Source: Dehalococcoides sp. JdFR-54 (lineage in GTDB: Bacteria; Chloroflexota; Dehalococcoidia; JdFR-54). Taken from it: a DNA stretch of 64,000 nucleotides. Shown here one piece after another: positions 1 to 64,000 of this stretch. How positions within the stretch are numbered: position 1 is the stretch's first letter; each line of letters begins with the position of its first letter. A program made the translations under genes and the position numbers. The notes below the pieces were generated by a model. The model saw only the letters and a list, made by a program, of their open reading frames with translations. It was not told where the DNA came from and did not search any database. The stretch lies in the NCBI GenBank assembly GCA_002011475.1, contig MTNP01000049.1, forward strand, positions 1 to 64,000, written 5' to 3'.

Positions 1-17
1 GGTCGCCCGCTTCGGAG

Positions 18-90
<73 letters not shown>

Positions 91-259
91 ATTTTCCAGC
101 TTCGGTCGATACACTTGATTTTATTTATTTTTGGCGGGCTTTGCAAGGGGAGGGGCACAGCGGATGGGGCCGGGGAAAGGCGTCAACCCCTGCCATAATC
201 CTCCTGGTCCGGCGGCAAGTTATGCTATAATAGCCCCAGAATCTGAGGGGGAGGTCGTC

Positions 260-1054
260 ATGTCCCTGGAAGGCAAGGTTGCCCTGGTCACCGGCGGCGG
301 CCGGGGGATAGGCCGGGCCATTGCCCTGAGACTGGCCCGGGACGGGGCCGATGTGGCTGTCAACGATGTTAACCCCGAGACCGCCTCAAGAACGGCCGCC
401 GAGGTAGCCGCCCTGGGCCGCCGTTCCCTGGCCGTGCCCGCCGATGTGGCCGACGGCGCTCAAATAACAGACATGGTTCATAAGGTGATGGCCCACTTCG
501 GCAAGATCGACATCCTGGTCAACAATGCCGGCATCGGCCATATGAGGCCCTTCCTGGAGATCAGCGACCAGGAATGGGAGCAGATGCTCCGCATCAACGC
601 CTATGGCGTTTTTAAATGCGCTCAGGTGGTGGCCCGTGAGATGGTAAAACAGAGATCGGGGAGGATTATAAACATGGCCTCGGTGGCCGGCCGGCAAGGC
701 CAGCACAATATGTGCCACTATAGCGCCGCCAAGGGCGCGGTCATCGCCATGACCCACACCATGGCCAAGGAGCTAGCCCCTTATGGCATCCTGGTCAATG
801 CCCTGGCGCCGGGCGTCATCGACACCGAGATATGGGTGCATCAGGACGAGGAGCTCCGGGCCATCCGCTCCGCCCAGACCGGGAAGACCTATGAGAAGGG
901 CTCCGCCTTTCAACATTCGGTGAAAATGGCCCTGCTGGGGCGGCCCGGCACCGCCGAGGAGGTGGCCAATGTGGCTGCCTTCCTGGCCTCCAGCGATTCC
1001 GACTTCGTCACCGGCCAGACCATAAACGTGGATGGCGGCATCTATTTCGATTAG
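260..1054 (+). CDS. SDR family oxidoreductase (FabG-like)
   Basis: ORF from MSLEGKVALVTGGGRGIGRAIA; TGxxxGIG, NNAG and YxxxK (YSAAK) motifs. Start placed at ATG 260 rather than ORF start 131. Confidence 0.9.
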   Translation: MSLEGKVALVTGGGRGIGRAIALRLARDGADVAVNDVNPETASRTAAEVAALGRRSLAVPADVADGAQITDMVHKVMAHFGKIDILVNNAGIGHMRPFLEISDQEWEQMLRINAYGVFKCAQVVAREMVKQRSGRIINMASVAGRQGQHNMCHYSAAKGAVIAMTHTMAKELAPYGILVNALAPGVIDTEIWVHQDEELRAIRSAQTGKTYEKGSAFQHSVKMALLGRPGTAEEVANVAAFLASSDSDFVTGQTINVDGGIYFD

Positions 1055-1071
1055 AGGGCTAGCTAGTCAGT

Positions 1072-1950
1072 TCATAGACTGCGAGGCTTTGGCTTGCTTC
1101 TTGCCCCGACCATCCCCAGACCCAAGAGGAAGAGGCCAATGCCCCAGCCGATGCCTATCCAGAAGCCGTAATTGGTGAGCCAGAGCAGCTTGGTCTTGGC
1201 CTTCCTGGCCTCATCTATCATCTGGGCTATAGTGCTGGGGGTGAATTCCTGAGCGGCAATCAGAACCGGCATCTTTACCCCTGCCTGGGGCATCACTTTG
1301 ATAGTCCTAGTGCTCTCGGTATAGACGATGGTCCCGGTTACAGGCTCCACCTTCATGTCCACCACCACATCCAGGAACTGAGGGGTGCCAGTCCCAGCTT
1401 GGGTGCCGATGGCTAAATCCTGCTCGGCGATCTCGAATGCATAAACCCTCAGGCCCCGATAATCCTCCTCGGCTATAAATTCGGCGTGGAGGGGACGGCC
1501 CGCTGCATCATACCATATGGGATAAGCCCGCTTCTTAACCCCCCTGGGAAAACCGAACTGGCCCACTCTCTCCCTATCGCCGTAGCCAGGCACAAACGCC
1601 CGGGACGACCTGTCCACCCCCAGGATCGTGGTCTGGCTGAAATCGGGCAATGGGATTCCGGTCAGGGCATGGCTGGTGACCACCTCCTCTTTGATGATAA
1701 GCACACCCCCCTCTACCGAGGTCGCCCGCTGGGTTCGCCTGATCTTTACCGGGATCTCCTCCATGTGCTGGGTCTGAGGGTTTATTGAGGAGATTGTCCC
1801 TTCAAAATGTTGCGTCCGTTCCAGGTCGGCAGGCAACTTCAGCAATTGGGGCGCGATGACCATAACCCAGATAATAGAAAAGACGACCAAGCCGAGGCCA
1901 AAACCCATTAATCCGACATTCCAGGATCTGCACCTAACCGTCAGCTTCAT
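1072..1950 (-). CDS. DUF3068/PorA-like membrane-anchored protein
   Basis: 292-aa ORF with N- and C-terminal TM segments; layout resembles DUF3068 proteins. Confidence 0.6.
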   Translation of the reverse strand: MKLTVRCRSWNVGLMGFGLGLVVFSIIWVMVIAPQLLKLPADLERTQHFEGTISSINPQTQHMEEIPVKIRRTQRATSVEGGVLIIKEEVVTSHALTGIPLPDFSQTTILGVDRSSRAFVPGYGDRERVGQFGFPRGVKKRAYPIWYDAAGRPLHAEFIAEEDYRGLRVYAFEIAEQDLAIGTQAGTGTPQFLDVVVDMKVEPVTGTIVYTESTRTIKVMPQAGVKMPVLIAAQEFTPSTIAQMIDEARKAKTKLLWLTNYGFWIGIGWGIGLFLLGLGMVGARSKPKPRSL

Positions 1951-2112
1951 AGCTCCACCTAGATAGGGTCAATGGTAGTCCGAGGTATCAATATCGTCAA
2001 TAGTGCCGAACCTGTGGGCGGTGAGAAAGGTCCTTCGGTCCCAGCCAACCCCGATTTGCATGCCATTTGACATATGTTGCCCCAGGGGGTAAGCTTAGTC
2101 CTGGCTCGGCTT

Positions 2113-3771
2113 ATGGTGAAGCAAAAGATAGAACAGATGTTGATCCAAGCGGCCAAGGAGGCGGCGGGAAGGGGGGTGCTGCCTCCGTTGGCTTTGACCG
2201 AGGCTAATGTGGAGCACCCGCCCCGCCCCGAATACGGGGACTACGCCTCCAGCCTGGCCCTGAAGCTGGCCCGCTCCGCCGGCACCAGCCCCCTCACCCT
2301 GGCTGAGAAACTGGCTCAGTTCATCCCGCCCACACCAGAAATAGGCAAGGTGGAGGTGGTGCCCCCAGGCTTTATCAACTTCAGCCTCGACCCTGGGTGG
2401 TTGGCTCAGCAGGTGGCGGTCATCCTTGAGGCCGGCGAGGGCTATGGCAACCTGGGGCTGGGCGAGGGTGCCCGGGTGCAGATCGAGTTCGTCAGCGTCA
2501 ACCCCACCGGCCCCCTCCACGTTGGCCACGGGCGAGGCGCTGTCCTGGGCAGCACCCTGGCCAACATCCTGACTGCCGCCGGCTATAAGGTGGACAAGGA
2601 ATACTATATAAATGATGCCGGTAGCCAGGTGGATGCCTTTTGCCGCTCCCTTTTGGTGCGCTACCAGCAGCATTTCGGCATCGAGGCGGAGATGCCCGGT
2701 GAAGGCTACTTCGGCAACTACCTGGCCGACCTGGCAGCCGAGATCGCCGCTGAGGAGGGGGACCGTTTCTTAAAGCTGCCGGAGGCCGAGGCCGCCAGGG
2801 AATTGGGGGAGCTGGGGCTGAGCAAGATGGTAGCCCAGATCAGGGCCGACCTGGAGCGTCTCAATGTGGAGTTCGATGTCTGGTTCAGCGAGCGCAGCCT
2901 TTTCCAGGGAGGCCAGTATGATAGGGCCATAGCCCGTCTCAAAGAGGGCGGGCACACCGCGGAAAGGGAAGGGGCTACCTGGTTCGTGTCCACCGCCCTG
3001 GGCGAGGACAAGGACAATGTGCTGGTGAGGAGCGATGGCACCCCTACCTACTTCGCCTCCGACATCGCCTATCACTACAACAAATTCCTGGAGCGCGGCT
3101 TTCACCGGGTTATCAATATCTGGGGTGCTGACCATCTGGGCCATGTGTCCCGGATGAAGGCGGTCTTGAGCGCCCTGGGCATAAACCCCGAGCGACTCAC
3201 CGTGATCATCTCCCAGATGGTCACCCTGCGTCGGGGGGCGGAGCTGGTCAGGGTCTCCAAGCGCAGCGGCGACATCATAACCTTGAGGGAGCTGGTGGAG
3301 GAGGTGGGGCCGGATGTGTGTCGCTTTTTCTTCCTGAGCCGTTCCGCCGACAGCCAGATGGACTTCGACCTGGAGCTGGCCCAGAAGCAATCGGAGGACA
3401 ACCCCGTTTATTATGTCCAGTATGCCCACGCCCGCATCGCCAGCATCCTGCGCTTCGCTCAGGAGCGGGGCATCGACTATGGGGATGGGGACGTGGCGCT
3501 GCTCACCTCGGAGCCGGAGCTGGCCCTGATCCGCAAGATGATCCTGCTGCCTGAGATCATCGAGGGAGCGGCCTCCCACCTGGAGCCCCATCACCTCCCT
3601 TACTATGCCCAGGACCTGGCCACCGCCTTCCATAGCTTCTACAAGCAATGCCGCGTGGTCTCCAAGAACAGGCCCTTGAGCCAGGCCCGCTTAAAGCTGG
3701 TGAGGGCGGCCCAGCTGGTTCTGGCCCGAACCCTGCACCTCATGGGGATGACCGCCCCGGAACGGATGTAG
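2113..3771 (+). CDS. argS: arginyl-tRNA synthetase
   Basis: [25 protein letters not shown] (HIGH motif region) and class I ArgRS C-terminal domain; start likely ATG 2113 (MVKQKIEQ). Confidence 0.95.
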
Positions 3772-3772
3772 A

Positions 3773-4276
3773 TTAGAAATCTTCCTTGTGGTAGCCTGCT
3801 ATCAGGGGCGCGTAGGCAGCGAAATCCTCCCCAATCCTCTGGACCACCTCCTGGGCATCGAGCCGCCGTTTGACCCTGGCGGGCACCCCCAGCACCAGGG
3901 TGTTATCGGGGACGTTCATGCCCTCGGGCACAACCGCCCCAGCGCCGATGATGCAGTAGTTGCCCACGCTGGTCCTGAGGGTGAGAGTGGCATTGTCGCC
4001 GATAAGCACATAGCTCCCGATATGGCTGCACTCCACCACCGCCCCATGCCCGATGACCACATTATCCCCTATCTCCGTGACCCCGTGGAGCACTGCGTTA
4101 TCCTCGATGAGGATATTGTCGCCCAGCCTTAGGGGATTGAGGTCGGCCCTGATGACCGCCCCAGGCCATATAAAGCAGTTCTCCCCCACCTGGATATCGC
4201 CGATCAGGACAGCCTGGGAACTCACCAGGGAGGAGGGCGGGATGCGGGGCAGTTTGCCGCGAAAGGGTATGAGCAT
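3773..4276 (-). CDS. gamma-carbonic anhydrase-like hexapeptide-repeat protein
   Basis: Left-handed beta-helix hexapeptide repeats (IGDNVVIGHGAVVECSHIGSYVLIGDNATL). Confidence 0.85.
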   Translation of the reverse strand: MLIPFRGKLPRIPPSSLVSSQAVLIGDIQVGENCFIWPGAVIRADLNPLRLGDNILIEDNAVLHGVTEIGDNVVIGHGAVVECSHIGSYVLIGDNATLTLRTSVGNYCIIGAGAVVPEGMNVPDNTLVLGVPARVKRRLDAQEVVQRIGEDFAAYAPLIAGYHKEDF

Positions 4277-4286
4277 GTTGTTCCCA

Positions 4287-5051
4287 TTACTGGACGACGA
4301 TGCCGCCGCTCACCACGAGGGTGGCGCCGCTCACATAGCTAGAGGCATCGGAGGCCAGGAAGAGCACCGCCTCGGCCACCTCTTCAGGCTCGCCCACCCG
4401 CCCCAGGGGGGTTTCCTCATAAACCTTCTGTCTGCCCTCGGGATTGTCCCAGATGGGCCGGGAGAACCTGGTTCGGATAAAGCTTGGGGCCACGGCGTTG
4501 ACCCGGATGTTCTGCTTGCCCCACTCTGTAGCTAGCATCTTGGTCATCATGATCATCCCGGCCTTGCTGATAGCATAAACAGCCAGATTGGGGTCAGGCT
4601 TGATGCCGCCTATGGAGGCTATATTGATGATGTTGCCGCCCCCCTGCTCCTTCATGAGCTTGCCCACCGCCAGGCAGAGGAAGAAGGGGCCCTTAAGATT
4701 CACCGACATTATCTTGTCCCAGAGCCTTTCGGTGGCCTCGCTGACCGGGCCATAGAAGGGGCTCACTGCCGCATTATTGACCAGGATATCTATCCTGCCG
4801 AACTCGGCCTTGACCTGGTCTACCAGCTTGTCGATATCCTCCATAACCCCCACATCGGCTTGCAGGGTCAGGGGCTTTCTGCCCAGTTTGCCGACCTCGG
4901 CACGAAATTCCTCGAAAGTCTCCGTCCGCTTGGCGCAAACGGCCACATCGGCGCCGGCCTGGGCCAGCTTCAGGGCGATGGCCCGGCCTATGCCACGGGT
5001 GCCGCCGGTGACCAGGGCCACTTTCCCCTCCAGACGATACTGCTCGGCCAT
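4287..5051 (-). CDS. SDR family oxidoreductase
   Basis: TGGTRGIGRAIA, NNAAVS and YAISKAG motifs. Confidence 0.9.
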   Translation of the reverse strand: MAEQYRLEGKVALVTGGTRGIGRAIALKLAQAGADVAVCAKRTETFEEFRAEVGKLGRKPLTLQADVGVMEDIDKLVDQVKAEFGRIDILVNNAAVSPFYGPVSEATERLWDKIMSVNLKGPFFLCLAVGKLMKEQGGGNIINIASIGGIKPDPNLAVYAISKAGMIMMTKMLATEWGKQNIRVNAVAPSFIRTRFSRPIWDNPEGRQKVYEETPLGRVGEPEEVAEAVLFLASDASSYVSGATLVVSGGIVVQ

Positions 5052-5186
5052 CTCTACCTCCTTGCCTGGATTGGCCGATTATATCGCCGGGGTGGGGCAT
5101 CGTCAAGGCCATACCTCCCAGGGGTGGCTGCCTTGCTTTATTTCCGCCTTCAAGGCTATAATGGGGGTTGTCTGCGAGGACTGAAG

Positions 5187-6389
5187 ATGAGGATTATTCT
5201 GTTTACCGGCAAGGGGGGTGTGGGCAAGACCAGCGTGGCTGCCGCCTCGGCACTGAGGTCGGCGGCCCTGGGCTACCACACCCTGGTGCTGAGCACTGAC
5301 GCTGCCCATAGCCTGGCCGATTGCTTCGGCAAGCCCCTGGGCACCGAGCCCAAGCTGTTGGCCCCCAACCTCTGGGGGCAGGAGACCGATATTTTTAGCG
5401 TCATCGAGGCGGCGTGGGGCACCCTGAGGGGCTGGCTGGCGGCGCTGATGGCGTGGCGGGGCATCGAGGAGATAATGGCCAACGAACTGGCGGTCCTCCC
5501 CGGGATGGAGGAGCTGGCCAACCTCCTCTACATCATGCACTACTATGAGCGCCAGACCTATGACGTCATCATCGTGGACTGCGCCCCCACCGGGGAGACC
5601 CTGAGGTTGCTCAGCTTCCCCGATATGCTGCGCTGGTGGATGGATAAGCTCTTCCCCCTGGAGCGCAAGGCAGCCGGGGTGCTCCGCCCCTTTGTCAAGC
5701 CGGTCCTGGGCAACTTCCCCTATCCCGAGGACGAGGTGTTCGATGCCGCCCAGCACCTGTTCAACGAGCTAATACGGATGCGCGACCTGCTGAGCGACCC
5801 CAAGACATCATCGGTGCGCCTGGTGGTCAACGCCGAGAGGATGGTCATTCGCGAAGCGCAGCGCACCTTCACCTACCTCAACCTCTACGGCTATCCCACT
5901 GACCTGGTCATCTGCAACCGACTCATCCCCAAGCATGTGGAGCATAGCTACTTCACCTCTTGGAAGCGGAGCCAGGGCCGACATTACCGCACCATAGAGG
6001 AGAGCTTTTCACCCCTGCCTGTACGCGCCGTCCCCCTGTTCTGTCAGGAGGTGCGGGGCATCTCCATGCTCCGCGCCATGGCCGAGGCCCTCTACGGCGA
6101 CGAAGACCCCACCCAGGTCTATTACCAGGGTCTGGTGCAGGCTGTCCATAAGGCTGACGGCCACTACGTCCTCACCCTCAAGCTGCCCTTTACCACCAAA
6201 GAAAACGTCTCACTGTCCCGGAATGGGGATGAGCTTCTCATTCAGGCGGGGCGCTACCGGAGGAACCTGCTCCTGCCCCATAGCCTGCTGCATCTGCCCA
6301 TAGATTCGGCCAAGCTAGAGGAAGGAAGGTTGAAGATAACCTTTGTCAAGGATGCAAAGTCGGCCAAGAAGGAACATCCCAGGAGGTGA
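5187..6389 (+). CDS. ArsA family ATPase with C-terminal HSP20-like domain
   Basis: MRIILFTGKGGVGKTSVAAA P-loop, DCAPTGETLRLL; C-terminal YVLTLKLPFTTKENVSLSRNGDELLIQAG. Confidence 0.88.
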   Translation: MRIILFTGKGGVGKTSVAAASALRSAALGYHTLVLSTDAAHSLADCFGKPLGTEPKLLAPNLWGQETDIFSVIEAAWGTLRGWLAALMAWRGIEEIMANELAVLPGMEELANLLYIMHYYERQTYDVIIVDCAPTGETLRLLSFPDMLRWWMDKLFPLERKAAGVLRPFVKPVLGNFPYPEDEVFDAAQHLFNELIRMRDLLSDPKTSSVRLVVNAERMVIREAQRTFTYLNLYGYPTDLVICNRLIPKHVEHSYFTSWKRSQGRHYRTIEESFSPLPVRAVPLFCQEVRGISMLRAMAEALYGDEDPTQVYYQGLVQAVHKADGHYVLTLKLPFTTKENVSLSRNGDELLIQAGRYRRNLLLPHSLLHLPIDSAKLEEGRLKITFVKDAKSAKKEHPRR

Positions 6390-6393
6390 GTCC

Positions 6394-6627
6394 ATGGGTC
6401 ATAGCCTTATCCAAGTGGAACATCGCCCCGGGGAGGAGCTGGTGGTGCGCTTCCGGCCGCCCCAGCTCAAGAAGTTCCCCGAAGCTACCCGAAAACATGT
6501 GATGGCCGCCAGCAAGGAGACCCTGCTGGCGCTGCGCAGCCTGTTGGACGCCACCATCGAGTATGTGGAGAGGGCGGAAACCAGGACGGCCAAAAGGCAG
6601 GGGCGCACCAAGATCCAGGTGGAATAA
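6394..6627 (+). CDS. small conserved hypothetical protein
   Basis: 77-aa ORF immediately downstream of the ArsA-like gene, same strand. Confidence 0.55.
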   Translation: MGHSLIQVEHRPGEELVVRFRPPQLKKFPEATRKHVMAASKETLLALRSLLDATIEYVERAETRTAKRQGRTKIQVE

Positions 6628-6631
6628 TCGC

Positions 6632-7840
6632 CTACTCCTGAAGCAGAGCCTGGAGCTCCTGGTAGCTGGAGATGCGGGCCACGGTCCTGACGAACTCCCC
6701 CAGAGAGGCGCTGCGCTCCCTCAGGGCCCTGAGCTGGCTCCCAATGGGGCTGGTGGCGGCGGGGCTCTCGCCGTAGCTGCCGTGGAAGGCGAAATAGGCC
6801 TGGTTTAGCTTCCTGATGTAGTACCCCTGGGCATTGATGAAGAGGCGCCGCTCCTCCATATATCGCTCTGCCTCCTCAACCCTCCCCTGGGCCAGAAGTT
6901 GGTCCACCCTCAGCCTAGTCTCCCTCATGGCCTTGTTGAAGTCAAAGGCGGGCTTCTTTTCCGTCTGAGCGCCTTGCTCCTGGCGGCGCTCTTCCTCGGT
7001 CTGATATAACCCTATAAGGGCGTCGCCTATTTCCTGGCCCACGATATCGGCCACTGTCTCGTTGATGATGGTCATATCGTAGCTGGCGTTATAGTGGCGA
7101 CCCAAGGGGTAGAAAACTAGGAAATGGTGGGTCCACTCGTGGGCTATGGTGCTCAGGGCGTCCTCAAGGCTCACGGTATCGGCGAGGAGGCTGGGGTAGG
7201 TGGCCACCCCGCCTATCTGCTCCACCAGGCCCGAGTAGCCCAGTTTGGCCACCTGGGCTTCGATTTCCTCCATCTCGGCCTGGCTCAAGGTGGGCTTCAG
7301 CAGGGTGGAGCTTATGGTGGCGATCCTTTCCCGGGGCGAGACGATGAGGACGTGAGGCAGGGAGTCGAACTCGAAGCGGAGGGGTGGGAACAGGAGGTGG
7401 ATCCTGCCCCAGAGGAGGCGGGTGTCCAGCCCATGTTCGGCCAGGGCCTCAGCTACCTGAGCCCCGAGGAGGGCCATCACCTGGGCCTGTTTCGGAGCCC
7501 GCTCAGCCTTCAGTTCTTGAAGCTCCTCCTCCAGGGCCTGGCGCTCCTCGGGGCTGAGCCCGTACAACTCAAGGCGGATGCGCAGCTCTTTTATTTTTCG
7601 GCCCAGCTCAAAGTAGTCTCGAACCAGCTCGAACTGCTCGGGGGTGGGGGCAGTGGGGGCCGGGGGCCCCCACAGGAGGCTGCCCAGCAGGTGGCTGGCC
7701 TCCCAGCGGGCCAGGGCGAAGCGGTAGGGCTGGGCAATGGCCTCCAGGCTTTGGGCGGGGTAGGCCTGGCCAGCCTGGAGCACCAATAGAGGCAGCACCA
7801 AGATCGCCAGGAGTGCCCACAAAATGGCCTTTTTCACCAT
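6632..7840 (-). CDS. putative membrane-anchored zinc metallopeptidase (gluzincin-like)
   Basis: N-terminal TM (MVKKAILWALLAILVLPLLV), HEWTHH (HExxH) followed by NETVADIVG. Confidence 0.6.
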   Translation of the reverse strand: MVKKAILWALLAILVLPLLVLQAGQAYPAQSLEAIAQPYRFALARWEASHLLGSLLWGPPAPTAPTPEQFELVRDYFELGRKIKELRIRLELYGLSPEERQALEEELQELKAERAPKQAQVMALLGAQVAEALAEHGLDTRLLWGRIHLLFPPLRFEFDSLPHVLIVSPRERIATISSTLLKPTLSQAEMEEIEAQVAKLGYSGLVEQIGGVATYPSLLADTVSLEDALSTIAHEWTHHFLVFYPLGRHYNASYDMTIINETVADIVGQEIGDALIGLYQTEEERRQEQGAQTEKKPAFDFNKAMRETRLRVDQLLAQGRVEEAERYMEERRLFINAQGYYIRKLNQAYFAFHGSYGESPAATSPIGSQLRALRERSASLGEFVRTVARISSYQELQALLQE

Positions 7841-7992
7841 GACTAGCCAATTATACCATCCGCCAAGCTGGGCCCCTGCAAGCATGGCCTAGATATAACC
7901 GTATGATAACGCAGGGCCGAGAGGAAGTTGCGTGGCCACCCACGATGGGTTAGAATAGACCATGTCTAGCTATAAAGGGGGATCGACCGTCC

Positions 7993-10044
7993 ATGACCGG
8001 TTCTGAAGGTATGCGCAACGTCGTTTTGCTCTCTCATAGTGGCGCGGGCAAGACCTCGCTCACCGAGGCGGCATTATTTGCCACCAAAGCCATCACTCGG
8101 TTGGGCAGGGTGGATGAGGGCACCACCACCTCGGACTATGAGCCCGAGGAGATAAAGCGCCACATCAGCATAAGCTTGTCCCCGGTGCCCTGCCACTGGC
8201 AGGGCACCAAAATAAACCTCATTGATACCCCGGGCTATCTGGACTTTTTGGGCGAGGTGGTGGCCGGGATGAGGGTGGCCGAGGCTGCCCTGGTGGTCGT
8301 GTGCGCCGCCTCCGGGGTTGAGGTGGGCACGGAGTTGGTCTGGGGCTATGCCGAGGAGGCCAAGCTCCCCCGGCTCATCATAGTAAATAAGATGGACCGG
8401 GAGAACGCCGATTTCTTCCGCACCCTGGAACAGATCCAAGCCAGCTTCGGCAAGAGGTGCCTGCCCCTACAGTTGCCTATCGGGGCCCAGGACAATTTTC
8501 GGGGGATAATAGACCTGATCCAGAGGCAGGCCCATGACAGCGACCCAGGGGCGGCTATTCCCCAGTCCATGGAGGACCAGGTGGACAGCTTCCGGGAAAG
8601 GTTGGTAGAGGCCGCGGCGGAGCAAGCTGACGACCTGGTCACCAAGTACCTGGAGGGCGAGGCGCTCAGCCCCGAGGAGATAGGCAGGGGGCTCAAGCTG
8701 GGAATCCTCAGTGGCAAGATAGTGCCCGTCCTGGCCGGCTCGGCGCTCAAAGGGATAGGCATATCCCAGCTCCTGGGGGCCGTGGTGGACTATCTGCCCT
8801 CGCCCCAAGACATGGGTGCGGTCAAGGTGGTCACCCCGGATGGCCGCGTGGAGGAGGTGAAGCCCAGCCCCGGAGAACCCCTGGCAGCGGTGGTGTTCAA
8901 GACCAGCGCCGACCCCTATGTGGGCAAGCTCACCTGCTTTCGAGTCTACTCGGGCTCTATATATAGCAACTCTCAGGTTTTCAATGCCACCCGGGGCCAG
9001 GTGGAGCGCATCGGCCAGCTCATGCTATTGCGGGGCAAGATGCAGGAGCCGGTCTCGGAATTGGTGGCCGGGGATATCGGGGCGGTGGCCAAGCTCTCGG
9101 TGACCGCCACCGGGGATACCCTCTCCAGTAAGGAGCGTCCCTGGCTGCTGCCGGCCCCCCGCTTCCCCCCTCCCATCTATCGAAAGGCAATCCATCCCAA
9201 GACCAAGGCCGACCTAGATAAGTTGGGCTCGGCCCTGCTCCGTCTTGCCGAGGAAGACCCCACACTCCAGGTCGTCCGTGACCCCGATACCGGGGAGACG
9301 GTTCTATGCGGCCTGGGCGATGCCCATCTGGAGATCACCGCCGAGAAGCTACAGCGCAAGTTCGGGGTTGAGGTCATCCTGTCCCTGCCCAAGGTAGCTT
9401 ACAAGGAGACTATCTCGGTTCCGGTGAAAGCGGAATACAAGCACAAGAAGCAGACGGGAGGGCATGGTCAGTATGGCCACGTTTTCCTGGAGCTGGAGCC
9501 CCTGCCCCGGGGCAGCGGCGTGGAGTTCGGGGAGCGGATAGTGGGGGGGACGGTGCCCAAGAACTATATCCCGGCGGTGGAGAAGGGGGTATATGAGGCG
9601 GCCCAAGAGGGGGTGCTGGCCCGCTATCCTGTGACCGATGTCAGGGCCACCCTCTACGATGGCAGCTACCACGTGGTGGACTCCTCAGATATCTCCTTCA
9701 AGATAGCCGGGGCCCAGGCCTTCAAGAAGGGATTGAGCCAAGGGCAGCCCGTGCTTTTGGAGCCCATAATGAAGCTGAAGGTCATCGTGCCCGAGGGCTT
9801 CACCGGCGACATAATGAGCGACCTCAACGCCAAGCAGGCCCGGGTGCAGGGCATGTACCCGGAGGGCGCCTTCAACGTCATCGAGGCCGAGGTGCCCATG
9901 GCCGAGGTGCTGAACTATGCCATCGACCTGCGGTCGCTGACCCAGGGGCGGGGCAGGTACACTATGGAGTTCAGCCACTACGAGGAGGTGCCAGCCCACC
10001 TGGCCCAGAGGATTATGGAATCCAGGGAGAAAGAGAGGTCCTAG
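7993..10044 (+). CDS. elongation factor G-like GTPase (EF-G paralogue)
   Basis: G1 SHSGAGKTSL, DTPGYLDF, NKMD and EF-G domain IV/V (GGHGQYGHVFLELEP). Confidence 0.88.
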   Translation: MTGSEGMRNVVLLSHSGAGKTSLTEAALFATKAITRLGRVDEGTTTSDYEPEEIKRHISISLSPVPCHWQGTKINLIDTPGYLDFLGEVVAGMRVAEAALVVVCAASGVEVGTELVWGYAEEAKLPRLIIVNKMDRENADFFRTLEQIQASFGKRCLPLQLPIGAQDNFRGIIDLIQRQAHDSDPGAAIPQSMEDQVDSFRERLVEAAAEQADDLVTKYLEGEALSPEEIGRGLKLGILSGKIVPVLAGSALKGIGISQLLGAVVDYLPSPQDMGAVKVVTPDGRVEEVKPSPGEPLAAVVFKTSADPYVGKLTCFRVYSGSIYSNSQVFNATRGQVERIGQLMLLRGKMQEPVSELVAGDIGAVAKLSVTATGDTLSSKERPWLLPAPRFPPPIYRKAIHPKTKADLDKLGSALLRLAEEDPTLQVVRDPDTGETVLCGLGDAHLEITAEKLQRKFGVEVILSLPKVAYKETISVPVKAEYKHKKQTGGHGQYGHVFLELEPLPRGSGVEFGERIVGGTVPKNYIPAVEKGVYEAAQEGVLARYPVTDVRATLYDGSYHVVDSSDISFKIAGAQAFKKGLSQGQPVLLEPIMKLKVIVPEGFTGDIMSDLNAKQARVQGMYPEGAFNVIEAEVPMAEVLNYAIDLRSLTQGRGRYTMEFSHYEEVPAHLAQRIMESREKERS

Positions 10045-10070
10045 GCCGACCGGCTTAGGTGGCTATGGCG

Positions 10071-10103
10071 AGGCCCAGCGCCGCTGGGGCGCTGGGCCTT
10101 TTT
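10071..10103 (+). terminator. Rho-independent terminator downstream of the EF-G paralogue
   Basis: AGGCCCAGCGCC-gctgg-GGCGCTGGGCCT followed by TTTTT. Confidence 0.85.
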
Positions 10104-10176
10104 CGACCTGGGGGGTTAGGCCCGTAATAGAAGGCATTGCTATGATTTAGATATGGATTTCGGATAGGAGGTCAAG

Positions 10177-11103
10177 ATGGGTGGGATTGCCCGAGATGTT
10201 ACCCAGCTTATCGGCAACACGCCCCTGGTGAGGCTCAATAGGGTGAGCCAGGGGGCGGTGGCGGAGGTGGTGGCCAAGCTGGAGTCCTTCAACCCCTGTG
10301 GCAGCGTCAAGGACCGTATCGGCGTCTCCATGATCGAGGCTGCGGAAAGGGAGGGGCTCATCGGCCCTGATTCGGTCATCATCGAGCCCACCAGCGGCAA
10401 CACCGGCATCGCCCTGGCCTTTGTCTGCGCCGCCCGGGGGTATCGCCTCATCCTCACCATGCCCGATACCATGTCCCTGGAGCGGCGCCTGCTCCTGGCC
10501 GCCCTGGGCGCCGAGCTGGTGCTCACCCCCGGCGCCCAGGGGATGCGGGGGGCGGTGGCGGAGGCGGAAAGGCTGGTAGCCAGCACCCCTAAGGCCCTGA
10601 TGCCTCAGCAGTTCAAAAACCCGGCCAATCCGGAGATCCACCGCCGCACCACCGCCGAGGAGATCTGGCAGGATACCGGGGGCAAGGTCGATATCCTAGT
10701 GTCTGGGGTGGGCACGGGGGGCACCATAACCGGTGTGGCCGAGGTGATCAAGGCACGCAAGCCGGATTTCCGGGCCATCGCCGTGGAGCCCCAGGATTCA
10801 CCGGTGCTCTCCGGGGGAAAGGCCGCCCCCCACAAAATTCAGGGGATCGGGGCCGGATTTGTGCCCGATGTGCTCCGCCTGGAACTGGTGGACGAGATCA
10901 TTCAGGTGAGCAACGAGGCCGCCCGAGATATGGCCCGGCGGCTGGCCCGGGAGGAGGGCCTGTTAGTGGGCATTTCCTCCGGGGCGGCAGCCTGGGCGGC
11001 CCTGGAGGTGGCCAAAAGGGCGGAAAATCGAGGCAAGCTCCTGGTGGTGATCCTGCCCGATACCGGCGAGCGCTACCTGAGCACCTGGCTTTTCCAGGAC
11101 TAG
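10177..11103 (+). CDS. cysK: cysteine synthase A (PLP-dependent)
   Basis: [22 protein letters not shown] (PLP lysine), [10 protein letters not shown]. Confidence 0.93.
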
Positions 11104-11119
11104 GGGGCCTCGATGTTGC

Positions 11120-11980
11120 CTAGCCCACCTCTTCCAGAAATTGGGATATCTGCTGGAAGGTGAACACCGGGCCATCCTTGCACACATATCGGTCGCCCAC
11201 ATTGCAGCGGGCACACTTGCCCAGGCCACACTTCATCTTGTTCTCCAGGGTGGTCACTATCTGGTGATCCTCGAAGCCCAGCCCCTTGAGGCGCTCCAGA
11301 GTGAAACGAATCATGATGGGCGGCCCGCAGATGATGGCCACGGTGTTCTCTGGGGAGGGCGCTAGCTCAGTGACCACATCGGGGACCAGAGCCACTCGGC
11401 CCGTCCACCCTTCATCCCCCCGATCCACGGTGAGCACCAGCTCCGTGTCGGGGGACCGGGCCCAGGCATCGAACTCGTTCTGGAAGACCAGGTCCCGAGG
11501 GGTGCGCGCCCCGTTGATGATGGTGAGCCTCTGGTAGTCGGCGCGGTGGTCCACGATGGTGTTGATCACCGGCCTCAAGGGGGCCATGCCGATGCCGCCA
11601 CCGATGATGAGGATGTGCCGGCCCCGGTAGTCCTCCAGGGGGAAGAAGTTGCCCAGGGGGCCGCGTACCCCCAGGGTGTCGCCGGGCTCCAGCTCGTGGA
11701 GGCCGGCGGTCACCGTGCCCACGCGCCGGATGGCGAACTCCAGCCCCTCATCCCGATAGGCCACCGAGCTTATGCCGAAGGGGGCCTCCCCGATGCCGAA
11801 AGCGGAGACGAAGGCGAACTGCCCTGGCTTATACTGGAAGCCTTTCCTGACCTCCGGGTCGAGGAGCTCTACATTCAAGAGCTTGGTATCCGGGGTAAGG
11901 TCCAGGGTCCACTTCAGGGTGGCCAGGTGGGGCAAGAAGGGGTTGACCCCCGGAATGGCCAGCTCTATCCTCTCAGCCAA
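11120..11980 (-). CDS. flxA: FAD/NAD(P)-binding oxidoreductase with C-terminal 2Fe-2S motif, FlxA-like
   Basis: GGGIGMAPLRPVI NAD-binding site, CGPPIMI, C-terminal CGLGKCARCNVGDRYVCKDGP; first gene beside two FeS proteins, MvhD and HdrABC. Confidence 0.8.
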   Translation of the reverse strand: MAERIELAIPGVNPFLPHLATLKWTLDLTPDTKLLNVELLDPEVRKGFQYKPGQFAFVSAFGIGEAPFGISSVAYRDEGLEFAIRRVGTVTAGLHELEPGDTLGVRGPLGNFFPLEDYRGRHILIIGGGIGMAPLRPVINTIVDHRADYQRLTIINGARTPRDLVFQNEFDAWARSPDTELVLTVDRGDEGWTGRVALVPDVVTELAPSPENTVAIICGPPIMIRFTLERLKGLGFEDHQIVTTLENKMKCGLGKCARCNVGDRYVCKDGPVFTFQQISQFLEEVG

Positions 11981-11983
11981 TCT

Positions 11984-12994
11984 TTATGCCTCCTCCGGGA
12001 TGGCGGGTACCTGGGCCAGCCTCTGGACATCGGCCATCACCTCTCGGATATCGATGTTCACCGGACAATGGACCACGCAGCGGCCGCAGCCCACGCAGGC
12101 CACCGGGCCGAACTCCTGGGGGAAGTAGAGTAATTTATGGGCAAAGCGCTGCCGCAGGCGCAGGCCCTTCTCGGCCCTGGGGTCGAAGCCCCCGGCCAGC
12201 CTGGTGAACCCTGCCGACTGGCAGCTCTCCCAGGTCCGGATGCGCTCGATGCGGCCCTTATTGTCGTAGTCGCGGATATCGAAGCAGTAGCAGGTGGGAC
12301 AGACATAGGCACAGATGTGGCAATGGATGCAGCGGTCGGCCAGCCGGCTCCAATACATGGCTTGGAAAGTGCGGCGCATAGCCTCCACCAGGTGCTCTAT
12401 GGGAAGGGGCTCCGGATGGGTCACGGGCTGAGGCCCCCTTTCCGTCTCGGAGAGGGTTGCTCCCTGGAGCAGCCCCTTACCCTTGTCGGTGACGGCATCG
12501 ACTATATAGCCGTCCTCCGTCGGGAGGAGCAATATATCCATATCGGAGGCATCTTGAGGGCCTAGGCCGAAGGTGGTGCAGAAGCAGGTGGGACTGGGCT
12601 GAGTGCAGGCCATACCCACCAAGATCAGCTTCTGGCGGCGCTGGGCATAAAAGGCATCGGTGGGGCTGCTCAGGTAGGGCAAGTCAGTGATTTTGAGGCC
12701 CCGGGCATCGCAGGGGCGGATGCCGAAGAGCACCGTTTCCCTCTCGATGGTGGCGGGCACCAGCTCCGTCTGGCCGTCCTTGCGCCCCACGGTGAACAGG
12801 ACATCAGTGGCCGGGAAGACCACCTCCTTTGGGGAGAGGCTGCTATTGGTATAGTCCAAGGCGATTTCTGCCCCATGGCTTATGGGCTGGAAGAGCACCA
12901 TGCCCTCGACCGCCCTGGGCGCCACCAGGAGACGGGTCTCCGCAAGGCCCTGGAGCCAGGGGAGCAGGTCTTCCCGCCTCAGGAACTGGCCCAT
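11984..12994 (-). CDS. flxB: 4Fe-4S dicluster oxidoreductase subunit, FlxB-like
   Basis: CIHCHICAYVCPTCYCFD and CVGCGRCVVHCPVNIDI; start likely ATG 12994. Confidence 0.72.
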   Translation of the reverse strand: MGQFLRREDLLPWLQGLAETRLLVAPRAVEGMVLFQPISHGAEIALDYTNSSLSPKEVVFPATDVLFTVGRKDGQTELVPATIERETVLFGIRPCDARGLKITDLPYLSSPTDAFYAQRRQKLILVGMACTQPSPTCFCTTFGLGPQDASDMDILLLPTEDGYIVDAVTDKGKGLLQGATLSETERGPQPVTHPEPLPIEHLVEAMRRTFQAMYWSRLADRCIHCHICAYVCPTCYCFDIRDYDNKGRIERIRTWESCQSAGFTRLAGGFDPRAEKGLRLRQRFAHKLLYFPQEFGPVACVGCGRCVVHCPVNIDIREVMADVQRLAQVPAIPEEA

Positions 12995-13857
12995 TCCCCC
13001 ACCCCCAGCTTCTCGTCCCTGACGAAGGTGGCCAGAGGGAAGAGGGCCTCGGCGGTCATGCCGGGGCGGAAGTTGAAGAGCTGGGCCACCTCCCAGGCCA
13101 GCTTGTGATTCAAGAGGTCGAGGCGGATGTCCACAGGGCACGCCCGGCGGCAGGCCTGACACTCGATACAGCGCCCCGCCAAGTGGAAGGCGCGGATGGT
13201 ATGCCACATCCAGTTCTGGGGGGCATCGATCCTGATGCCCACCCACTCCGGCTCCAGCCGCTCCACGAAGCATTCGGTGCACTGACACCCCGGGCAGGCC
13301 TGGCGACAGGCGTAGCAGCGGATGCAGCGCTCAAACTCCCGCCTCCAGAACTGGCAGCGCTCCTCCGGGGGCATCCTCTCCAAATCCTCCACCTCGGGGA
13401 GGGGTGGGGCGGGGGCTGGTGCCCCCTCTGCCACCGGCTCGCCCACTAGGTAATCGTAGACCACCGGGTTGCGATCGGTGCAGGCCTGGCAGGCGGGCAG
13501 CAACTGCCGGCCCTTGACCCCCCACTGCCTCCCCACTACGCCGGGGCAGACCACCCCAATGATGTACACTTTGTCCCGCTCTATCTGATGTTCGCCGTGG
13601 AGCAGGTTTATGGCCCGGGAATCGCAGGGCTTGACCACTACGGCGATATTCTCGGCCCTGTGGTGGAGCAGATAGGTGGCCAGATTGTGGCCACAGGTCT
13701 CATCGAAGATGAGCCTGTCCACCTCGGCGGCCTCATAAATGAAGGCGGGACGGGCGTTTATGCCATCGGTGCCCGTCTCGTAGCCGATGACACACTTTAC
13801 GGCGCCGGTTTCCAGGAGTTCTCGGGCCTTATCCCTGATGGCCTGGCTCAGGTCCAT
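12979..13857 (-). CDS. flxC: 4Fe-4S ferredoxin-domain protein, FlxC-like
   Basis: CIRCYACRQACPGCQC, CIECQACRRACPVDI; start MDLSQAIRDKARELL at 13857. Confidence 0.72.
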   Translation of the reverse strand: MDLSQAIRDKARELLETGAVKCVIGYETGTDGINARPAFIYEAAEVDRLIFDETCGHNLATYLLHHRAENIAVVVKPCDSRAINLLHGEHQIERDKVYIIGVVCPGVVGRQWGVKGRQLLPACQACTDRNPVVYDYLVGEPVAEGAPAPAPPLPEVEDLERMPPEERCQFWRREFERCIRCYACRQACPGCQCTECFVERLEPEWVGIRIDAPQNWMWHTIRAFHLAGRCIECQACRRACPVDIRLDLLNHKLAWEVAQLFNFRPGMTAEALFPLATFVRDEKLGVGEWASS

Positions 13858-14273
13858 TACGACTGCCCCCCGACAGCCTGGCACGGGCCCAGGCGGGCCA
13901 CCTGCTCGGTGAAATCGGTTACCAGTTGGGTGAAGCGCTTGCCCTCGGAGGCGGACACCCATTCCAGGCGGATGCGCTCCGGCTCGATGCCCAGGAACTC
14001 CAGGAGCAGGTGCAGCAGGGCGTAGCGGCGCCGGGCATGGTAGTTGCCCTCGGCGTAGTGGCAGTCGCCGGGGTGGCAGCCGGCCACCAGCACCCCGTCG
14101 GCGCCCTCCTGGAAGGCCTTGGCCACAAACAAGGGGTCCAGCCGCCCTGTGCAGGGGACGCGGATGATGCGGATATTGGGCGGGTAGCTCATGCGGCTGG
14201 TGCCGGCCATATCGGCGCCGGCATAGCTGCACCAGTTGCACAGGAAACCGATTATCCGGGGCTGGTAGCTCAT
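13857..14273 (-). CDS. flxD: MvhD/FlxD-type hydrogenase iron-sulfur subunit
   Basis: GFLCNWCSYAGADMAG, VPCTGRLDPLFVAKAF, GCHPGDCHYAEGN typical of MvhD. Confidence 0.9.
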   Translation of the reverse strand: MSYQPRIIGFLCNWCSYAGADMAGTSRMSYPPNIRIIRVPCTGRLDPLFVAKAFQEGADGVLVAGCHPGDCHYAEGNYHARRRYALLHLLLEFLGIEPERIRLEWVSASEGKRFTQLVTDFTEQVARLGPCQAVGGQS

Positions 14274-16270
14274 CGGGTCAGGGCCTTCACCTGGGCCAGT
14301 AGTTGCTCGTTGCTAAAGCCGCGCAGGTTCATGGCGCCGGGCCGGCAGGCAGAGACGCACAGCCCGCAGCCCTTGCACAGGCCCTCGTTTATCCTGACCA
14401 CGATGCGCCCATCGCGGAGGGTTTCCGTGTCTATGGCCTTGAAGGGGCAAACCTGCTGGCAGAGGAGGCAGCCCACGCATTTCACGGCGTTTACATTGGC
14501 CACCATAGGCTCCAGGGCCAGGGTGTCCTTGCTGAGCAGGCCACAGACCTTGGCAGCGGCGGCGCTGCCCTGGGCCACCGAGTCAGGGATGTCCATAGGG
14601 CCCATGGCCGTGCCCGCCAGAAACACGCCGTCGGTCATGGTCTCCACAGGGCGCAGCTTGGGGTGGGCCTCCACCAGGAAGCTGTGGACATCGTAGCTGA
14701 TGTGGAGGGTCTGGGCCAGCTCGATGGCCCCCTCGCTGGGCTCGATGCCTGTGGCCAGCACCACCAGGTCGGCGGCGATCTGGACGGGGCGCCCCATAAG
14801 GGAATCCTCGCCCCAGACTATGAGCTTGCCCTTTTCGGGGTAGGTCTTGGATACCCGGCCCCGGATATATACGGTGCCCGCCTCCTCCTGAGCCCGGCGC
14901 ACGAACTCCTCATAGTTCTTGCCCCCGGCCCTGATATCTATGTAAAAGATGTAGCTCTGGACCTCGGGGTCGTGCTCCTTGAGCATGATGGACTGCTTGG
15001 CCAGGTACATACAGCATACCTTGCTGCAATAGGGCCTGCCTACGGAGTCGTCCCGGGAGCCCACACAACTGATGAAGACCACCGTCTTGGGTGGCTGGCC
15101 GTCGGAGGGGCGGGTCACCTCCCCCAGGGTGGGCCCCGAGGCGCTCATCAGGCGTTCCAGCTGGAGGCTGGTGATGACGTCAGGGTAACGGCCGCCCCCG
15201 TATTCGCCGTAGACGCTGTGGTCGAAGGTCTTGTAGCCGGTGGCCACTACGATGGCCCCGAACTCCTCGGTGATCATCTCGTCCCGCTGCTCCCAGTCGA
15301 TGGCCCCCACGGGACACAGCTTCTCGCAGATGCGACATTCCGGAGGTTTTTTGCCCTCGGCCCCCGCCCTCTGCCACTCCAGATATTGCTGGTAGCGGCA
15401 GTGCTCCCGGTCGATGACTGGCTTGCCGGGCACGGCCTGGGCGAAGGGGATATAGATGGCGGTGCGCTGGCCCACGCCCATATCGAACTCGGAGGGGGCC
15501 CGGGCGGGGCATTTCTGCCAGCAGATGCCGCAGCCGAGGCACTTATCGTGGTCTACGTGGCGCGCCTTCTGGAGGATGTCCGCCTCGAAATTGCCCACAA
15601 ATCCCCGCACCTCCTTCACCTCGGCATAGGTGAGGAGGCGGATACGGGGGTGCTGGCCCACCTCTACCATCTTCGGGGTGAGGATGCAGGCGGAGCAGTC
15701 CAGGGTGGGGAAGGTCTTGTCCAACTGGGCCATGCGGCCCCCGATGCTGGGGGTGCGCTCCACCAGGACAACCTCGAAGCCGGCATTGGCGATATCCAGG
15801 GCGCACTGGATGCCGGCGATGCCGCCGCCGATGACCAGGGCCCGCTTGGTGACGCCGATCTGGCGGGCGAATAGGGGCTGGGCCCTGGCCACCTTGGCCA
15901 CCGCCGCCCTGATCAGGTCGATGGCCTTGACGGTGGCGGCCTCCCTTTGGTCGCCGTGGACCCAGCTGGCATGCTCCCTGAGGTTGGCCATCTCCAGCAG
16001 ATAGGGGTTGAGCCCGGCACTGGCCACCGTATTGCGGAAGGTATTCTCGTGCATCCGCGGGGAGCAGGCGCCGATGACCACCCGATTCAGCCTATGCTCC
16101 TGGATGGCCTCGCGGAGGGAACGCTGGCCCACCTCGCTACAGGTGTATTCATTGTCTTCGGCATGAACCACCATGGGCAGCTTTTGGGCCTCCGCCACCA
16201 CCCGAGGGATGTCCACGGTGCCGGCGATGTTGCTGCCACAATGACAGATGAAGACGCCGATCCTGGCCAT
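14270..16270 (-). CDS. hdrA: heterodisulfide reductase subunit A (FAD and multiple 4Fe-4S)
   Basis: IGGGIAGIQCALDIANAG, TLDCSACILTPKM, several CxxCxxCxxxC motifs. Confidence 0.93.
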   Translation of the reverse strand: MARIGVFICHCGSNIAGTVDIPRVVAEAQKLPMVVHAEDNEYTCSEVGQRSLREAIQEHRLNRVVIGACSPRMHENTFRNTVASAGLNPYLLEMANLREHASWVHGDQREAATVKAIDLIRAAVAKVARAQPLFARQIGVTKRALVIGGGIAGIQCALDIANAGFEVVLVERTPSIGGRMAQLDKTFPTLDCSACILTPKMVEVGQHPRIRLLTYAEVKEVRGFVGNFEADILQKARHVDHDKCLGCGICWQKCPARAPSEFDMGVGQRTAIYIPFAQAVPGKPVIDREHCRYQQYLEWQRAGAEGKKPPECRICEKLCPVGAIDWEQRDEMITEEFGAIVVATGYKTFDHSVYGEYGGGRYPDVITSLQLERLMSASGPTLGEVTRPSDGQPPKTVVFISCVGSRDDSVGRPYCSKVCCMYLAKQSIMLKEHDPEVQSYIFYIDIRAGGKNYEEFVRRAQEEAGTVYIRGRVSKTYPEKGKLIVWGEDSLMGRPVQIAADLVVLATGIEPSEGAIELAQTLHISYDVHSFLVEAHPKLRPVETMTDGVFLAGTAMGPMDIPDSVAQGSAAAAKVCGLLSKDTLALEPMVANVNAVKCVGCLLCQQVCPFKAIDTETLRDGRIVVRINEGLCKGCGLCVSACRPGAMNLRGFSNEQLLAQVKALTR

Positions 16271-16272
16271 GA

Positions 16273-17130
16273 CTAAGCCAGCCCCTTCCCCCGAAGTAAA
16301 GGCATGGCATCTACAAAATGCTTGTTTATGTGCAGCTCCTTGGGCGAAAACCCGAGGGCCAGGCCCAGGAGCTGGGTGAAATAGAGGACGGGGATTTGAA
16401 AATCGTCCTTGAAAACGGATTTCATATTCAACTGCTGCATATCCAGGTTGCTATGGCACATGGGGCAGGCCACGGCCAGGCAGTCGGCCCCGGCGCCCCT
16501 GGCCTGCGCCAGGATGCGATGGGAGAGCTTGAGCACGATATCGCGCCGGGCGAAAGGCATGCCGGCCCCACAACACTCCGTCTTGAAGGCCCACTCCACG
16601 GTTTCGGCCCCCGCCCTGTGCATCAGGCCATCCATCACCTGGGGGTTGTCCTCGTCGTCGAAATGGGTGATGTCTGTGGGGCGCACCAGGAGACAGCCAT
16701 AATAGCAAGCCACCCTCAGGCCGCGGAGGGGCCTGGCGATGGGGATGTCCCTGGCATCCAGCACCTGCAGCAGGTGCCACACCTGGGTGGTGTTCTTGCA
16801 TTCCCGTTCTATGAGGCTACTGATCTCTCGCAGCTTGGCCTCGTCCTCCAGCTCGTGGGCGGCGAAGCGTAGCCGGGAGTAGCACATGGCGCAGGCCACC
16901 ACCAGGGGCAGGCCAGTGGCCTCGGCTATGGCCAGCTCCCGGGCGGGGAGGGCCACCGCCAGCCTGCGGTCCAGGGAGTGGGCCGAGGAGGCCCCACAGC
17001 AGGCCCATTCCTTCAGTTCCTGAAGCTCTATGTCCAGCCTGCGGCACACCTGGCGGGTAGAGACGTCATACTCCCTGGCGGTACCCTGGAGGGCACAACC
17101 GGGGTAGTAGGCATAGGAGCTAGCCGACAT
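16273..17130 (-). CDS. hdrB: heterodisulfide reductase subunit B
   Basis: YYPGCALQGTAREYD, WACCGA and ECCGAG CCG motifs. Confidence 0.92.
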   Translation of the reverse strand: MSASSYAYYPGCALQGTAREYDVSTRQVCRRLDIELQELKEWACCGASSAHSLDRRLAVALPARELAIAEATGLPLVVACAMCYSRLRFAAHELEDEAKLREISSLIERECKNTTQVWHLLQVLDARDIPIARPLRGLRVACYYGCLLVRPTDITHFDDEDNPQVMDGLMHRAGAETVEWAFKTECCGAGMPFARRDIVLKLSHRILAQARGAGADCLAVACPMCHSNLDMQQLNMKSVFKDDFQIPVLYFTQLLGLALGFSPKELHINKHFVDAMPLLRGKGLA

Positions 17131-17744
17131 CAGCCGCCCCCCCGGGCCGCCGTGGCCCGTTTTTGGGCAGCCCTGACCCTGGCGAAGAGCCTCCTCACCT
17201 CAGAGGCGCCCTTGTTCCGGGGTGGCAGGAAGGCGATCTTGCCCCGGGCCAGCATGGCCGGAACCAGGTTGATATTGGCCAGGGGGTGACGGGCGCGCAG
17301 GTTATACCAGATGCCCAGGCCGAACTCATACATCCGCCCAAAACGCCGCACCAGCCCCAGGAAGATGCGGTGGAACAGGGAGACATTGGGGGCGCCCAAT
17401 CCCCTTTCAGTGGCGAAGGCCAGCAGCCTCAGCCCCTCCATTATGGCGGCGATGTCGATCTCCCGGGGGCAGCGGGCGGAGCAGACCTGGCACTGGAGGC
17501 AGAGCCAGATGGTGGTGCTCCTCAGTAGCTCGTCCTTGAGGCCGAGCTGGATGGCCCGCAGTACCTGGCGAGGATGGAGGTCCATCTCCTCGGCTACGGG
17601 GCAGCCAGCGGTGCACTTGCCGCATTGATAGCAGGCCCTGGCCTTTTCCCCGATAGCTTCTTGTAGGTAGGAGACGAGCTCGGTCTCTTTATCCCTGTCC
17701 CTGGCCAAAATAAGGGGCCTGAGGCCCACGGTAGCAGCGTCCAT
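17130..17744 (-). CDS. hdrC: heterodisulfide reductase subunit C
   Basis: CYQCGKCTAGCPVAEEM and CLQCQVCSARCPREIDI. Confidence 0.92.
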   Translation of the reverse strand: MDAATVGLRPLILARDRDKETELVSYLQEAIGEKARACYQCGKCTAGCPVAEEMDLHPRQVLRAIQLGLKDELLRSTTIWLCLQCQVCSARCPREIDIAAIMEGLRLLAFATERGLGAPNVSLFHRIFLGLVRRFGRMYEFGLGIWYNLRARHPLANINLVPAMLARGKIAFLPPRNKGASEVRRLFARVRAAQKRATAARGGG

Positions 17745-17850
17745 TTATATCCTTGGTGGCGGACGGGTCGCTTGGGAATTCCATTGTACACAACCCAGTC
17801 CCTCTTGTCAAAGCCTCGGCCGGGCTACATCCGGAAGGGGTGCCCCTGCC

Positions 17851-18525
17851 CTAATACCTGGAGACCTCCAGGTCTTCCCGCTTCCCTGTGGCGTAGAAGA
17901 CCACCCGCTCGCAGATATTGGTGACCCGGTCGGCGATGCGTTCCAGGTTATGGGCTACCCAGAGAAGGTGAGTGGCCCGGGTGATGGTGCGGGGATCCTC
18001 GATCATGAAGGTGACCAGCTCCCGATATACCTGGTCATAAAGGGCATCGACCTCGTCGTCCTCCTCGATAATCTGCTTGGCCGCAGCCATGTCCTTGGTG
18101 AGGAAGGCATCCAGGCTGCGGCCAAGCATATCCTGGGCCTTTTGCGCCATACGGGGAACATCGATGAGGGGCTTGAGCAGGGGCTGCTGCCCCATCATCA
18201 GGTTGATCTTGGCAATGCCCTCGGCGTGGTCGCCCATGCGCTCCAGCTCGGAGACGATGTGCAGGGCGGTGATAATGGTGCGCAGGTCTCCGGCCATGGG
18301 CTGTTGGGTGGCGATGAGGCGGAGGCATTGCTCCTCTATATCGTAGCGCTTGTGGTCGATGTTGTGGTCGTCGGCTATGATCTGGCGAGCGGCCTCGGTG
18401 TCCCGCGTTTTCAGGGCCTCTATGGAGCGGTCGATGGCCTTCGCCACCATATTGCCCAGCTCCAGCACGTCGCTCTGGAGGTCTCGAAGTTGCCTCTGAA
18501 AGGCGCCTCTGACTGCCATGTTCAT
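17851..18525 (-). CDS. phoU: phosphate uptake regulator PhoU
   Basis: MNMAVRGAFQRQLRDLQSDVLELGNMVAKAIDRS...; PhoU helical repeats; start likely 18525. Confidence 0.9.
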   Translation of the reverse strand: MNMAVRGAFQRQLRDLQSDVLELGNMVAKAIDRSIEALKTRDTEAARQIIADDHNIDHKRYDIEEQCLRLIATQQPMAGDLRTIITALHIVSELERMGDHAEGIAKINLMMGQQPLLKPLIDVPRMAQKAQDMLGRSLDAFLTKDMAAAKQIIEEDDEVDALYDQVYRELVTFMIEDPRTITRATHLLWVAHNLERIADRVTNICERVVFYATGKREDLEVSRY

Positions 18526-18539
18526 CCCTCGGGTTAGCC

Positions 18540-19370
18540 TCAACCGATGCGGCCGGTGATGTACTCCTCGGTGCGCTTGCTCTTGGGGTCGGTGAATACC
18601 TGCTCGGTGAGGCCATATTCCACCACGATGCCGGCTCGGTCTTCCTCCATCATCATCACCGCCGTCAAATCGGAGACCCGGGCCGCCTGCTGCATGTTGT
18701 GGGTGACGATGACGATGGTATAGTTCTGGCTGAGGGAGCGCATCAGGTCCTCGATCTTCAGGGTGGCAATGGGGTCCAGGGCAGAGCAGGGCTCGTCCAT
18801 GAGGATGACCTCGGGCTCCACCGCCAGCACCCGGGCGATGCACAGCCGTTGCTGTTGGCCCCCGGACAGGGCCAGGGCGTTCTGGTTCAGTTTATCCTTG
18901 ACCTCATCCCAGAGGACTGCCTGGTGGAGGCTCCTCTCCACGATGTTGGCCAGCTCCGCCTTGTTGTTATGGCCGTGGCGGCGGGGGCCGAAGGCCACAT
19001 TGTCGAAAACGGACATGGGGAAGGGGTTGGGCTTCTGGAAAACCATGCCCACCCGCTTGCGTAGCTGCACCACGTCGATGCTGCTCTGATAGATATTGAC
19101 CCCGTCCAGCTCCACCACCCCCTCCACCCGGGCATTGGGGATAAGGTCGTTCATACGGTTGAAGAGGCGCAATAGCGAGGACTTGCCGCAGCCGGAGGGG
19201 CCGATGATGGCGGTGATGGCCCGGGCACTGATGTCCAAGCTTATGCCCCTCAAGGCCTGGAATTGCCCGTAATAGAGATCGACGTCTCTCAGCCTTAGCC
19301 TAGTCTGGGCGGTGGAGACATGGTCTCGGACACGATCTTTGAATTCGCCTCTGAGCAGACGAATATCCAT
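18540..19370 (-). CDS. pstB: phosphate ABC transporter ATP-binding protein
   Basis: [39 protein letters not shown]. Confidence 0.94.
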
Positions 19371-19466
19371 GCACTACCTTTCCTCTCCCCTGGCACACCA
19401 TTATAGAGGAGCTTGGGGGGCGAGGCAAGCCAGCCTGGGAGGCCAACGGGGTGATTTTCTTTTTAG

Positions 19467-20063
19467 TTAGGGCAAGCCCTGGATTTCCTTCTTATATTCG
19501 TCGAGGAGTTTGAGGTATTGGGAGTCAAGCTGGATGAGGAGGCGCTGCCACTCCTCCTGAAACTGGGGCTGTCGTTCCACATTTATGGAGAAGCCTACGG
19601 GTACGCCTCCCATTTGCTGCTGAAGGGCCTGGCGGACGCGGGCCTCAAAATCCTGCCTGAGGTTCTGGTAGGCCTGGCGGCGCTGCTGCTCCCCCTGCTC
19701 CTCATAGTGTTCGAAGATGCGGCGCATCTTGCTGAAGACGTTCTCCACGCCTGCCTTATCATCCTTTATCATCTTGAGCCCGTCCATGGCCTGGCGATTG
19801 GCCTGTCGGGCGACATCGTTCTTGGGCAGGGAGATGTGGCGGAGCAGTATATCCTGGGCGCCGGCGACGATGAATTTCCTATCCTCGGCCTGGTACTTGG
19901 CCAGTTCGGCGGCGAGGTGGCTCTGGCCTTTAAGGTAGCGGTTGGCCAGGGCTTCGCCCTCTGGGACAAGCTTCCAGCGCTTTTTCTCCTCAAGCGAGGC
20001 CTCGCCCAGCTTCTCCACCCTTTCCAGGGCCCTTTCCAGGGCGCTCTTGATCTCCTCTCCCAT
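19467..20063 (-). CDS. hypothetical coiled-coil-rich protein
   Basis: 198-aa Glu/Gln/Lys-rich ORF, gap to neighbouring gene of 10 nt. Confidence 0.6.
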   Translation of the reverse strand: MGEEIKSALERALERVEKLGEASLEEKKRWKLVPEGEALANRYLKGQSHLAAELAKYQAEDRKFIVAGAQDILLRHISLPKNDVARQANRQAMDGLKMIKDDKAGVENVFSKMRRIFEHYEEQGEQQRRQAYQNLRQDFEARVRQALQQQMGGVPVGFSINVERQPQFQEEWQRLLIQLDSQYLKLLDEYKKEIQGLP

Positions 20064-20072
20064 GGCCTGCTC

Positions 20073-21683
20073 CTATAGCCCGTTGTCAACATAAAGCTTA
20101 GCGTTTTGGGGGTGAAATTGCAACCCGCCGAGGATGGTCATCTCCACCCGGATGTCCTTTATGGTCTCGGGGGGGACAGTGGTGGGATCGTGGCTGAGCA
20201 AGACCAGATCAGCCAGCTTGCCCGCCTCGATGCTGCCCTTTTCCAGCTCCTGGCGACAGGCGTGGGCAGCGTTGATGGTATACATGGCCAGCGCCTGTTG
20301 CGCAGATACGCTTTCCTGAGGCTGGAGCACCTCCCCACCCGCCTCGCGGCGGGCGATGGCCGAGTAGATGCCGATAAGGGGGTTATTGGGCACCACCGGG
20401 GAATCGGAGCTGGCCGCCGGGCGAAGGCCCGCTCGGTAGAAGGAGCCGATGCGGTAGAGCCAGGGCTGCTCCTGGGATGGCACCTCTTCAAGATAGCGCT
20501 GGCCGCTATAGTAGATGAACGGGGGCTGGGTGACCACGAGGGCGCCCAGCCCCTTCAGGCGCTCCAAGAGGGGCGGCGGGCACAGGGAGCAGTGCTCGAT
20601 GCGGTGGCGGAGATGGGGTCTGGGATACTCCCTTTGGGCCCTCTCCAAAGCCACGATGGCTGCCTCCAGGGTATCCACCTCCAGGGAGTGAATGGCCAGC
20701 TGCCAGCCCAGCCTCTGGGCGGTCAGGGCAATTTCATTGAGCCTTTCCTGAGGCGGGTCCAGCCGCCCTGTGGTCGTGGTGAGGACGACCTTCACCGGGC
20801 CGAGGCACAGGTTTGGGTCGCCATAGCCTTGCCTGAGCCCCTGCCTTTCCGCCTCTTCCAGAGCCCCGGCGCCCAGCATCAGGGTGACCCTGGTGCGGAG
20901 CAAGCCTCGCTCCTGGAAGCCCTTTACCTGTTGCCAACGGGCCAGGTCGTTAGTGTGGGAGGCCTCCTGGATGGAGGTGATGCCCAGCCCGCGATAACGC
21001 TGGTCGGCCAGGGCCACGCCCTTTTCCAGCTCCCCCGGGGTGGGCGAGGGTATGAACCTCTCCACATAGGGCACCATCTCGTAGAGGATGCCGGTGGGCT
21101 CGGCGGTGTGGTGGTCCCGGTCGATGACGCCGCCCGGGGGGTCGGGGGTGTGCCTGCCGATGCCGGCCAATTTGAGGCCCAGGCTATTGAGGACGCAAGC
21201 GTGCCAGGTGCGATGGACAAGCAACACAGGGTGGTGGGGGGCAGCCTGGTCCAGGTCCCAGCGGGTGGGGTGGCGCTTCTCTGGGAAGTAGAACTCGTGG
21301 TAGCCGGAGCCATAAATCCAGGTTCCTTTTTCGACCTGGTGCGCTTGACTGTTGATTAGCGCTTTGATCTCTTCAATAGAGCGCGTCGAAGAGGGGCCCA
21401 CATCCAGCCCTAAAAGGCTTCTGGCGAAGGCGAAGAGGTGGCAATGGGCATCGATGAAGCCGGGGACGAGGGTCTGACCTTGGCAGTCTTTTCGACCTGG
21501 GTGTCTTTCGAATATGGCATCGTCGCTGATATCTTTAAGATGCGAATATTTTTCGACCAAAGAATTGCCGCCAACTTCAATGATGCGGCCGTCTCTTATG
21601 GCCACCGCCTGGGCGCGGGGGTGGCGGGGGTTCATGGTGATGACATTGGCGTTGTAGAGGACGAGGTCTGCGGCTCTGACCAT
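20073..21683 (-). CDS. amidohydrolase (YtcJ-like)
   Basis: GFIDAHCHLFAFA, IEHCSL, AASSDSPVV; metal-dependent hydrolase layout. Confidence 0.88.
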   Translation of the reverse strand: MVRAADLVLYNANVITMNPRHPRAQAVAIRDGRIIEVGGNSLVEKYSHLKDISDDAIFERHPGRKDCQGQTLVPGFIDAHCHLFAFARSLLGLDVGPSSTRSIEEIKALINSQAHQVEKGTWIYGSGYHEFYFPEKRHPTRWDLDQAAPHHPVLLVHRTWHACVLNSLGLKLAGIGRHTPDPPGGVIDRDHHTAEPTGILYEMVPYVERFIPSPTPGELEKGVALADQRYRGLGITSIQEASHTNDLARWQQVKGFQERGLLRTRVTLMLGAGALEEAERQGLRQGYGDPNLCLGPVKVVLTTTTGRLDPPQERLNEIALTAQRLGWQLAIHSLEVDTLEAAIVALERAQREYPRPHLRHRIEHCSLCPPPLLERLKGLGALVVTQPPFIYYSGQRYLEEVPSQEQPWLYRIGSFYRAGLRPAASSDSPVVPNNPLIGIYSAIARREAGGEVLQPQESVSAQQALAMYTINAAHACRQELEKGSIEAGKLADLVLLSHDPTTVPPETIKDIRVEMTILGGLQFHPQNAKLYVDNGL

Positions 21684-21831
21684 GCCTTTACTCTAAGGGC
21701 TTATTGGGGGCTTTGCGAGTTCTTGCGAGCTAAGAATAGCACAGGGGTTCCAACACGAGTATCATCAAAATCGCTGACTTGAGTCTCTGTTGATAAACAG
21801 AGGAAGACATGCGCCATTGAAAACACAAAGG

Positions 21832-21859
21832 GAGAGGGACGTTAGACGACGTCCCTCTC
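21832..21859. terminator. Stem-loop terminator 3' of the metalloprotease gene
   Basis: GAGAGGGACGT-tagacg-ACGTCCCTCTC, T-rich on the minus strand. Confidence 0.7.
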
Positions 21860-21878
21860 TCTTGTTTTCCCTTAGCGG

Positions 21879-22637
21879 TTACTCCGCCGGTGCGCCATAT
21901 AGTTCTTGGGCTCCGATTATGTCACCATCGGGGTGCAAGGAGATCTTTTTGGTCTCGCCTTCGGTAGTAGAACCGTACATCGTCTGCTCGCTATTTTGCT
22001 CTTCCTCCAGATCGTCCAAGCCCACCGGGTGACCTGCCTCATGGGTTGCCACATTCTGGATGTCAAAAGCATCTATTGTATACTCGGTGCCCTCTCCATC
22101 GGGGTCAATGCCCCACTCGTGCCACATGTTGAAGCAGATGTCGAACTCAAGTACCCTTGCCGGGTTGTCTGGGTCAAGCTCCCCTTCGTACCAGATCGTG
22201 CACAATGCCACAATCTTTGGCGGCACTATCAACACCCAGGATATCGCGTTTTGGCCATCATACTCGCGGCCCCGGAAATCCGTGGTGCCCACGGTATCGT
22301 TGAAGAGCTCGAAGTCGGTCACCTCGTCCCACGCCTCAAAACTGGCGCCGATGGCAGCCTTTACCGCTTCAGGGTCAACCCCACTCCCCTCGGGGTTGAC
22401 ATAGTAGGTAGCGGTCTCATACAACTTGAGCCCGATCAATACATAGGAGGGTTCTGGCTCGTCAGCGGGCTTTCCCTTTTCTGACGGGGGCCCCTGGTAG
22501 AACACCAAGGTGAGCTGTTTAACATCCCCCGGTGTCACTGGTTTGCCTTTATCGGGAGCGGCAAACGCGGTTCCCACCAGCCCAAAAGCGACAACGAGAC
22601 TGAGTGCTAATACTAGAACTAACTTAAACTTCGGCAT
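21879..22637 (-). CDS. secreted metzincin-type metalloprotease (matrixin/snapalysin-like)
   Basis: Signal peptide MPKFKLVLVLALSLVVAFGLVGTAFA; HEAGHPVGLDD; possible Met-turn TMYG. Confidence 0.78.
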   Translation of the reverse strand: MPKFKLVLVLALSLVVAFGLVGTAFAAPDKGKPVTPGDVKQLTLVFYQGPPSEKGKPADEPEPSYVLIGLKLYETATYYVNPEGSGVDPEAVKAAIGASFEAWDEVTDFELFNDTVGTTDFRGREYDGQNAISWVLIVPPKIVALCTIWYEGELDPDNPARVLEFDICFNMWHEWGIDPDGEGTEYTIDAFDIQNVATHEAGHPVGLDDLEEEQNSEQTMYGSTTEGETKKISLHPDGDIIGAQELYGAPAE

Positions 22638-22942
22638 TCTTTTCTCACCTCCCTTCCGTGGAAATTAGACACCTGCCCTAGAATCTTCCTTCTGGGGATT
22701 AAGCCACCTCCTCCGCCCAGTAAATTTGGCCTGTTTTTGCGGCCGGTTTAACCACTATCTCTTTTCCCTGGTTGGAATCCAACCTCTACCAATCGCCCCT
22801 ATCGACCGGCCCACGGGCCAGAGGCTTTCAAAGTGAAATTATAATACCAAATTTCCGGCAATTTGTCAACTTATAGCGTTCCACAAACAATCGTCTAGCT
22901 GAAGTTCGCCTGAACCCCATTCGGGGGGGGAGTTTTATATAA

Positions 22943-23163
22943 GAGGGGCTGCGCCCCTCTTAGACGCCCCAAAAGCGGGAGAGCACTAGCCTGAAGATAA
23001 GGCCCAGGTCGAAAAAGGGCGGAGCCCCTCTTAAACACCCTGATAGCGGACTGGCGCCGCCAAAGAGACTGACACCTAGGCCCAAAAAGAGGGGTTTCAC
23101 CCTCTTAGACGCTCCAATAGCGGTGTGGCGCTGTCTTGGAGATTGACGCCCAGGTCGAAAAAA
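22943..23163. repeat. Three imperfect tandem copies of an approx. 72-75 bp intergenic repeat
   Basis: Each copy starts with a GAGGGG..CCCCTCTTA(G/A)AC-like palindrome and ends (G/C)CCxAGGYCGAAAAA; copies at about 22943, 23017 and 23089. Confidence 0.8.
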
Positions 23164-25626
23164 TCAGCTCCACTCCCCACCCTCCCCCCAGAGTCGGGTC
23201 AGTTCCTGGGCCAACAACCGATGTTGGGGGAGCTCCAGGGTGGGGTCCTCCTCGAAGAGGCGCAGCGCCTCCTCTCGGGCCAGCTCCAGGAGGGGGACAT
23301 CGGAGAGACGGGCCATCCTCAGGTCGGGGAGGCCGCTCTGCCGGGTGCCGAAGAATTCCCCAGGGCCCCGCATCTCCAGGTCCTTCTCGGCCAGCGCAAA
23401 GCCGTCGTAGATCTCCTGCATAAACGCCAGGCGCTGTCGGGCCTCCTCCGAGGGGGTCTCCGCCACCAGCAGACAGTAGCTTCGCTCTTGGCCTCGCCCC
23501 ACCCGACCCCGAAACTGATGCAACTGCGACAGCCCAAAGCGGTCGGCACCCTCCACCAGCATCACCGTGGCCCTGGGCACATCTATGCCCACCTCCACCA
23601 CCGGGGTAGACACCAGGATATCCAGCTCCCCACCCCGAAAACGGTGCATCACCGCCTCCTTCTCCGCCATGGAAAGCCGGCCATGCAACAGCCCCAGCCT
23701 GAGGTCGGGGAACACCCCACGGGAGAGACGCTCATATTCGGCCACGGCTGCCTTGGTCTCGATGGCCTCCGATTCCTCGATGAGCGGGCAGATGATGAAG
23801 GCCTGTTGTCCCTTCTGCACTTGGCGCCTCAGGAAGGCATAGGCCTTCCCCCGGTCCTCGGGCTGGATATAGCGGGTGAGCACCCTGTGGCGGCCGGGGG
23901 GAAGCTCGTCCAGGACGGAGAGGTCCAGGTCGCCATAGAGGGTGAGGGCCAGGGTGCGGGGGATGGGGGTGGCCGTCATCACCAGGACATGGGGGTTAAA
24001 GCCCTTCTGCCGCAGCGCCGAGCGTTGCAATACCCCGAAGCGGTGCTGCTCATCCACCACCGCCAGGCCCAGCATGGCGAACTCCACCTCCCTCTGGATA
24101 AGGGCGTGGGTGCCCACCACGATGTCTATATCCCCGGAGGCGATACGCCAGTGCAGGTCCTGCTTCTGGGCCGGGCTCAAGCTCCCAATGAGCAGGGCCA
24201 CCGTTACCGGCCGGGGCAGGAGGGAGAAGAACATGGCCAGGTTATCCCCAGCCATATGCCGCCCACCCCCCTGGGAGAAGAGCTGACACAGGGTGCCGAA
24301 ATGCTGTTCGGCCAGGATCTCGGTGGGGGCCATCAGTGCCCCCTGATAGTCATTGGCCACCGCCTGAAGCAGGGCGGCAGCCGCCACCACCGTCTTACCG
24401 CTGCCCACCTCCCCCTGGAGGAGGCGGCTCATGGGCAAGGGCCTTTCCAGGTCGCCCATTATCTCGCCCAGGGCCCGTTGCTGAGCCGCCGTGAGTGTAA
24501 AGGGGAGCTGGGCGATAAATCTATCCAGCAATGACCTATCGATAGTAAAGGGTTTGCCCGGCTGGCCCTGTTGCCACTGCCGTTTCTTGGAGAGCACGCC
24601 CAATTGCACCAGGAAAAGCTCGTCAAAGGCCAGGCGTTGCCGCGCCCTGTCTTTGAGCTCTAGGCTATCCGGGTAGTGGGCCTGAGCTACCGCCTGGGGC
24701 AACTCCAGAAACTGGCGGCGTTCCCTCAAGGGGGTGGGCAGGAAATCCACCAGTCGCCCCGCCCAGCCGTCCACCACGGTTTTCATGAGGCGGCGCACCT
24801 GGCGGTGGCGTAACCCCTCGGTGAGGGGATAGACGGGCACCAAACGGCCGGTATGGAGAAGCTCTCCGCTCTCCAGGAACTCCCACTCCGGCGACTCCAT
24901 CACCCGCCGCCCCTTGAACAGGCTCACCCGGCCACTCAACACCACCCGAGCGTTGGTGACAAACCGCTTGGCCAAATAGGGCTGATTGAACCACACCGCC
25001 CTGATGTTGCCCGTCTCATCGCCCACTATGGCTTCAGTGCCCTGACGCTGACCCAGAAGCACTGGCCTGGCCTCCCAGACAGTGGCCACCACGGTTTGCT
25101 CCTCCCCCACCCTCAGCCCCGAGATAGGGGTTATCTGGCCATAGTCCAAGTGACGACGGGGGAAAAAGTAGAGCAGGTGACGAATGGTCTCCACGCCCAG
25201 CTTGCCGAACCTGGCCGCCAGCGCCGAGCTTATGCCGGGCAATGTGGTTATCGAGGAGTCTAAAGAGGGGGCGCCGGGAACGGGGGGCGTCTTATGGTCG
25301 GGCCTAGGCCGATGCCGAGGCTTGACGGCAATGGCTTTGGAAGCCATATCGGCCTTGTTTGCTTCGGCCTCCACCGCCCCCAGCCACTCCAGAAGCCTAT
25401 CCACCCAGCGCCGTCGCTCCTCCAGCGATAGGGTGCTGTAACTGGGTGAGGCCAGGCCCAGCTCCCTGAAGCGGCGCAACAGTCCCGGCTGGCCCAATCC
25501 CTCTTCTGCCTGAGCAGCCCAGCGCCTCAAAAACCTGTCCAGGCCCCCCATCACCACCACATCGTTATAACCTTTGCTCTGCTCCAGGCGAAGGATAGTG
25601 CGCAGGGGCTCAATGGCTATTGACAA
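23164..25626 (-). CDS. recG: ATP-dependent DNA helicase RecG
   Basis: GEVGSGKTVVAAAALLQA, DEQHRFGVLQR, TATPIPRTLALTLYGDLDLSVLDELPPGR. Confidence 0.95.
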   Translation of the reverse strand: MSIAIEPLRTILRLEQSKGYNDVVVMGGLDRFLRRWAAQAEEGLGQPGLLRRFRELGLASPSYSTLSLEERRRWVDRLLEWLGAVEAEANKADMASKAIAVKPRHRPRPDHKTPPVPGAPSLDSSITTLPGISSALAARFGKLGVETIRHLLYFFPRRHLDYGQITPISGLRVGEEQTVVATVWEARPVLLGQRQGTEAIVGDETGNIRAVWFNQPYLAKRFVTNARVVLSGRVSLFKGRRVMESPEWEFLESGELLHTGRLVPVYPLTEGLRHRQVRRLMKTVVDGWAGRLVDFLPTPLRERRQFLELPQAVAQAHYPDSLELKDRARQRLAFDELFLVQLGVLSKKRQWQQGQPGKPFTIDRSLLDRFIAQLPFTLTAAQQRALGEIMGDLERPLPMSRLLQGEVGSGKTVVAAAALLQAVANDYQGALMAPTEILAEQHFGTLCQLFSQGGGRHMAGDNLAMFFSLLPRPVTVALLIGSLSPAQKQDLHWRIASGDIDIVVGTHALIQREVEFAMLGLAVVDEQHRFGVLQRSALRQKGFNPHVLVMTATPIPRTLALTLYGDLDLSVLDELPPGRHRVLTRYIQPEDRGKAYAFLRRQVQKGQQAFIICPLIEESEAIETKAAVAEYERLSRGVFPDLRLGLLHGRLSMAEKEAVMHRFRGGELDILVSTPVVEVGIDVPRATVMLVEGADRFGLSQLHQFRGRVGRGQERSYCLLVAETPSEEARQRLAFMQEIYDGFALAEKDLEMRGPGEFFGTRQSGLPDLRMARLSDVPLLELAREEALRLFEEDPTLELPQHRLLAQELTRLWGEGGEWS

Positions 25627-25692
25627 GGACCGCCTCAGCCAATGGAATGTCCGAAAGAGGTGGTTGCCCCGGCCGGGGCAACCCGGTGATGA

Positions 25693-26559
25693 TTACTCCT
25701 CCTCACCGCCCTCCCGAAAAATGACCGCCACGGCCCCAGGGCCGGCGTGGCACCCCAGAGCCGGGCCTATTTTGGAGAGATAGGTTTGGCCCTTGGCCAC
25801 CACAGAGCTCAGTCGTTCCAGAAGGCTCTGGGCCTCGGTCAGGCTACCGCTATGGACGATGGCCAGTTCCCTTATATGAGACACCCTTTCGGCGATCTCG
25901 CGGAGGCGCTCCAGGGCCTTGGCCCGGGTGCGTGCCAGACCCACGGGAACTGCCTCGCCATCCTTGAGCGCCAATAGGGGTTTGACGTTGAGCATGGTGC
26001 CCAACAGTGCTGCTGCCTTGCCCAGCCGCCCTCCCCTCTCCACATATTTCATAGTATCCAGAAAGGCGAAGAGTTTGGTATTGGGCACGGCCTGGCGTAC
26101 CTTGGCCGCTATCCGCTCTAGGCTCTCGCCGGCCCGGGCCAACCTGGCCGCCAGTATAGCCAGCAGGCCCATCCCCATGGATGCCGAAAGGGAATCCACC
26201 ACCTCGATGTGCAACTGTTTGCCCAGGGCCTGCATCGCCTGCTGGGCCCCTGCCAGGGCTGAGCTATAGGTGCCACTCAACTTGCTGGTGATGTGAACGG
26301 ATACGATCTCATTCGTCTCCTGGGCCACCTTCTTATAGGTCTCTATGAAATCGCCGACAGGGGGTTGGGAGGTGGAGGGGTGCACAGGGTCAGAGACCAA
26401 CCTCTCATACAGGGTATCGGCGTCTATGTCCACCCAGTCGCGGTAAACCCTATCCCCAAACCTCACATATAAAGGTATTACCGTGATGTCCAGCTCCCGG
26501 ACGATCTCCGGGGGGATGTCGCAGCCGCTGTCGGTGACCACCTTGACAGTCATGGCCAA
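25693..26559 (-). CDS. DegV family protein (FakB-like)
   Basis: VVTDSGCDIPPEIVRELDITVIPLYVRFG; TSQPPVGDF. Confidence 0.9.
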   Translation of the reverse strand: MAMTVKVVTDSGCDIPPEIVRELDITVIPLYVRFGDRVYRDWVDIDADTLYERLVSDPVHPSTSQPPVGDFIETYKKVAQETNEIVSVHITSKLSGTYSSALAGAQQAMQALGKQLHIEVVDSLSASMGMGLLAILAARLARAGESLERIAAKVRQAVPNTKLFAFLDTMKYVERGGRLGKAAALLGTMLNVKPLLALKDGEAVPVGLARTRAKALERLREIAERVSHIRELAIVHSGSLTEAQSLLERLSSVVAKGQTYLSKIGPALGCHAGPGAVAVIFREGGEEE

Positions 26560-26570
26560 CCCCCTTAAGT

Positions 26571-27419
26571 TTACCCCTCCGCCCCCACCAGGGCAACACC
26601 CAAAGAACCCGGCCCCACATAGGTGCCCATCACCGGGCCGAACTTGGCCCGATACATCCGCTCTTGGGGGAAGGTGGGGGACAGGCGCTGGGCCAGGGTC
26701 TCCGCCTCTTCGGGGGTGGTGTTATGGAGGACTGCCATCTCCGAAATGGATCCGAACCCCTGAATCATTTCACACAATCGGTCAATGGCCTTGGGTCGAC
26801 TGCGCACCCTCTCTACCGGCAAGACCTCGCCACCCCGAACCGCCAGCATCGGCTTCACCTTGAGCATGGTGCCCAGGAAGGCCTGGGCCTTGCCGATACG
26901 CCCGCCTTTATGCAAGTATTCCAGGGTATCCAGCAGGCCGAAGAGCAGGGTGCGGGGTATGGCCTTCCCCACCAGCTCAACCACCTCCTCCAGGCTAGCC
27001 CCCTCCCCAGCCGCCTTGGCCGCCATTATGGCCAGGAGGCCACAACCCATGGAAGCGGACTGGGAATCCACGATGGAGATGGGGCAATCCAAACCCCCGC
27101 TGCCCAGCCGGGCCGCCTCATAGGTAGCGCTCAGGTTGGATGAGATGTGGATGGAGAAGATGGCCTCCCCCTCTCGGGCCAGCTGGGTGTAGACCTCATG
27201 GAAGGCGCCCGGCGAGGGGGCCGAGGTTTTGGGCAGGGTGGGGCTGGTCGTCAACCTGCGATAGAAGTCATCGGTGGTCATATCTATCCCGTCCCGGTAT
27301 ACTTCCTCCCCGAAGTGAACATGCAGCGGGACCACCGTGATGCCCAGCTCCTGAGCTAGCTGGGCAGGCAGATCAGAGGTGCTATCGGTAACTATTTTGA
27401 CCCGGGCCTGAGGGCTCAT
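26571..27419 (-). CDS. DegV family protein (FakB-like), second copy
   Basis: IVTDSTSDLPAQLAQELGITVVPLHVHFGEEVYRDG; TSAPSPGAF. Confidence 0.9.
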   Translation of the reverse strand: MSPQARVKIVTDSTSDLPAQLAQELGITVVPLHVHFGEEVYRDGIDMTTDDFYRRLTTSPTLPKTSAPSPGAFHEVYTQLAREGEAIFSIHISSNLSATYEAARLGSGGLDCPISIVDSQSASMGCGLLAIMAAKAAGEGASLEEVVELVGKAIPRTLLFGLLDTLEYLHKGGRIGKAQAFLGTMLKVKPMLAVRGGEVLPVERVRSRPKAIDRLCEMIQGFGSISEMAVLHNTTPEEAETLAQRLSPTFPQERMYRAKFGPVMGTYVGPGSLGVALVGAEG

Positions 27420-27436
27420 CGCATGTGCCTCCCCTC

Positions 27437-29083
27437 TTATTCCACAGAGATTATGTAATCATAATGGGGCTGCCCGCCATTTATCACCTCCACCTCCACC
27501 CCCGGGCAAAGCTGACGCCAGGCCTGGGCAAATTCCTCCGCCTCGGCGGGGCTGACCCCCTTCCCGTGATAGACGGTGACCACCTCGGCCTCCCCGGCGC
27601 CCGATCTGGCCACCACCGCCTCCAGAACATCCTTAGGCTCCTCAGCCACCGCCACCAGCTCGCCATCGAGAAAGCCAAGCACCTGGTCTTTGCCGATCTT
27701 GAAGTGGCCAATTCGGGTGGCCCGGACGGCCCGGGTGAACTCCACGGTCTTCACCCCGGCCCGTGCCCTGTCCATGGCCAAGGCATTGGCCTCCAGGTCG
27801 GCCTCATAGTTAAAGGCCAGGAGCGCCGCCACCCCCTGGGGAATGGTCTCCGTGGGCACCACCTCCACCTTCTTGGTGGTTACTGACTGCGCCTGCCGAG
27901 CCGTGGCCACGATGTTGCTATTGTTGGGCAGCACGATGACCTTATCGCTGGCCACCTGTTCGATGGCGGCCAGAAGCTCCCGGGTGCTGGGGTTCATGGT
28001 CTGACCACCGGGCACAACGGCGCTGGCCCCCAGGCTCTTGAACACCCGCATCAGGCCCTCTCCTGAGGCCACGGCGACGGTGGCCACATTCACCTCGGGT
28101 GCCAGGGAACGGCGCATCTCCAAATAGTCCCGGTGCTGCTCATCCATATTACGAATGGATACCTGGTGTAGCGTCCCCTGTCGCACAGCATAGCTAAGGA
28201 TGGGGCCGGGGTCTGGGCTATGAATATGAACCCGAAGGGTGCGCTCGTCCCCCACCACCATCACCGACTCCCCTTTCCTCTCCAGCCTTTTCCTCAGCCG
28301 CTCTGGGCTCAGCCGCTCCCCCTCCAGAATGAACTCGGTGCAATAGCCGAAAGAGACCTCCTCCTCATGGGCCATCACCGGGCCCGCCGGCACCAAGGGG
28401 ATGGCACTGGCCACCAATCTCGGTTTCTGATAGGCCATCTCCGCCTCCTCGCCCCGCAGGCAGCGCAACGCCCCCTCCAGGATAACATACAGCCCCTGGC
28501 CCCCGGCATCCACCACGCCGGCCTCACGGAGCACCGAGAGCAGGGCGGGCGTCCTGGCCACTGAATCTCGGGCGCTGGCCACCACCGCCTCCATTATCCC
28601 CAAGAGGTCACGCCCGCTCTCAAAGGCCTGCCGGGCAGCCTGGGCCGACTCCCGGATCACGGTGAGCATCGTCCCTTCAACGGGTCGGCTCACCCCCTGA
28701 TAGGCCAAGGTGACTGCCTCCTCTAGGCTTTGGGCCAGCTCACCGCCCCCGAAGCACCTCTTGCCGTTCAATCCCCTGGCCAGGCCCCGCAGGATCTGGG
28801 ACAGGATCACACCGCTATTGCCCCGGGCCCCCATCAGCGCCCCCCGGGCCATGGCCTGGGCTACGGCGCTGGCATCCTCCTCAGTCCAATCGGCCACCTC
28901 ATCCATGGTGGAGCGCATGGTGAGGAGCATGTTGGTACCGGTATCGCCATCAGGGACGGGGAAGACATTCAGGGCATCAATATCCGAAGCGCTCCGCTCC
29001 AGCCACAGGGTAGCCGCCGCGAACATGGCCTTCAGGTCTCGGCCGGTGCGACTCTCCTCGGTCGGCATGCTTGCCCCATCCAC
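27437..29083 (-). CDS. DAK2/DhaL-domain kinase with DegV-like C-terminus (FakA/YloV-like)
   Basis: INVFPVPDGDTGTNMLLTM, ARGNSGVILSQILRG. Confidence 0.88.
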   Translation of the reverse strand: MDGASMPTEESRTGRDLKAMFAAATLWLERSASDIDALNVFPVPDGDTGTNMLLTMRSTMDEVADWTEEDASAVAQAMARGALMGARGNSGVILSQILRGLARGLNGKRCFGGGELAQSLEEAVTLAYQGVSRPVEGTMLTVIRESAQAARQAFESGRDLLGIMEAVVASARDSVARTPALLSVLREAGVVDAGGQGLYVILEGALRCLRGEEAEMAYQKPRLVASAIPLVPAGPVMAHEEEVSFGYCTEFILEGERLSPERLRKRLERKGESVMVVGDERTLRVHIHSPDPGPILSYAVRQGTLHQVSIRNMDEQHRDYLEMRRSLAPEVNVATVAVASGEGLMRVFKSLGASAVVPGGQTMNPSTRELLAAIEQVASDKVIVLPNNSNIVATARQAQSVTTKKVEVVPTETIPQGVAALLAFNYEADLEANALAMDRARAGVKTVEFTRAVRATRIGHFKIGKDQVLGFLDGELVAVAEEPKDVLEAVVARSGAGEAEVVTVYHGKGVSPAEAEEFAQAWRQLCPGVEVEVINGGQPHYDYIISVE

Positions 29084-29159
29084 ACCCTTATGCTAATATT
29101 AAGTGTTTGAATTCTACACCAAATCTGTGGCGAGGTCAAAGGGAGAGGAGACCAGTTAA

Positions 29160-29369
29160 TTGCCAGCCAAGTGCGATATCTGTGGCAAGACGCCCCAGTT
29201 CGGCCACAACGTGAGCCATTCCAAGAGAAGTACCAACCGCCGTTGGCTACCCAATGTGCGCCGCGCCACCGTGGTCATCGAGGGGGTGGAGCGGCGAGTC
29301 CACATCTGCACCCGCTGTCTGCGCAGCCAGCACAAGCTGGCCCGTCGGCCTAAAGCTTCTCTACGCTAG
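29160..29369 (+). CDS. rpmB: 50S ribosomal protein L28
   Basis: MPAKCDICGKTPQFGHNVSHSKRSTNRRWLPNVR; TTG start; CxxC pairs. Confidence 0.93.
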   Translation: MPAKCDICGKTPQFGHNVSHSKRSTNRRWLPNVRRATVVIEGVERRVHICTRCLRSQHKLARRPKASLR

Positions 29370-30024
29370 CCCTGATCCTGTTCAGCGCCTCTGCAGGGCC
29401 GACCTCGGCATTGAACACCGCGGCCCCGGCTACCAGCACTCGAGCCCCCGCTCTGGCCGCCCGGGGAGCCACCTCGGCGGTGATGCCCCCATCCACCTCC
29501 AGCTCCGCCCCCAAGCCCGCCTCATCCAGTTGGCGACGCAGCCGGGCGATCTTGTCCAGCATGGGCTCGATGAAGGGCTGCCCCCCGTAGCCAGGATTGA
29601 CCGTCATCAGCAGCACCAGATCTAGCTCGGGCAGCACCTCATTGAGGGCGGCCAGGGGTGTTCCCGGGTTTAGGCACACCCCAGCCCTGACCCCCAGCTT
29701 CTTTATGGACTGGAGGGCGCGGTGCAGGTGGGGGCATACCTCGGCATGGATGGTGATAATATCGGCGCCGGCTGCGGCGAAGGGTTCCAGGTGGCGCTCC
29801 GGGCTGTCCACCATGAGGTGCACATCCAGGGGGAGGTGGGTATGGGGGCGCAGCGAGGCCACCACGGGGGCGCCGATGGTGATATTGGGCACAAAATGTC
29901 CATCCATGACATCGATGTGGATATAGTCAGCGCCTGCCCGGGTCACCTCTGCCACCGCCTCCCCCAGCCGGCTGAAATCGGCGGAGAGGATGGAGGGGGC
30001 CAGCTTTATCCTGGGCTCAGCCAC
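29350..30024 (-). CDS. rpe: ribulose-phosphate 3-epimerase
   Basis: KLAPSILSADFSRLGEAV, HIDVMDGHFVPNITIG, LLMTVNPGYGGQPFI; GTG start likely at 30024, overlapping the argH 3' end. Confidence 0.93.
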   Translation of the reverse strand: MAEPRIKLAPSILSADFSRLGEAVAEVTRAGADYIHIDVMDGHFVPNITIGAPVVASLRPHTHLPLDVHLMVDSPERHLEPFAAAGADIITIHAEVCPHLHRALQSIKKLGVRAGVCLNPGTPLAALNEVLPELDLVLLMTVNPGYGGQPFIEPMLDKIARLRRQLDEAGLGAELEVDGGITAEVAPRAARAGARVLVAGAAVFNAEVGPAEALNRIRASVEKL

Positions 30025-31375
30025 CCTCGCCCTCCACCAGCCGGCGGGCCCGCTCCAGGGCCCTCTCGACCTGGGGGTTTCGCGCCTGGACGGAAGCCTC
30101 AACGGTTATAGAGCGAACATCCTCCTCGAAATGGGGCGAAAACTCCTGATACTCCTTCAGTTCCAGCTCCTTGAAGGACTTGCCCTGCTCTATGGCATAA
30201 GCCACCAGCCTGGCCACTATGCCGTGGGCCTGGCGGAAGGGTATGCCCTTCTTCACCAGGTAATCGGCCAGGTCTGTGGCCAGAATATAGCCCCCCTCGG
30301 CGGCGGCCCGGGCCCGCTGGGCGTTGACCCGGAGGGTGCGCACCAGGCCGGCGAAGACATCCAGGGTGGGCAGCAGGGTATCCACGGTATCGAACAGGCC
30401 CTCCTTGTCCTCCTGCATGTCCCGGTTATAGGCCAGGGGCAGCCCCTTCATAGCTGTGAGCAGCCCCAGGAGGTGCCCGTAGACCCGCCCCGTCTTGCCC
30501 CGGGCCAGCTCGGCCACATCCGGGTTCTTCTTCTGGGGCATGATGCTGGAGCTGGTGGCAAAGGCATCGTCCACCTCCACGAAGCTGAACTCCGCCGATG
30601 ACCAGAGCACTATCTCCTCAGCCAGGCGGGAGAGGTGCATCATGGTGATGCTGGCCGCTGCCTGGTATTCGATGATGAAGTCGCGGTCGGAGACGGCGTC
30701 CATGGGGTTCGGGGCGATGCGGCTGAAGCCCAGCTCTTTGGCCAAGAACTCCCTATCGATATTATAGGGCACCCCGGCCAGTGCCCCGCTGCCCAGGGGC
30801 AGCTCATCGGCACGCTCCAGGCAATCCTGGAAGCGTCGGATGTCCCGCTGGGCCATCTCGAAATAGGCCAAGAGGTGCTGGGCCAAGAGCACCGGCTGGG
30901 CCGGCTGGAGGTGGGTGTAGCCGGGGATGATGACCTCCTTATTTGCCTGGGCCAGGTCGAGGAGGGCTCGCTGGTAGTGCTTTAGCCTGCCGATGGTCTC
31001 CTCGATGACGTCCTTGAGGAAGAGGCGCATATCTGTGGCCACCTGGTCGTTGCGGGAGCGCGCGGTGTGCAGCTTTTGCCCTATGGGGCCGATCTTCTCC
31101 GTAAGGCGGGCCTCGATGTTCATATGGATATCTTCCAGCTCGGCCTTGAGCTCGAAGGTGCCATGCTCTATTTCGTCACGGATGGCGGTGAGGCCGGTGA
31201 CGATGAGCTCCGCCTCCTTCTCCGAGATGATTCCCTGCTTGCCCAGCATCTTGGCATGGGCGATGGAGCCCTGGATATCGTAGGGCCAGAGCCGCCAGTC
31301 GAAGCCTATGGAGGTGGTATAGGTCTTGGCCTCCTCATCGGCCTCGATGCCGAATCGTTTGCGTAATGGTTGCAT
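30017..31375 (-). CDS. argH: argininosuccinate lyase
   Basis: GSSIMPQKKNPD-type signature (TSSSIMPQKKNPDVAEL). Confidence 0.96.
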   Translation of the reverse strand: MQPLRKRFGIEADEEAKTYTTSIGFDWRLWPYDIQGSIAHAKMLGKQGIISEKEAELIVTGLTAIRDEIEHGTFELKAELEDIHMNIEARLTEKIGPIGQKLHTARSRNDQVATDMRLFLKDVIEETIGRLKHYQRALLDLAQANKEVIIPGYTHLQPAQPVLLAQHLLAYFEMAQRDIRRFQDCLERADELPLGSGALAGVPYNIDREFLAKELGFSRIAPNPMDAVSDRDFIIEYQAAASITMMHLSRLAEEIVLWSSAEFSFVEVDDAFATSSSIMPQKKNPDVAELARGKTGRVYGHLLGLLTAMKGLPLAYNRDMQEDKEGLFDTVDTLLPTLDVFAGLVRTLRVNAQRARAAAEGGYILATDLADYLVKKGIPFRQAHGIVARLVAYAIEQGKSFKELELKEYQEFSPHFEEDVRSITVEASVQARNPQVERALERARRLVEGEGG

Positions 31376-31462
31376 TTAGTTTGACTCCGCCATCGCGCCT
31401 GACAAATTACAAAGGTACACGATACAAATCCGCCTGGCTTATCGGTCCCCCCAAAGTTGAAA

Positions 31463-32713
31463 TCAGGTCTTGGTTTCTTCCTCCCTCGGCCCGGTGATGC
31501 CCAAGGGGCCCTCGGGCTGGGTCAGGAGCTGGGCCTGGGCCTGCACCTTCACCGGCAGCCCCCAGATATGGATGAACCCCGGCGAGGCGCTCTGGTCAAA
31601 GACATCGCCCTTATCATAGGTGGCCAAGCTGAAGCTGTAAAGGGATTTGGGCGCCTTTCTGCCCACCACGGCACACTTCCCCTTGAACAGCTTCACCCTG
31701 ATGGTGCCCGTGACATGACGCTGGCTGCTGTGCACATAGGCGGCCAAGTCCTGGTGCAGCGCACTATACCACAAGCCGTTGTAAATCAGGTCGGCATACT
31801 CCTGGGCCACCCGCTCCTTGAAGCGGAGCTGTGACTTGGATAGGGTCATCCCCTCCAGTTGCTTATGGGCCTCCAGCAACACCACCGCCGCCGGCGCCTC
31901 ATAGACCTCCCGGGACTTAATGCCCACCAGCCGATCCTCAATGTGGTCGATGCGACCGACGCCATGTTCCCCGGCCAAAGTGTTTAGTCGCTGGATGAGC
32001 GTCACACCATCCAGCTCCTCGCCATCAAGGGATACCGGAATCCCCCGCTCAAAGCCTATCTCCACATAAACGGGCTCATCCGGGGCATCATAGGCTGGCC
32101 TGGTCCAGGTGAAGACCTCCTCGGGCGGCTCGGCCCAGGGGTCTTCCAGCACCCCACATTCGATGCTGCGCCCCCAGAGGCACTCATCTATGGAGTAGGG
32201 GCTGGAGACGGTGACCGGGATGGGGATGTCGTGTTCCTGGGCATAGGCGATGGTCTGCTCCCGGGTCATGCCCCACTCCCGGGCCGGGGCCACGATCTTG
32301 AGCTGGGGGGCCAAGGTCATCACCCCCACATCGAACCTGACCTGATCGTTGCCCTTGCCCGTAGAGCCATGGGCCACCGCCACCGCCCCCTCCTCTTGGG
32401 CCAGGTCCACCATCAGCTTCACAATCAGGGGGCGGCTGAGGGCAGTGGCCAAGGGATACTGCTCCTCGTAAAGGGCATTGGCCTGGAGGGCCGGGAAGAT
32501 GAAGTACTTGACGAAGAGCTCCCTGGCATCCACCACCACCGCCTTTATGGCCCCCACCCGAAGCGCCTTCTCCCGGATAGCCTCGTAGTCCCTCCCTTGG
32601 CCCACATCAGCGGTGAGGGTGACGACATCGTAACCGTATTTTTCTTTGATCCACCTTATGGCCACGGAGGTGTCCAGTCCCCCGCTATAGGCCAATACTA
32701 GTTTCTCAGCCAT
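31463..32713 (-). CDS. argG: argininosuccinate synthase
   Basis: LAYSGGLDTSVAIRW; AHGSTGKGNDQVRF. Confidence 0.97.
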   Translation of the reverse strand: MAEKLVLAYSGGLDTSVAIRWIKEKYGYDVVTLTADVGQGRDYEAIREKALRVGAIKAVVVDARELFVKYFIFPALQANALYEEQYPLATALSRPLIVKLMVDLAQEEGAVAVAHGSTGKGNDQVRFDVGVMTLAPQLKIVAPAREWGMTREQTIAYAQEHDIPIPVTVSSPYSIDECLWGRSIECGVLEDPWAEPPEEVFTWTRPAYDAPDEPVYVEIGFERGIPVSLDGEELDGVTLIQRLNTLAGEHGVGRIDHIEDRLVGIKSREVYEAPAAVVLLEAHKQLEGMTLSKSQLRFKERVAQEYADLIYNGLWYSALHQDLAAYVHSSQRHVTGTIRVKLFKGKCAVVGRKAPKSLYSFSLATYDKGDVFDQSASPGFIHIWGLPVKVQAQAQLLTQPEGPLGITGPREEETKT

Positions 32714-32791
32714 TTGTAGCCTCCCTTCACGAAATCATCCCCTAAGAAATCGACTATCTGGCGCACCACCTGGTGCCCCTGATGTCATCCA

Positions 32792-33973
32792 TTATAGCGA
32801 GGCCAACGCCTCGTCCACGATCGATACCGCCCGCTCCACCTCGTCTGGGCCTATGATGAGGGGCGGCATGAAGCGGAGGGCGTTGGGCTTCACCCGGTTC
32901 AACAATAGCCCCCGCTCCAGGCAAGCGGCGAGGACCTCGTCAGCGATGTCACTTTCGAATTGCATGGCCAGGAGCAACCCCACGCCCCTCACCGCGGCGA
33001 TGGATGGATATTTCTGGCGCAGACCCTCAAGCCCATCCTTGAGGCGACCTCCCACCTGCTGCACCTTCTCATAGAGCTTATTATCGATGATGAACCTGGT
33101 CACCGCGTAGGCAGCGGCACAGACCAGGGGATTGCCCCCAAAGGTGGAGCCATGTTCCCCAGGGGCAAAGAGGCAAGCCTTTTCCTTGGCCAGGAAGGCG
33201 CCGATGGGAACACCACCCCCCAGCCCCTTGGCCAGGGTCATGATGTCGGGCTCCACGCCATACAGCTCATAGCCAAAAAGCCTGCCCAGCCTGCCCAGCC
33301 CGGTCTGGATCTCGTCCAAGACGAGGAGCAAGCCCTTCTCATCACACCAGGCCCTCACCTGCTTCAAATAGTCCTTGTCGGGGATGATGACCCCGCCCTC
33401 GCCCTGCACCACCTCCAGCATCACGGCACAGGTGTCGCGGGTAGTCGCCTCCTTGATGGCCTCCAAGCTGTTGTAGTCCACATTGATGAAGCCGCCAGGG
33501 AGGGGGGTGTAGGGCTCCTGGAACTTAGTCTGCCCGGTGGCCGCCGTCATGGCCAGGGTGCGGCCGTGGAAGGAGTTGAAGGTGGTGATGACCTCGTAGG
33601 CGCCGTCCAGCTTGAGCTTGCCGTAGCGACGGGCCAGCTTCACCGCCCCCTCATTGGCCTCGGCCCCGCTGTTGCAGAAGAAGACCCGGTCCAGACAGCT
33701 ATTCTCCACCAGCAGCTCGGCAAGCTTGACCTGGGGGATGGTATAGAACTGATTGGAGACCTGGATCAAGGTCTTGGCCTGCTCGGCCAGGGCCTCGGCC
33801 TGGACGGGATGGCAGTGCCCCAGGCTGTTTACCGCCCAGCCCCCCACAAAATCCAGGTATTCTCGCCCCTTATCATCCCAGACCCTGGCCCCCTGGCCCC
33901 GGACCAGGGTGAGAGGGGTACGCTTCACCGTTTGCATATAGTACTTCTGTTCCAGCGCCTGCCAGTTGCTCAT
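32792..33973 (-). CDS. argD: acetylornithine aminotransferase
   Basis: Class III aminotransferase; LLVLDEIQTGLGRLG, TLAKGLGGGVPIGA. Confidence 0.94.
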   Translation of the reverse strand: MSNWQALEQKYYMQTVKRTPLTLVRGQGARVWDDKGREYLDFVGGWAVNSLGHCHPVQAEALAEQAKTLIQVSNQFYTIPQVKLAELLVENSCLDRVFFCNSGAEANEGAVKLARRYGKLKLDGAYEVITTFNSFHGRTLAMTAATGQTKFQEPYTPLPGGFINVDYNSLEAIKEATTRDTCAVMLEVVQGEGGVIIPDKDYLKQVRAWCDEKGLLLVLDEIQTGLGRLGRLFGYELYGVEPDIMTLAKGLGGGVPIGAFLAKEKACLFAPGEHGSTFGGNPLVCAAAYAVTRFIIDNKLYEKVQQVGGRLKDGLEGLRQKYPSIAAVRGVGLLLAMQFESDIADEVLAACLERGLLLNRVKPNALRFMPPLIIGPDEVERAVSIVDEALASL

Positions 33974-34755
33974 CGGTCTCCCCTGATAGTGGTGCCCGCC
34001 ATCTCCCCTTCCAGCTCCTGAAGCAGGGCTCGAGGCACCCGGCCATCGATGATGCAGGCCACCTCCACCCTCTCCACGGCCCTCAAGCTGGCCTCCAGCT
34101 TGGGGATCATCCCCGCCACTGCCGTACCGGAGTCTATCAAGTCTCTGGCCTGACCTGGGCTCAGATGGGGGATAAGCCCCCCTTGACTATCGAGCACCCC
34201 GGCCACGTCGGTGAGGAAGATGAGCCTCTCCGCCCCCAGGGCCCGGGCCACCTCCCCGGCCACTATATCGCTATTTATATTGAGGAGCGGGGCTTCTGGG
34301 CCTCTCCTACCCCCATATTGCAGGCCCACGGGGGCCAAAAAGGGGATATAGCCCGCCTCGAGCAATATCTCAAGCGGAGCGGTGTTGATGCCCACCACCT
34401 CCCCCACCCGGCCCAGCTCCGGGTTCTTGACCCGGGCCTCGATGATGCCACAGTCCGCCCCGGAGAGGCCCATGGCCCTGCCCCCCAGGCCGTTGACCCG
34501 AGCCACCAGTTCTTTATTTACCAGGCCGGCCAGCACCGCCACCACTACCTCTAAGCTCTGGGCATCGGTCACCCGCTCCCCGCGCACGAAGCTGGCCGCT
34601 ATCCTCAGCTTCGACTGCCAGTGGCTGATGAGCCTGCCACCCCCGTGCACCACCACCAGGGGCACCCCCCGGTGTTGTAAGGTGACCAGGTCTTCCAGGG
34701 TGGTGTCCTCTCGGCCCAGGGTGCTGCCCCCGATCTTAACTACTATTGGCTTCAT
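33970..34755 (-). CDS. argB: acetylglutamate kinase
   Basis: VVKIGGSTL, VVHGGGRLI, NINSDIVAGEVARALGAERLIFLTDVAGVLD. Confidence 0.94.
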   Translation of the reverse strand: MKPIVVKIGGSTLGREDTTLEDLVTLQHRGVPLVVVHGGGRLISHWQSKLRIAASFVRGERVTDAQSLEVVVAVLAGLVNKELVARVNGLGGRAMGLSGADCGIIEARVKNPELGRVGEVVGINTAPLEILLEAGYIPFLAPVGLQYGGRRGPEAPLLNINSDIVAGEVARALGAERLIFLTDVAGVLDSQGGLIPHLSPGQARDLIDSGTAVAGMIPKLEASLRAVERVEVACIIDGRVPRALLQELEGEMAGTTIRGDR

Positions 34756-35251
34756 CCCTCACCTGCTGTAATACGGAGCACATCTCTTCCTCGCCCGCCT
34801 CGGCCGCCGTGCCTATAAGCTCTTGCAGCACCTCACTAAACTCTTTGTATGATTGTTCCTGTCTAACCCAATTCTTCAGCTCCAGAGCCGCTCGCAGGTC
34901 CTGCTCAATGCACTTAATATCGAATGGGCTAAGCTTTGCCGTGGTGGGTTTCTGGGCAGTCGGCCGTAGCTTGTCTATGTAGTTATTCATGACCGCGATC
35001 TTCTCGCGAAACTCCAGGTTGGCCATGGCTCTCATCCGTTCATCAGACTTGGCGCCTTGGGCCACAGCAATCAAACCGAGTCCGACGGAGATGCAGCTCA
35101 ACCCGAAGACCATGAGCGGCCATCCAGGCTTATCTTGCCCATACAGGATGGCACCTATCACCATAACAACAAAGCCGAGAAGGGCTAGCAATTCACCCGG
35201 CAATAAGAGTCGAGTCTGATACTGACCTCGCAGGTTTAATTTTGCCCTCAT
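34736..35251 (-). CDS. hypothetical membrane protein
   Basis: Two hydrophobic segments near N-terminus; overlaps the argB start. Confidence 0.6.
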   Translation of the reverse strand: MRAKLNLRGQYQTRLLLPGELLALLGFVVMVIGAILYGQDKPGWPLMVFGLSCISVGLGLIAVAQGAKSDERMRAMANLEFREKIAVMNNYIDKLRPTAQKPTTAKLSPFDIKCIEQDLRAALELKNWVRQEQSYKEFSEVLQELIGTAAEAGEEEMCSVLQQVRDEANSS

Positions 35252-35257
35252 CTTCCC

Positions 35258-36469
35258 TCAAGTCGTGTATGCGCTATTTATGACCACATACTCCTCCGAG
35301 AGGTCACAGCCCCAGGCGGTGGCCTCGCCCTGGCCCAGGTTCAGGTTAACCCTGATCGATACCTCGTCCCGGCCCAGAACCGCCCGGGCTGCCTCCCCAT
35401 CAAAGTTCCGGGGCGTCCCCGTCGCCATCACCTGCACCTCCCCCAGCCACACGTCCACCTTGGATTCCACCACCTCCACCCCGCTATAGCCCACGGCGTT
35501 GATGATCCGGCCCCAGTTGGGGTCGCAGCCGTGCACCGCTGCCTTCACCAGGGGCGAGCGGGCGATGGCCCGGGCCGCGGTTCGGGCCTGGGTCAAGGTG
35601 AAGGCCCCCTCTACCCTCACCTCCAGAAGCCGTGTGGCCCCCTCGCCATCCCGGGCGATGGACTTAGCCAGGTATAGGCACACCTCCGTGAGCGCCGACT
35701 GAAAGGCCTGGGCAGCCGGCGTGTTCGACACTATGATGTCGTTCCCCGCCAGGCCGTTGGCCAGGATGAGCACCATATCGTTGGGGCTGGTATCCCCATC
35801 CACCGTTATCATATTGAAGGAGACATCTACCGCCTGGCGCAGCGCCTGACGCAGGCACTCGGCGTCCACCAAGGCATCGGTGGTCAAGAAACAGAGCATG
35901 GTGGCCAGGTTGGGGTGGATCATCCCCGCCCCCTTGGCGATACCGCCCAGGGTGAGCTGGCTCTGCCCGCTCCACCAGCTCACCGCCATCTCCTTGGCAA
36001 AGGTGTCAGTAGTGGTGATGGCCCGGGCCAGTTCATGGCCCCCCTCCCTGGAGAGCTTGATTTTGCCGAGGCCGCTGCGCACCTTGTCCAGGGGCAGGGG
36101 CACGCCGGTGACGCCAGTGCTGGCCACCAGCACGCTTTCCGGGGCCAGATTCAGGTTATGGGCGGCCAGGGCCGCCATTGCCTCGGCATCGCCCATCCCT
36201 CGCTCCCCGACAAAGGCATTGGCATAGCCGGCGTTAACCACAAGGGCCTGGGGCCTTCCCTGGCTGAGGCGACGCTGGCTGAGCACAACCGGCGCCGCCT
36301 TGATGCGATTGGTGGTGAAAACGCCGCTGCCAGTGCAGGGCACCTCCGACCTGAGGATGCCCAGGTCAGGCTGCCCCGTCTCCCTCGTCTTTAGCCCGGC
36401 ATGAACAGCGCCGGCCTCGAAGCCTCGGGGGGAGGTTATAGTGCCGTTATCCACAATCCTGAGTTCCAT
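35258..36469 (-). CDS. argJ: bifunctional glutamate N-acetyltransferase / ornithine acetyltransferase
   Basis: KGAGMIHPNLATMLCFLTTDA autoprocessing site; GDTSPNDMV. Confidence 0.95.
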   Translation of the reverse strand: MELRIVDNGTITSPRGFEAGAVHAGLKTRETGQPDLGILRSEVPCTGSGVFTTNRIKAAPVVLSQRRLSQGRPQALVVNAGYANAFVGERGMGDAEAMAALAAHNLNLAPESVLVASTGVTGVPLPLDKVRSGLGKIKLSREGGHELARAITTTDTFAKEMAVSWWSGQSQLTLGGIAKGAGMIHPNLATMLCFLTTDALVDAECLRQALRQAVDVSFNMITVDGDTSPNDMVLILANGLAGNDIIVSNTPAAQAFQSALTEVCLYLAKSIARDGEGATRLLEVRVEGAFTLTQARTAARAIARSPLVKAAVHGCDPNWGRIINAVGYSGVEVVESKVDVWLGEVQVMATGTPRNFDGEAARAVLGRDEVSIRVNLNLGQGEATAWGCDLSEEYVVINSAYTT

Positions 36470-36510
36470 GATGAGACGCAGGTTAATATAGCACAACAAA
36501 AGTATTGAGT

Positions 36511-36756
36511 CTACCTGCGCAGAATCTTGCCTACCCAGCTGCCGGCGATGGCTGCCGCCACACCCGTGAGCACCATTGCCGGTCTATAGAGGTCTTCACC
36601 GAGGACATCGGCCAGAAACCACCCCACAGCCCCACCAATAGCTGCCACCACCAAAGTTCTCATTATAAAACCGAACATCTCAGGCCCCTCTGCCTTGAGC
36701 ACAAGTATAGGCCGCCGACTCTCGAGGTCAAGACCTGAGGAAGGTCCCAGCTTCAC
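36511..36756 (-). CDS. small membrane protein
   Basis: Hydrophobic MRTLVVAAIGGAVGWFLADVLG...; exact start uncertain. Confidence 0.45.
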   Translation of the reverse strand: MKLGPSSGLDLESRRPILVLKAEGPEMFGFIMRTLVVAAIGGAVGWFLADVLGEDLYRPAMVLTGVAAAIAGSWVGKILRR

Positions 36757-36830
36757 AGGGAGCTTTATATCCAGCCATCACGGTGGAAAGCTGGGACTTA
36801 CTATCTCCGTACCCTGGGGTGGATTATAGT

Positions 36831-36890
36831 CAGATTTAGGGAAAGGCAAAACCGCTCCCCGACGTGGGGAAAATCCGAACTTGTGTTGAC
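36831..36890. repeat. Island intergenic repeat, copy A
   Basis: CAGATTTAGGGAAAGGCAAAACCGCTCCCCGACGTGGGGAAAATCCGAACTT; shares CAGATTTAG-GAAGGCAAAACCGCTC with copy B and GGGGAAAATCCGAACTT with copy E. Confidence 0.7.
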
Positions 36891-36960
36891 TTTTAGTTTG
36901 TCGCTGGCCTCTGCAGACCAATCTCGATACTCTTCCCATTTTTTAAAAAATAGGACTTAC

Positions 36961-37329
36961 CTAGGGGCGTTTCCGACGCCCCCTCAGGCGCTTCTTCTTT
37001 GGTAGCAACTCCGGAAACCTTTCCGGGTGCCTAAGGAGAGTATCAAAGAGGATTTCATCCTGATATTCGCGAGAGCCGAGGCTACCTTTGGACCGATTGC
37101 ATGGGACACATGATGGGACCAAATTGCGTAAGTACTCAGTGCCACCCCTTGATCGTGGCTTGCTGTGGTCAACCTCCCAAGCACCTCTTGCGCCTACAAC
37201 CCCATAATTACTCCAGGCAAGCCTCTTGCGGCAGTAATAGCAATGCCCTCCCGTCTTGTCGAAAATGAACCTTAGTTCACCGCCACTGTACGGCATTTGG
37301 TGTCTCCAGGCCGAAGGTCGATTTAACAA
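36961..37329 (-). CDS. HNH endonuclease
   Basis: CYYCRKRL...WEVDHSKPRSRGGTEYLRNLVPSCVPCNRSKG. Confidence 0.85.
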   Translation of the reverse strand: MLNRPSAWRHQMPYSGGELRFIFDKTGGHCYYCRKRLAWSNYGVVGARGAWEVDHSKPRSRGGTEYLRNLVPSCVPCNRSKGSLGSREYQDEILFDTLLRHPERFPELLPKKKRLRGRRKRP

Positions 37330-37392
37330 TCAAGCCCTACCCTTATATGCTCATTAGGCAGCGTTTATTTATGCCCAAATGTTTCAACAAAT

Positions 37393-37487
37393 CTGAGTTC
37401 GGGCAATCTTGTATCTGCTCAGATTTAGAGAAGGCAAAACCGCTCACCATTTAGGATAAAAGGTAAAACTTTTGAGAAGAGCTTTGC
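37393..37487. repeat. Island intergenic repeat, copy B
   Basis: GAGTTCGGGCAATCTTGTATCTGCTCAGATTTAGAGAAGGCAAAACCGCTCACCATTTAGGATAAAAGGTAAAACTTTTGAGAAGAGCTTTG; abuts the stop codon of the 37497 gene. Confidence 0.8.
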
Positions 37488-37496
37488 CTTGACCTA

Positions 37497-38993
37497 CTAG
37501 TTACTTTTCGGCCTCATGGTTTTAGTAATAAGTTCACTAAGGTCATATATTCGGAAGTGCGGTTGATATCTGAGAATAGGTGGTGGTTCCTGATATAGGC
37601 CCTTAGACCAGATCAACTCTAGCAACTGATCCGCCTTGCCCGCCAGCCCTTTACCTTGAACTTCTCGCTCCAAAAGTCTGGTGAGCCACTTTAACTTCCA
37701 GTCTTCAGGCGTCCATAAGGAGCCAATAGCAGGGATAACCCGCACAAATGCGCGAATTGCTTGCTTCACAGAGGAAAACCTTTCCGAATGAAGCGCAACT
37801 ATCCGTTCCCTGAGCTGTAGGAAGCTGTCAGCTGTAGTCATAGCGCGTTCCTTATCCCTTATTGCCAAAGCTGCTTCATGGTTGTGACTAGTAAGGCTAA
37901 CCTGATCATACCTAAGAAGGATATCGGGCTCCCTCAGAGCAATCTCCAAAGTTCTTTTAGTCTCTTCCGAAGTCCACGAAACTATATAAGGGAACTGGGG
38001 TGGCAACTCGGGGGGAGCTGGCACAAAGCGCGCATATGCAAGATACGCGAGTATTAGGGCTAAGGTGACTGCAGAAGGGAGGTGGCGAAGAGCCTTTTCA
38101 ACTGGCCAGCTAGTAACTGTCTCGATATAAGGTATCCCAACAGCCCACAGTTGCCGGCTATCAAAAGGGTCGTGCACTGCCGTTGTTGTCTTATGCGAGT
38201 AAAGTATAGGACTAATATGCAGAGTCTGAATAATGGATGCGACATCACAAGCAAACATTACGTTTTTTTCATCAAGCACAATTCGCTTGATGTCATTTGC
38301 GTGCTCTTCCAGAGCCAGGATCTCTAACCAAGCCATCCTTTCACCAAGGTACTCTGACGGCTTTCTCTCCGGTAAATCTCCCCTTTTGTAAGTGCCCACT
38401 TTATCTATTCCTTGATTTGCCCAAAAATTTATTTGTCGCTTCTTGAAGGTGGTCCAATCTATGCCGAACTTCTGATACGTGAGGCAGTCCTCCATTCTGT
38501 TTGCAAACACTAAGAGGTCATCTTTACCAGCGTTGTGGAGGCGTTGAAACAGAGGCTTATACAGCTCTAGTAGCTCAGCTTTTTTCAGGTATTCTTCAGG
38601 CTCAAGGATCATGGGTACCAGAGGCGGCATCTTTTCAGGGTGAGGAGCCTCGACACAGTAGTCTGCTACAACGTCCATAGGAGCTCCATAATAGCTCGAC
38701 ACCTGCTCCGGCTTTGTAAAGTCAATGGGAAGGACTATAAAAGTCGACAACCCCCGATTTGGATACTGCTGGATGACCCTAAGGTCCTGCATCCGGTGTT
38801 GCTGACCCAGATGCGGAGTAGCCAGCAACTTGGCATGCTCCGGGTAGACTTGGACAAACGGATTCTTATCCTGGCTACCCAACTCCTCCAGCTTTATCTC
38901 CAGCTTTCCCTGACGAAACTTCTCCTTCCACGCGTCTTCAGCCTCAATGCGCGTCTTGATAAACTTAACTGGGTCGAAAACTGCTCTAGCCAT
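37497..38993 (-). CDS. hypothetical protein of unknown function (498 aa)
   Basis: Long intact ORF between island repeats; no family recognised. Confidence 0.75.
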   Translation of the reverse strand: MARAVFDPVKFIKTRIEAEDAWKEKFRQGKLEIKLEELGSQDKNPFVQVYPEHAKLLATPHLGQQHRMQDLRVIQQYPNRGLSTFIVLPIDFTKPEQVSSYYGAPMDVVADYCVEAPHPEKMPPLVPMILEPEEYLKKAELLELYKPLFQRLHNAGKDDLLVFANRMEDCLTYQKFGIDWTTFKKRQINFWANQGIDKVGTYKRGDLPERKPSEYLGERMAWLEILALEEHANDIKRIVLDEKNVMFACDVASIIQTLHISPILYSHKTTTAVHDPFDSRQLWAVGIPYIETVTSWPVEKALRHLPSAVTLALILAYLAYARFVPAPPELPPQFPYIVSWTSEETKRTLEIALREPDILLRYDQVSLTSHNHEAALAIRDKERAMTTADSFLQLRERIVALHSERFSSVKQAIRAFVRVIPAIGSLWTPEDWKLKWLTRLLEREVQGKGLAGKADQLLELIWSKGLYQEPPPILRYQPHFRIYDLSELITKTMRPKSN

Positions 38994-39015
38994 TTGTCCC
39001 CCCCTTTCTGCATCC

Positions 39016-39633
39016 TTAAACGGGCCGAGGTGAAAATGGTCCGTTAATCAACCTATCCACTACGAAAGCTTCGGCATAAGCCGTGGTGACAGTAGCTCCC
39101 CTGGCTATCGCCAATGCCTTAACGGTCCGTTTTTCAAGGTATTGCCGTATCTCTACCACCTTAGCATGTTCTCGTAACGCTTCAATTTTAGCTTCTAGGT
39201 CTGTGTCACCCACCGGCACATAAAGCTGTGGCTCAAATCCACGGGTATATGGTCCCTCAAAGAAAAGAAGCATTGGCAATCGCCTTGAGGCTGACAAGGT
39301 AGCAAGGTGAGCTATCTGATGGTCTCGATGGTGCTCGTGAGATGAGTGGCAGATCACCAAATCAGGCTTTAGCTCTGCAATCTTCTGTCGAATGGCCTGC
39401 TCTGCTTCTGTATCAGTGAAAGCAGCATCCTCTAAGCGCCCGAAATGGGGCGTATAGCCCAAAATTTCAGCAGCCTGGACAGTAGCTTGTTCTCTCTCCT
39501 CGCAGCGCCCCCGCCAGCCACCCGAAGTGAGAACCAGACCATGAATTTGGTGCACCTCGCGGAACTTGTGGATTGTCGCTCCGAGACCAAGCTCTATATC
39601 ATCGGGGTGAGCGCCAACAACAAGAATAACCAT
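39016..39633 (-). CDS. PIG-L family deacetylase
   Basis: VGAHPDDIELGLGATI; CHSSHEHHRDHQIAHLAT. Confidence 0.92.
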   Translation of the reverse strand: MVILVVGAHPDDIELGLGATIHKFREVHQIHGLVLTSGGWRGRCEEREQATVQAAEILGYTPHFGRLEDAAFTDTEAEQAIRQKIAELKPDLVICHSSHEHHRDHQIAHLATLSASRRLPMLLFFEGPYTRGFEPQLYVPVGDTDLEAKIEALREHAKVVEIRQYLEKRTVKALAIARGATVTTAYAEAFVVDRLINGPFSPRPV

Positions 39634-39730
39634 GCCTCATTCTCCAGAGGGTTCGTTACTAATGCATATTATACACCGCCTTTGAAGACGTATCCTTTAC
39701 CTTTTTGAAAAAAAATTACTCCTAGCCCGA

Positions 39731-39794
39731 ATTTTACCTTTTATCCAGAAATCGGGCTAAACCATGAAGCTGGCTCACCATTTAGGATAAAAGG
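39731..39794. repeat. Island repeat, copy C (left part, interrupted by the IS), with an inverted copy of the core
   Basis: ATTTTACCTTTTATCC (inverted core) ... GCTCACCATTTAGGATAAAAGG, then the IS3 end. Confidence 0.8.
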
Positions 39795-39875
39795 TGAGGT
39801 GGTCCCCAAAATTCGGACAGGTTGTTAAGAGCGGGTCCCGCCCCTAAGATGATAAAGATCAAGGAGGAGCAGGAC

Positions 39876-40160
39876 ATGAAAGAGAACCGCAGGAAGCACA
39901 GCCCGTCGTTCAAGGCCAGAGTGGCCTTGGAAGCATTGAAAGGCGAGCAGACAACGGCTGAACTGGCCAGCAGGTATCAAGTGCACCCCAGCCAGATACG
40001 TATCTGGAAGAGAGCTCTCCTAGAAGGTGCCGCTGGCATCTTTGGGGGTGAGCAGGACCAGAAGAGGAGGGACAATGAGGCCCTCGTTGCCCAGCTCTAC
40101 CAGCAGATAGGCCAGCTCAAGGTAGAGCGGGATTTCTTAGAGAGCAGGTTGGTTCGTTGA
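39876..40160 (+). CDS. IS3-family transposase OrfA
   Basis: MKENRRKHSPSFKARVALEALKGEQTTAELASRYQVHPSQIRIWKR. Confidence 0.9.
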   Translation: MKENRRKHSPSFKARVALEALKGEQTTAELASRYQVHPSQIRIWKRALLEGAAGIFGGEQDQKRRDNEALVAQLYQQIGQLKVERDFLESRLVR

Positions 40161-41094
40161 GTGTGGAGCGGCGGCGTGCCAAGGTAGATCGCCAGCACCC
40201 GTCGCTCTCAGTGGTATGTCAGTGCAAGCTGCTGGATATTAGCCGCTCCGGGCTGTACTACCAGCCTGTGGGGTCTCTGAGGAGGATCTGAAGCTTATGA
40301 AGCTCATTGACCGGGGGTATCTGATCACGCCCTTCTACGGGGCACGCCGGATGGTCGTGTGGCTGAGGAAGCAGGGGTATACCGTCAACCGGAAACGTGT
40401 TCGACGCCTCATGCGGCTGATGGGGATCAAGGCCATCTACCGGTCCCCCAGGACCAGCAAGCCGGCCCCCGGTCATAAGGTCTATGCCTACTTGCTGGGT
40501 GGTGTAGAGGTTACGCGGTCGAACCAGGTCTGGTCAGCAGACATCAGCTACATCCCCATGGCAAAAGGGTTTCTCTTCCTGGTGGCCATCATCGACTGGT
40601 ACAGCCGGTATGTGCTCTCTTGGAGGTTATCCAATACCCTGGATGTGGCCTTCTGTGTCGAAGCCCTGGATGAGGCACTGAGAAGGGGTACACCGGAGAT
40701 ATTCAATACCGACCAGGGGAGCCAGTTCACCGGTGAGGCCTTCACCGGTCTCCTGGAGCGATGGGGAGTGAAGATCAGCATGGATGGGAAGGGGAGCTAC
40801 AGCGATAACCTGTTCATCGAGAGGCTGTGGAGGACGGTGAAATATGAAGAGGTGTACCTGAAAGCCTATCAGAGTGGAAGGGAGGCCAGAGTCGGGATCG
40901 GTAACTACTTTCGCTTCTACAACACCGAGCCCCACCAGGCTCTGGGATACCGGACACCGGCCGAGGTATTCAGCTCAAGCCCACTGGAAGATGCCAATGG
41001 AGATATGGTAGAATCACCCAGACCCGTTACATCAAGTGGTACCCTGAGGATGGCAGGATCCGACCTTAGCATAGCCTCTATCCTGTCCAAGTGA
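40157..41094 (+). pseudogene. IS3-family transposase OrfB, apparently frameshifted near 40275
   Basis: Frame from 40157 reads LSVERRRAKVDRQHPSLSVVCQCKLLDISRSGLYYQPVG, then stops; the remainder (EEDLKLMKLIDRGYLITPFYGARR... DDE core) is in another frame. Confidence 0.75.
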
Positions 41095-41108
41095 TGGGGT
41101 CCACCTCA

Positions 41109-41133
41109 AGGTAAAACTTTCGAGAAGACCTTC
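41109..41133. repeat. Island repeat, copy C (right part beyond the IS)
   Basis: AGGTAAAACTTTCGAGAAGACCTTCGTGTTAG continues the core interrupted at 39794. Confidence 0.8.
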
Positions 41134-41150
41134 GTGTTAGTATGATGTCA

Positions 41151-42269
41151 TTAAGGCTGTAGGTCTTCGGGCTTCCAAGGGAAGGAGACATATTCAACCG
41201 AACCGTATCGCACTACCCCTCCCTTTTTATTCTTCTGCTTGTACCTGCCGACTATTAGGTCAAAGGGAATGTTTATCAGCGCATCTGCGGCTGCCTTTAT
41301 TGAAGCCACGCAATCCCATGCCCACTGTTCTCCGTTATCATTCAGTGTCGACCATACTTCGGCCCACTCCGGTTCCCACTCATCTACTCCAGAGAAAAAC
41401 ACGATAGCCCGAGTGGCGCGGATTTGCTTCGTGTTCATGAAGTCCTTGATCTGTTTAAGCTTCCCCATCAATTCGCCCTGGAGCTTAGACAAACAAAGCA
41501 TTACCGTTTCTCTCGGGCTAAGCATACCTGCCAAAGTTGAAGACACCCTACCTACGCGTATAGTTTTACTGCGCTTCACCTCAAAAAGACCGCCCAGAAT
41601 CTCTATTGCCGCGTTTTCATTACATCCCAGATATTGTTCTAACAAGAAAAGCAACGTTTCCGTAAGTTCACACCGGGTTCTCTCCAACCATATATCACGA
41701 TCCTGCAACACTGCATCCCGCTCTTGGTCATACTTGTTTCCCGTCTCAACCTGTAAGCCGAAGCGAGTCAACCCATCTGTTTTCAGAGCTAGACCCTCAA
41801 GCTGTTCAGCGACGAAATAGAGTAAGTAATCCCTCGTCCGAAAATGTTTCGCCTCTGCTAGGACAACCTTACCTTGCCTTTTCATAAGAAAGTCAGGTGT
41901 TCGATGGCTCTGCTCCACTTTCAATTTTTCGATTTCCTGGTAACCACGAATGCGGGCCCAGCGAGCTAGTCTAACCTCAGCCAGGGCATCAAATAATCGT
42001 TCATCGTAGTCGAGCTCGGTCCCCTGGAGAACGTTGAAGATGTCCTCCGAGTTGGGAATAGCGTTTAGTCGGGCCTCGCTGAATGTATTCTCTAAGTCTC
42101 CAAGCCAAATGGAGTCCCTGAGAACGTACCTAATAATCCTATTCTCATACCAACTGTCTCCTTGAAGGCGCTTTGTTAATGACGGCGCCAAGTACCTGTT
42201 GAGCAATGGGAACCGCCCAATCTTGTTGGAGAATTGTTTACGAGCTGATCCACTATCAAAGGTGCTCAT
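41151..42269 (-). CDS. putative PD-(D/E)XK nuclease-like protein
   Basis: RTPDFLMKRQGKVVLAEAKHF fits D-x(n)-E-x-K; start likely MSTFDSGSARKQF at 42269. Confidence 0.55.
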   Translation of the reverse strand: MSTFDSGSARKQFSNKIGRFPLLNRYLAPSLTKRLQGDSWYENRIIRYVLRDSIWLGDLENTFSEARLNAIPNSEDIFNVLQGTELDYDERLFDALAEVRLARWARIRGYQEIEKLKVEQSHRTPDFLMKRQGKVVLAEAKHFRTRDYLLYFVAEQLEGLALKTDGLTRFGLQVETGNKYDQERDAVLQDRDIWLERTRCELTETLLFLLEQYLGCNENAAIEILGGLFEVKRSKTIRVGRVSSTLAGMLSPRETVMLCLSKLQGELMGKLKQIKDFMNTKQIRATRAIVFFSGVDEWEPEWAEVWSTLNDNGEQWAWDCVASIKAAADALINIPFDLIVGRYKQKNKKGGVVRYGSVEYVSFPWKPEDLQP

Positions 42270-42309
42270 GGCTCCGGAGTACTCAGTTTCTCTCTCTGGC
42301 AATATCTTT

Positions 42310-43059
42310 TCATCGACTTGCGAGTTCCAGGGTGGCTGCCATCCTAGCCGGAAAGTCACGCCATGATTCAGGCTGAATGGAATCCACTAATTGGTGCCAC
42401 CTATGATGCCATTCAACCGGTGCATCCAGTATAGCGTCCAGAAACGATTCAGAGAGAACCAGCGGAAGCTGGTCTATTAAGTCCATCACCTTCAGCTTGG
42501 ACACCTTCAGGGTGATCCCGCTACCTATACCGAGCTCAGTTTCTATAGCAGCCGTAGCGTGCCCCTCACTTTCAACGCTAAGGATGTTATTTACTGACAC
42601 GCTAACTAAGGCAGCACGTCCGTTTTTTGCAAGTGAGGATTCTGTCACGCCCCACCTACCTCTGTAGGCAAGTCGAGCCTGCCCCAGTAGCTCCATATAC
42701 ACAGAGTAGAAACACCCGAGTCTCAGCCCGATGGTCTTCCGAGGATCGCTTTTATCTATGTGCCAGTGTTTTTCCTTTGCAGTGTGCCCATCGTACCAAT
42801 CCCTGTAAGGCCCGATGCGCAATAGCTTGTTCAGCCAGCTCTTCCGGCAGACGATGCATTCTACGACGTCGATTTGCCTCATGAACCCCTTGGAAGGCAC
42901 TAGCATCTGTGGATCTTTTCTGGTTTGTCTACCGGAGCCGAGGGCCATCGTTACATACTTGATTCCGTTGAGTGATAGCCCATGTTTTCTTAGCAGAGCA
43001 AGTTCGCTCTCGTCGAGATACAGTTGGTGGAGGACATTACTGCTTCGTGAGCACCACAT
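42310..43059 (-). CDS. hypothetical protein
   Basis: 249-aa ORF just upstream of the nuclease-like gene. Confidence 0.6.
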   Translation of the reverse strand: MWCSRSSNVLHQLYLDESELALLRKHGLSLNGIKYVTMALGSGRQTRKDPQMLVPSKGFMRQIDVVECIVCRKSWLNKLLRIGPYRDWYDGHTAKEKHWHIDKSDPRKTIGLRLGCFYSVYMELLGQARLAYRGRWGVTESSLAKNGRAALVSVSVNNILSVESEGHATAAIETELGIGSGITLKVSKLKVMDLIDQLPLVLSESFLDAILDAPVEWHHRWHQLVDSIQPESWRDFPARMAATLELASR

Positions 43060-43127
43060 AGCTAAATCTTATCATAGCTACGCATCTGGGTCGAGCGCTG
43101 CTTGCAGGAATTTCACAAAAGTTTACT

Positions 43128-43165
43128 GGCTCCCCGCGTAGGGGGAAAATCCGAACTTTTTTCAC
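43128..43165. repeat. Island intergenic repeat, copy E
   Basis: GGCTCCCCGCGTAGGGGGAAAATCCGAACTT, like copy A. Confidence 0.65.
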
Positions 43166-43239
43166 GGTTTGGTTTATTGTAGCTATAGCGAGTAAAAAGC
43201 GGAAGGGTGAGCAGTCTTTATTTTCTCTGAAGTTGCGCT

Positions 43240-43869
43240 TCATCTTTCAAGCCACGGCTCCGTCACTCGCCATGTAATCTTACGGCAGATCGCCGGTTCA
43301 GGGTAGGCACCGAGGTCGTACAGCTCATAATCCCCAAACTGTGTTGGCTTTTCCTGATAACACGCTTGAACAGCCTCTTTGATTATTTCGGCGTCGGTCT
43401 CATTTACTAAGTCAACCAGTGTAACTTGGCTTCGAAACCGCTCGATGGAAGGGATCGTGCTGTTAAAAACATAGGCAGTGGGCGCCCTTGTGCCAATTAT
43501 AGCTTTATTTTTGTCCACACCGTTATTTATGAGTGCCTTCAGTGCATCCCCGGGCAAGTGACCTTCTGACTCTGCGGCGCATAGCACCAAATACCGGATA
43601 TTCGGATTTGCCACGATATTCGCTACTATCTTTTCTATGCCTATGTTTTCGGTCTGCAACATGCCAGCGAGGGCAGCCCCATTTTCAATTGTTATTCTAA
43701 CGATGCGCTCAAGCTCCGGCGGTATCGCATAATCAAATGTATTGAGAATGGCAACCACGGCAACGGGAGAGTAATCATTCCCACGCAGGTATCTTCCATC
43801 CTCAGGCGGATATCCTGGTGGCGGCTTCACCTTCAATACCTTTTCAGGGCTTTTCCATTCAGTCATCAC
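43240..43869 (-). CDS. MtrA-like protein (corrinoid-binding subunit of tetrahydromethanopterin S-methyltransferase family)
   Basis: PPEDGRYLRGNDYSPVAVVAILNT, GAALAGMLQTENIGIEKIVANIVANPNIRYLVLCAAESEGHLPGDALKALINNGVD; no C-terminal TM. Confidence 0.85.
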   Translation of the reverse strand: MMTEWKSPEKVLKVKPPPGYPPEDGRYLRGNDYSPVAVVAILNTFDYAIPPELERIVRITIENGAALAGMLQTENIGIEKIVANIVANPNIRYLVLCAAESEGHLPGDALKALINNGVDKNKAIIGTRAPTAYVFNSTIPSIERFRSQVTLVDLVNETDAEIIKEAVQACYQEKPTQFGDYELYDLGAYPEPAICRKITWRVTEPWLER

Positions 43870-44531
43870 TTTATGAGCGGGTGTCCCACCTTCTTCAGGT
43901 GCTCTTTCAGCTTTGGCACAGTTGCAGCCTCTGCCTCAGTCGCTATCTTACCCCTTATATCCTCAGGGATGACCTCGGAAACCTGTTCCTTTAAGGAGCT
44001 AGAAATCCACGCGACTCTGCTCCACCCACCATCTGCCTTAAGGAACTTCGGCGACTTCAGGTAGTCCACCGATATTCCTAGGTAACCCTCTTGTTGTTCG
44101 CCACCACCTGTCCGCTTTCTCAAGGCTGCCGCAGTGGTGCCGAAGATCCTTCCTTCAAATTTCCTGTCGACTATGGCGATCCCATTGACCCCCTTCAGAT
44201 AGAATGCAATGACCCCAAAGCATCCACAGGAGGCATGAGGAAAGCCGAACATGCTGTGAAGGAAGTATCTGCTATGCTTTCCGTTGGATCTCGCCGTCAC
44301 AGCATTATTTACCCCGCTATACTCTCCTCTAGCTGGATCCAGGCACTCACCTTTCTCAAACTGTGACAGATACTCGTCCTTGCCTTCGTTTATCTTCTCC
44401 TGATAGGTTTGGTACAGGCAGCCACAGCACCCAGGTCTCTCTGGGGTTATGATGCACACATGGTTTGGGGCAAAACGCTGACACTGAGTGTGGGCAAAGA
44501 AGACTTTGGCCTCTTCTTCCTTCATCTTCAC
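43866..44531 (-). CDS. Stand-alone acetyl-CoA synthase / acetyl-CoA decarbonylase beta-subunit (CdhC/AcsB) A-cluster domain
   Basis: FAHTQCQRFAPNHVCIITPERPGCCGC, GEYSGVNNAVT, FPHASCGCFGVIAFYL, FLKADGGWSRVAWISSSLKEQVSEVIPEDIRGKIATE; ATGA overlap with the MtrA-like gene. Confidence 0.85.
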   Translation of the reverse strand: MKMKEEEAKVFFAHTQCQRFAPNHVCIITPERPGCCGCLYQTYQEKINEGKDEYLSQFEKGECLDPARGEYSGVNNAVTARSNGKHSRYFLHSMFGFPHASCGCFGVIAFYLKGVNGIAIVDRKFEGRIFGTTAAALRKRTGGGEQQEGYLGISVDYLKSPKFLKADGGWSRVAWISSSLKEQVSEVIPEDIRGKIATEAEAATVPKLKEHLKKVGHPLIK

Positions 44532-44637
44532 ACATCCTCCTTTATTTGGTCTCTATTTTATTCCGCTTAGTTGTTTCAAGCAAGAAGTTGCTTGGCCATT
44601 TCGAACCCTTGTTTTACGCCTGGGCAATTCCAATGAC

Positions 44638-44700
44638 TGAGTTCGGGTCATTTCGTATCTAATTAGGTTCGTAAAAGCCAAAATCGCTCCCCATGCAGCA
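44638..44700. repeat. Island repeat, copy F (overlaps SEC-C 3' end)
   Basis: GAGTTCGGGTCATTTCGTATCTAATTAGGTTCGTAAAAGCCAAAATCGCTCCCCAT aligns with copy B. Confidence 0.65.
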
Positions 44701-44904
44701 TTTCTTGTATTTTTTACCACTCCCGCAAGGACACGGATCGTTTCTGCCGACCCCTTTCATATTCAGGCCTGCCAACTGACAGAATTTACAGATCCAGTCT
44801 ACATGGTTTCTTAACTTATTATCTCCTATTTGTTGTTGTACAACAAGAAGCAAGGTAAAAACTTGAGTAGATAGAAATTGAGAGTAGAGGTTAAAGCTCA
44901 CCAT
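44659..44904 (-). CDS. SEC-C motif small protein, possibly a remnant of a larger protein
   Basis: [20 protein letters not shown]. Confidence 0.65.
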
Positions 44905-44934
44905 TTAGGATAAAAGGTAAAACTTTTGAAAAGA
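44895..44934. repeat. Island intergenic repeat, copy G
   Basis: GCTCACCATTTAGGATAAAAGGTAAAACTTTTGAAAAGAG. Confidence 0.8.
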
Positions 44935-44947
44935 GTTTTGAATTAGC

Positions 44948-45739
44948 CTATTGATCCACCGCACAACTCTCGATGTCAGCTAGCAGTCTGTCTACGAAAC
45001 CAACAGTAGACCAAGCCCACGACCATTCTGTACTGGGGTCAAGCTGATGGTGATAAGGATTCCGAAGGTAAGAAACTATACCCAGCATTATTCGGTGAAA
45101 CGCGATTCGCTCATGTTTTTTGGTGCTGATGACCAAAACTGGATTGTCTGGCGAGAATAGTTTGTTGACTAGGTTTTCACCGGTCTGGTCAGCGCTGCTC
45201 GGAATCAAGCGAGCCAATCTTTCATGTGGGACCCTACTCCGAATGCGGTTTTCCAATACAGTAGTTGCTTCTCGGATCACTCTGTCATAATAACCTGGAG
45301 CTCTGAGTAGGTCGGAACAACGGCCCTCCAGTTCAGCATCTTTGATTACTAAAACAGGTATAGGCTGTTTCGGAGGCCATAGCCCCGCTTCTATAGCGCC
45401 CAACGCTCTATTCAACAATGTAGTGACAGCGGCTTTGAAATCGCGGAAATTGTGTGGCATTTCATTATTCCCACCCAGCAATGCAGTGGATAACAAGTCT
45501 CGATGGGAGACTCTTGGTGTGTAGGCGAATTTGGGTAAGACGATGACTCCATCACCAATAACCTCTAAGATGATTTTCGTTACTTGGGGTTCTTGTTTCT
45601 GTAGTTGTGCACGAAGGGAGTCAAGACGTTCACGTCTTTGCTCACCGAATATCTCGTCAGCATATTCACTGAATATTTTGAGAAAGGACTCCAGTGTATC
45701 TTTGACCTGTTGCGCACGTGTTTGCTCATCCATTGTCAT
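44948..45739 (-). CDS. putative TIGR02391/Ymh-like protein
   Basis: VIREATTVLENRIRS...LVNKLFSPDNPVL...AFHRIMLGIVSYLRNPYHHQLD; start likely near 45739. Confidence 0.55.
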   Translation of the reverse strand: MTMDEQTRAQQVKDTLESFLKIFSEYADEIFGEQRRERLDSLRAQLQKQEPQVTKIILEVIGDGVIVLPKFAYTPRVSHRDLLSTALLGGNNEMPHNFRDFKAAVTTLLNRALGAIEAGLWPPKQPIPVLVIKDAELEGRCSDLLRAPGYYDRVIREATTVLENRIRSRVPHERLARLIPSSADQTGENLVNKLFSPDNPVLVISTKKHERIAFHRIMLGIVSYLRNPYHHQLDPSTEWSWAWSTVGFVDRLLADIESCAVDQ

Positions 45740-45742
45740 TAA

Positions 45743-45796
45743 GCTCCCCCGTTCAGGATAAAAAGGTAAAACCAAGACCTTTGAAAAGACCTTCGT
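45743..45796. repeat. Island intergenic repeat, copy H
   Basis: GCTCCCCCGTTCAGGATAAAAAGGTAAAACCAAGACCTTTGAAAAGACCTTCG. Confidence 0.7.
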
Positions 45797-45858
45797 ATTG
45801 GCATATTGAGAGGGGCCATATCAATGAGTCCGACAGGTATCCCCTAATGTAGACTCTC

Positions 45859-47565
45859 TCACTCTTGATACACCAGAACCTTTTTGATCGTGTCAAATAT
45901 CATTTCTCTCCTGGCATCAACAAACTCTTCAAAGTGGTCAGGCTTGTGCAGCTGACGATCTTTCGGTATCAAATATCGTTCAAAGAAGTCGGGCTTATCC
46001 CTAAGAATCTGTGGGAAATACTCTTCCGGGAGAGCGTTTGTCTTCGACTTGTTCAAGCTACTTTCAAGGAACATGTAGTTGCCAATGTTGTTAACGAGCC
46101 GGTGGGGGTATTTATAGGGTGCTAATAGCATTTTGCTTTTTGGGAAGATATGGTCAATCTCAGGCACGTTGCCATTTAACTGGGGCTGGAAGTTCACTAT
46201 TTCGTTGTTGAATAGATACACTAGGTTGAGGATTATATAGGAATTACCATCAATAATATCGGCGTCAACGTCAGTCGTTCTGCCTCTGTTCTTGATAAAT
46301 GCCTCTAATTCAGAATGAGGGAAGTAGTCAACTGAGGAATAGTTTCTTATGACGTTTACGCAGCCGTCGATAATCGTGTCCGCTTGGCCACTAAAGTTCG
46401 CGTTTAACAAGGTCTTGTAAAGCCAGACCTGCATATTATGTTTGATTCTAGCAGAATTCGGTCGGCAATTGTGGATGTATGCGAAGTAGATAATTGGGAT
46501 CAGGGCATTGTAGCTTGGGAGCAAGTCGTCAGAGGTAATTCGAGCATACGCCAGAAAGTCAGCCAGGTATTTGAAGCTTTTCAGGATACGTTGCCAGTTA
46601 TCCCGTACAGCTGCTAGATTCCTTTCCCCTTCAGGTCCCTTAAACTTCTCTACTTGGTATCGCGCTCCCTTTTCCAAAACGACCAACGCCGTTTTCAAGA
46701 TGAAGTCTTTATCAAAATAGAATGCCCCGTTTTTGTTTAGCGTATTTATCAAATCCTCGAACTCTTCCTCGGCATCACCCCAGTTCAGCTTGATGAGCGA
46801 GAACATCAAATCGGATTTACTGAGGATTGTTCCCCCAGAATTTGTTCTGATGAAGATTTCTAGTACCTCGTTGTAATCAGTGAACTTTCCGGTAGTGCTG
46901 TCTATGGGATAATAGTAAATCAGTGGCAATTCGTTGAATATGTTCTTGACCTGGGACACGTTCTCCAAGACTTGTTCTTCTATCTCGCTATCAACTTCTA
47001 TTTCTTCCCGCATTCTGGTGAGAATCTTCCGCTGGATGGCGACGGCATTCTCGTCGCTCATCACAATTTCCTTCAGTGGCACCCAATACGCTCCGCCTCC
47101 ATTCCATTTTCTCGCTTCATCCCTGGTAGCGTACTCAAAATCGTATCTTAGCTCGTCCTTTCCGTCCTGGAATACTCCCTTCCCACTTAAGATATTGAAG
47201 TACAGCTCCTTGCCATTGTAAGTCCCCTTCAGCGCCATATAGAGAGTCTGAAGCCTCTGCTGCCCATCTAGGACAAGGGTCTTTTCCCTGTCCCTTAATT
47301 CGCTGGATTTTAGATAGGTCTCCTTCACGTTCATACCATCCCTATAGTCGTCAACAAACCGCCTGACCTGAATGTCGTCTCTGGTGACCCAAAACAGAAA
47401 CGTGCTAAACGGATAGCCCCTTAAGACAGAATCAAAGAATTTCTTCACCTGATTGTGAGTCCTGTCCTGCTTCCAGACGAAAGGTCTCTGAATATGTGGC
47501 AGCAATAGCTTTCTCTCGTCCATCATTTGGACAGCTTTCCTAATGGTCATGCTCTCGTATTTCAT
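45859..47565 (-). CDS. DUF262 family protein (GmrSD-like, C-terminal HNH-like)
   Basis: LLPHIQRPFVWKQDR, LVLDGQQRLQTLYMALKG, EIDHIFPKSK...NIGNYMFLESSLNKSK. Confidence 0.88.
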   Translation of the reverse strand: MKYESMTIRKAVQMMDERKLLLPHIQRPFVWKQDRTHNQVKKFFDSVLRGYPFSTFLFWVTRDDIQVRRFVDDYRDGMNVKETYLKSSELRDREKTLVLDGQQRLQTLYMALKGTYNGKELYFNILSGKGVFQDGKDELRYDFEYATRDEARKWNGGGAYWVPLKEIVMSDENAVAIQRKILTRMREEIEVDSEIEEQVLENVSQVKNIFNELPLIYYYPIDSTTGKFTDYNEVLEIFIRTNSGGTILSKSDLMFSLIKLNWGDAEEEFEDLINTLNKNGAFYFDKDFILKTALVVLEKGARYQVEKFKGPEGERNLAAVRDNWQRILKSFKYLADFLAYARITSDDLLPSYNALIPIIYFAYIHNCRPNSARIKHNMQVWLYKTLLNANFSGQADTIIDGCVNVIRNYSSVDYFPHSELEAFIKNRGRTTDVDADIIDGNSYIILNLVYLFNNEIVNFQPQLNGNVPEIDHIFPKSKMLLAPYKYPHRLVNNIGNYMFLESSLNKSKTNALPEEYFPQILRDKPDFFERYLIPKDRQLHKPDHFEEFVDARREMIFDTIKKVLVYQE

Positions 47566-47593
47566 CCCGGACCTCCAGAACTCGTCTCCAATC

Positions 47594-47965
47594 TCATACT
47601 CTCTCCGTGTACAAATGTCCGGGGGCCTCAGGCACCAGCATCCCGAATATGGAGTGAGCTTGTATCTCGCTGCCTTTATACACTAGCTTAGGGCGCTCCC
47701 CATAGGTTAGCTTATCCACAGCGAAGATAAGCTCGGCTTTGCGGTTGAAGAGGAAATTCTCTGCGTCCTGTAGCGCCTTTCTTAGCTCTGTGCCGAGCGA
47801 AGGATAATGATAGAGCATGTAGTCCAGACCCTCAATCTTAACCCGCTCGGTTTCGATAAAGCGCTGGTGAAGAAGTTGGATGAAGCGAACTATGCTCAGC
47901 CGCCTGTCAAAGCTTTCGTCCTTGAGCCTTGCTGCCTCGATGAGATGAATACCTGGCTTGTCCAT
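47594..47965 (-). CDS. hypothetical protein between DUF262 and methylase genes
   Basis: 123-aa ORF, 3 nt from the methylase stop. Confidence 0.65.
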   Translation of the reverse strand: MDKPGIHLIEAARLKDESFDRRLSIVRFIQLLHQRFIETERVKIEGLDYMLYHYPSLGTELRKALQDAENFLFNRKAELIFAVDKLTYGERPKLVYKGSEIQAHSIFGMLVPEAPGHLYTERV

Positions 47966-47968
47966 CCC

Positions 47969-50533
47969 TTATCTCCGCCCACCAACGGCCTGAATGTAAT
48001 TGTGGAGGGTCTTATACGTGTTATCACCCGTCTTCAGGAACAGGAGGCGGGCAACTTTGGAAATGGCATCGGGACTAGTACTGCTGCTCAGGGGGATGCT
48101 ACCTTTGCCTTTCACATCGTTGTAGAGGCGATGGAGCTGATCAATAACAGTGTAGCTTGAGTGCTCTTCCAGATATTTCTTGCGCTGCACAGGGGAGAGC
48201 ACCACAACCTTGCTTCCATCTCGTTTGATAAGCTGTTGCCTCTCTAGTGACCTGAGGAAGTCTTCGCCCCCGACTTTGAAGCGTTTGTCTATGTCGTCTT
48301 TAGTGAGCCCACGCCGGCCCGCTACGTAGAGGCAGTAGTCTCTAGTGGTCTCATCCACGCCAGCAGGAATTTCTCGCAGGTCTTCTTCCTTGATTATGGT
48401 GTCCACCATATCCGCCATGTCCTCGAGGGCCTTCGTAATGCCCTCTTCACCCCTGACGGGCTGCCCATCATCGCCATAAACCTTTGGGTAGTAGCGGGAG
48501 AAGACTTGTAGACACTTACCCATGAGGATGACGAAGACATCTTCATCGCTTAGCCCCTTCCCCTGTGCGCGGTAACTGCGAAACAGATCCACCACCTCTT
48601 GATACACCTCCCCCTTAATACGACCCAGGCTAGCCTCAACTCTGGGCTCCTCCTTTCGCTTTCGGCACACGCAAGGTATGTCATAGCCTGCCCCGCCACG
48701 GTGGATGGTGGTCTCTTGCTCTGAGGTGACAGGATAGATGGCATCCACCGTAAATCCGGACTCTAAGATGCTCCATAGGAGCCCTGCCCAAGCCCACGGC
48801 TTGGAGTGGTGGAAGGTGAAGACCAGAAAGCCGTCGTCCTTGAGGACTCGGCGGCACTCCCGGTAGCACGTTATCAATCCGGCCCAGAATTCCTTCCGCT
48901 GCCGCGCCTGCTCCTCCCCAGCTAGGCCGGGCATCACCACAAGCTCTCCCTCAGACCTTTTCGGAGTATAGATAGGACGATACCAGGAATAAGTGTCCTT
49001 GAGGGCGAGACATTGCCAGATATAGAAGAAGTCAGCCAACTCCCCATACATCACATTGTCGCAGTAAGGAGGGTCGGTGACGACAGCGTCTACCGATTGC
49101 GGAGGTAGAAAAGATAGGTCTTCTGCGGTACCACAGCGGAGGAGAGCGTTGCGGTCGTTTTCCATTAGGTCATTATAGGAAAAGGCCAACTTGCCCTCAA
49201 ACCCATCACCAATCGCCTTCCTTGGAGGCTTGCCTCCGAGGTTCGCATTCCAGGGCTGAAGGCGATACTCTGTGCCTTCTATAAAGTTGGTGTAGCATGA
49301 AAGAAAGCCCATACCCCGTCCCCACGGATTGGTCTCTGCTACCTGAGCTGGAGGGATATACGCATGGTGTGCAAACAGGTCCCTCATCTGAGCATGTCCA
49401 GCATGGTAGGTCGCAAACATGTTAGTAGCCCTAAGGCTGTCCGAAAACGCCAAGAGCAACGCCTCGCGAACCCTGCGGTCCTCCACTTTCACTATCTCCC
49501 CAAGCAACAGTGACAAGGTCAAAAGCTGTCGCTCGTTGAACATCTCATAGAAGTAGCGGTACAGGAAATTCTTGGCTTGCTTGGTGTTAAAACCATCTCG
49601 CATTTCCTGGGTTGGCACCAACCTACCCATCACCTCATCTTTGATGGCGTTCCAGTCGTCCTTTGCTCTTTCGAAGAGGCGGACGTCTTCCTCATCTACC
49701 CCTTTGTAGTCTCTCGACTTACACTGGGGGCAGTAGTATTCGACTGCAAACATCTCCGGCTCCGGAGGCCGGCCCCACTTCTTCACAACATCAAGCACAG
49801 AATCAGTGCCGTGCACGCAGCGGAAATTCGGGCTTTTCGCTTCCTTCACTCCCCTGCTGGGGTCGAACGCTTGCAGGCACTTGGGGCAGGTAACCTGCTT
49901 CGCTCCCGCAGATGCCCACCATACAGTGTAGCACTCGGGGCAGAAGACGGTGTCCATCTCCCGCTTATCGCGCCTGACTCCGCGTGCTAGGATGTAGTTC
50001 GGGAAAAGCCGAACCATCTCACCGCCCCGCTGGCAGGGAACTTTGTTAACCCAGAAAATATACATCGCCTCAGCCTGGTGCCCCTTGAGACAGCAGGTCT
50101 GGTAGTAGGATTTTATTCTGGGGGCGATTCTGGCCTCTATACCCTTAAAAGCAGCGTCCAACGCTTTGAGGTCTATTGGCTCGAGAGCGTTTTTGACAGT
50201 AAACCAAGCCACCGGATGGATTTCCATACCAATGACCTTACAACCCAAGCGAAGGCCTTCCACTAGCGTTGTGCCTGAGCCCATGAAAGGGTCAAGGATC
50301 ACTTTATCTAGGGTGTGCTTCTTGTAGAACTCACCACCCAGAGCGTCAAACAGCCTGGCGCCTTCGGGGAGAAAGGCGGCCAGGATAAGGGCACGGAAGA
50401 TGCACCCGGCCCGGTGTGCCCACCACTTATGCATCTGATAAATAGGCGGTGTCGTTATCCCCTTTTCCTTAGAGACAAGGTCGTTCAGCTCTTGGATGGG
50501 AAAGTCCACCTCAATTAGTCGGCGCATGAGCAA
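47969..50533 (-). CDS. DUF1156/COG1743-type adenine-specific DNA methylase with Zn-ribbons (PglXI-like)
   Basis: YQMHKWWAHRAGCIFRALILAAFLP, LDPFMGSGTTLVEGLRLG, VTDPPYCDNVMYGELADFFY; CPECx and CPQC zinc ribbons. Confidence 0.88.
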   Translation of the reverse strand: MLMRRLIEVDFPIQELNDLVSKEKGITTPPIYQMHKWWAHRAGCIFRALILAAFLPEGARLFDALGGEFYKKHTLDKVILDPFMGSGTTLVEGLRLGCKVIGMEIHPVAWFTVKNALEPIDLKALDAAFKGIEARIAPRIKSYYQTCCLKGHQAEAMYIFWVNKVPCQRGGEMVRLFPNYILARGVRRDKREMDTVFCPECYTVWWASAGAKQVTCPKCLQAFDPSRGVKEAKSPNFRCVHGTDSVLDVVKKWGRPPEPEMFAVEYYCPQCKSRDYKGVDEEDVRLFERAKDDWNAIKDEVMGRLVPTQEMRDGFNTKQAKNFLYRYFYEMFNERQLLTLSLLLGEIVKVEDRRVREALLLAFSDSLRATNMFATYHAGHAQMRDLFAHHAYIPPAQVAETNPWGRGMGFLSCYTNFIEGTEYRLQPWNANLGGKPPRKAIGDGFEGKLAFSYNDLMENDRNALLRCGTAEDLSFLPPQSVDAVVTDPPYCDNVMYGELADFFYIWQCLALKDTYSWYRPIYTPKRSEGELVVMPGLAGEEQARQRKEFWAGLITCYRECRRVLKDDGFLVFTFHHSKPWAWAGLLWSILESGFTVDAIYPVTSEQETTIHRGGAGYDIPCVCRKRKEEPRVEASLGRIKGEVYQEVVDLFRSYRAQGKGLSDEDVFVILMGKCLQVFSRYYPKVYGDDGQPVRGEEGITKALEDMADMVDTIIKEEDLREIPAGVDETTRDYCLYVAGRRGLTKDDIDKRFKVGGEDFLRSLERQQLIKRDGSKVVVLSPVQRKKYLEEHSSYTVIDQLHRLYNDVKGKGSIPLSSSTSPDAISKVARLLFLKTGDNTYKTLHNYIQAVGGRR

Positions 50534-50538
50534 GCCTC

Positions 50539-51441
50539 CTATTTGGCTTTAGCCTTGATGACGGGAACCAAGCACTCTACAAAGGAGAGCCCGCCATGGA
50601 AATACATCTTATCCCTTTGCCGCCAGATATACCTCCCCCGTACCAAGAGGGTATCACCGGCAGACAAGGTCTTCTCAATAACAATCGGCGAGGCCTCCTT
50701 GCCCCGGGCATACCGTGCACCTCCAAAGAGTTTCCGCATCGCCGTCTGCGCCGACTGAGCAAGCTCGAAGGCATGGTCAGCCCTGTCGGCGTAAACGTAG
50801 CCATGGTCTGAAGTGAGGAGGAAGGCGTCGCGTCCTGAGTTGCGCAGGATTTCAAGGATGTATTGGGAGGTCTTGCCGAAGACCTCTGAGGGAGAAAGGA
50901 TGGTAGCGTGGAGACCTCTATCAGGATATCTCAGCCAGATAAAGCGGAGGTTTTGTGGTGGAAACTGGGGCACGGGGTGGCCGGGAGGAGAGACGAAGAT
51001 TCCCTGCCTGGCGCTAATCTGGGTGGGTTGGCCCATGTTGAAGTGCTTTCGGGTAAAGGACGCGGTGTCCGAAGGCAGCGCTGAAAGGGAAAAGGAAAGA
51101 CTCTCGACCCGGTAGTTTTGAGCCTCCAAGAAGGGCTTCAGCAGACACGCTTCCCGGATGCTCATTGCATCCACGATAATGACAAGCCTATCCTCTTCAC
51201 CTGCCCAAGGCGACGTTTTGTAGACTGCCGCAGCATCACGGAGCTCCTCATAAGCTTCAAGGTATGTCCGCTCTAGAGTTTCTTCAAGCCGGCAGGACTC
51301 TATCTCCTTGTCTCCATAGAACCCGTCCAAATCGTGTGGAACGGAATCAACGGACCATATGTCCGTGAGGGCATCCCACACCACCGATAGCGTGTTATCT
51401 CCTCCTATTAGGCGGCGTAGAGCTACCTCAATGTTCTTCAA
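50539..51441 (-). CDS. Short PglZ-domain protein
   Basis: RLVIIVDAMSIREACLLKPFL, FLLTSDHGYVYADRADHAFE, YFHGGLSFVECLVPVI. Confidence 0.78.
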   Translation of the reverse strand: MKNIEVALRRLIGGDNTLSVVWDALTDIWSVDSVPHDLDGFYGDKEIESCRLEETLERTYLEAYEELRDAAAVYKTSPWAGEEDRLVIIVDAMSIREACLLKPFLEAQNYRVESLSFSLSALPSDTASFTRKHFNMGQPTQISARQGIFVSPPGHPVPQFPPQNLRFIWLRYPDRGLHATILSPSEVFGKTSQYILEILRNSGRDAFLLTSDHGYVYADRADHAFELAQSAQTAMRKLFGGARYARGKEASPIVIEKTLSAGDTLLVRGRYIWRQRDKMYFHGGLSFVECLVPVIKAKAK

Positions 51442-54010
51442 TCTCCACCTCCAGATTGAGGGTCACCGTATCCTGGGGAAGCTGGGTCTCGGACACCGGC
51501 ATCGGAAGCTTATTGATAAGCTCGATGATATTAGCCTTCGAGAGGGAGATGCGCTCTGCCGAGAGATTAACGCCTATTTGCCCCTTTATGCCTTTGGCTT
51601 TCAGGTCTTGTAGCAGTTCAGTTAGCTTTTCTACCCCCTCCAGCGATTCAGCTTTAATATCAACGGCAAACTGGATAACTTTGGCCTTCTCTTCCAGCTT
51701 GTTATATACCTCTGACCGCAAGCCTGCAGGTGTGGCAGCCTGGAAGGGACGAGGCTCTGTCCGAACTGGCATGGGTGTAGGAGTGGGAGTAGGTGTTGGA
51801 GTTGGCGTGGGGGTAGGCGTAGGAGTAGGAGTGGGCACTGCTCTGTATTTGGCATCTTTAAGGCGCATCTTATCGGTCAAAGCCAATCGTTTAATAGCCT
51901 CGGGGCTCTCTTTGCCCAGAACTGTTACCCCATCCTCGATAACTATCTCTCCTTCAAGGGCCAGCTCCTTCGCCTTCTCCTCAAAGATAGCCCTGCTCAG
52001 AAGCATGGGGAGATGGCGGTATTTGAAGAAACTTCCTAACAGCACGCCCACCTCCATGCCCTTAGCCGCCTCAGCTGTTACCTCCTGCTTACAGGCCTGC
52101 TTCACATCTAACGGAGAATGCTCTCTTCTAAGAAGCCCGAGAATGGACTCCTTCCCCAAGTCTACCGGCAGAGCCATATGGGTCTCTCCCTTCGGCGGGA
52201 GAGGCTTCATGTATCGCCCGTAGGCCGCTTTTAAGGCCTTCGTGAGTTCGCCTCTTTCCTCCTTCTCTACGTCCTCCAGTTCCTTCTGCTCGTCCTTCTC
52301 AATTTCTTCCTTTAAGAGCTCGCATTCGAGCAGCCTCCTGCTTCTCAACAGGAAATCGCCCTCAGAAGTGAGGTCTTGGCCCGTAGTGGGCAGGATGACT
52401 GCTACAGTGTTGGCCTTCTCCACGTTCTTGAGCATGTCCAGGATTTCTGTATCACCTAAGTTCAGCAGTGAGATGACCACTTTGGCTTTGGAAGTATCGG
52501 GTATTGGATCAAGCGGACAAACATAGACCTCCTCTATGTCCTCTACTCCCGCTTGATAAGTAGTTGTCCTTGCCGTTTTCAGGAGGACTTCACCCTTTAT
52601 GACCTCGGCGAATTTTATCTTGGCCTTGTCCTTCATCTCGGGGTCCTGGAGATTTCGCCTTGCCCGCTCATCCACGACCACTCGTATTTTCCTTCTCGGC
52701 TCAAAGATATAATTGCCGTTCCTCTTCCGCAGATGCCAACACTTATCATAGCATTGTGCCAAAGCAGTCTGAAGCTCGGCGATGGTAACAATGGGCCTAA
52801 CCGCTCCAAGAAGCGCCCGAGCTTCCTCAATGCCCCTGGCCTCTGTCAACGACCAAAGGAAGACAGAGGTCAAGACTTCGAGGGAGCGAGCAATACCTTT
52901 GGATCTCTCTGCATCTTCCATGAACTTGCTTAGGAGCGCTGAGTCCAGCCTATTTAGGTCGTGTTGGGTCTCCCTGCTATACAGATTTACATCACATGGG
53001 AGAAGAAGGTCTCGGTCATCTTTATGCTCCATCACTACATCCGCCAAGAAGGCCAGGACTCCTCTGGTGTGCTGATAATGGCGGTGCCTTCCGTAGGCCT
53101 CGAAGGCCAGCTTCAGGAGCTCAGGATGGACAGGGTAGCGGGAGACCATCGTGTCCCGATACTTCTGCAAGCCCCCCGTAGTGCCCACAAATGTCTCTTG
53201 ATTGCTGGCGTAGACATTCAAGTAGGCACGTATGGTGTCATCATCGGGCCTTCGTGATGCGAACAGGCGATGGAGAACGATGTCCTCCTTATCCACGTCC
53301 TGGTCCAAGTCATAGATAGCTATATCCGGGCGAGTAAGGACGAACCGGATGCTGGTCTCACGCTCCAGCGACGAGACGATGAGAACGAGGCGGGAGCCCT
53401 TCTGGTCAGCCACCTCACTGAGGTTCTGAATGAAATTCCGGTTCCACTGCCTCTCTTGGGCGGTGAGGCTGCTATACCAGTCTTCCCATTCGTCGAGAAG
53501 GATGGCTACGGGCCTGTCCCCCAGGGCCGCCCTTATTTGCTTTACCGCGGGCCAGCGTTCAATGGAGGATATAAGGTCCTGCCTCCCAAGGGCATCAAGA
53601 AGAGGCACCCAGAGCTTTGTAATAGGTCCACCTTCAGCTACGAGCTGATAGGGGAGAACAAGGGCGTCTTCAGGTAATTGGTCAGCCTCCTGTATATTGT
53701 TCACCTGAAGCCATTTCAGTGCTTCGGGGCTCCGTCGGAGTAAGTGAGTAAGGGTCACAAGGATATGGGATTTCCCTGAGCCACCTCCACCTGTGACAGC
53801 GAAGGTTCCGCGCTGCTCCTTTCCTGTGAGCTTGCGGATGGCCGATGTCAATAGTTGACGAAGCGTCGAGGTGGGGAAAGTGACGTCCAAGAAGCGCCCC
53901 GGGTCACTCTCCAGAGTGCCCTTCTCTTCAAGGCGGTAAAGGCGGACTATCCCGTAGATTTCTTTTTTTGCAACTTCATCCCGAATGGTAACCCACTCTT
54001 GGAATGCCAT
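51428..54010 (-). CDS. Large P-loop ATPase (BrxC/DUF499-like) with PT-repeat linker
   Basis: [19 protein letters not shown] Walker A, [12 protein letters not shown] Walker B; PTPTPT... tract before the C-terminal domain; overlaps pglZ-like gene. Confidence 0.78.
   Translation of the reverse strand: [860 protein letters not shown]
51772..51837 (-). repeat. In-frame hexanucleotide-like repeat encoding (Pro-Thr)n
   Basis: GGNGTN repeats on + strand; translated [24 protein letters not shown]. Confidence 0.9.
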
Positions 54011-54124
54011 AGCCCACCTCCTAGGGTAGTATTCAATCCAGTTCTAGGGTCCCTTCTTCGATTCAACGTAGTTGACCCACAACATCTTCAACGCCTTGTC
54101 CTCTCCAGCATCACCTGACTGGGC

Positions 54125-54337
54125 TTAGGGTAGGAACGGAGGCTTGAGTCTGTCAAGGAACCTCTTTGCTGCTTTTCTCGTCTGAGCAGCATCCCGCTTG
54201 AATAGCGTTCGAGTAAAACCCAGCCTATTTACAAGCTTGTCAGCCGTGTTCTCAGCAATGAGGTCAATTATGTCCTCACTTTCCTCCTTTACCATCACCG
54301 TGCTTTCAATTTCTTTCACTGTTATCTTCTTATCCAT
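54125..54337 (-). CDS. small hypothetical protein
   Basis: 70-aa ORF between ATPase and GIY-YIG-like genes. Confidence 0.4.
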   Translation of the reverse strand: MDKKITVKEIESTVMVKEESEDIIDLIAENTADKLVNRLGFTRTLFKRDAAQTRKAAKRFLDRLKPPFLP

Positions 54338-54390
54338 TTCTCTCCTTTCTAAACCATTGCCTGCTTTGATACCCAGGGCGTTTGGGGGAC

Positions 54391-54660
54391 TCAGTAGGTC
54401 TTGGCGATATTGTAGCGCGGAGGTCTGCCTCCATGCTGTCTTTGATACTTTTGTATTAACTCCTTCTCTCGCTTTTCAGCGGATTCTCTGCTCAGGGCAA
54501 CGCTAATGATATTCAGGTGTGTAAACTTCTTGCCAGAATTGGCCTGTTCAATCGCCCTCCTATCAGGTGCGTTCGTAAGTCCATACTGCACGATTTCGTT
54601 CCCGTCTTTTAACTCATATAACCATGTGTCCCTACGTTTCCGCATACTTCTCCCCTTCAA
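54391..54660 (-). CDS. GIY-YIG-like small protein
   Basis: WLYELKDGNEIVQYGLTNAPDRRAIEQANSGKKFTHLNIISVALSRESAEKREKELIQKY. Confidence 0.55.
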   Translation of the reverse strand: MKGRSMRKRRDTWLYELKDGNEIVQYGLTNAPDRRAIEQANSGKKFTHLNIISVALSRESAEKREKELIQKYQRQHGGRPPRYNIAKTY

Positions 54661-54714
54661 GTCGGCTCTTCAGCACAGCGGAAGATGAATCTCTAATGCA
54701 CTGTTCCCTTACAT

Positions 54715-54984
54715 TCATCGATAAGTGGTCTCAGTACGCCGTGCCACCTGTAATAGGAGCACTAAACTCTCCTTATCATATACCTCATAAACCACCCGAT
54801 AATCTCCCACTCTTATTCGATAGGACCTTTCAGTCCCCTCAATTTTCCTCACTCCATGGGGGCGAGGATTATCTGCCAGGCTTCTTATGGCGGTTCGCAA
54901 TCGCTCAAAGTTTCGCCGCTGTATCCGCCGCTTAAGCCTTTCCAGATCCCGGTCAGCAGCAGGCGAGACTTCAATCCTATACAC
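54715..54984 (-). CDS. RelE/ParE family toxin
   Basis: IEVSPAADRDLERLKRRI...LADNPRPHGVRKIEGTERSYRIRVGDYRVVYEVYDKE. Confidence 0.9.
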   Translation of the reverse strand: MYRIEVSPAADRDLERLKRRIQRRNFERLRTAIRSLADNPRPHGVRKIEGTERSYRIRVGDYRVVYEVYDKESLVLLLQVARRTETTYR

Positions 54985-55252
54985 TCCTGGATTCTGCCTC
55001 TCTTTCTCGCCTGCTTACTGCCTCTTCCAATTCCTGTTCCACCTCAGCCCAAGGACGCCCTCCTTTTTCATGCCATTCAGCGCGGGCAGTCTCAATTACA
55101 GGTAGCAATTCGGCATCCTCTCGATTCTCTAGCCATTCCCGCACTGCCTCGGCAATAATGTCACTTGCCGGTTTATGCCGTCTGGCAGCCTCTACCTTTA
55201 AGTAGGTATAGAGATCTTCATCGTGGAACACCACAGTCATTCTCTTGCTCAT
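54977..55252 (-). CDS. Ribbon-helix-helix-type antitoxin
   Basis: MSKRMTVVFHDEDLYTYLKVEAARRHKPASDIIAEAVREWLE, 5' of and overlapping the toxin gene. Confidence 0.75.
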   Translation of the reverse strand: MSKRMTVVFHDEDLYTYLKVEAARRHKPASDIIAEAVREWLENREDAELLPVIETARAEWHEKGGRPWAEVEQELEEAVSRREREAESRSV

Positions 55253-55375
55253 GTCGTCATCTCCTTACGCATAGATACATATGCACGCATCATTATTTTA
55301 ACAGCCGCTGGCTCAGCCCGTCAAGGTTTTAGCTCATATTACCAGACATGCTTGACTTTCCGCAAAGGGGGAGTC

Positions 55376-56302
55376 ATGAATGTGAACAGGCGAGAAGCAC
55401 AGGAGGGCATTATGATAGCTATCCATAAAGCAATCAACGAATATTTAGCAGCACTATCTGTGGAGGGAAAAGCAGGCTGCACAGTGGAGGTCTATGGAGC
55501 AAGGCTCAGGCGCTTTGCCAACTGGTGTGCTGATCAAGGTAAGATAGGTCCCGAGTCGCTATATGCCAACGACCTTAGAGCTTACATTGCCCACTTGCAG
55601 GCAAAAGGTAATGGCAATGGAACCCCAAGGCAGAATGCAATGGTGACCAAGGCATTCTCCAAATGGCTGGTTGCCGAGGGAGAGTTACAGGCTGATCCAT
55701 TTACTAGCGTGAAATTGCCGAAGCCATCCCGTAGAATACCTGAGCCTTTCTCAGACGAGGAGGTAAGGCTGCTCCTTAAGGCTACACGCCAAACCCGAAA
55801 CCCACAGCGTAATAAAGTCATCCTGCTCGTTCTTCTGGATAGTGGTCTCAGGATCTCAGAGCTGGTCAATCTCGACCTTGAGCGCATCCGCTTTGAGGAT
55901 GGAAGGGCGATGGCTAAGGTTAAGGGCAAGGGTGGAAAAGAACGAGAAGTGCCGCTAGGGAAGCAAGTGGTGACAGCACTCAAGTGTTATCTGAATGGGC
56001 GAATGAGAGGACCAGTATTCACAAACGGCGATGGCAAACCTCTGAGCACAAGGCGAGTAGAGGCGATAATAGCCGAGTGTGCTAGGTTAGCCGGTATCAG
56101 TGGCAAGAGATGCTCTCCGCATATTTTCCGACACACGTTTGCCAAGAAGTATCTCCTGAACGGGGGTGATCCCTTCAGTCTCCAGCAAATCTTAGGGCAC
56201 GCAAACTTAGAGACGGTGAAGCTCTACATTAACCTTTGGAGCACCGATATCCAGGCCCAGCACCGAAAGTTCTCCCCTGCAGATAGCCTGTTGGCTCGCT
56301 AA
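55376..56302 (+). CDS. tyrosine recombinase (XerC/D-like integrase)
   Basis: LLDSGLRISELVNLDLERI, HIFRHTFAKKYLLNGGDPFSLQQILGHANLETVKLYI; start likely ATG 55376. Confidence 0.92.
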   Translation: MNVNRREAQEGIMIAIHKAINEYLAALSVEGKAGCTVEVYGARLRRFANWCADQGKIGPESLYANDLRAYIAHLQAKGNGNGTPRQNAMVTKAFSKWLVAEGELQADPFTSVKLPKPSRRIPEPFSDEEVRLLLKATRQTRNPQRNKVILLVLLDSGLRISELVNLDLERIRFEDGRAMAKVKGKGGKEREVPLGKQVVTALKCYLNGRMRGPVFTNGDGKPLSTRRVEAIIAECARLAGISGKRCSPHIFRHTFAKKYLLNGGDPFSLQQILGHANLETVKLYINLWSTDIQAQHRKFSPADSLLAR

Positions 56303-56314
56303 TTGTAATTGCCG

Positions 56315-56388
56315 TTTCTCAGGTTAATTTACCACCCAGTCTCAAGTTAATGTTCCACCCTGTTTCTCAAGTTAATTGACCAGCCTGA
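56315..56388. repeat. Three direct repeats at the IS21-like end
   Basis: TTTCTCAGGTTAATTTACCACCCAG / TCTCAAGTTAATGTTCCACCCTG / TTTCTCAAGTTAATTGACCAGCC. Confidence 0.8.
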
Positions 56389-56408
56389 GTGCACTGTTAG
56401 GCATAGTA

Positions 56409-57176
56409 TCACATGGTAGCCACCTCCTTGGCAAGGGCTTTGTCGGGACGAAGCAATGTCCTGTAGCTCCTACCGGTGAGGGTGATGAAGTGAGAGCAGC
56501 TAATGAGACGGTCGAGAGTGCTCTCAGCTATCACGGGGTTGGGGAATAGGGGATACCAATCTTTGGGAGACCGGTTAGCGGTGACTATCATGGAGCTTGA
56601 GCGATAGCGGCGGTCAATAAGCTCATAGAGATCCTCCGCCTGGGATCTGGTAAATTCCTTCAAGGCGAAATCGTCAATGAGGAGCAAATCAGGCTTCAGG
56701 TAGTGGTGCAGCCTCTTCTCCCAACTACCGTCAGCTCTTCCCCCTCCCAGGTCAGACAGGAGCCGGATGGCCTTGCTAAATAGCACACTGTAGCCAAGGC
56801 GACAGGCCTGATGTCCTAAAGCCTGAGCAAGATGAGTCTTACCTACACCGACAGGGCCGTAGAAGATTATTGATTCCTTCCGCTCTATGAACCGGCAGGT
56901 AGCCAGGTCATGGATATATTGGGCAGGTATTTTGGGATTGAAGCTGAAATCAAACCCCTCTAAACTCTTCCCTTCTTCAAAGTGGGCTTTAGTAATTCGG
57001 CTAGCCAGCCTCTTGTTAGCCCGGTGTTGCACTTCATCCTCAAGAAGAAGCTCCAGAAACTGAATAAAACCGAGACTGTCCTTTTGTGCCTGGCTAAGCC
57101 TCAAATTCAGGGTATCCAGCATACCGTTTAGTTTGAGCGATCTCAGTTTATTCTCCAGCTGATGAATATCGGCCAT
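56409..57176 (-). CDS. istB: IS21-family helper ATPase IstB
   Basis: IIFYGPVGVGKTHLAQALGHQACRLGYSVLF; DLLLIDDFALKEFTRSQAEDLYELIDRRY. Confidence 0.93.
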   Translation of the reverse strand: MADIHQLENKLRSLKLNGMLDTLNLRLSQAQKDSLGFIQFLELLLEDEVQHRANKRLASRITKAHFEEGKSLEGFDFSFNPKIPAQYIHDLATCRFIERKESIIFYGPVGVGKTHLAQALGHQACRLGYSVLFSKAIRLLSDLGGGRADGSWEKRLHHYLKPDLLLIDDFALKEFTRSQAEDLYELIDRRYRSSSMIVTANRSPKDWYPLFPNPVIAESTLDRLISCSHFITLTGRSYRTLLRPDKALAKEVATM

Positions 57177-57188
57177 TACCTTCCTCCT

Positions 57189-57401
57189 TTAGCTTTTAAT
57201 TGAGCAGAACAACTCTTCAGGACCATGGAGAAACGCCCCGGTGAGTCTCACCGGCTCAAATGAGAGCGGTTCCTTATCCAGCTCTCGTTCCAGGATAGTT
57301 TTCACGGTACGATAAGTAGGATCGCCAAAGGCATTAGCCCGGTCGCAGGCTTGTTCCAGCCTCTGCTGCCCGTATTTCTCTGGATAAAGCCGCATCAACA
57401 T
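57189..57401 (-). pseudogene. istA: IS21-family transposase IstA, C-terminal remnant
   Basis: LMRLYPEKYGQQRLEQACDRANAFGDPTYRTVKTILERELD matches IstA C-terminus only; N-terminal HTH and DDE core absent. Confidence 0.8.
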
Positions 57402-58153
57402 CAGAGCCAGCCTCCCCAGATGGATACCGGCTTCGCCGACTTGTGCTCGTGGATGTATCCCAGAACAGCGGCGCAGGTGGGTTCCTCAGCGGCGGTGCCG
57501 AAGGGCATGCCTCCAAAGTCATAGAGGGTTATGATGCCCCCATCATCGGTCTGGCATAGCCTAAGAACCTGGTCTATCTGCTTCTTCACCGAGGCAGGAA
57601 TCGGCTTCCCGATGGCCCTGGACACGTAGAGGGCAAGCCCAAGGGGATAAGTGTGGAAGTAACCTCTAGTTCTGGAATACCTGTCCATAAATCCCCAGCC
57701 TGCCCACATTGCCAAGGCGGTATCGAAGACTGCCTCAGCCTCGGCTTGCCTTCTGGTATTGAAATAGTCCAGCGCCCCCAATAAGGCCAGATCAGCATAT
57801 TCCTGCCAGTCAAACATAAGGTTGCCTCGGCGCAGCTCAGTCCAAACCCTCCAGCCGCCCTCGGCATCGCTGAATTCCTCCAGGGTGGTCTCCACATTGC
57901 CCCGGAAGGGTAGGGCTACTGTTCTCCCGAAGAGGACATCGAAGTATTCAGTATTTAGAGAGCCCATGCCATAGGCGGCTAAACCTTGCCTTAGGTTCTC
58001 TGCCATCTCAGGGTTGTAGTCCCTGAGCGCCCTTATGCCGATGACGGAGCCTGAGAGCACCAGTTCACGATTAACCTTATCTACCCGAAGGAGCTTCTTC
58101 GGCGCATAATAGAGGCTCTCTATGAAGCTGTAGGCTTTAGCTAAGTCCATCAT
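57401..58153 (-). CDS. hypothetical protein (phage-like module; possibly truncated)
   Basis: 250-aa ORF whose 3' end meets the IstA remnant. Confidence 0.55.
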   Translation of the reverse strand: MMDLAKAYSFIESLYYAPKKLLRVDKVNRELVLSGSVIGIRALRDYNPEMAENLRQGLAAYGMGSLNTEYFDVLFGRTVALPFRGNVETTLEEFSDAEGGWRVWTELRRGNLMFDWQEYADLALLGALDYFNTRRQAEAEAVFDTALAMWAGWGFMDRYSRTRGYFHTYPLGLALYVSRAIGKPIPASVKKQIDQVLRLCQTDDGGIITLYDFGGMPFGTAAEEPTCAAVLGYIHEHKSAKPVSIWGGWL

Positions 58154-58602
58154 GTTTGCGGAAACACCCCGTAGATCACCAGCAGGTAGTGGCAGGTGTG
58201 AGGGTCAACGGTGTGCTTATTATTGAGTGACACCTTCAGCGAATCGGAGAAGAACCTTCTCACCCCAAACACCATACCGTACCTGTTGCTCACCTCATCC
58301 CACTCATGGCTGTGGATCGCCTGCCCTGCTTGCGTTAGCTTAAGCCAGTTGTGAACATGGAGAGGGCACCACTCCTCCATCACCCCGTCAAACCAGAGCT
58401 CCAGCACCAGTTGATCAGGGTTTCTGGAGCTGAGGATGGCTGCTACCAGGTCGAGGGCGCCCCTCCTGTTCAGAACCTCCAGCAGGGTTATGCGCTGCCC
58501 TGGGCTTACCCCTTGGTCCTCCACCAGCAGCCTCTGCTGGGCTACTGGAAGGGATTCCAGGGAGGGCTTGAGCCTTGAGGCATCACAGAAGCCATAGACC
58601 AT
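58150..58602 (-). CDS. hypothetical protein
   Basis: ORF with 4-nt overlap to next gene. Confidence 0.55.
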   Translation of the reverse strand: MVYGFCDASRLKPSLESLPVAQQRLLVEDQGVSPGQRITLLEVLNRRGALDLVAAILSSRNPDQLVLELWFDGVMEEWCPLHVHNWLKLTQAGQAIHSHEWDEVSNRYGMVFGVRRFFSDSLKVSLNNKHTVDPHTCHYLLVIYGVFPQT

Positions 58603-58610
58603 GCTCTCTC

Positions 58611-60287
58611 CTATGGTAGCTTGGAGCTATTCGGGTAAGCTACCCCGTATTTATAGTAGAGGTAGACCCTGAGCGCCTGGAGATAGGTGGCAGTAGACTC
58701 CAGGTTGGTAGGCACCACTCCCTCCTCCTCTTTGGGCATGCTCAGCCAATCCATCACGTCATCCAGGAAGGACTGGGGAGGCAGCGAGTAGATGTAAGAT
58801 CCGCCTGTCCTCCAGCACAGGAGCTGTCCCCCGTGATGAGGTGGCCTGATGAGCACGCCGTTATCAGCGGTCTCCCCCTGATAAGCAGTAAAGGGAGGCG
58901 AGCCCCATTGCACTTGAATCAGAACATCAGCGCAGGCATCAGCATAGCTTCTGCTGATGGCATCGCCATGCTTGTAGCCCAGAAGGGTCTCCAAGACCAG
59001 AAAAGAATTGGTCCTCACCGCGCTGGAGTAGTCAGGGTCCTTGCCGTAGATGTTTATCCCGTGCCCGTTCCAGCAGTTCTGCTCCATGTCCCTGGCTACC
59101 TGCCTGGGCGTGGTGGTGCCTCCCTTGGGGTCGGAATAGGAGTGGTCGGGGTTGTTATACTTGTTCAGGATATGCACCGCCTGCAGGATGCGGCACAACC
59201 TATTCCGCTGGCTCAGCCAGATATAGCTCCCCGGCCAGCCACAGCTACCCCGGTAGGTGCACACCTTGCTTTCGTAAGGGTAGCGGTGAGGATATAGCCC
59301 CCAGGGCAACGCTGAGCTAACGCCCACGTCGGCCAGGTCGCAGTCGTGATATGCCTGACCGTTGAAGAAGAAATCGTCAGCCTCAGACACCGATTCCTTG
59401 AACAGGGGATCGTAGATGTCGTAGGTGAAGCCGAAGGCGTTGATCAGGTTCCTCAGGTAGTAGCCTCCCCAGTGATCCCCCCACACCTGGTAAATCAGGT
59501 CGCAGAGCTGGGACCCATGCCTCACCGTGTAGCGATGGGCAGGGAAACACCCTCCACCGGACTTGGTATGGTAGAAGGTCTGGGGCAGCGACTTGCTCTT
59601 GAGGTCGCTCAAGAGCAAGGTGTCGCCCAGGTAGAAATCTACCTCATCCTTGCCGCCAAAGGAGCGAATTGAGGTGGAATAGGTGGTGTCGCCGTTGCTC
59701 CCATAGCTCCTGTCCTGCCACACAAATGGCTCGCCGTAGTCCCAGTCATAGGCATCGTCAAAGGTCACGTCCATCAACTCGTAACTCTGGCCGATAGCCA
59801 CCCAGGTTATCTTGCCGAAGACATAGCTATGGCTCTCGATGTAGTGACCCAGGAGCCTGGGCTGAGTTCCGTCGTCCGATCTGGACCTGTTGTAGATACC
59901 GGTCGGATAGGCCGGGTATTCCTTCATATAGTCATACCACCCGTCTATCCCATAGAGCTTGTCGATGTAAGCCTTCGCCTTATTGATCCTGTCCTGAAGC
60001 TCGGCTGAAGTCGCGGGGAGATTTGGCTTCCCCGGCTCTACCTTGAGCACCCTCACGCCCAGTTTGTCGGCGTTCCTCTCCACCAGTTCCCGAACGGCTT
60101 GAGGAGCAAGCTTCTCCAGGTCAGGAATGGGGATGCCCAGCTTCTCCGAAAGAAGCTTTAGTCTGAGGGGAGGCTCGCCAGTGGAAAACTCCCCCACCCC
60201 AGGCAGCGGGGGCACTCTCCTTTCATCGGCTCTGCGCCGCAGTTCCTCTGCTGAAAGCTGGGGCCTTGGTTCTGTGTAGTTTGTCAT
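58611..60287 (-). CDS. large hypothetical protein of the phage-like module
   Basis: 558-aa intact ORF rich in Tyr/Trp/Gly. Confidence 0.65.
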   Translation of the reverse strand: MTNYTEPRPQLSAEELRRRADERRVPPLPGVGEFSTGEPPLRLKLLSEKLGIPIPDLEKLAPQAVRELVERNADKLGVRVLKVEPGKPNLPATSAELQDRINKAKAYIDKLYGIDGWYDYMKEYPAYPTGIYNRSRSDDGTQPRLLGHYIESHSYVFGKITWVAIGQSYELMDVTFDDAYDWDYGEPFVWQDRSYGSNGDTTYSTSIRSFGGKDEVDFYLGDTLLLSDLKSKSLPQTFYHTKSGGGCFPAHRYTVRHGSQLCDLIYQVWGDHWGGYYLRNLINAFGFTYDIYDPLFKESVSEADDFFFNGQAYHDCDLADVGVSSALPWGLYPHRYPYESKVCTYRGSCGWPGSYIWLSQRNRLCRILQAVHILNKYNNPDHSYSDPKGGTTTPRQVARDMEQNCWNGHGINIYGKDPDYSSAVRTNSFLVLETLLGYKHGDAISRSYADACADVLIQVQWGSPPFTAYQGETADNGVLIRPPHHGGQLLCWRTGGSYIYSLPPQSFLDDVMDWLSMPKEEEGVVPTNLESTATYLQALRVYLYYKYGVAYPNSSKLP

Positions 60288-60310
60288 TGTTAAAAACCTC
60301 CTTCCTTGTT

Positions 60311-60436
60311 TTATTTGACCTCCACCGTGAAGTGGATATGTCCGCAGTTTCGGCAGGTGTATTCCACCCTTTTAGGGCAGTCATCCAGAGGAGCCCGCCT
60401 TCTCCTCATAGTCGAACCGCAGTAAATGCACTTCAT
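60311..60436 (-). CDS. Zn-ribbon microprotein (41 aa)
   Basis: MKCIYCGSTMRRRRAPLDDCPKRVEYTCRNCGHIHFTVEVK; not in the supplied ORF track. Confidence 0.6.
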   Translation of the reverse strand: MKCIYCGSTMRRRRAPLDDCPKRVEYTCRNCGHIHFTVEVK

Positions 60437-60439
60437 GTT

Positions 60440-61015
60440 TTACCTCGTAGCTACAATCTCTGCCTCGTTGTTGTTAGCTGCCGGGGTAGTCACCCTCAGA
60501 TGCCTGTAGGCGTTGGAGTAATGCCTGCACTCCTCACCGGCTGCTGAAAGGCTAATGGTGTCGATCAACCGCCAGTCACTTCCGTTCCTGCTGCCCCTAA
60601 CCTCGAAGCTGGCCGCTGCCGAGCTCTTGACCCACACGTCTACCTCTATCCGCCCACCAAGCTCCGAGGTATCCAGGTCTACCGTGAGGGCTGCTCCGGT
60701 AGACGAACCATAGTTGGCGCGGGTCTGGCTCGCCTCGTAAATCCGGTTGTTTATGGAGTCCAGCCTGCTATAGAGATCATTGAGCGTCTTGCTATCTGGC
60801 GCGGCAGCACAGATGGCATCCCTGAGAGCAGAGAGGGTTATATCAAGCTGAGCCAGGATGGAGGCCAGGTTGCCATCCTCTCTTGCCGGGTTTATCCTCT
60901 GCCCTGAAGTATCCTCGATGGCAGCTACCTGGCGCTCAGCAAAGGTGCCGTCGCCCATGTCACGGTAACGCCTGGGGATATAGCCTGGCCAGTGTTCCTG
61001 AACCCTATCAGACAC
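60440..61015 (-). CDS. putative phage structural protein
   Basis: 191-aa ORF with beta-rich C-terminal domain in capsid neighbourhood. Confidence 0.5.
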   Translation of the reverse strand: MSDRVQEHWPGYIPRRYRDMGDGTFAERQVAAIEDTSGQRINPAREDGNLASILAQLDITLSALRDAICAAAPDSKTLNDLYSRLDSINNRIYEASQTRANYGSSTGAALTVDLDTSELGGRIEVDVWVKSSAAASFEVRGSRNGSDWRLIDTISLSAAGEECRHYSNAYRHLRVTTPAANNNEAEIVATR

Positions 61016-61030
61016 TCGATTCCTCCTCTG

Positions 61031-61195
61031 TCATCGCATCAGCACAGCTAGCACCGCAGCAAGAATTGCCAGCACCAGAGGTACCAGCACATAGAGGATG
61101 CCCTCTATCCGCCACACCTTCTTCACCAAGTGCTTGAAGTCGTTCTTGCACCAGTGCTGGAACTCCTCTCTAGTAAGAGGCTCCTTGTTGCTCAC
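61031..61195 (-). CDS. small single-TM protein, holin-like (GTG start)
   Basis: MSNKEPLTREEFQHWCKNDFKHLVKKVWRIEGILYVLVPLVLAILAAVLAVLMR; not in ORF track. Confidence 0.6.
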   Translation of the reverse strand: MSNKEPLTREEFQHWCKNDFKHLVKKVWRIEGILYVLVPLVLAILAAVLAVLMR

Positions 61196-61211
61196 ACTAC
61201 CTCCCTATCGC

Positions 61212-62294
61212 TTAGAAAAGTATGGCGTTCGACTGCATGCCCCCAATGATGAGCAGAGCGTCGGGCATGGTGATCTTGGCAATTGAGATCTTGGTGATGT
61301 AGAAGCGGATGGAGTCGGTCTTTGCTTCGTCCTCCCGCTTGGTGGTGAGATCACGCTTGTCCACGATCCACCCTGCCCTCTCGGTAGCGATGACGAGCCC
61401 GTTGCCCGAAGGCACCTGCCCTGAGATAGCCACCCTGAGGCTGCCCACAGCTCCGATCTCGCCGGGAACCCTGATAGCCCCCTCTCCAGCCTGGAAGGTG
61501 AGATAGCCTACCAAATCCTTCTGCAAAAGGTTGGCACCAGCAGCATCCAGGATCAGGAAGTTGGGCCTCTCCTTTCTTGCCAGCACCTCTGCCTGGGCTG
61601 CCAGAATGTTCTTGTAGGTGAGGTCGGTATGGGTGGTCTCTGTCTGGATGTAGTGGTAGTGGCGTCCTGAGGCATAGGTGTAGCTCACCGTAGCTGTTTC
61701 ACCACCGGCGCCAGCCGCCGAGTCTATCCTCAGCTTGCCATCCCTGTAGTTGACGCCTACCAGGCTCTTGCCTGCCATCGTAAAGGCGGTGATGGCCAGC
61801 ACCGGGCTATGTGCCAGCTCCCCATCGGTTGAGCCCTCGGCGAAGGCCACGGATTCATCGGTGACCACGGTCACTCCGAAGATCTCGTTCATGATGCGAG
61901 TATCCTCAAGTAAAGCCATGGCATAGCCCGCCTCGTCGATGTTGTCCCGAATGACATCGTGCTGGGCAGCATCGATGGCTTCCTGGGTGATCTTGAGGGG
62001 CACACCGAACTTGGTCGGCGTAACCTCTACAGTATCGCTGTAGGTCACACCTTCAGGGGTCACCGCGCTCATATCAGCGCCCTCAGCGAACTCCTGGGCT
62101 GTTATCTGGCTCCTGATGGGCAGGAACACGCTTTTCCCCGGCTTGGGCACCAGAATGTCGGTGTTCCGCCTCAGCAGATTCCTACCCAGGAGAATCTCCC
62201 TCGCCTTTAGCTCCACCGCCTTGGAGATGACCTTGGGCAGCATCTCTGTTATGGTGGTGGTTTCAACCGTTGCCAGTTGCTCCAGCGTCTTCAT
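61212..62294 (-). CDS. putative phage major capsid protein
   Basis: 360-aa ORF; FGVPLKITQEAIDAAQHDVIRDNIDEAGYAMALLEDTRIMNEIFG; position after protease/scaffold genes. Confidence 0.7.
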   Translation of the reverse strand: MKTLEQLATVETTTITEMLPKVISKAVELKAREILLGRNLLRRNTDILVPKPGKSVFLPIRSQITAQEFAEGADMSAVTPEGVTYSDTVEVTPTKFGVPLKITQEAIDAAQHDVIRDNIDEAGYAMALLEDTRIMNEIFGVTVVTDESVAFAEGSTDGELAHSPVLAITAFTMAGKSLVGVNYRDGKLRIDSAAGAGGETATVSYTYASGRHYHYIQTETTHTDLTYKNILAAQAEVLARKERPNFLILDAAGANLLQKDLVGYLTFQAGEGAIRVPGEIGAVGSLRVAISGQVPSGNGLVIATERAGWIVDKRDLTTKREDEAKTDSIRFYITKISIAKITMPDALLIIGGMQSNAILF

Positions 62295-62566
62295 AGCACT
62301 CCTCTCCTCCTCGATTCGATAATCGTTTCCACAGCTAGGTCGACTGCTTCCCTGGCATTGGAAAGTGATTCTATTCGCTGGCTCAAGCTGACGCTCTCCC
62401 GCTCCTCAGGTCGGCTCTGCCGAGGGAGGGGCTTCTTCAGCCGCTCCAATTCCTTCTCCGAGCCTTTGAGCCTCCCCTTGAGCTCACGGTTTTCCTCAGA
62501 CAGCCTTGCCAGCATCTCCTTTGTCTCCTTCAAGACTTGCATTACTTCCTTAAGCTCTTCGCTCAC
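62291..62566 (-). CDS. coiled-coil protein, putative scaffold
   Basis: Heptad-like LKETKEMLARLSEENRELKGRLKGSEKELERL. Confidence 0.5.
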   Translation of the reverse strand: MSEELKEVMQVLKETKEMLARLSEENRELKGRLKGSEKELERLKKPLPRQSRPEERESVSLSQRIESLSNAREAVDLAVETIIESRRRGVL

Positions 62567-63633
62567 AGGCTTTCCCTCCTTCTGGCGATCTGCTCCAGGA
62601 AGATAAGGTCAGCGGGATGAAGGTTGGAAAGCTCCTCCAGAGCCTTGTCCCTCTCGGTAGCTTCATCCTTGCGAGACATTTCCTCTTGCTCGGCTTTAGC
62701 CTCCTCAGCAGGCTGGGTCTCTGACTTCAGTTCCTCTGCGGGGGCGCTGGTTTCCGCCTCCGCCTGCTTTTCCTCTGATTTTGAGGAGAGCTTCTTGACC
62801 GCCTCTTCCAGAGCAGTTACTCGCTTCTCCAGGTCGGCTAGCCTGGGCTCGAGGGCTTCATAGCCGGCAGGAGGACCTCCTGGGCGAGCCCTGCCCGCAG
62901 GCTGTCCATACTTCGGATAGCGGTAGTAGGGATACTTATACTCCGCCAGTTCCCCTTCCGGCACTCGTGATGCTAGGAGCACCTCATCATCCTTTACCTC
63001 GCTTGCCAGCTTTTCGAAGTCATCGACCATCAGGGCCTTGATCTCCTCTTTCGTCTCCTCAGACATCTCTCCCTCCTCGATCTCTCCACATTGGCTCAGC
63101 TTTGCCACTATGCGAGCTTCCTTATCGGCAGGGTCCATAGTCAGGCTCAGGTGCTGAAGCTCCAGGTCTCTGGCTACCTCTCGTCCGTCTTCGTGCGACA
63201 CTTTCTCCCAGACCTGAACCGATAAGCCCACGGGACGATCGTTCTCCATGAGGTATAGGGCTTGCTTGCCACGTGCTTCATCGTAGATTTCGAGGTCAAC
63301 AAGGATTGCCCTTCGCTCGGGGTCCTTCCTCGCTTCCTTTACCAGCCCCACCTCAGACGGCAGCCCTTCTTTGTGGTCCACCACTACTGGCTTGCCGATG
63401 AAGGACTCCACAAAGGAGTCTTTTGACAGCTCCTCCCACGGATAGAATTTCCCGTTGTGGGTGCCTTCGCTGATGGCAATTCCCCGGAGCTTGACTACCT
63501 TGTTCGCTGTGGTCGCCGAGGACACTAGCCCGGTGGCCTGGGTATAGCCCTTGAGACGCAGTATCTCTTGATGCGCTTGCTCTAGCTCCTGTGTTAATTC
63601 TTCCAGAATCGGTTGCCCTATTTCCTCTGCCAT
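62563..63633 (-). CDS. putative prohead protease/scaffold fusion
   Basis: FIGKPVVVDHKEG...LELQHLSLTMDPADKEARIV then a long acidic coiled-coil C-terminus; precedes capsid-like gene. Confidence 0.55.
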   Translation of the reverse strand: MAEEIGQPILEELTQELEQAHQEILRLKGYTQATGLVSSATTANKVVKLRGIAISEGTHNGKFYPWEELSKDSFVESFIGKPVVVDHKEGLPSEVGLVKEARKDPERRAILVDLEIYDEARGKQALYLMENDRPVGLSVQVWEKVSHEDGREVARDLELQHLSLTMDPADKEARIVAKLSQCGEIEEGEMSEETKEEIKALMVDDFEKLASEVKDDEVLLASRVPEGELAEYKYPYYRYPKYGQPAGRARPGGPPAGYEALEPRLADLEKRVTALEEAVKKLSSKSEEKQAEAETSAPAEELKSETQPAEEAKAEQEEMSRKDEATERDKALEELSNLHPADLIFLEQIARRRESL

Positions 63634-63656
63634 AAGTTCTCTCCTTTGGCTTCGTC

Positions 63657-63698
63657 AAATAAAAAGACGAGCCAGTGCCTCGACCGCACTGGCTCGTC
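63657..63698 (-). terminator. Intrinsic terminator/attenuator in the leader of the phage-like operon
   Basis: Perfect 13-bp stem GACGAGCCAGTGC-ctcgacc-GCACTGGCTCGTC; TTTTTATTT follows on the minus strand. Confidence 0.85.
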
Positions 63699-63750
63699 CA
63701 GCGTTTTCCCCGCTCCGGGCTACTTCCCGAGCGTGGTCTCTATCGTACGT

Positions 63751-63778
63751 ACTATCGCGGAAGGCATGGTTTTGTCAA
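63751..63778 (-). promoter_or_regulatory. Putative sigma70-type promoter
   Basis: Minus strand TTGACA (63778-63773), 16-nt spacer, GATAGT (63756-63751). Confidence 0.5.
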
Positions 63779-63886
63779 GAGCTGCCACCAAAATTCTTTA
63801 AAAGAAAGTCCGCACATTCGCAGCAAATGGTATTGACTTTCTCCAGATTCAGAGCAATGAATGTGAAGCTGGAAAGGAGGGCGGAG

Positions 63887-64000
63887 ATGAGAAACCGAAA
63901 CGCTACCATAGAGAGCCGCAGGTTCGGGATCGAAATAGAAATCGAGGGCATCTCCACCGAGCGGGCAAGGCAGGAGCTTAGCCTTCCCAGAGGGTGGAAG
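63887..64000 (+). CDS. Amidoligase-like protein, N-terminal fragment truncated by window end
   Basis: MRNRNATIESRRFGIEIEIEGISTERARQELSLPRGWK; RFGIEIE start typical of the amidoligase family; RBS-like AAGGAGGGCGG. Confidence 0.5.
   Translation, partial: MRNRNATIESRRFGIEIEIEGISTERARQELSLPRGWK

Follow-up and report, generated by a model that had tools for sequence, protein, structure and literature searches.

A stand-alone A-cluster domain of archaeal CdhC type encoded next to a soluble MtrA-family protein in a low-GC island of Dehalococcoides sp. JdFR-54

Acetyl-CoA synthase (ACS) ranks among the most ancient enzymes of carbon fixation. Its A-cluster domain normally occurs attached to further ACS domains, with CODH and a corrinoid Fe-S protein as its working partners. 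What could such a domain do when it is encoded by itself, next to a corrinoid protein of a different family? The question is raised by two genes in the window, by which is meant the whole 64,000-nucleotide stretch of DNA analysed here (contig MTNP01000049.1, positions 1 to 64,000). According to the ORF list and its translation, both genes lie on the minus strand: positions 44531-43866 encode a stand-alone ACS A3 (A-cluster) domain of archaeal CdhC type (221 aa from a GTG start; Pfam, a CdhC model, PDB and a tree agree), and positions 43869-43240 encode a soluble MtrA-family corrinoid protein of 209 aa that lacks a C-terminal membrane helix (PF04208, NF002126 and an AlphaFold2 model). A first-pass annotation, made from the sequence alone, had proposed these coordinates and both protein identities; the open reading frames and profile searches confirm them, with E-values far beyond chance. 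The pair is real, unusual and apparently unreported; it is represented by one instance, and its function is one that we infer.

The HMM searches that had been proposed as a check on the first-pass annotation matched both the MtrA family (PF04208, E 6e-42) and the A3 domain of CdhC/AcsB (PF19436, ACS_CODH_B_C, E 1e-51), the latter over residues 2-220 and thus over nearly the whole domain. A CdhC model of 464 positions aligned to the ACS-domain protein only at 179-399 (E 9e-80), which bears out the earlier reading that only the A-cluster domain of CdhC/AcsB is present. The score against the equivalog TIGR00316 (249.5 bits) falls below its cut-off of 356, for which the missing domain may be the explanation. 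A2 is absent, as is bacterial A1, and a tblastn search of positions 43001-47000 recovered no A2 remnant (best E 0.16). The best identity to this domain in any genome searched was 51%. A single-sequence structure prediction of the domain was useless (pLDDT 35) and was left out of the evidence.

The two genes meet at a stop/start overlap, AAGTGATGACT (43866..43869, minus strand), that couples them, the start of the MtrA-family frame lying within or adjoining the stop codon of the ACS-domain gene. The overlap had been described as ATGA; at this junction it is instead GTGA (4 nt) if the GTG start is used, or 1 nt if the in-frame ATG is used. A Shine-Dalgarno sequence, AGGAGG (44536..44541, minus strand), precedes the ACS-domain gene by 4 nt when counted to the GTG and by 10 nt when counted to an alternative ATG at 44525, which is better spaced and would give a protein of 219 aa. 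With AGGAGG in place and no A2 remnant upstream, translation would start at the natural boundary of the A3 domain, which is what one would expect of a functional gene and not of a piece cut at random, and this clean ribosome-binding site at the domain boundary, together with the stop/start coupling, argues for a real two-protein unit.

The residues that would hold the metal site were located by an alignment of 70 A3 domains that included the window and host copies. The first [4Fe-4S] cysteine (Moorella Cys506), which is Cys in all 68 CdhC/ACS sequences covering the site, is replaced by His14 (44490..44492, minus strand). The other three [4Fe-4S] ligands, Cys17, Cys26 and Cys36, are retained along with Phe20 of the CO pocket (Moorella Phe512; together at 44424..44483, minus strand), as is the dinickel-binding CGC motif, Cys102-Gly103-Cys104 (44220..44228, minus strand; kept in 69-70 of the 70 domains). 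Five of the six A-cluster cysteines, four for [4Fe-4S] and two in CGC, are therefore kept. Two extra cysteines flank Cys36, with Cys35 inside the ligand stretch and Cys38 just beyond it. The ligand roles follow what is generally known of the A-cluster together with published work (PMC5298270; PMC11474084). Across the domain, 48 of 60 near-invariant positions are kept and 12 are changed (six relatives keep 54-60), compared with 25 of 95 variable positions kept. Judged from the alignment, most of the metal site is preserved, though in modified form, and it could accommodate a cluster with three Cys ligands and one His.

The MtrA-family protein passed the cut-off of NCBIfam NF002126 and fell below that of the equivalog TIGR01111 (136 bits against 249). 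Its AlphaFold2 model, computed from an alignment of 30 relatives, reached pLDDT 92, and Foldseek superposed it on cobalamin-bound MtrA (5laa) with a TM-score of 0.93 (target length). For comparison across species, a scan of one genome per species in 85,462 species supplied the best 80 of 140 MtrA loci (L050-L129), at 54-67% identity. Glu74 (Glu54 in MtrA numbering; 43648..43650, minus strand), the hydrogen-bond partner of the cobalt-ligating His, is Glu in 79 of these best 80 of 140 relatives, and His104 (His84 in MtrA numbering; 43558..43560, minus strand), the lower axial cobalt ligand of cobalamin, is His in all 80; the roles of Glu54 and His84 in the cobalamin site have been described for MtrA (PMC4915002). 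By homology, the protein would bind a corrinoid in a His104-on state. A departure at Pro132, in the meander region, affects a residue invariant in 80/80 of the same best 80 of 140 relatives. The soluble MtrA homologues of methanogens and bacteria (5laa; PMC4915002) thus share the fold, the Glu/His pair, the length and the absence of the Mtr-complex membrane helix with this protein. Sequence identity is 41%, and the meander motif GAIPY-xEN reads APTAYVFN in the window. It differs from these homologues in its company: no other Mtr subunit occurs among the window ORFs, and the partner gene encodes an ACS domain. In keeping with the first-pass annotation, the ORF list and a Pfam scan also revealed no CODH in the neighbourhood.

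What would a methyl-carrying corrinoid protein and an altered A-cluster domain do together? The explanation that fits best, held tentatively and at rather less than even confidence, is a horizontally acquired two-gene methyl-transfer module, in which methyl groups would pass from MtrA to an altered Ni-Fe-S site or in the reverse direction, and which would not be a complete acetyl-CoA synthase. An A3 domain naturally receives its methyl group from a corrinoid protein. The MtrA-family protein would bind its corrinoid and carry the methyl group; the A3 domain would hold either Ni-Ni-[4Fe-4S] with His in place of one Cys or a cluster in which Cys35 or Cys38 is recruited as a ligand; and the two would exchange the methyl group. 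This would amount to the methyl-transfer half of the ACS reaction, with the domains protecting CO and acetyl left out. The physiological end might be feeding or draining the Wood-Ljungdahl pathway of the host, or detoxifying methylation. Cofactor content, the interaction of both proteins, the direction of transfer and this physiological end are all parts that we infer. The retention of the Glu54 and His84 equivalents and the superposition on cobalamin-bound MtrA support this methyl-transfer reading, as do Cys17, Cys26 and Cys36, the CGC motif, Phe20 and the 48 near-invariant positions kept on the ACS side. An intact 221-codon frame at the end of a branch as long as that described below is hard to explain without selection, even though part of the divergence may predate the truncation. 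Moreover, the isolated, laboratory-made C-terminal domain of Carboxydothermus hydrogenoformans ACS retains binding of the A-cluster, of CO and of methyl (PMC5298270), so that methyl chemistry by an A3 domain alone is possible. The role of MtrA outside methanogens has been described as unclear, and MtrA/MtrH of such organisms have been proposed to channel methyl groups to the Wood-Ljungdahl pathway (PMC9635834), genes of which the host carries.

A1 or CODH supplies the CO alcove of ACS (PMC11474084); no such partner was seen beside the pair when its neighbourhood was examined by ORF list and Pfam scan. With the alcove missing and a ligand changed, full acetyl-CoA synthesis by the pair alone is unlikely; the absence of A2 and the 12 changed near-invariant positions also stand against it. 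A sensing role, which had been suggested as well, found no support. Several observations weigh against methyl transfer itself: an A-cluster ligand is lost, the 12 changes of 60 exceed those of any of six relatives, the MtrA-family protein departs from its relatives at Pro132, the pair is a single instance, and none of the adjoining genes encodes a methyl donor or acceptor.

Of known proteins, the ACS domain most resembles CdhC, the archaeal acetyl-CoA decarbonylase/synthase beta subunit: its closest PDB chain is 9c0s_E, from a methanogen ACS (E 5e-58), it shares CGC, three of four [4Fe-4S] cysteines and the CO-pocket Phe, and CdhC is closest by tree. It differs from CdhC in lacking A2 and the C-terminal extension, in the exchange of the first Cys for His, in lying outside a cdh operon and in being paired with MtrA instead of CdhD/CdhE. 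The C-terminal domain of bacterial AcsB, represented by the 740-aa copy of the host, is homologous (about 37% identity), whereas the window domain has neither A1 nor A2 and sits on a different branch of the tree (support 100). The laboratory-truncated C. hydrogenoformans domain (PMC5298270) is likewise A3-only, but was engineered from a canonical ACS, whereas the truncation in the window is natural and one ligand differs.

Where, then, did the domain come from? In the tree of the 70 A3 domains it was placed on the archaeal CdhC side, which also includes some Dehalococcoidia copies, and it grouped with the copies of four archaeal genomes, Alkanophaga among them, at support 89. The end branch of the window domain (1.21) is the longest in the tree (median 0.08), and its exact position is unsure for that reason. 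Close full-length relatives, inspected by eye, lie in ordinary CODH/ACS clusters. The genome check proposed with the first-pass annotation turned up a full-length ACS in the host: the genome (1.69 Mb, 94% complete) encodes a bacterial ACS of 740 aa on contig C5, near ORFs resembling AcsD, a methyltransferase, FolD and Fhs. Descent of the window domain by duplication of this host acsB was ruled out by the branch of support 100 that separates them. The window copy is the sole MtrA in the host genome. The methyltransferase-like gene and its neighbours would suit a different arrangement, in which the full-length ACS or CFeSP receives methyl groups from MtrA and the extra A3 domain serves as an assembly, storage or decoy unit, and MtrA has been proposed to feed the pathway in non-methanogens (PMC9635834). 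The island copy is of archaeal type, however, and its separation from the host ACS implies that contacts with host partners would be new; in addition, an ACS is present in 39 of the 49 MtrA-bearing genomes, but the vicinity of the 80 MtrA genes (best 80 of 140) contains no ACS domain. A service to the host ACS is therefore a quite improbable account of the pair.

The search for a stand-alone A3 gene beside MtrA covered the phylum (300 genomes), the class (393), three archaeal phyla (345, 228 and 398) and 49 genomes that carry MtrA. These roughly 1,700 genome searches (the samples partly overlap) gave no second case, with the reservation that tables for some groups used strict E-values under which a very divergent copy could be missed. 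The pair is accordingly neither common nor known, as the first-pass annotation had left to a survey of co-occurrence. At the best 80 of 140 MtrA loci, no ACS domain was present in flanks of up to 8 kb. Scans of viral contigs for such a pair confirmed none, and the phage and plasmid collections gave a single ACS-domain match each (the plasmid one in a 2.6-Mb record), both at 32-35%. A short A3 frame in one genome (G1253) was rejected as a stand-alone protein, as it ends at the contig end; other short frames (G256/G410, G407, G380, G1082, G460) lie near contig ends or are candidates from tables only. The only real short case is a 259-aa ACS domain of an Alkanophaga genome (G390, contig C3; L150 7676-8455), which keeps the first A-cluster Cys. 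It adjoins an apparently fragmented CODH gene in what is a broken CODH cluster, and the same genome has three more CdhC copies.

These data invite a different interpretation of the window pair, namely that a piece of an archaeal cdhC was carried into the island along with an adjoining mtrA, and that both are being lost or are expressed without function. The single instance, the very long ACS branch, the loss of an A-cluster ligand and other invariant residues, and the comparable 259-aa copy of an alkane-oxidising archaeon within its visibly broken cluster are consistent with such decay. It is nonetheless an unlikely account: both frames are intact, a Shine-Dalgarno sequence stands at the exact domain start, the start codons are coupled, no A2 remnant lies upstream, conserved positions are retained far more than variable ones (48/60 against 25/95), and the MtrA branch is of ordinary length (0.33).

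The surroundings agree with acquisition from outside. GC is about 0.62 in the core but only 0.46-0.56 from about 36 kb on, with values of 0.51 and 0.49 for the two genes themselves, and the codon usage of both is closer to that of island genes than to that of core genes. On this compositional evidence the pair lies in a foreign, low-GC island and appears horizontally acquired, and the mobile or foreign context suggested earlier is borne out. A misbinned stretch was ruled out, since 62% GC core occurs on both sides of the island in one contig. The position between island repeats was likewise found to hold: a 34-nt repeat (D3; 43142..43175, plus strand; other copy 36866-36899) lies 65 nt downstream of the pair and a 74-nt repeat (D1/D2; 44877..44950, plus strand; other copies 37423-37496 and, partial, 39773-39795) lies upstream. 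The 22-nt core of the 74-nt repeat occurs three times in the genome, always within the island. One short intergenic island repeat contains an imperfect inverted repeat, CTCACCATTTA...TAAAAGGTGAG, at 39774. Such short repeats between island genes may be marks of a cassette-type mobile element, and transposase-like and tyrosine-recombinase-like ORFs (by eye) are among the neighbours. The neighbours also include a GmrSD-type protein (positions 45859-47565; PADLOC HEC-05, E 5e-107) and, at positions 47969-54010, a probable phage-defence operon, in which genes for a DUF1156/HmaB-like DNA methyltransferase and a PglZ-like protein are joined by one for an AAA+ ATPase of HmaC/DUF499 type. Phage genes may start beyond about 57 kb; a weak phage capsid match (PF25209, E 8e-7) lies at 61212-62294. 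The core region at 11120-17744 has heterodisulfide-reductase-type and iron-sulfur flavoprotein-type ORFs (by eye). An Rfam scan of positions 36000-58000 and of the sequence just upstream of the pair yielded no family, thus no cobalamin riboswitch, and a promoter and terminator scan gave results at chance level.

The relatives of MtrA offer a further clue to function. The best 80 of 140 are spread over many bacterial and archaeal phyla, and at 44 of these 80 loci a gene for ACR3, ArsM, an ArsP-type permease or an ArsC-type reductase is found no more than 4 kb from MtrA, compared with none in 355 kb of other loci searched identically. Representatives of ACR3 and ArsM exceed curated cut-offs; those of the ArsP-type permease and ArsC do not, and their names are looser accordingly. 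The highest-identity relative among the best 80 of 140 (L050, 67%) has ACR3, an ArsR-family regulator and an ArsE-type thioredoxin as neighbours. Some relatives are fusions: the MtrA domain is joined to a PF04060 [4Fe-4S] (CFeSP-type) domain in Dehalococcoidia (L035-L037; 59-63% identical to the window MtrA) and, on a Planococcus plasmid (L183; 38%), to PF14251, a domain to which Pfam gives the name pterin-binding; the plasmid gene stands behind those for a metalloregulator and a heavy-metal P-type ATPase, in one operon with them. Such partners are as expected of methyl carriers. Several of these fused proteins occur in ars or metal operons, whereas the window MtrA is bare and lies beside an ACS domain. 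A literature search, with most subscription journals outside its range, found nothing relevant on a link between MtrA and arsenic.

By analogy, the window pair could then be a metal(loid)-stress module, in which MtrA would be the corrinoid methyl carrier of arsenic and heavy-metal operons and the ACS domain a repurposed thiolate or metal-cluster site. The mercury methylation proteins are the model for this comparison. HgcA is related to CFeSP and is not an MtrA protein. HgcA/HgcB nevertheless provide an analogy, and an analogy only, in that a corrinoid carrier and an Fe-S partner are linked to ars genes, which adjoin hgcAB of mercury methylators (PMC7438021); no ACS domain is present there. 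The ars genes at 44 of the best 80 of 140 MtrA loci, the ACR3 and ArsM representatives above curated cut-offs, the neighbours of the 67% relative and the Planococcus gene favour this stress module. Against it, no ars gene lies beside the window pair, ACR3 and ArsP_1 permeases are both absent from the host genome (94% complete), about half of the MtrA family (best 80 of 140) lies outside ars contexts, and the closest MtrA grouping is weakly supported in the tree. It is thus a possible but rather unlikely role for the pair, and the two-gene methyl-transfer module remains the preferred reading.

For the family as a whole, the strong association of MtrA with arsenic genes rests on more data than the gene pair itself, and the soluble MtrA family seems to be a corrinoid component of metal(loid) detoxification that has gone unreported. 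There is perhaps a small chance that both lines converge: soluble MtrA would be an unrecognised, HgcA-like corrinoid methyl carrier of arsenic and metal operons, coupled in the window to an A3-only domain with a three-Cys/one-His cluster, and the two would form a new Ni-Fe-S methyl-transfer enzyme apart from acetyl-CoA synthesis. The link to arsenic gives a widespread protein family a concrete function to test. If the methyl-transfer module is real, a naturally occurring A3-only protein whose metal ligand is changed and whose corrinoid partner is of another kind would mean that the A-cluster is detachable and reusable, and what an A-cluster is capable of without its CO-guarding domains would become testable in a natural protein.
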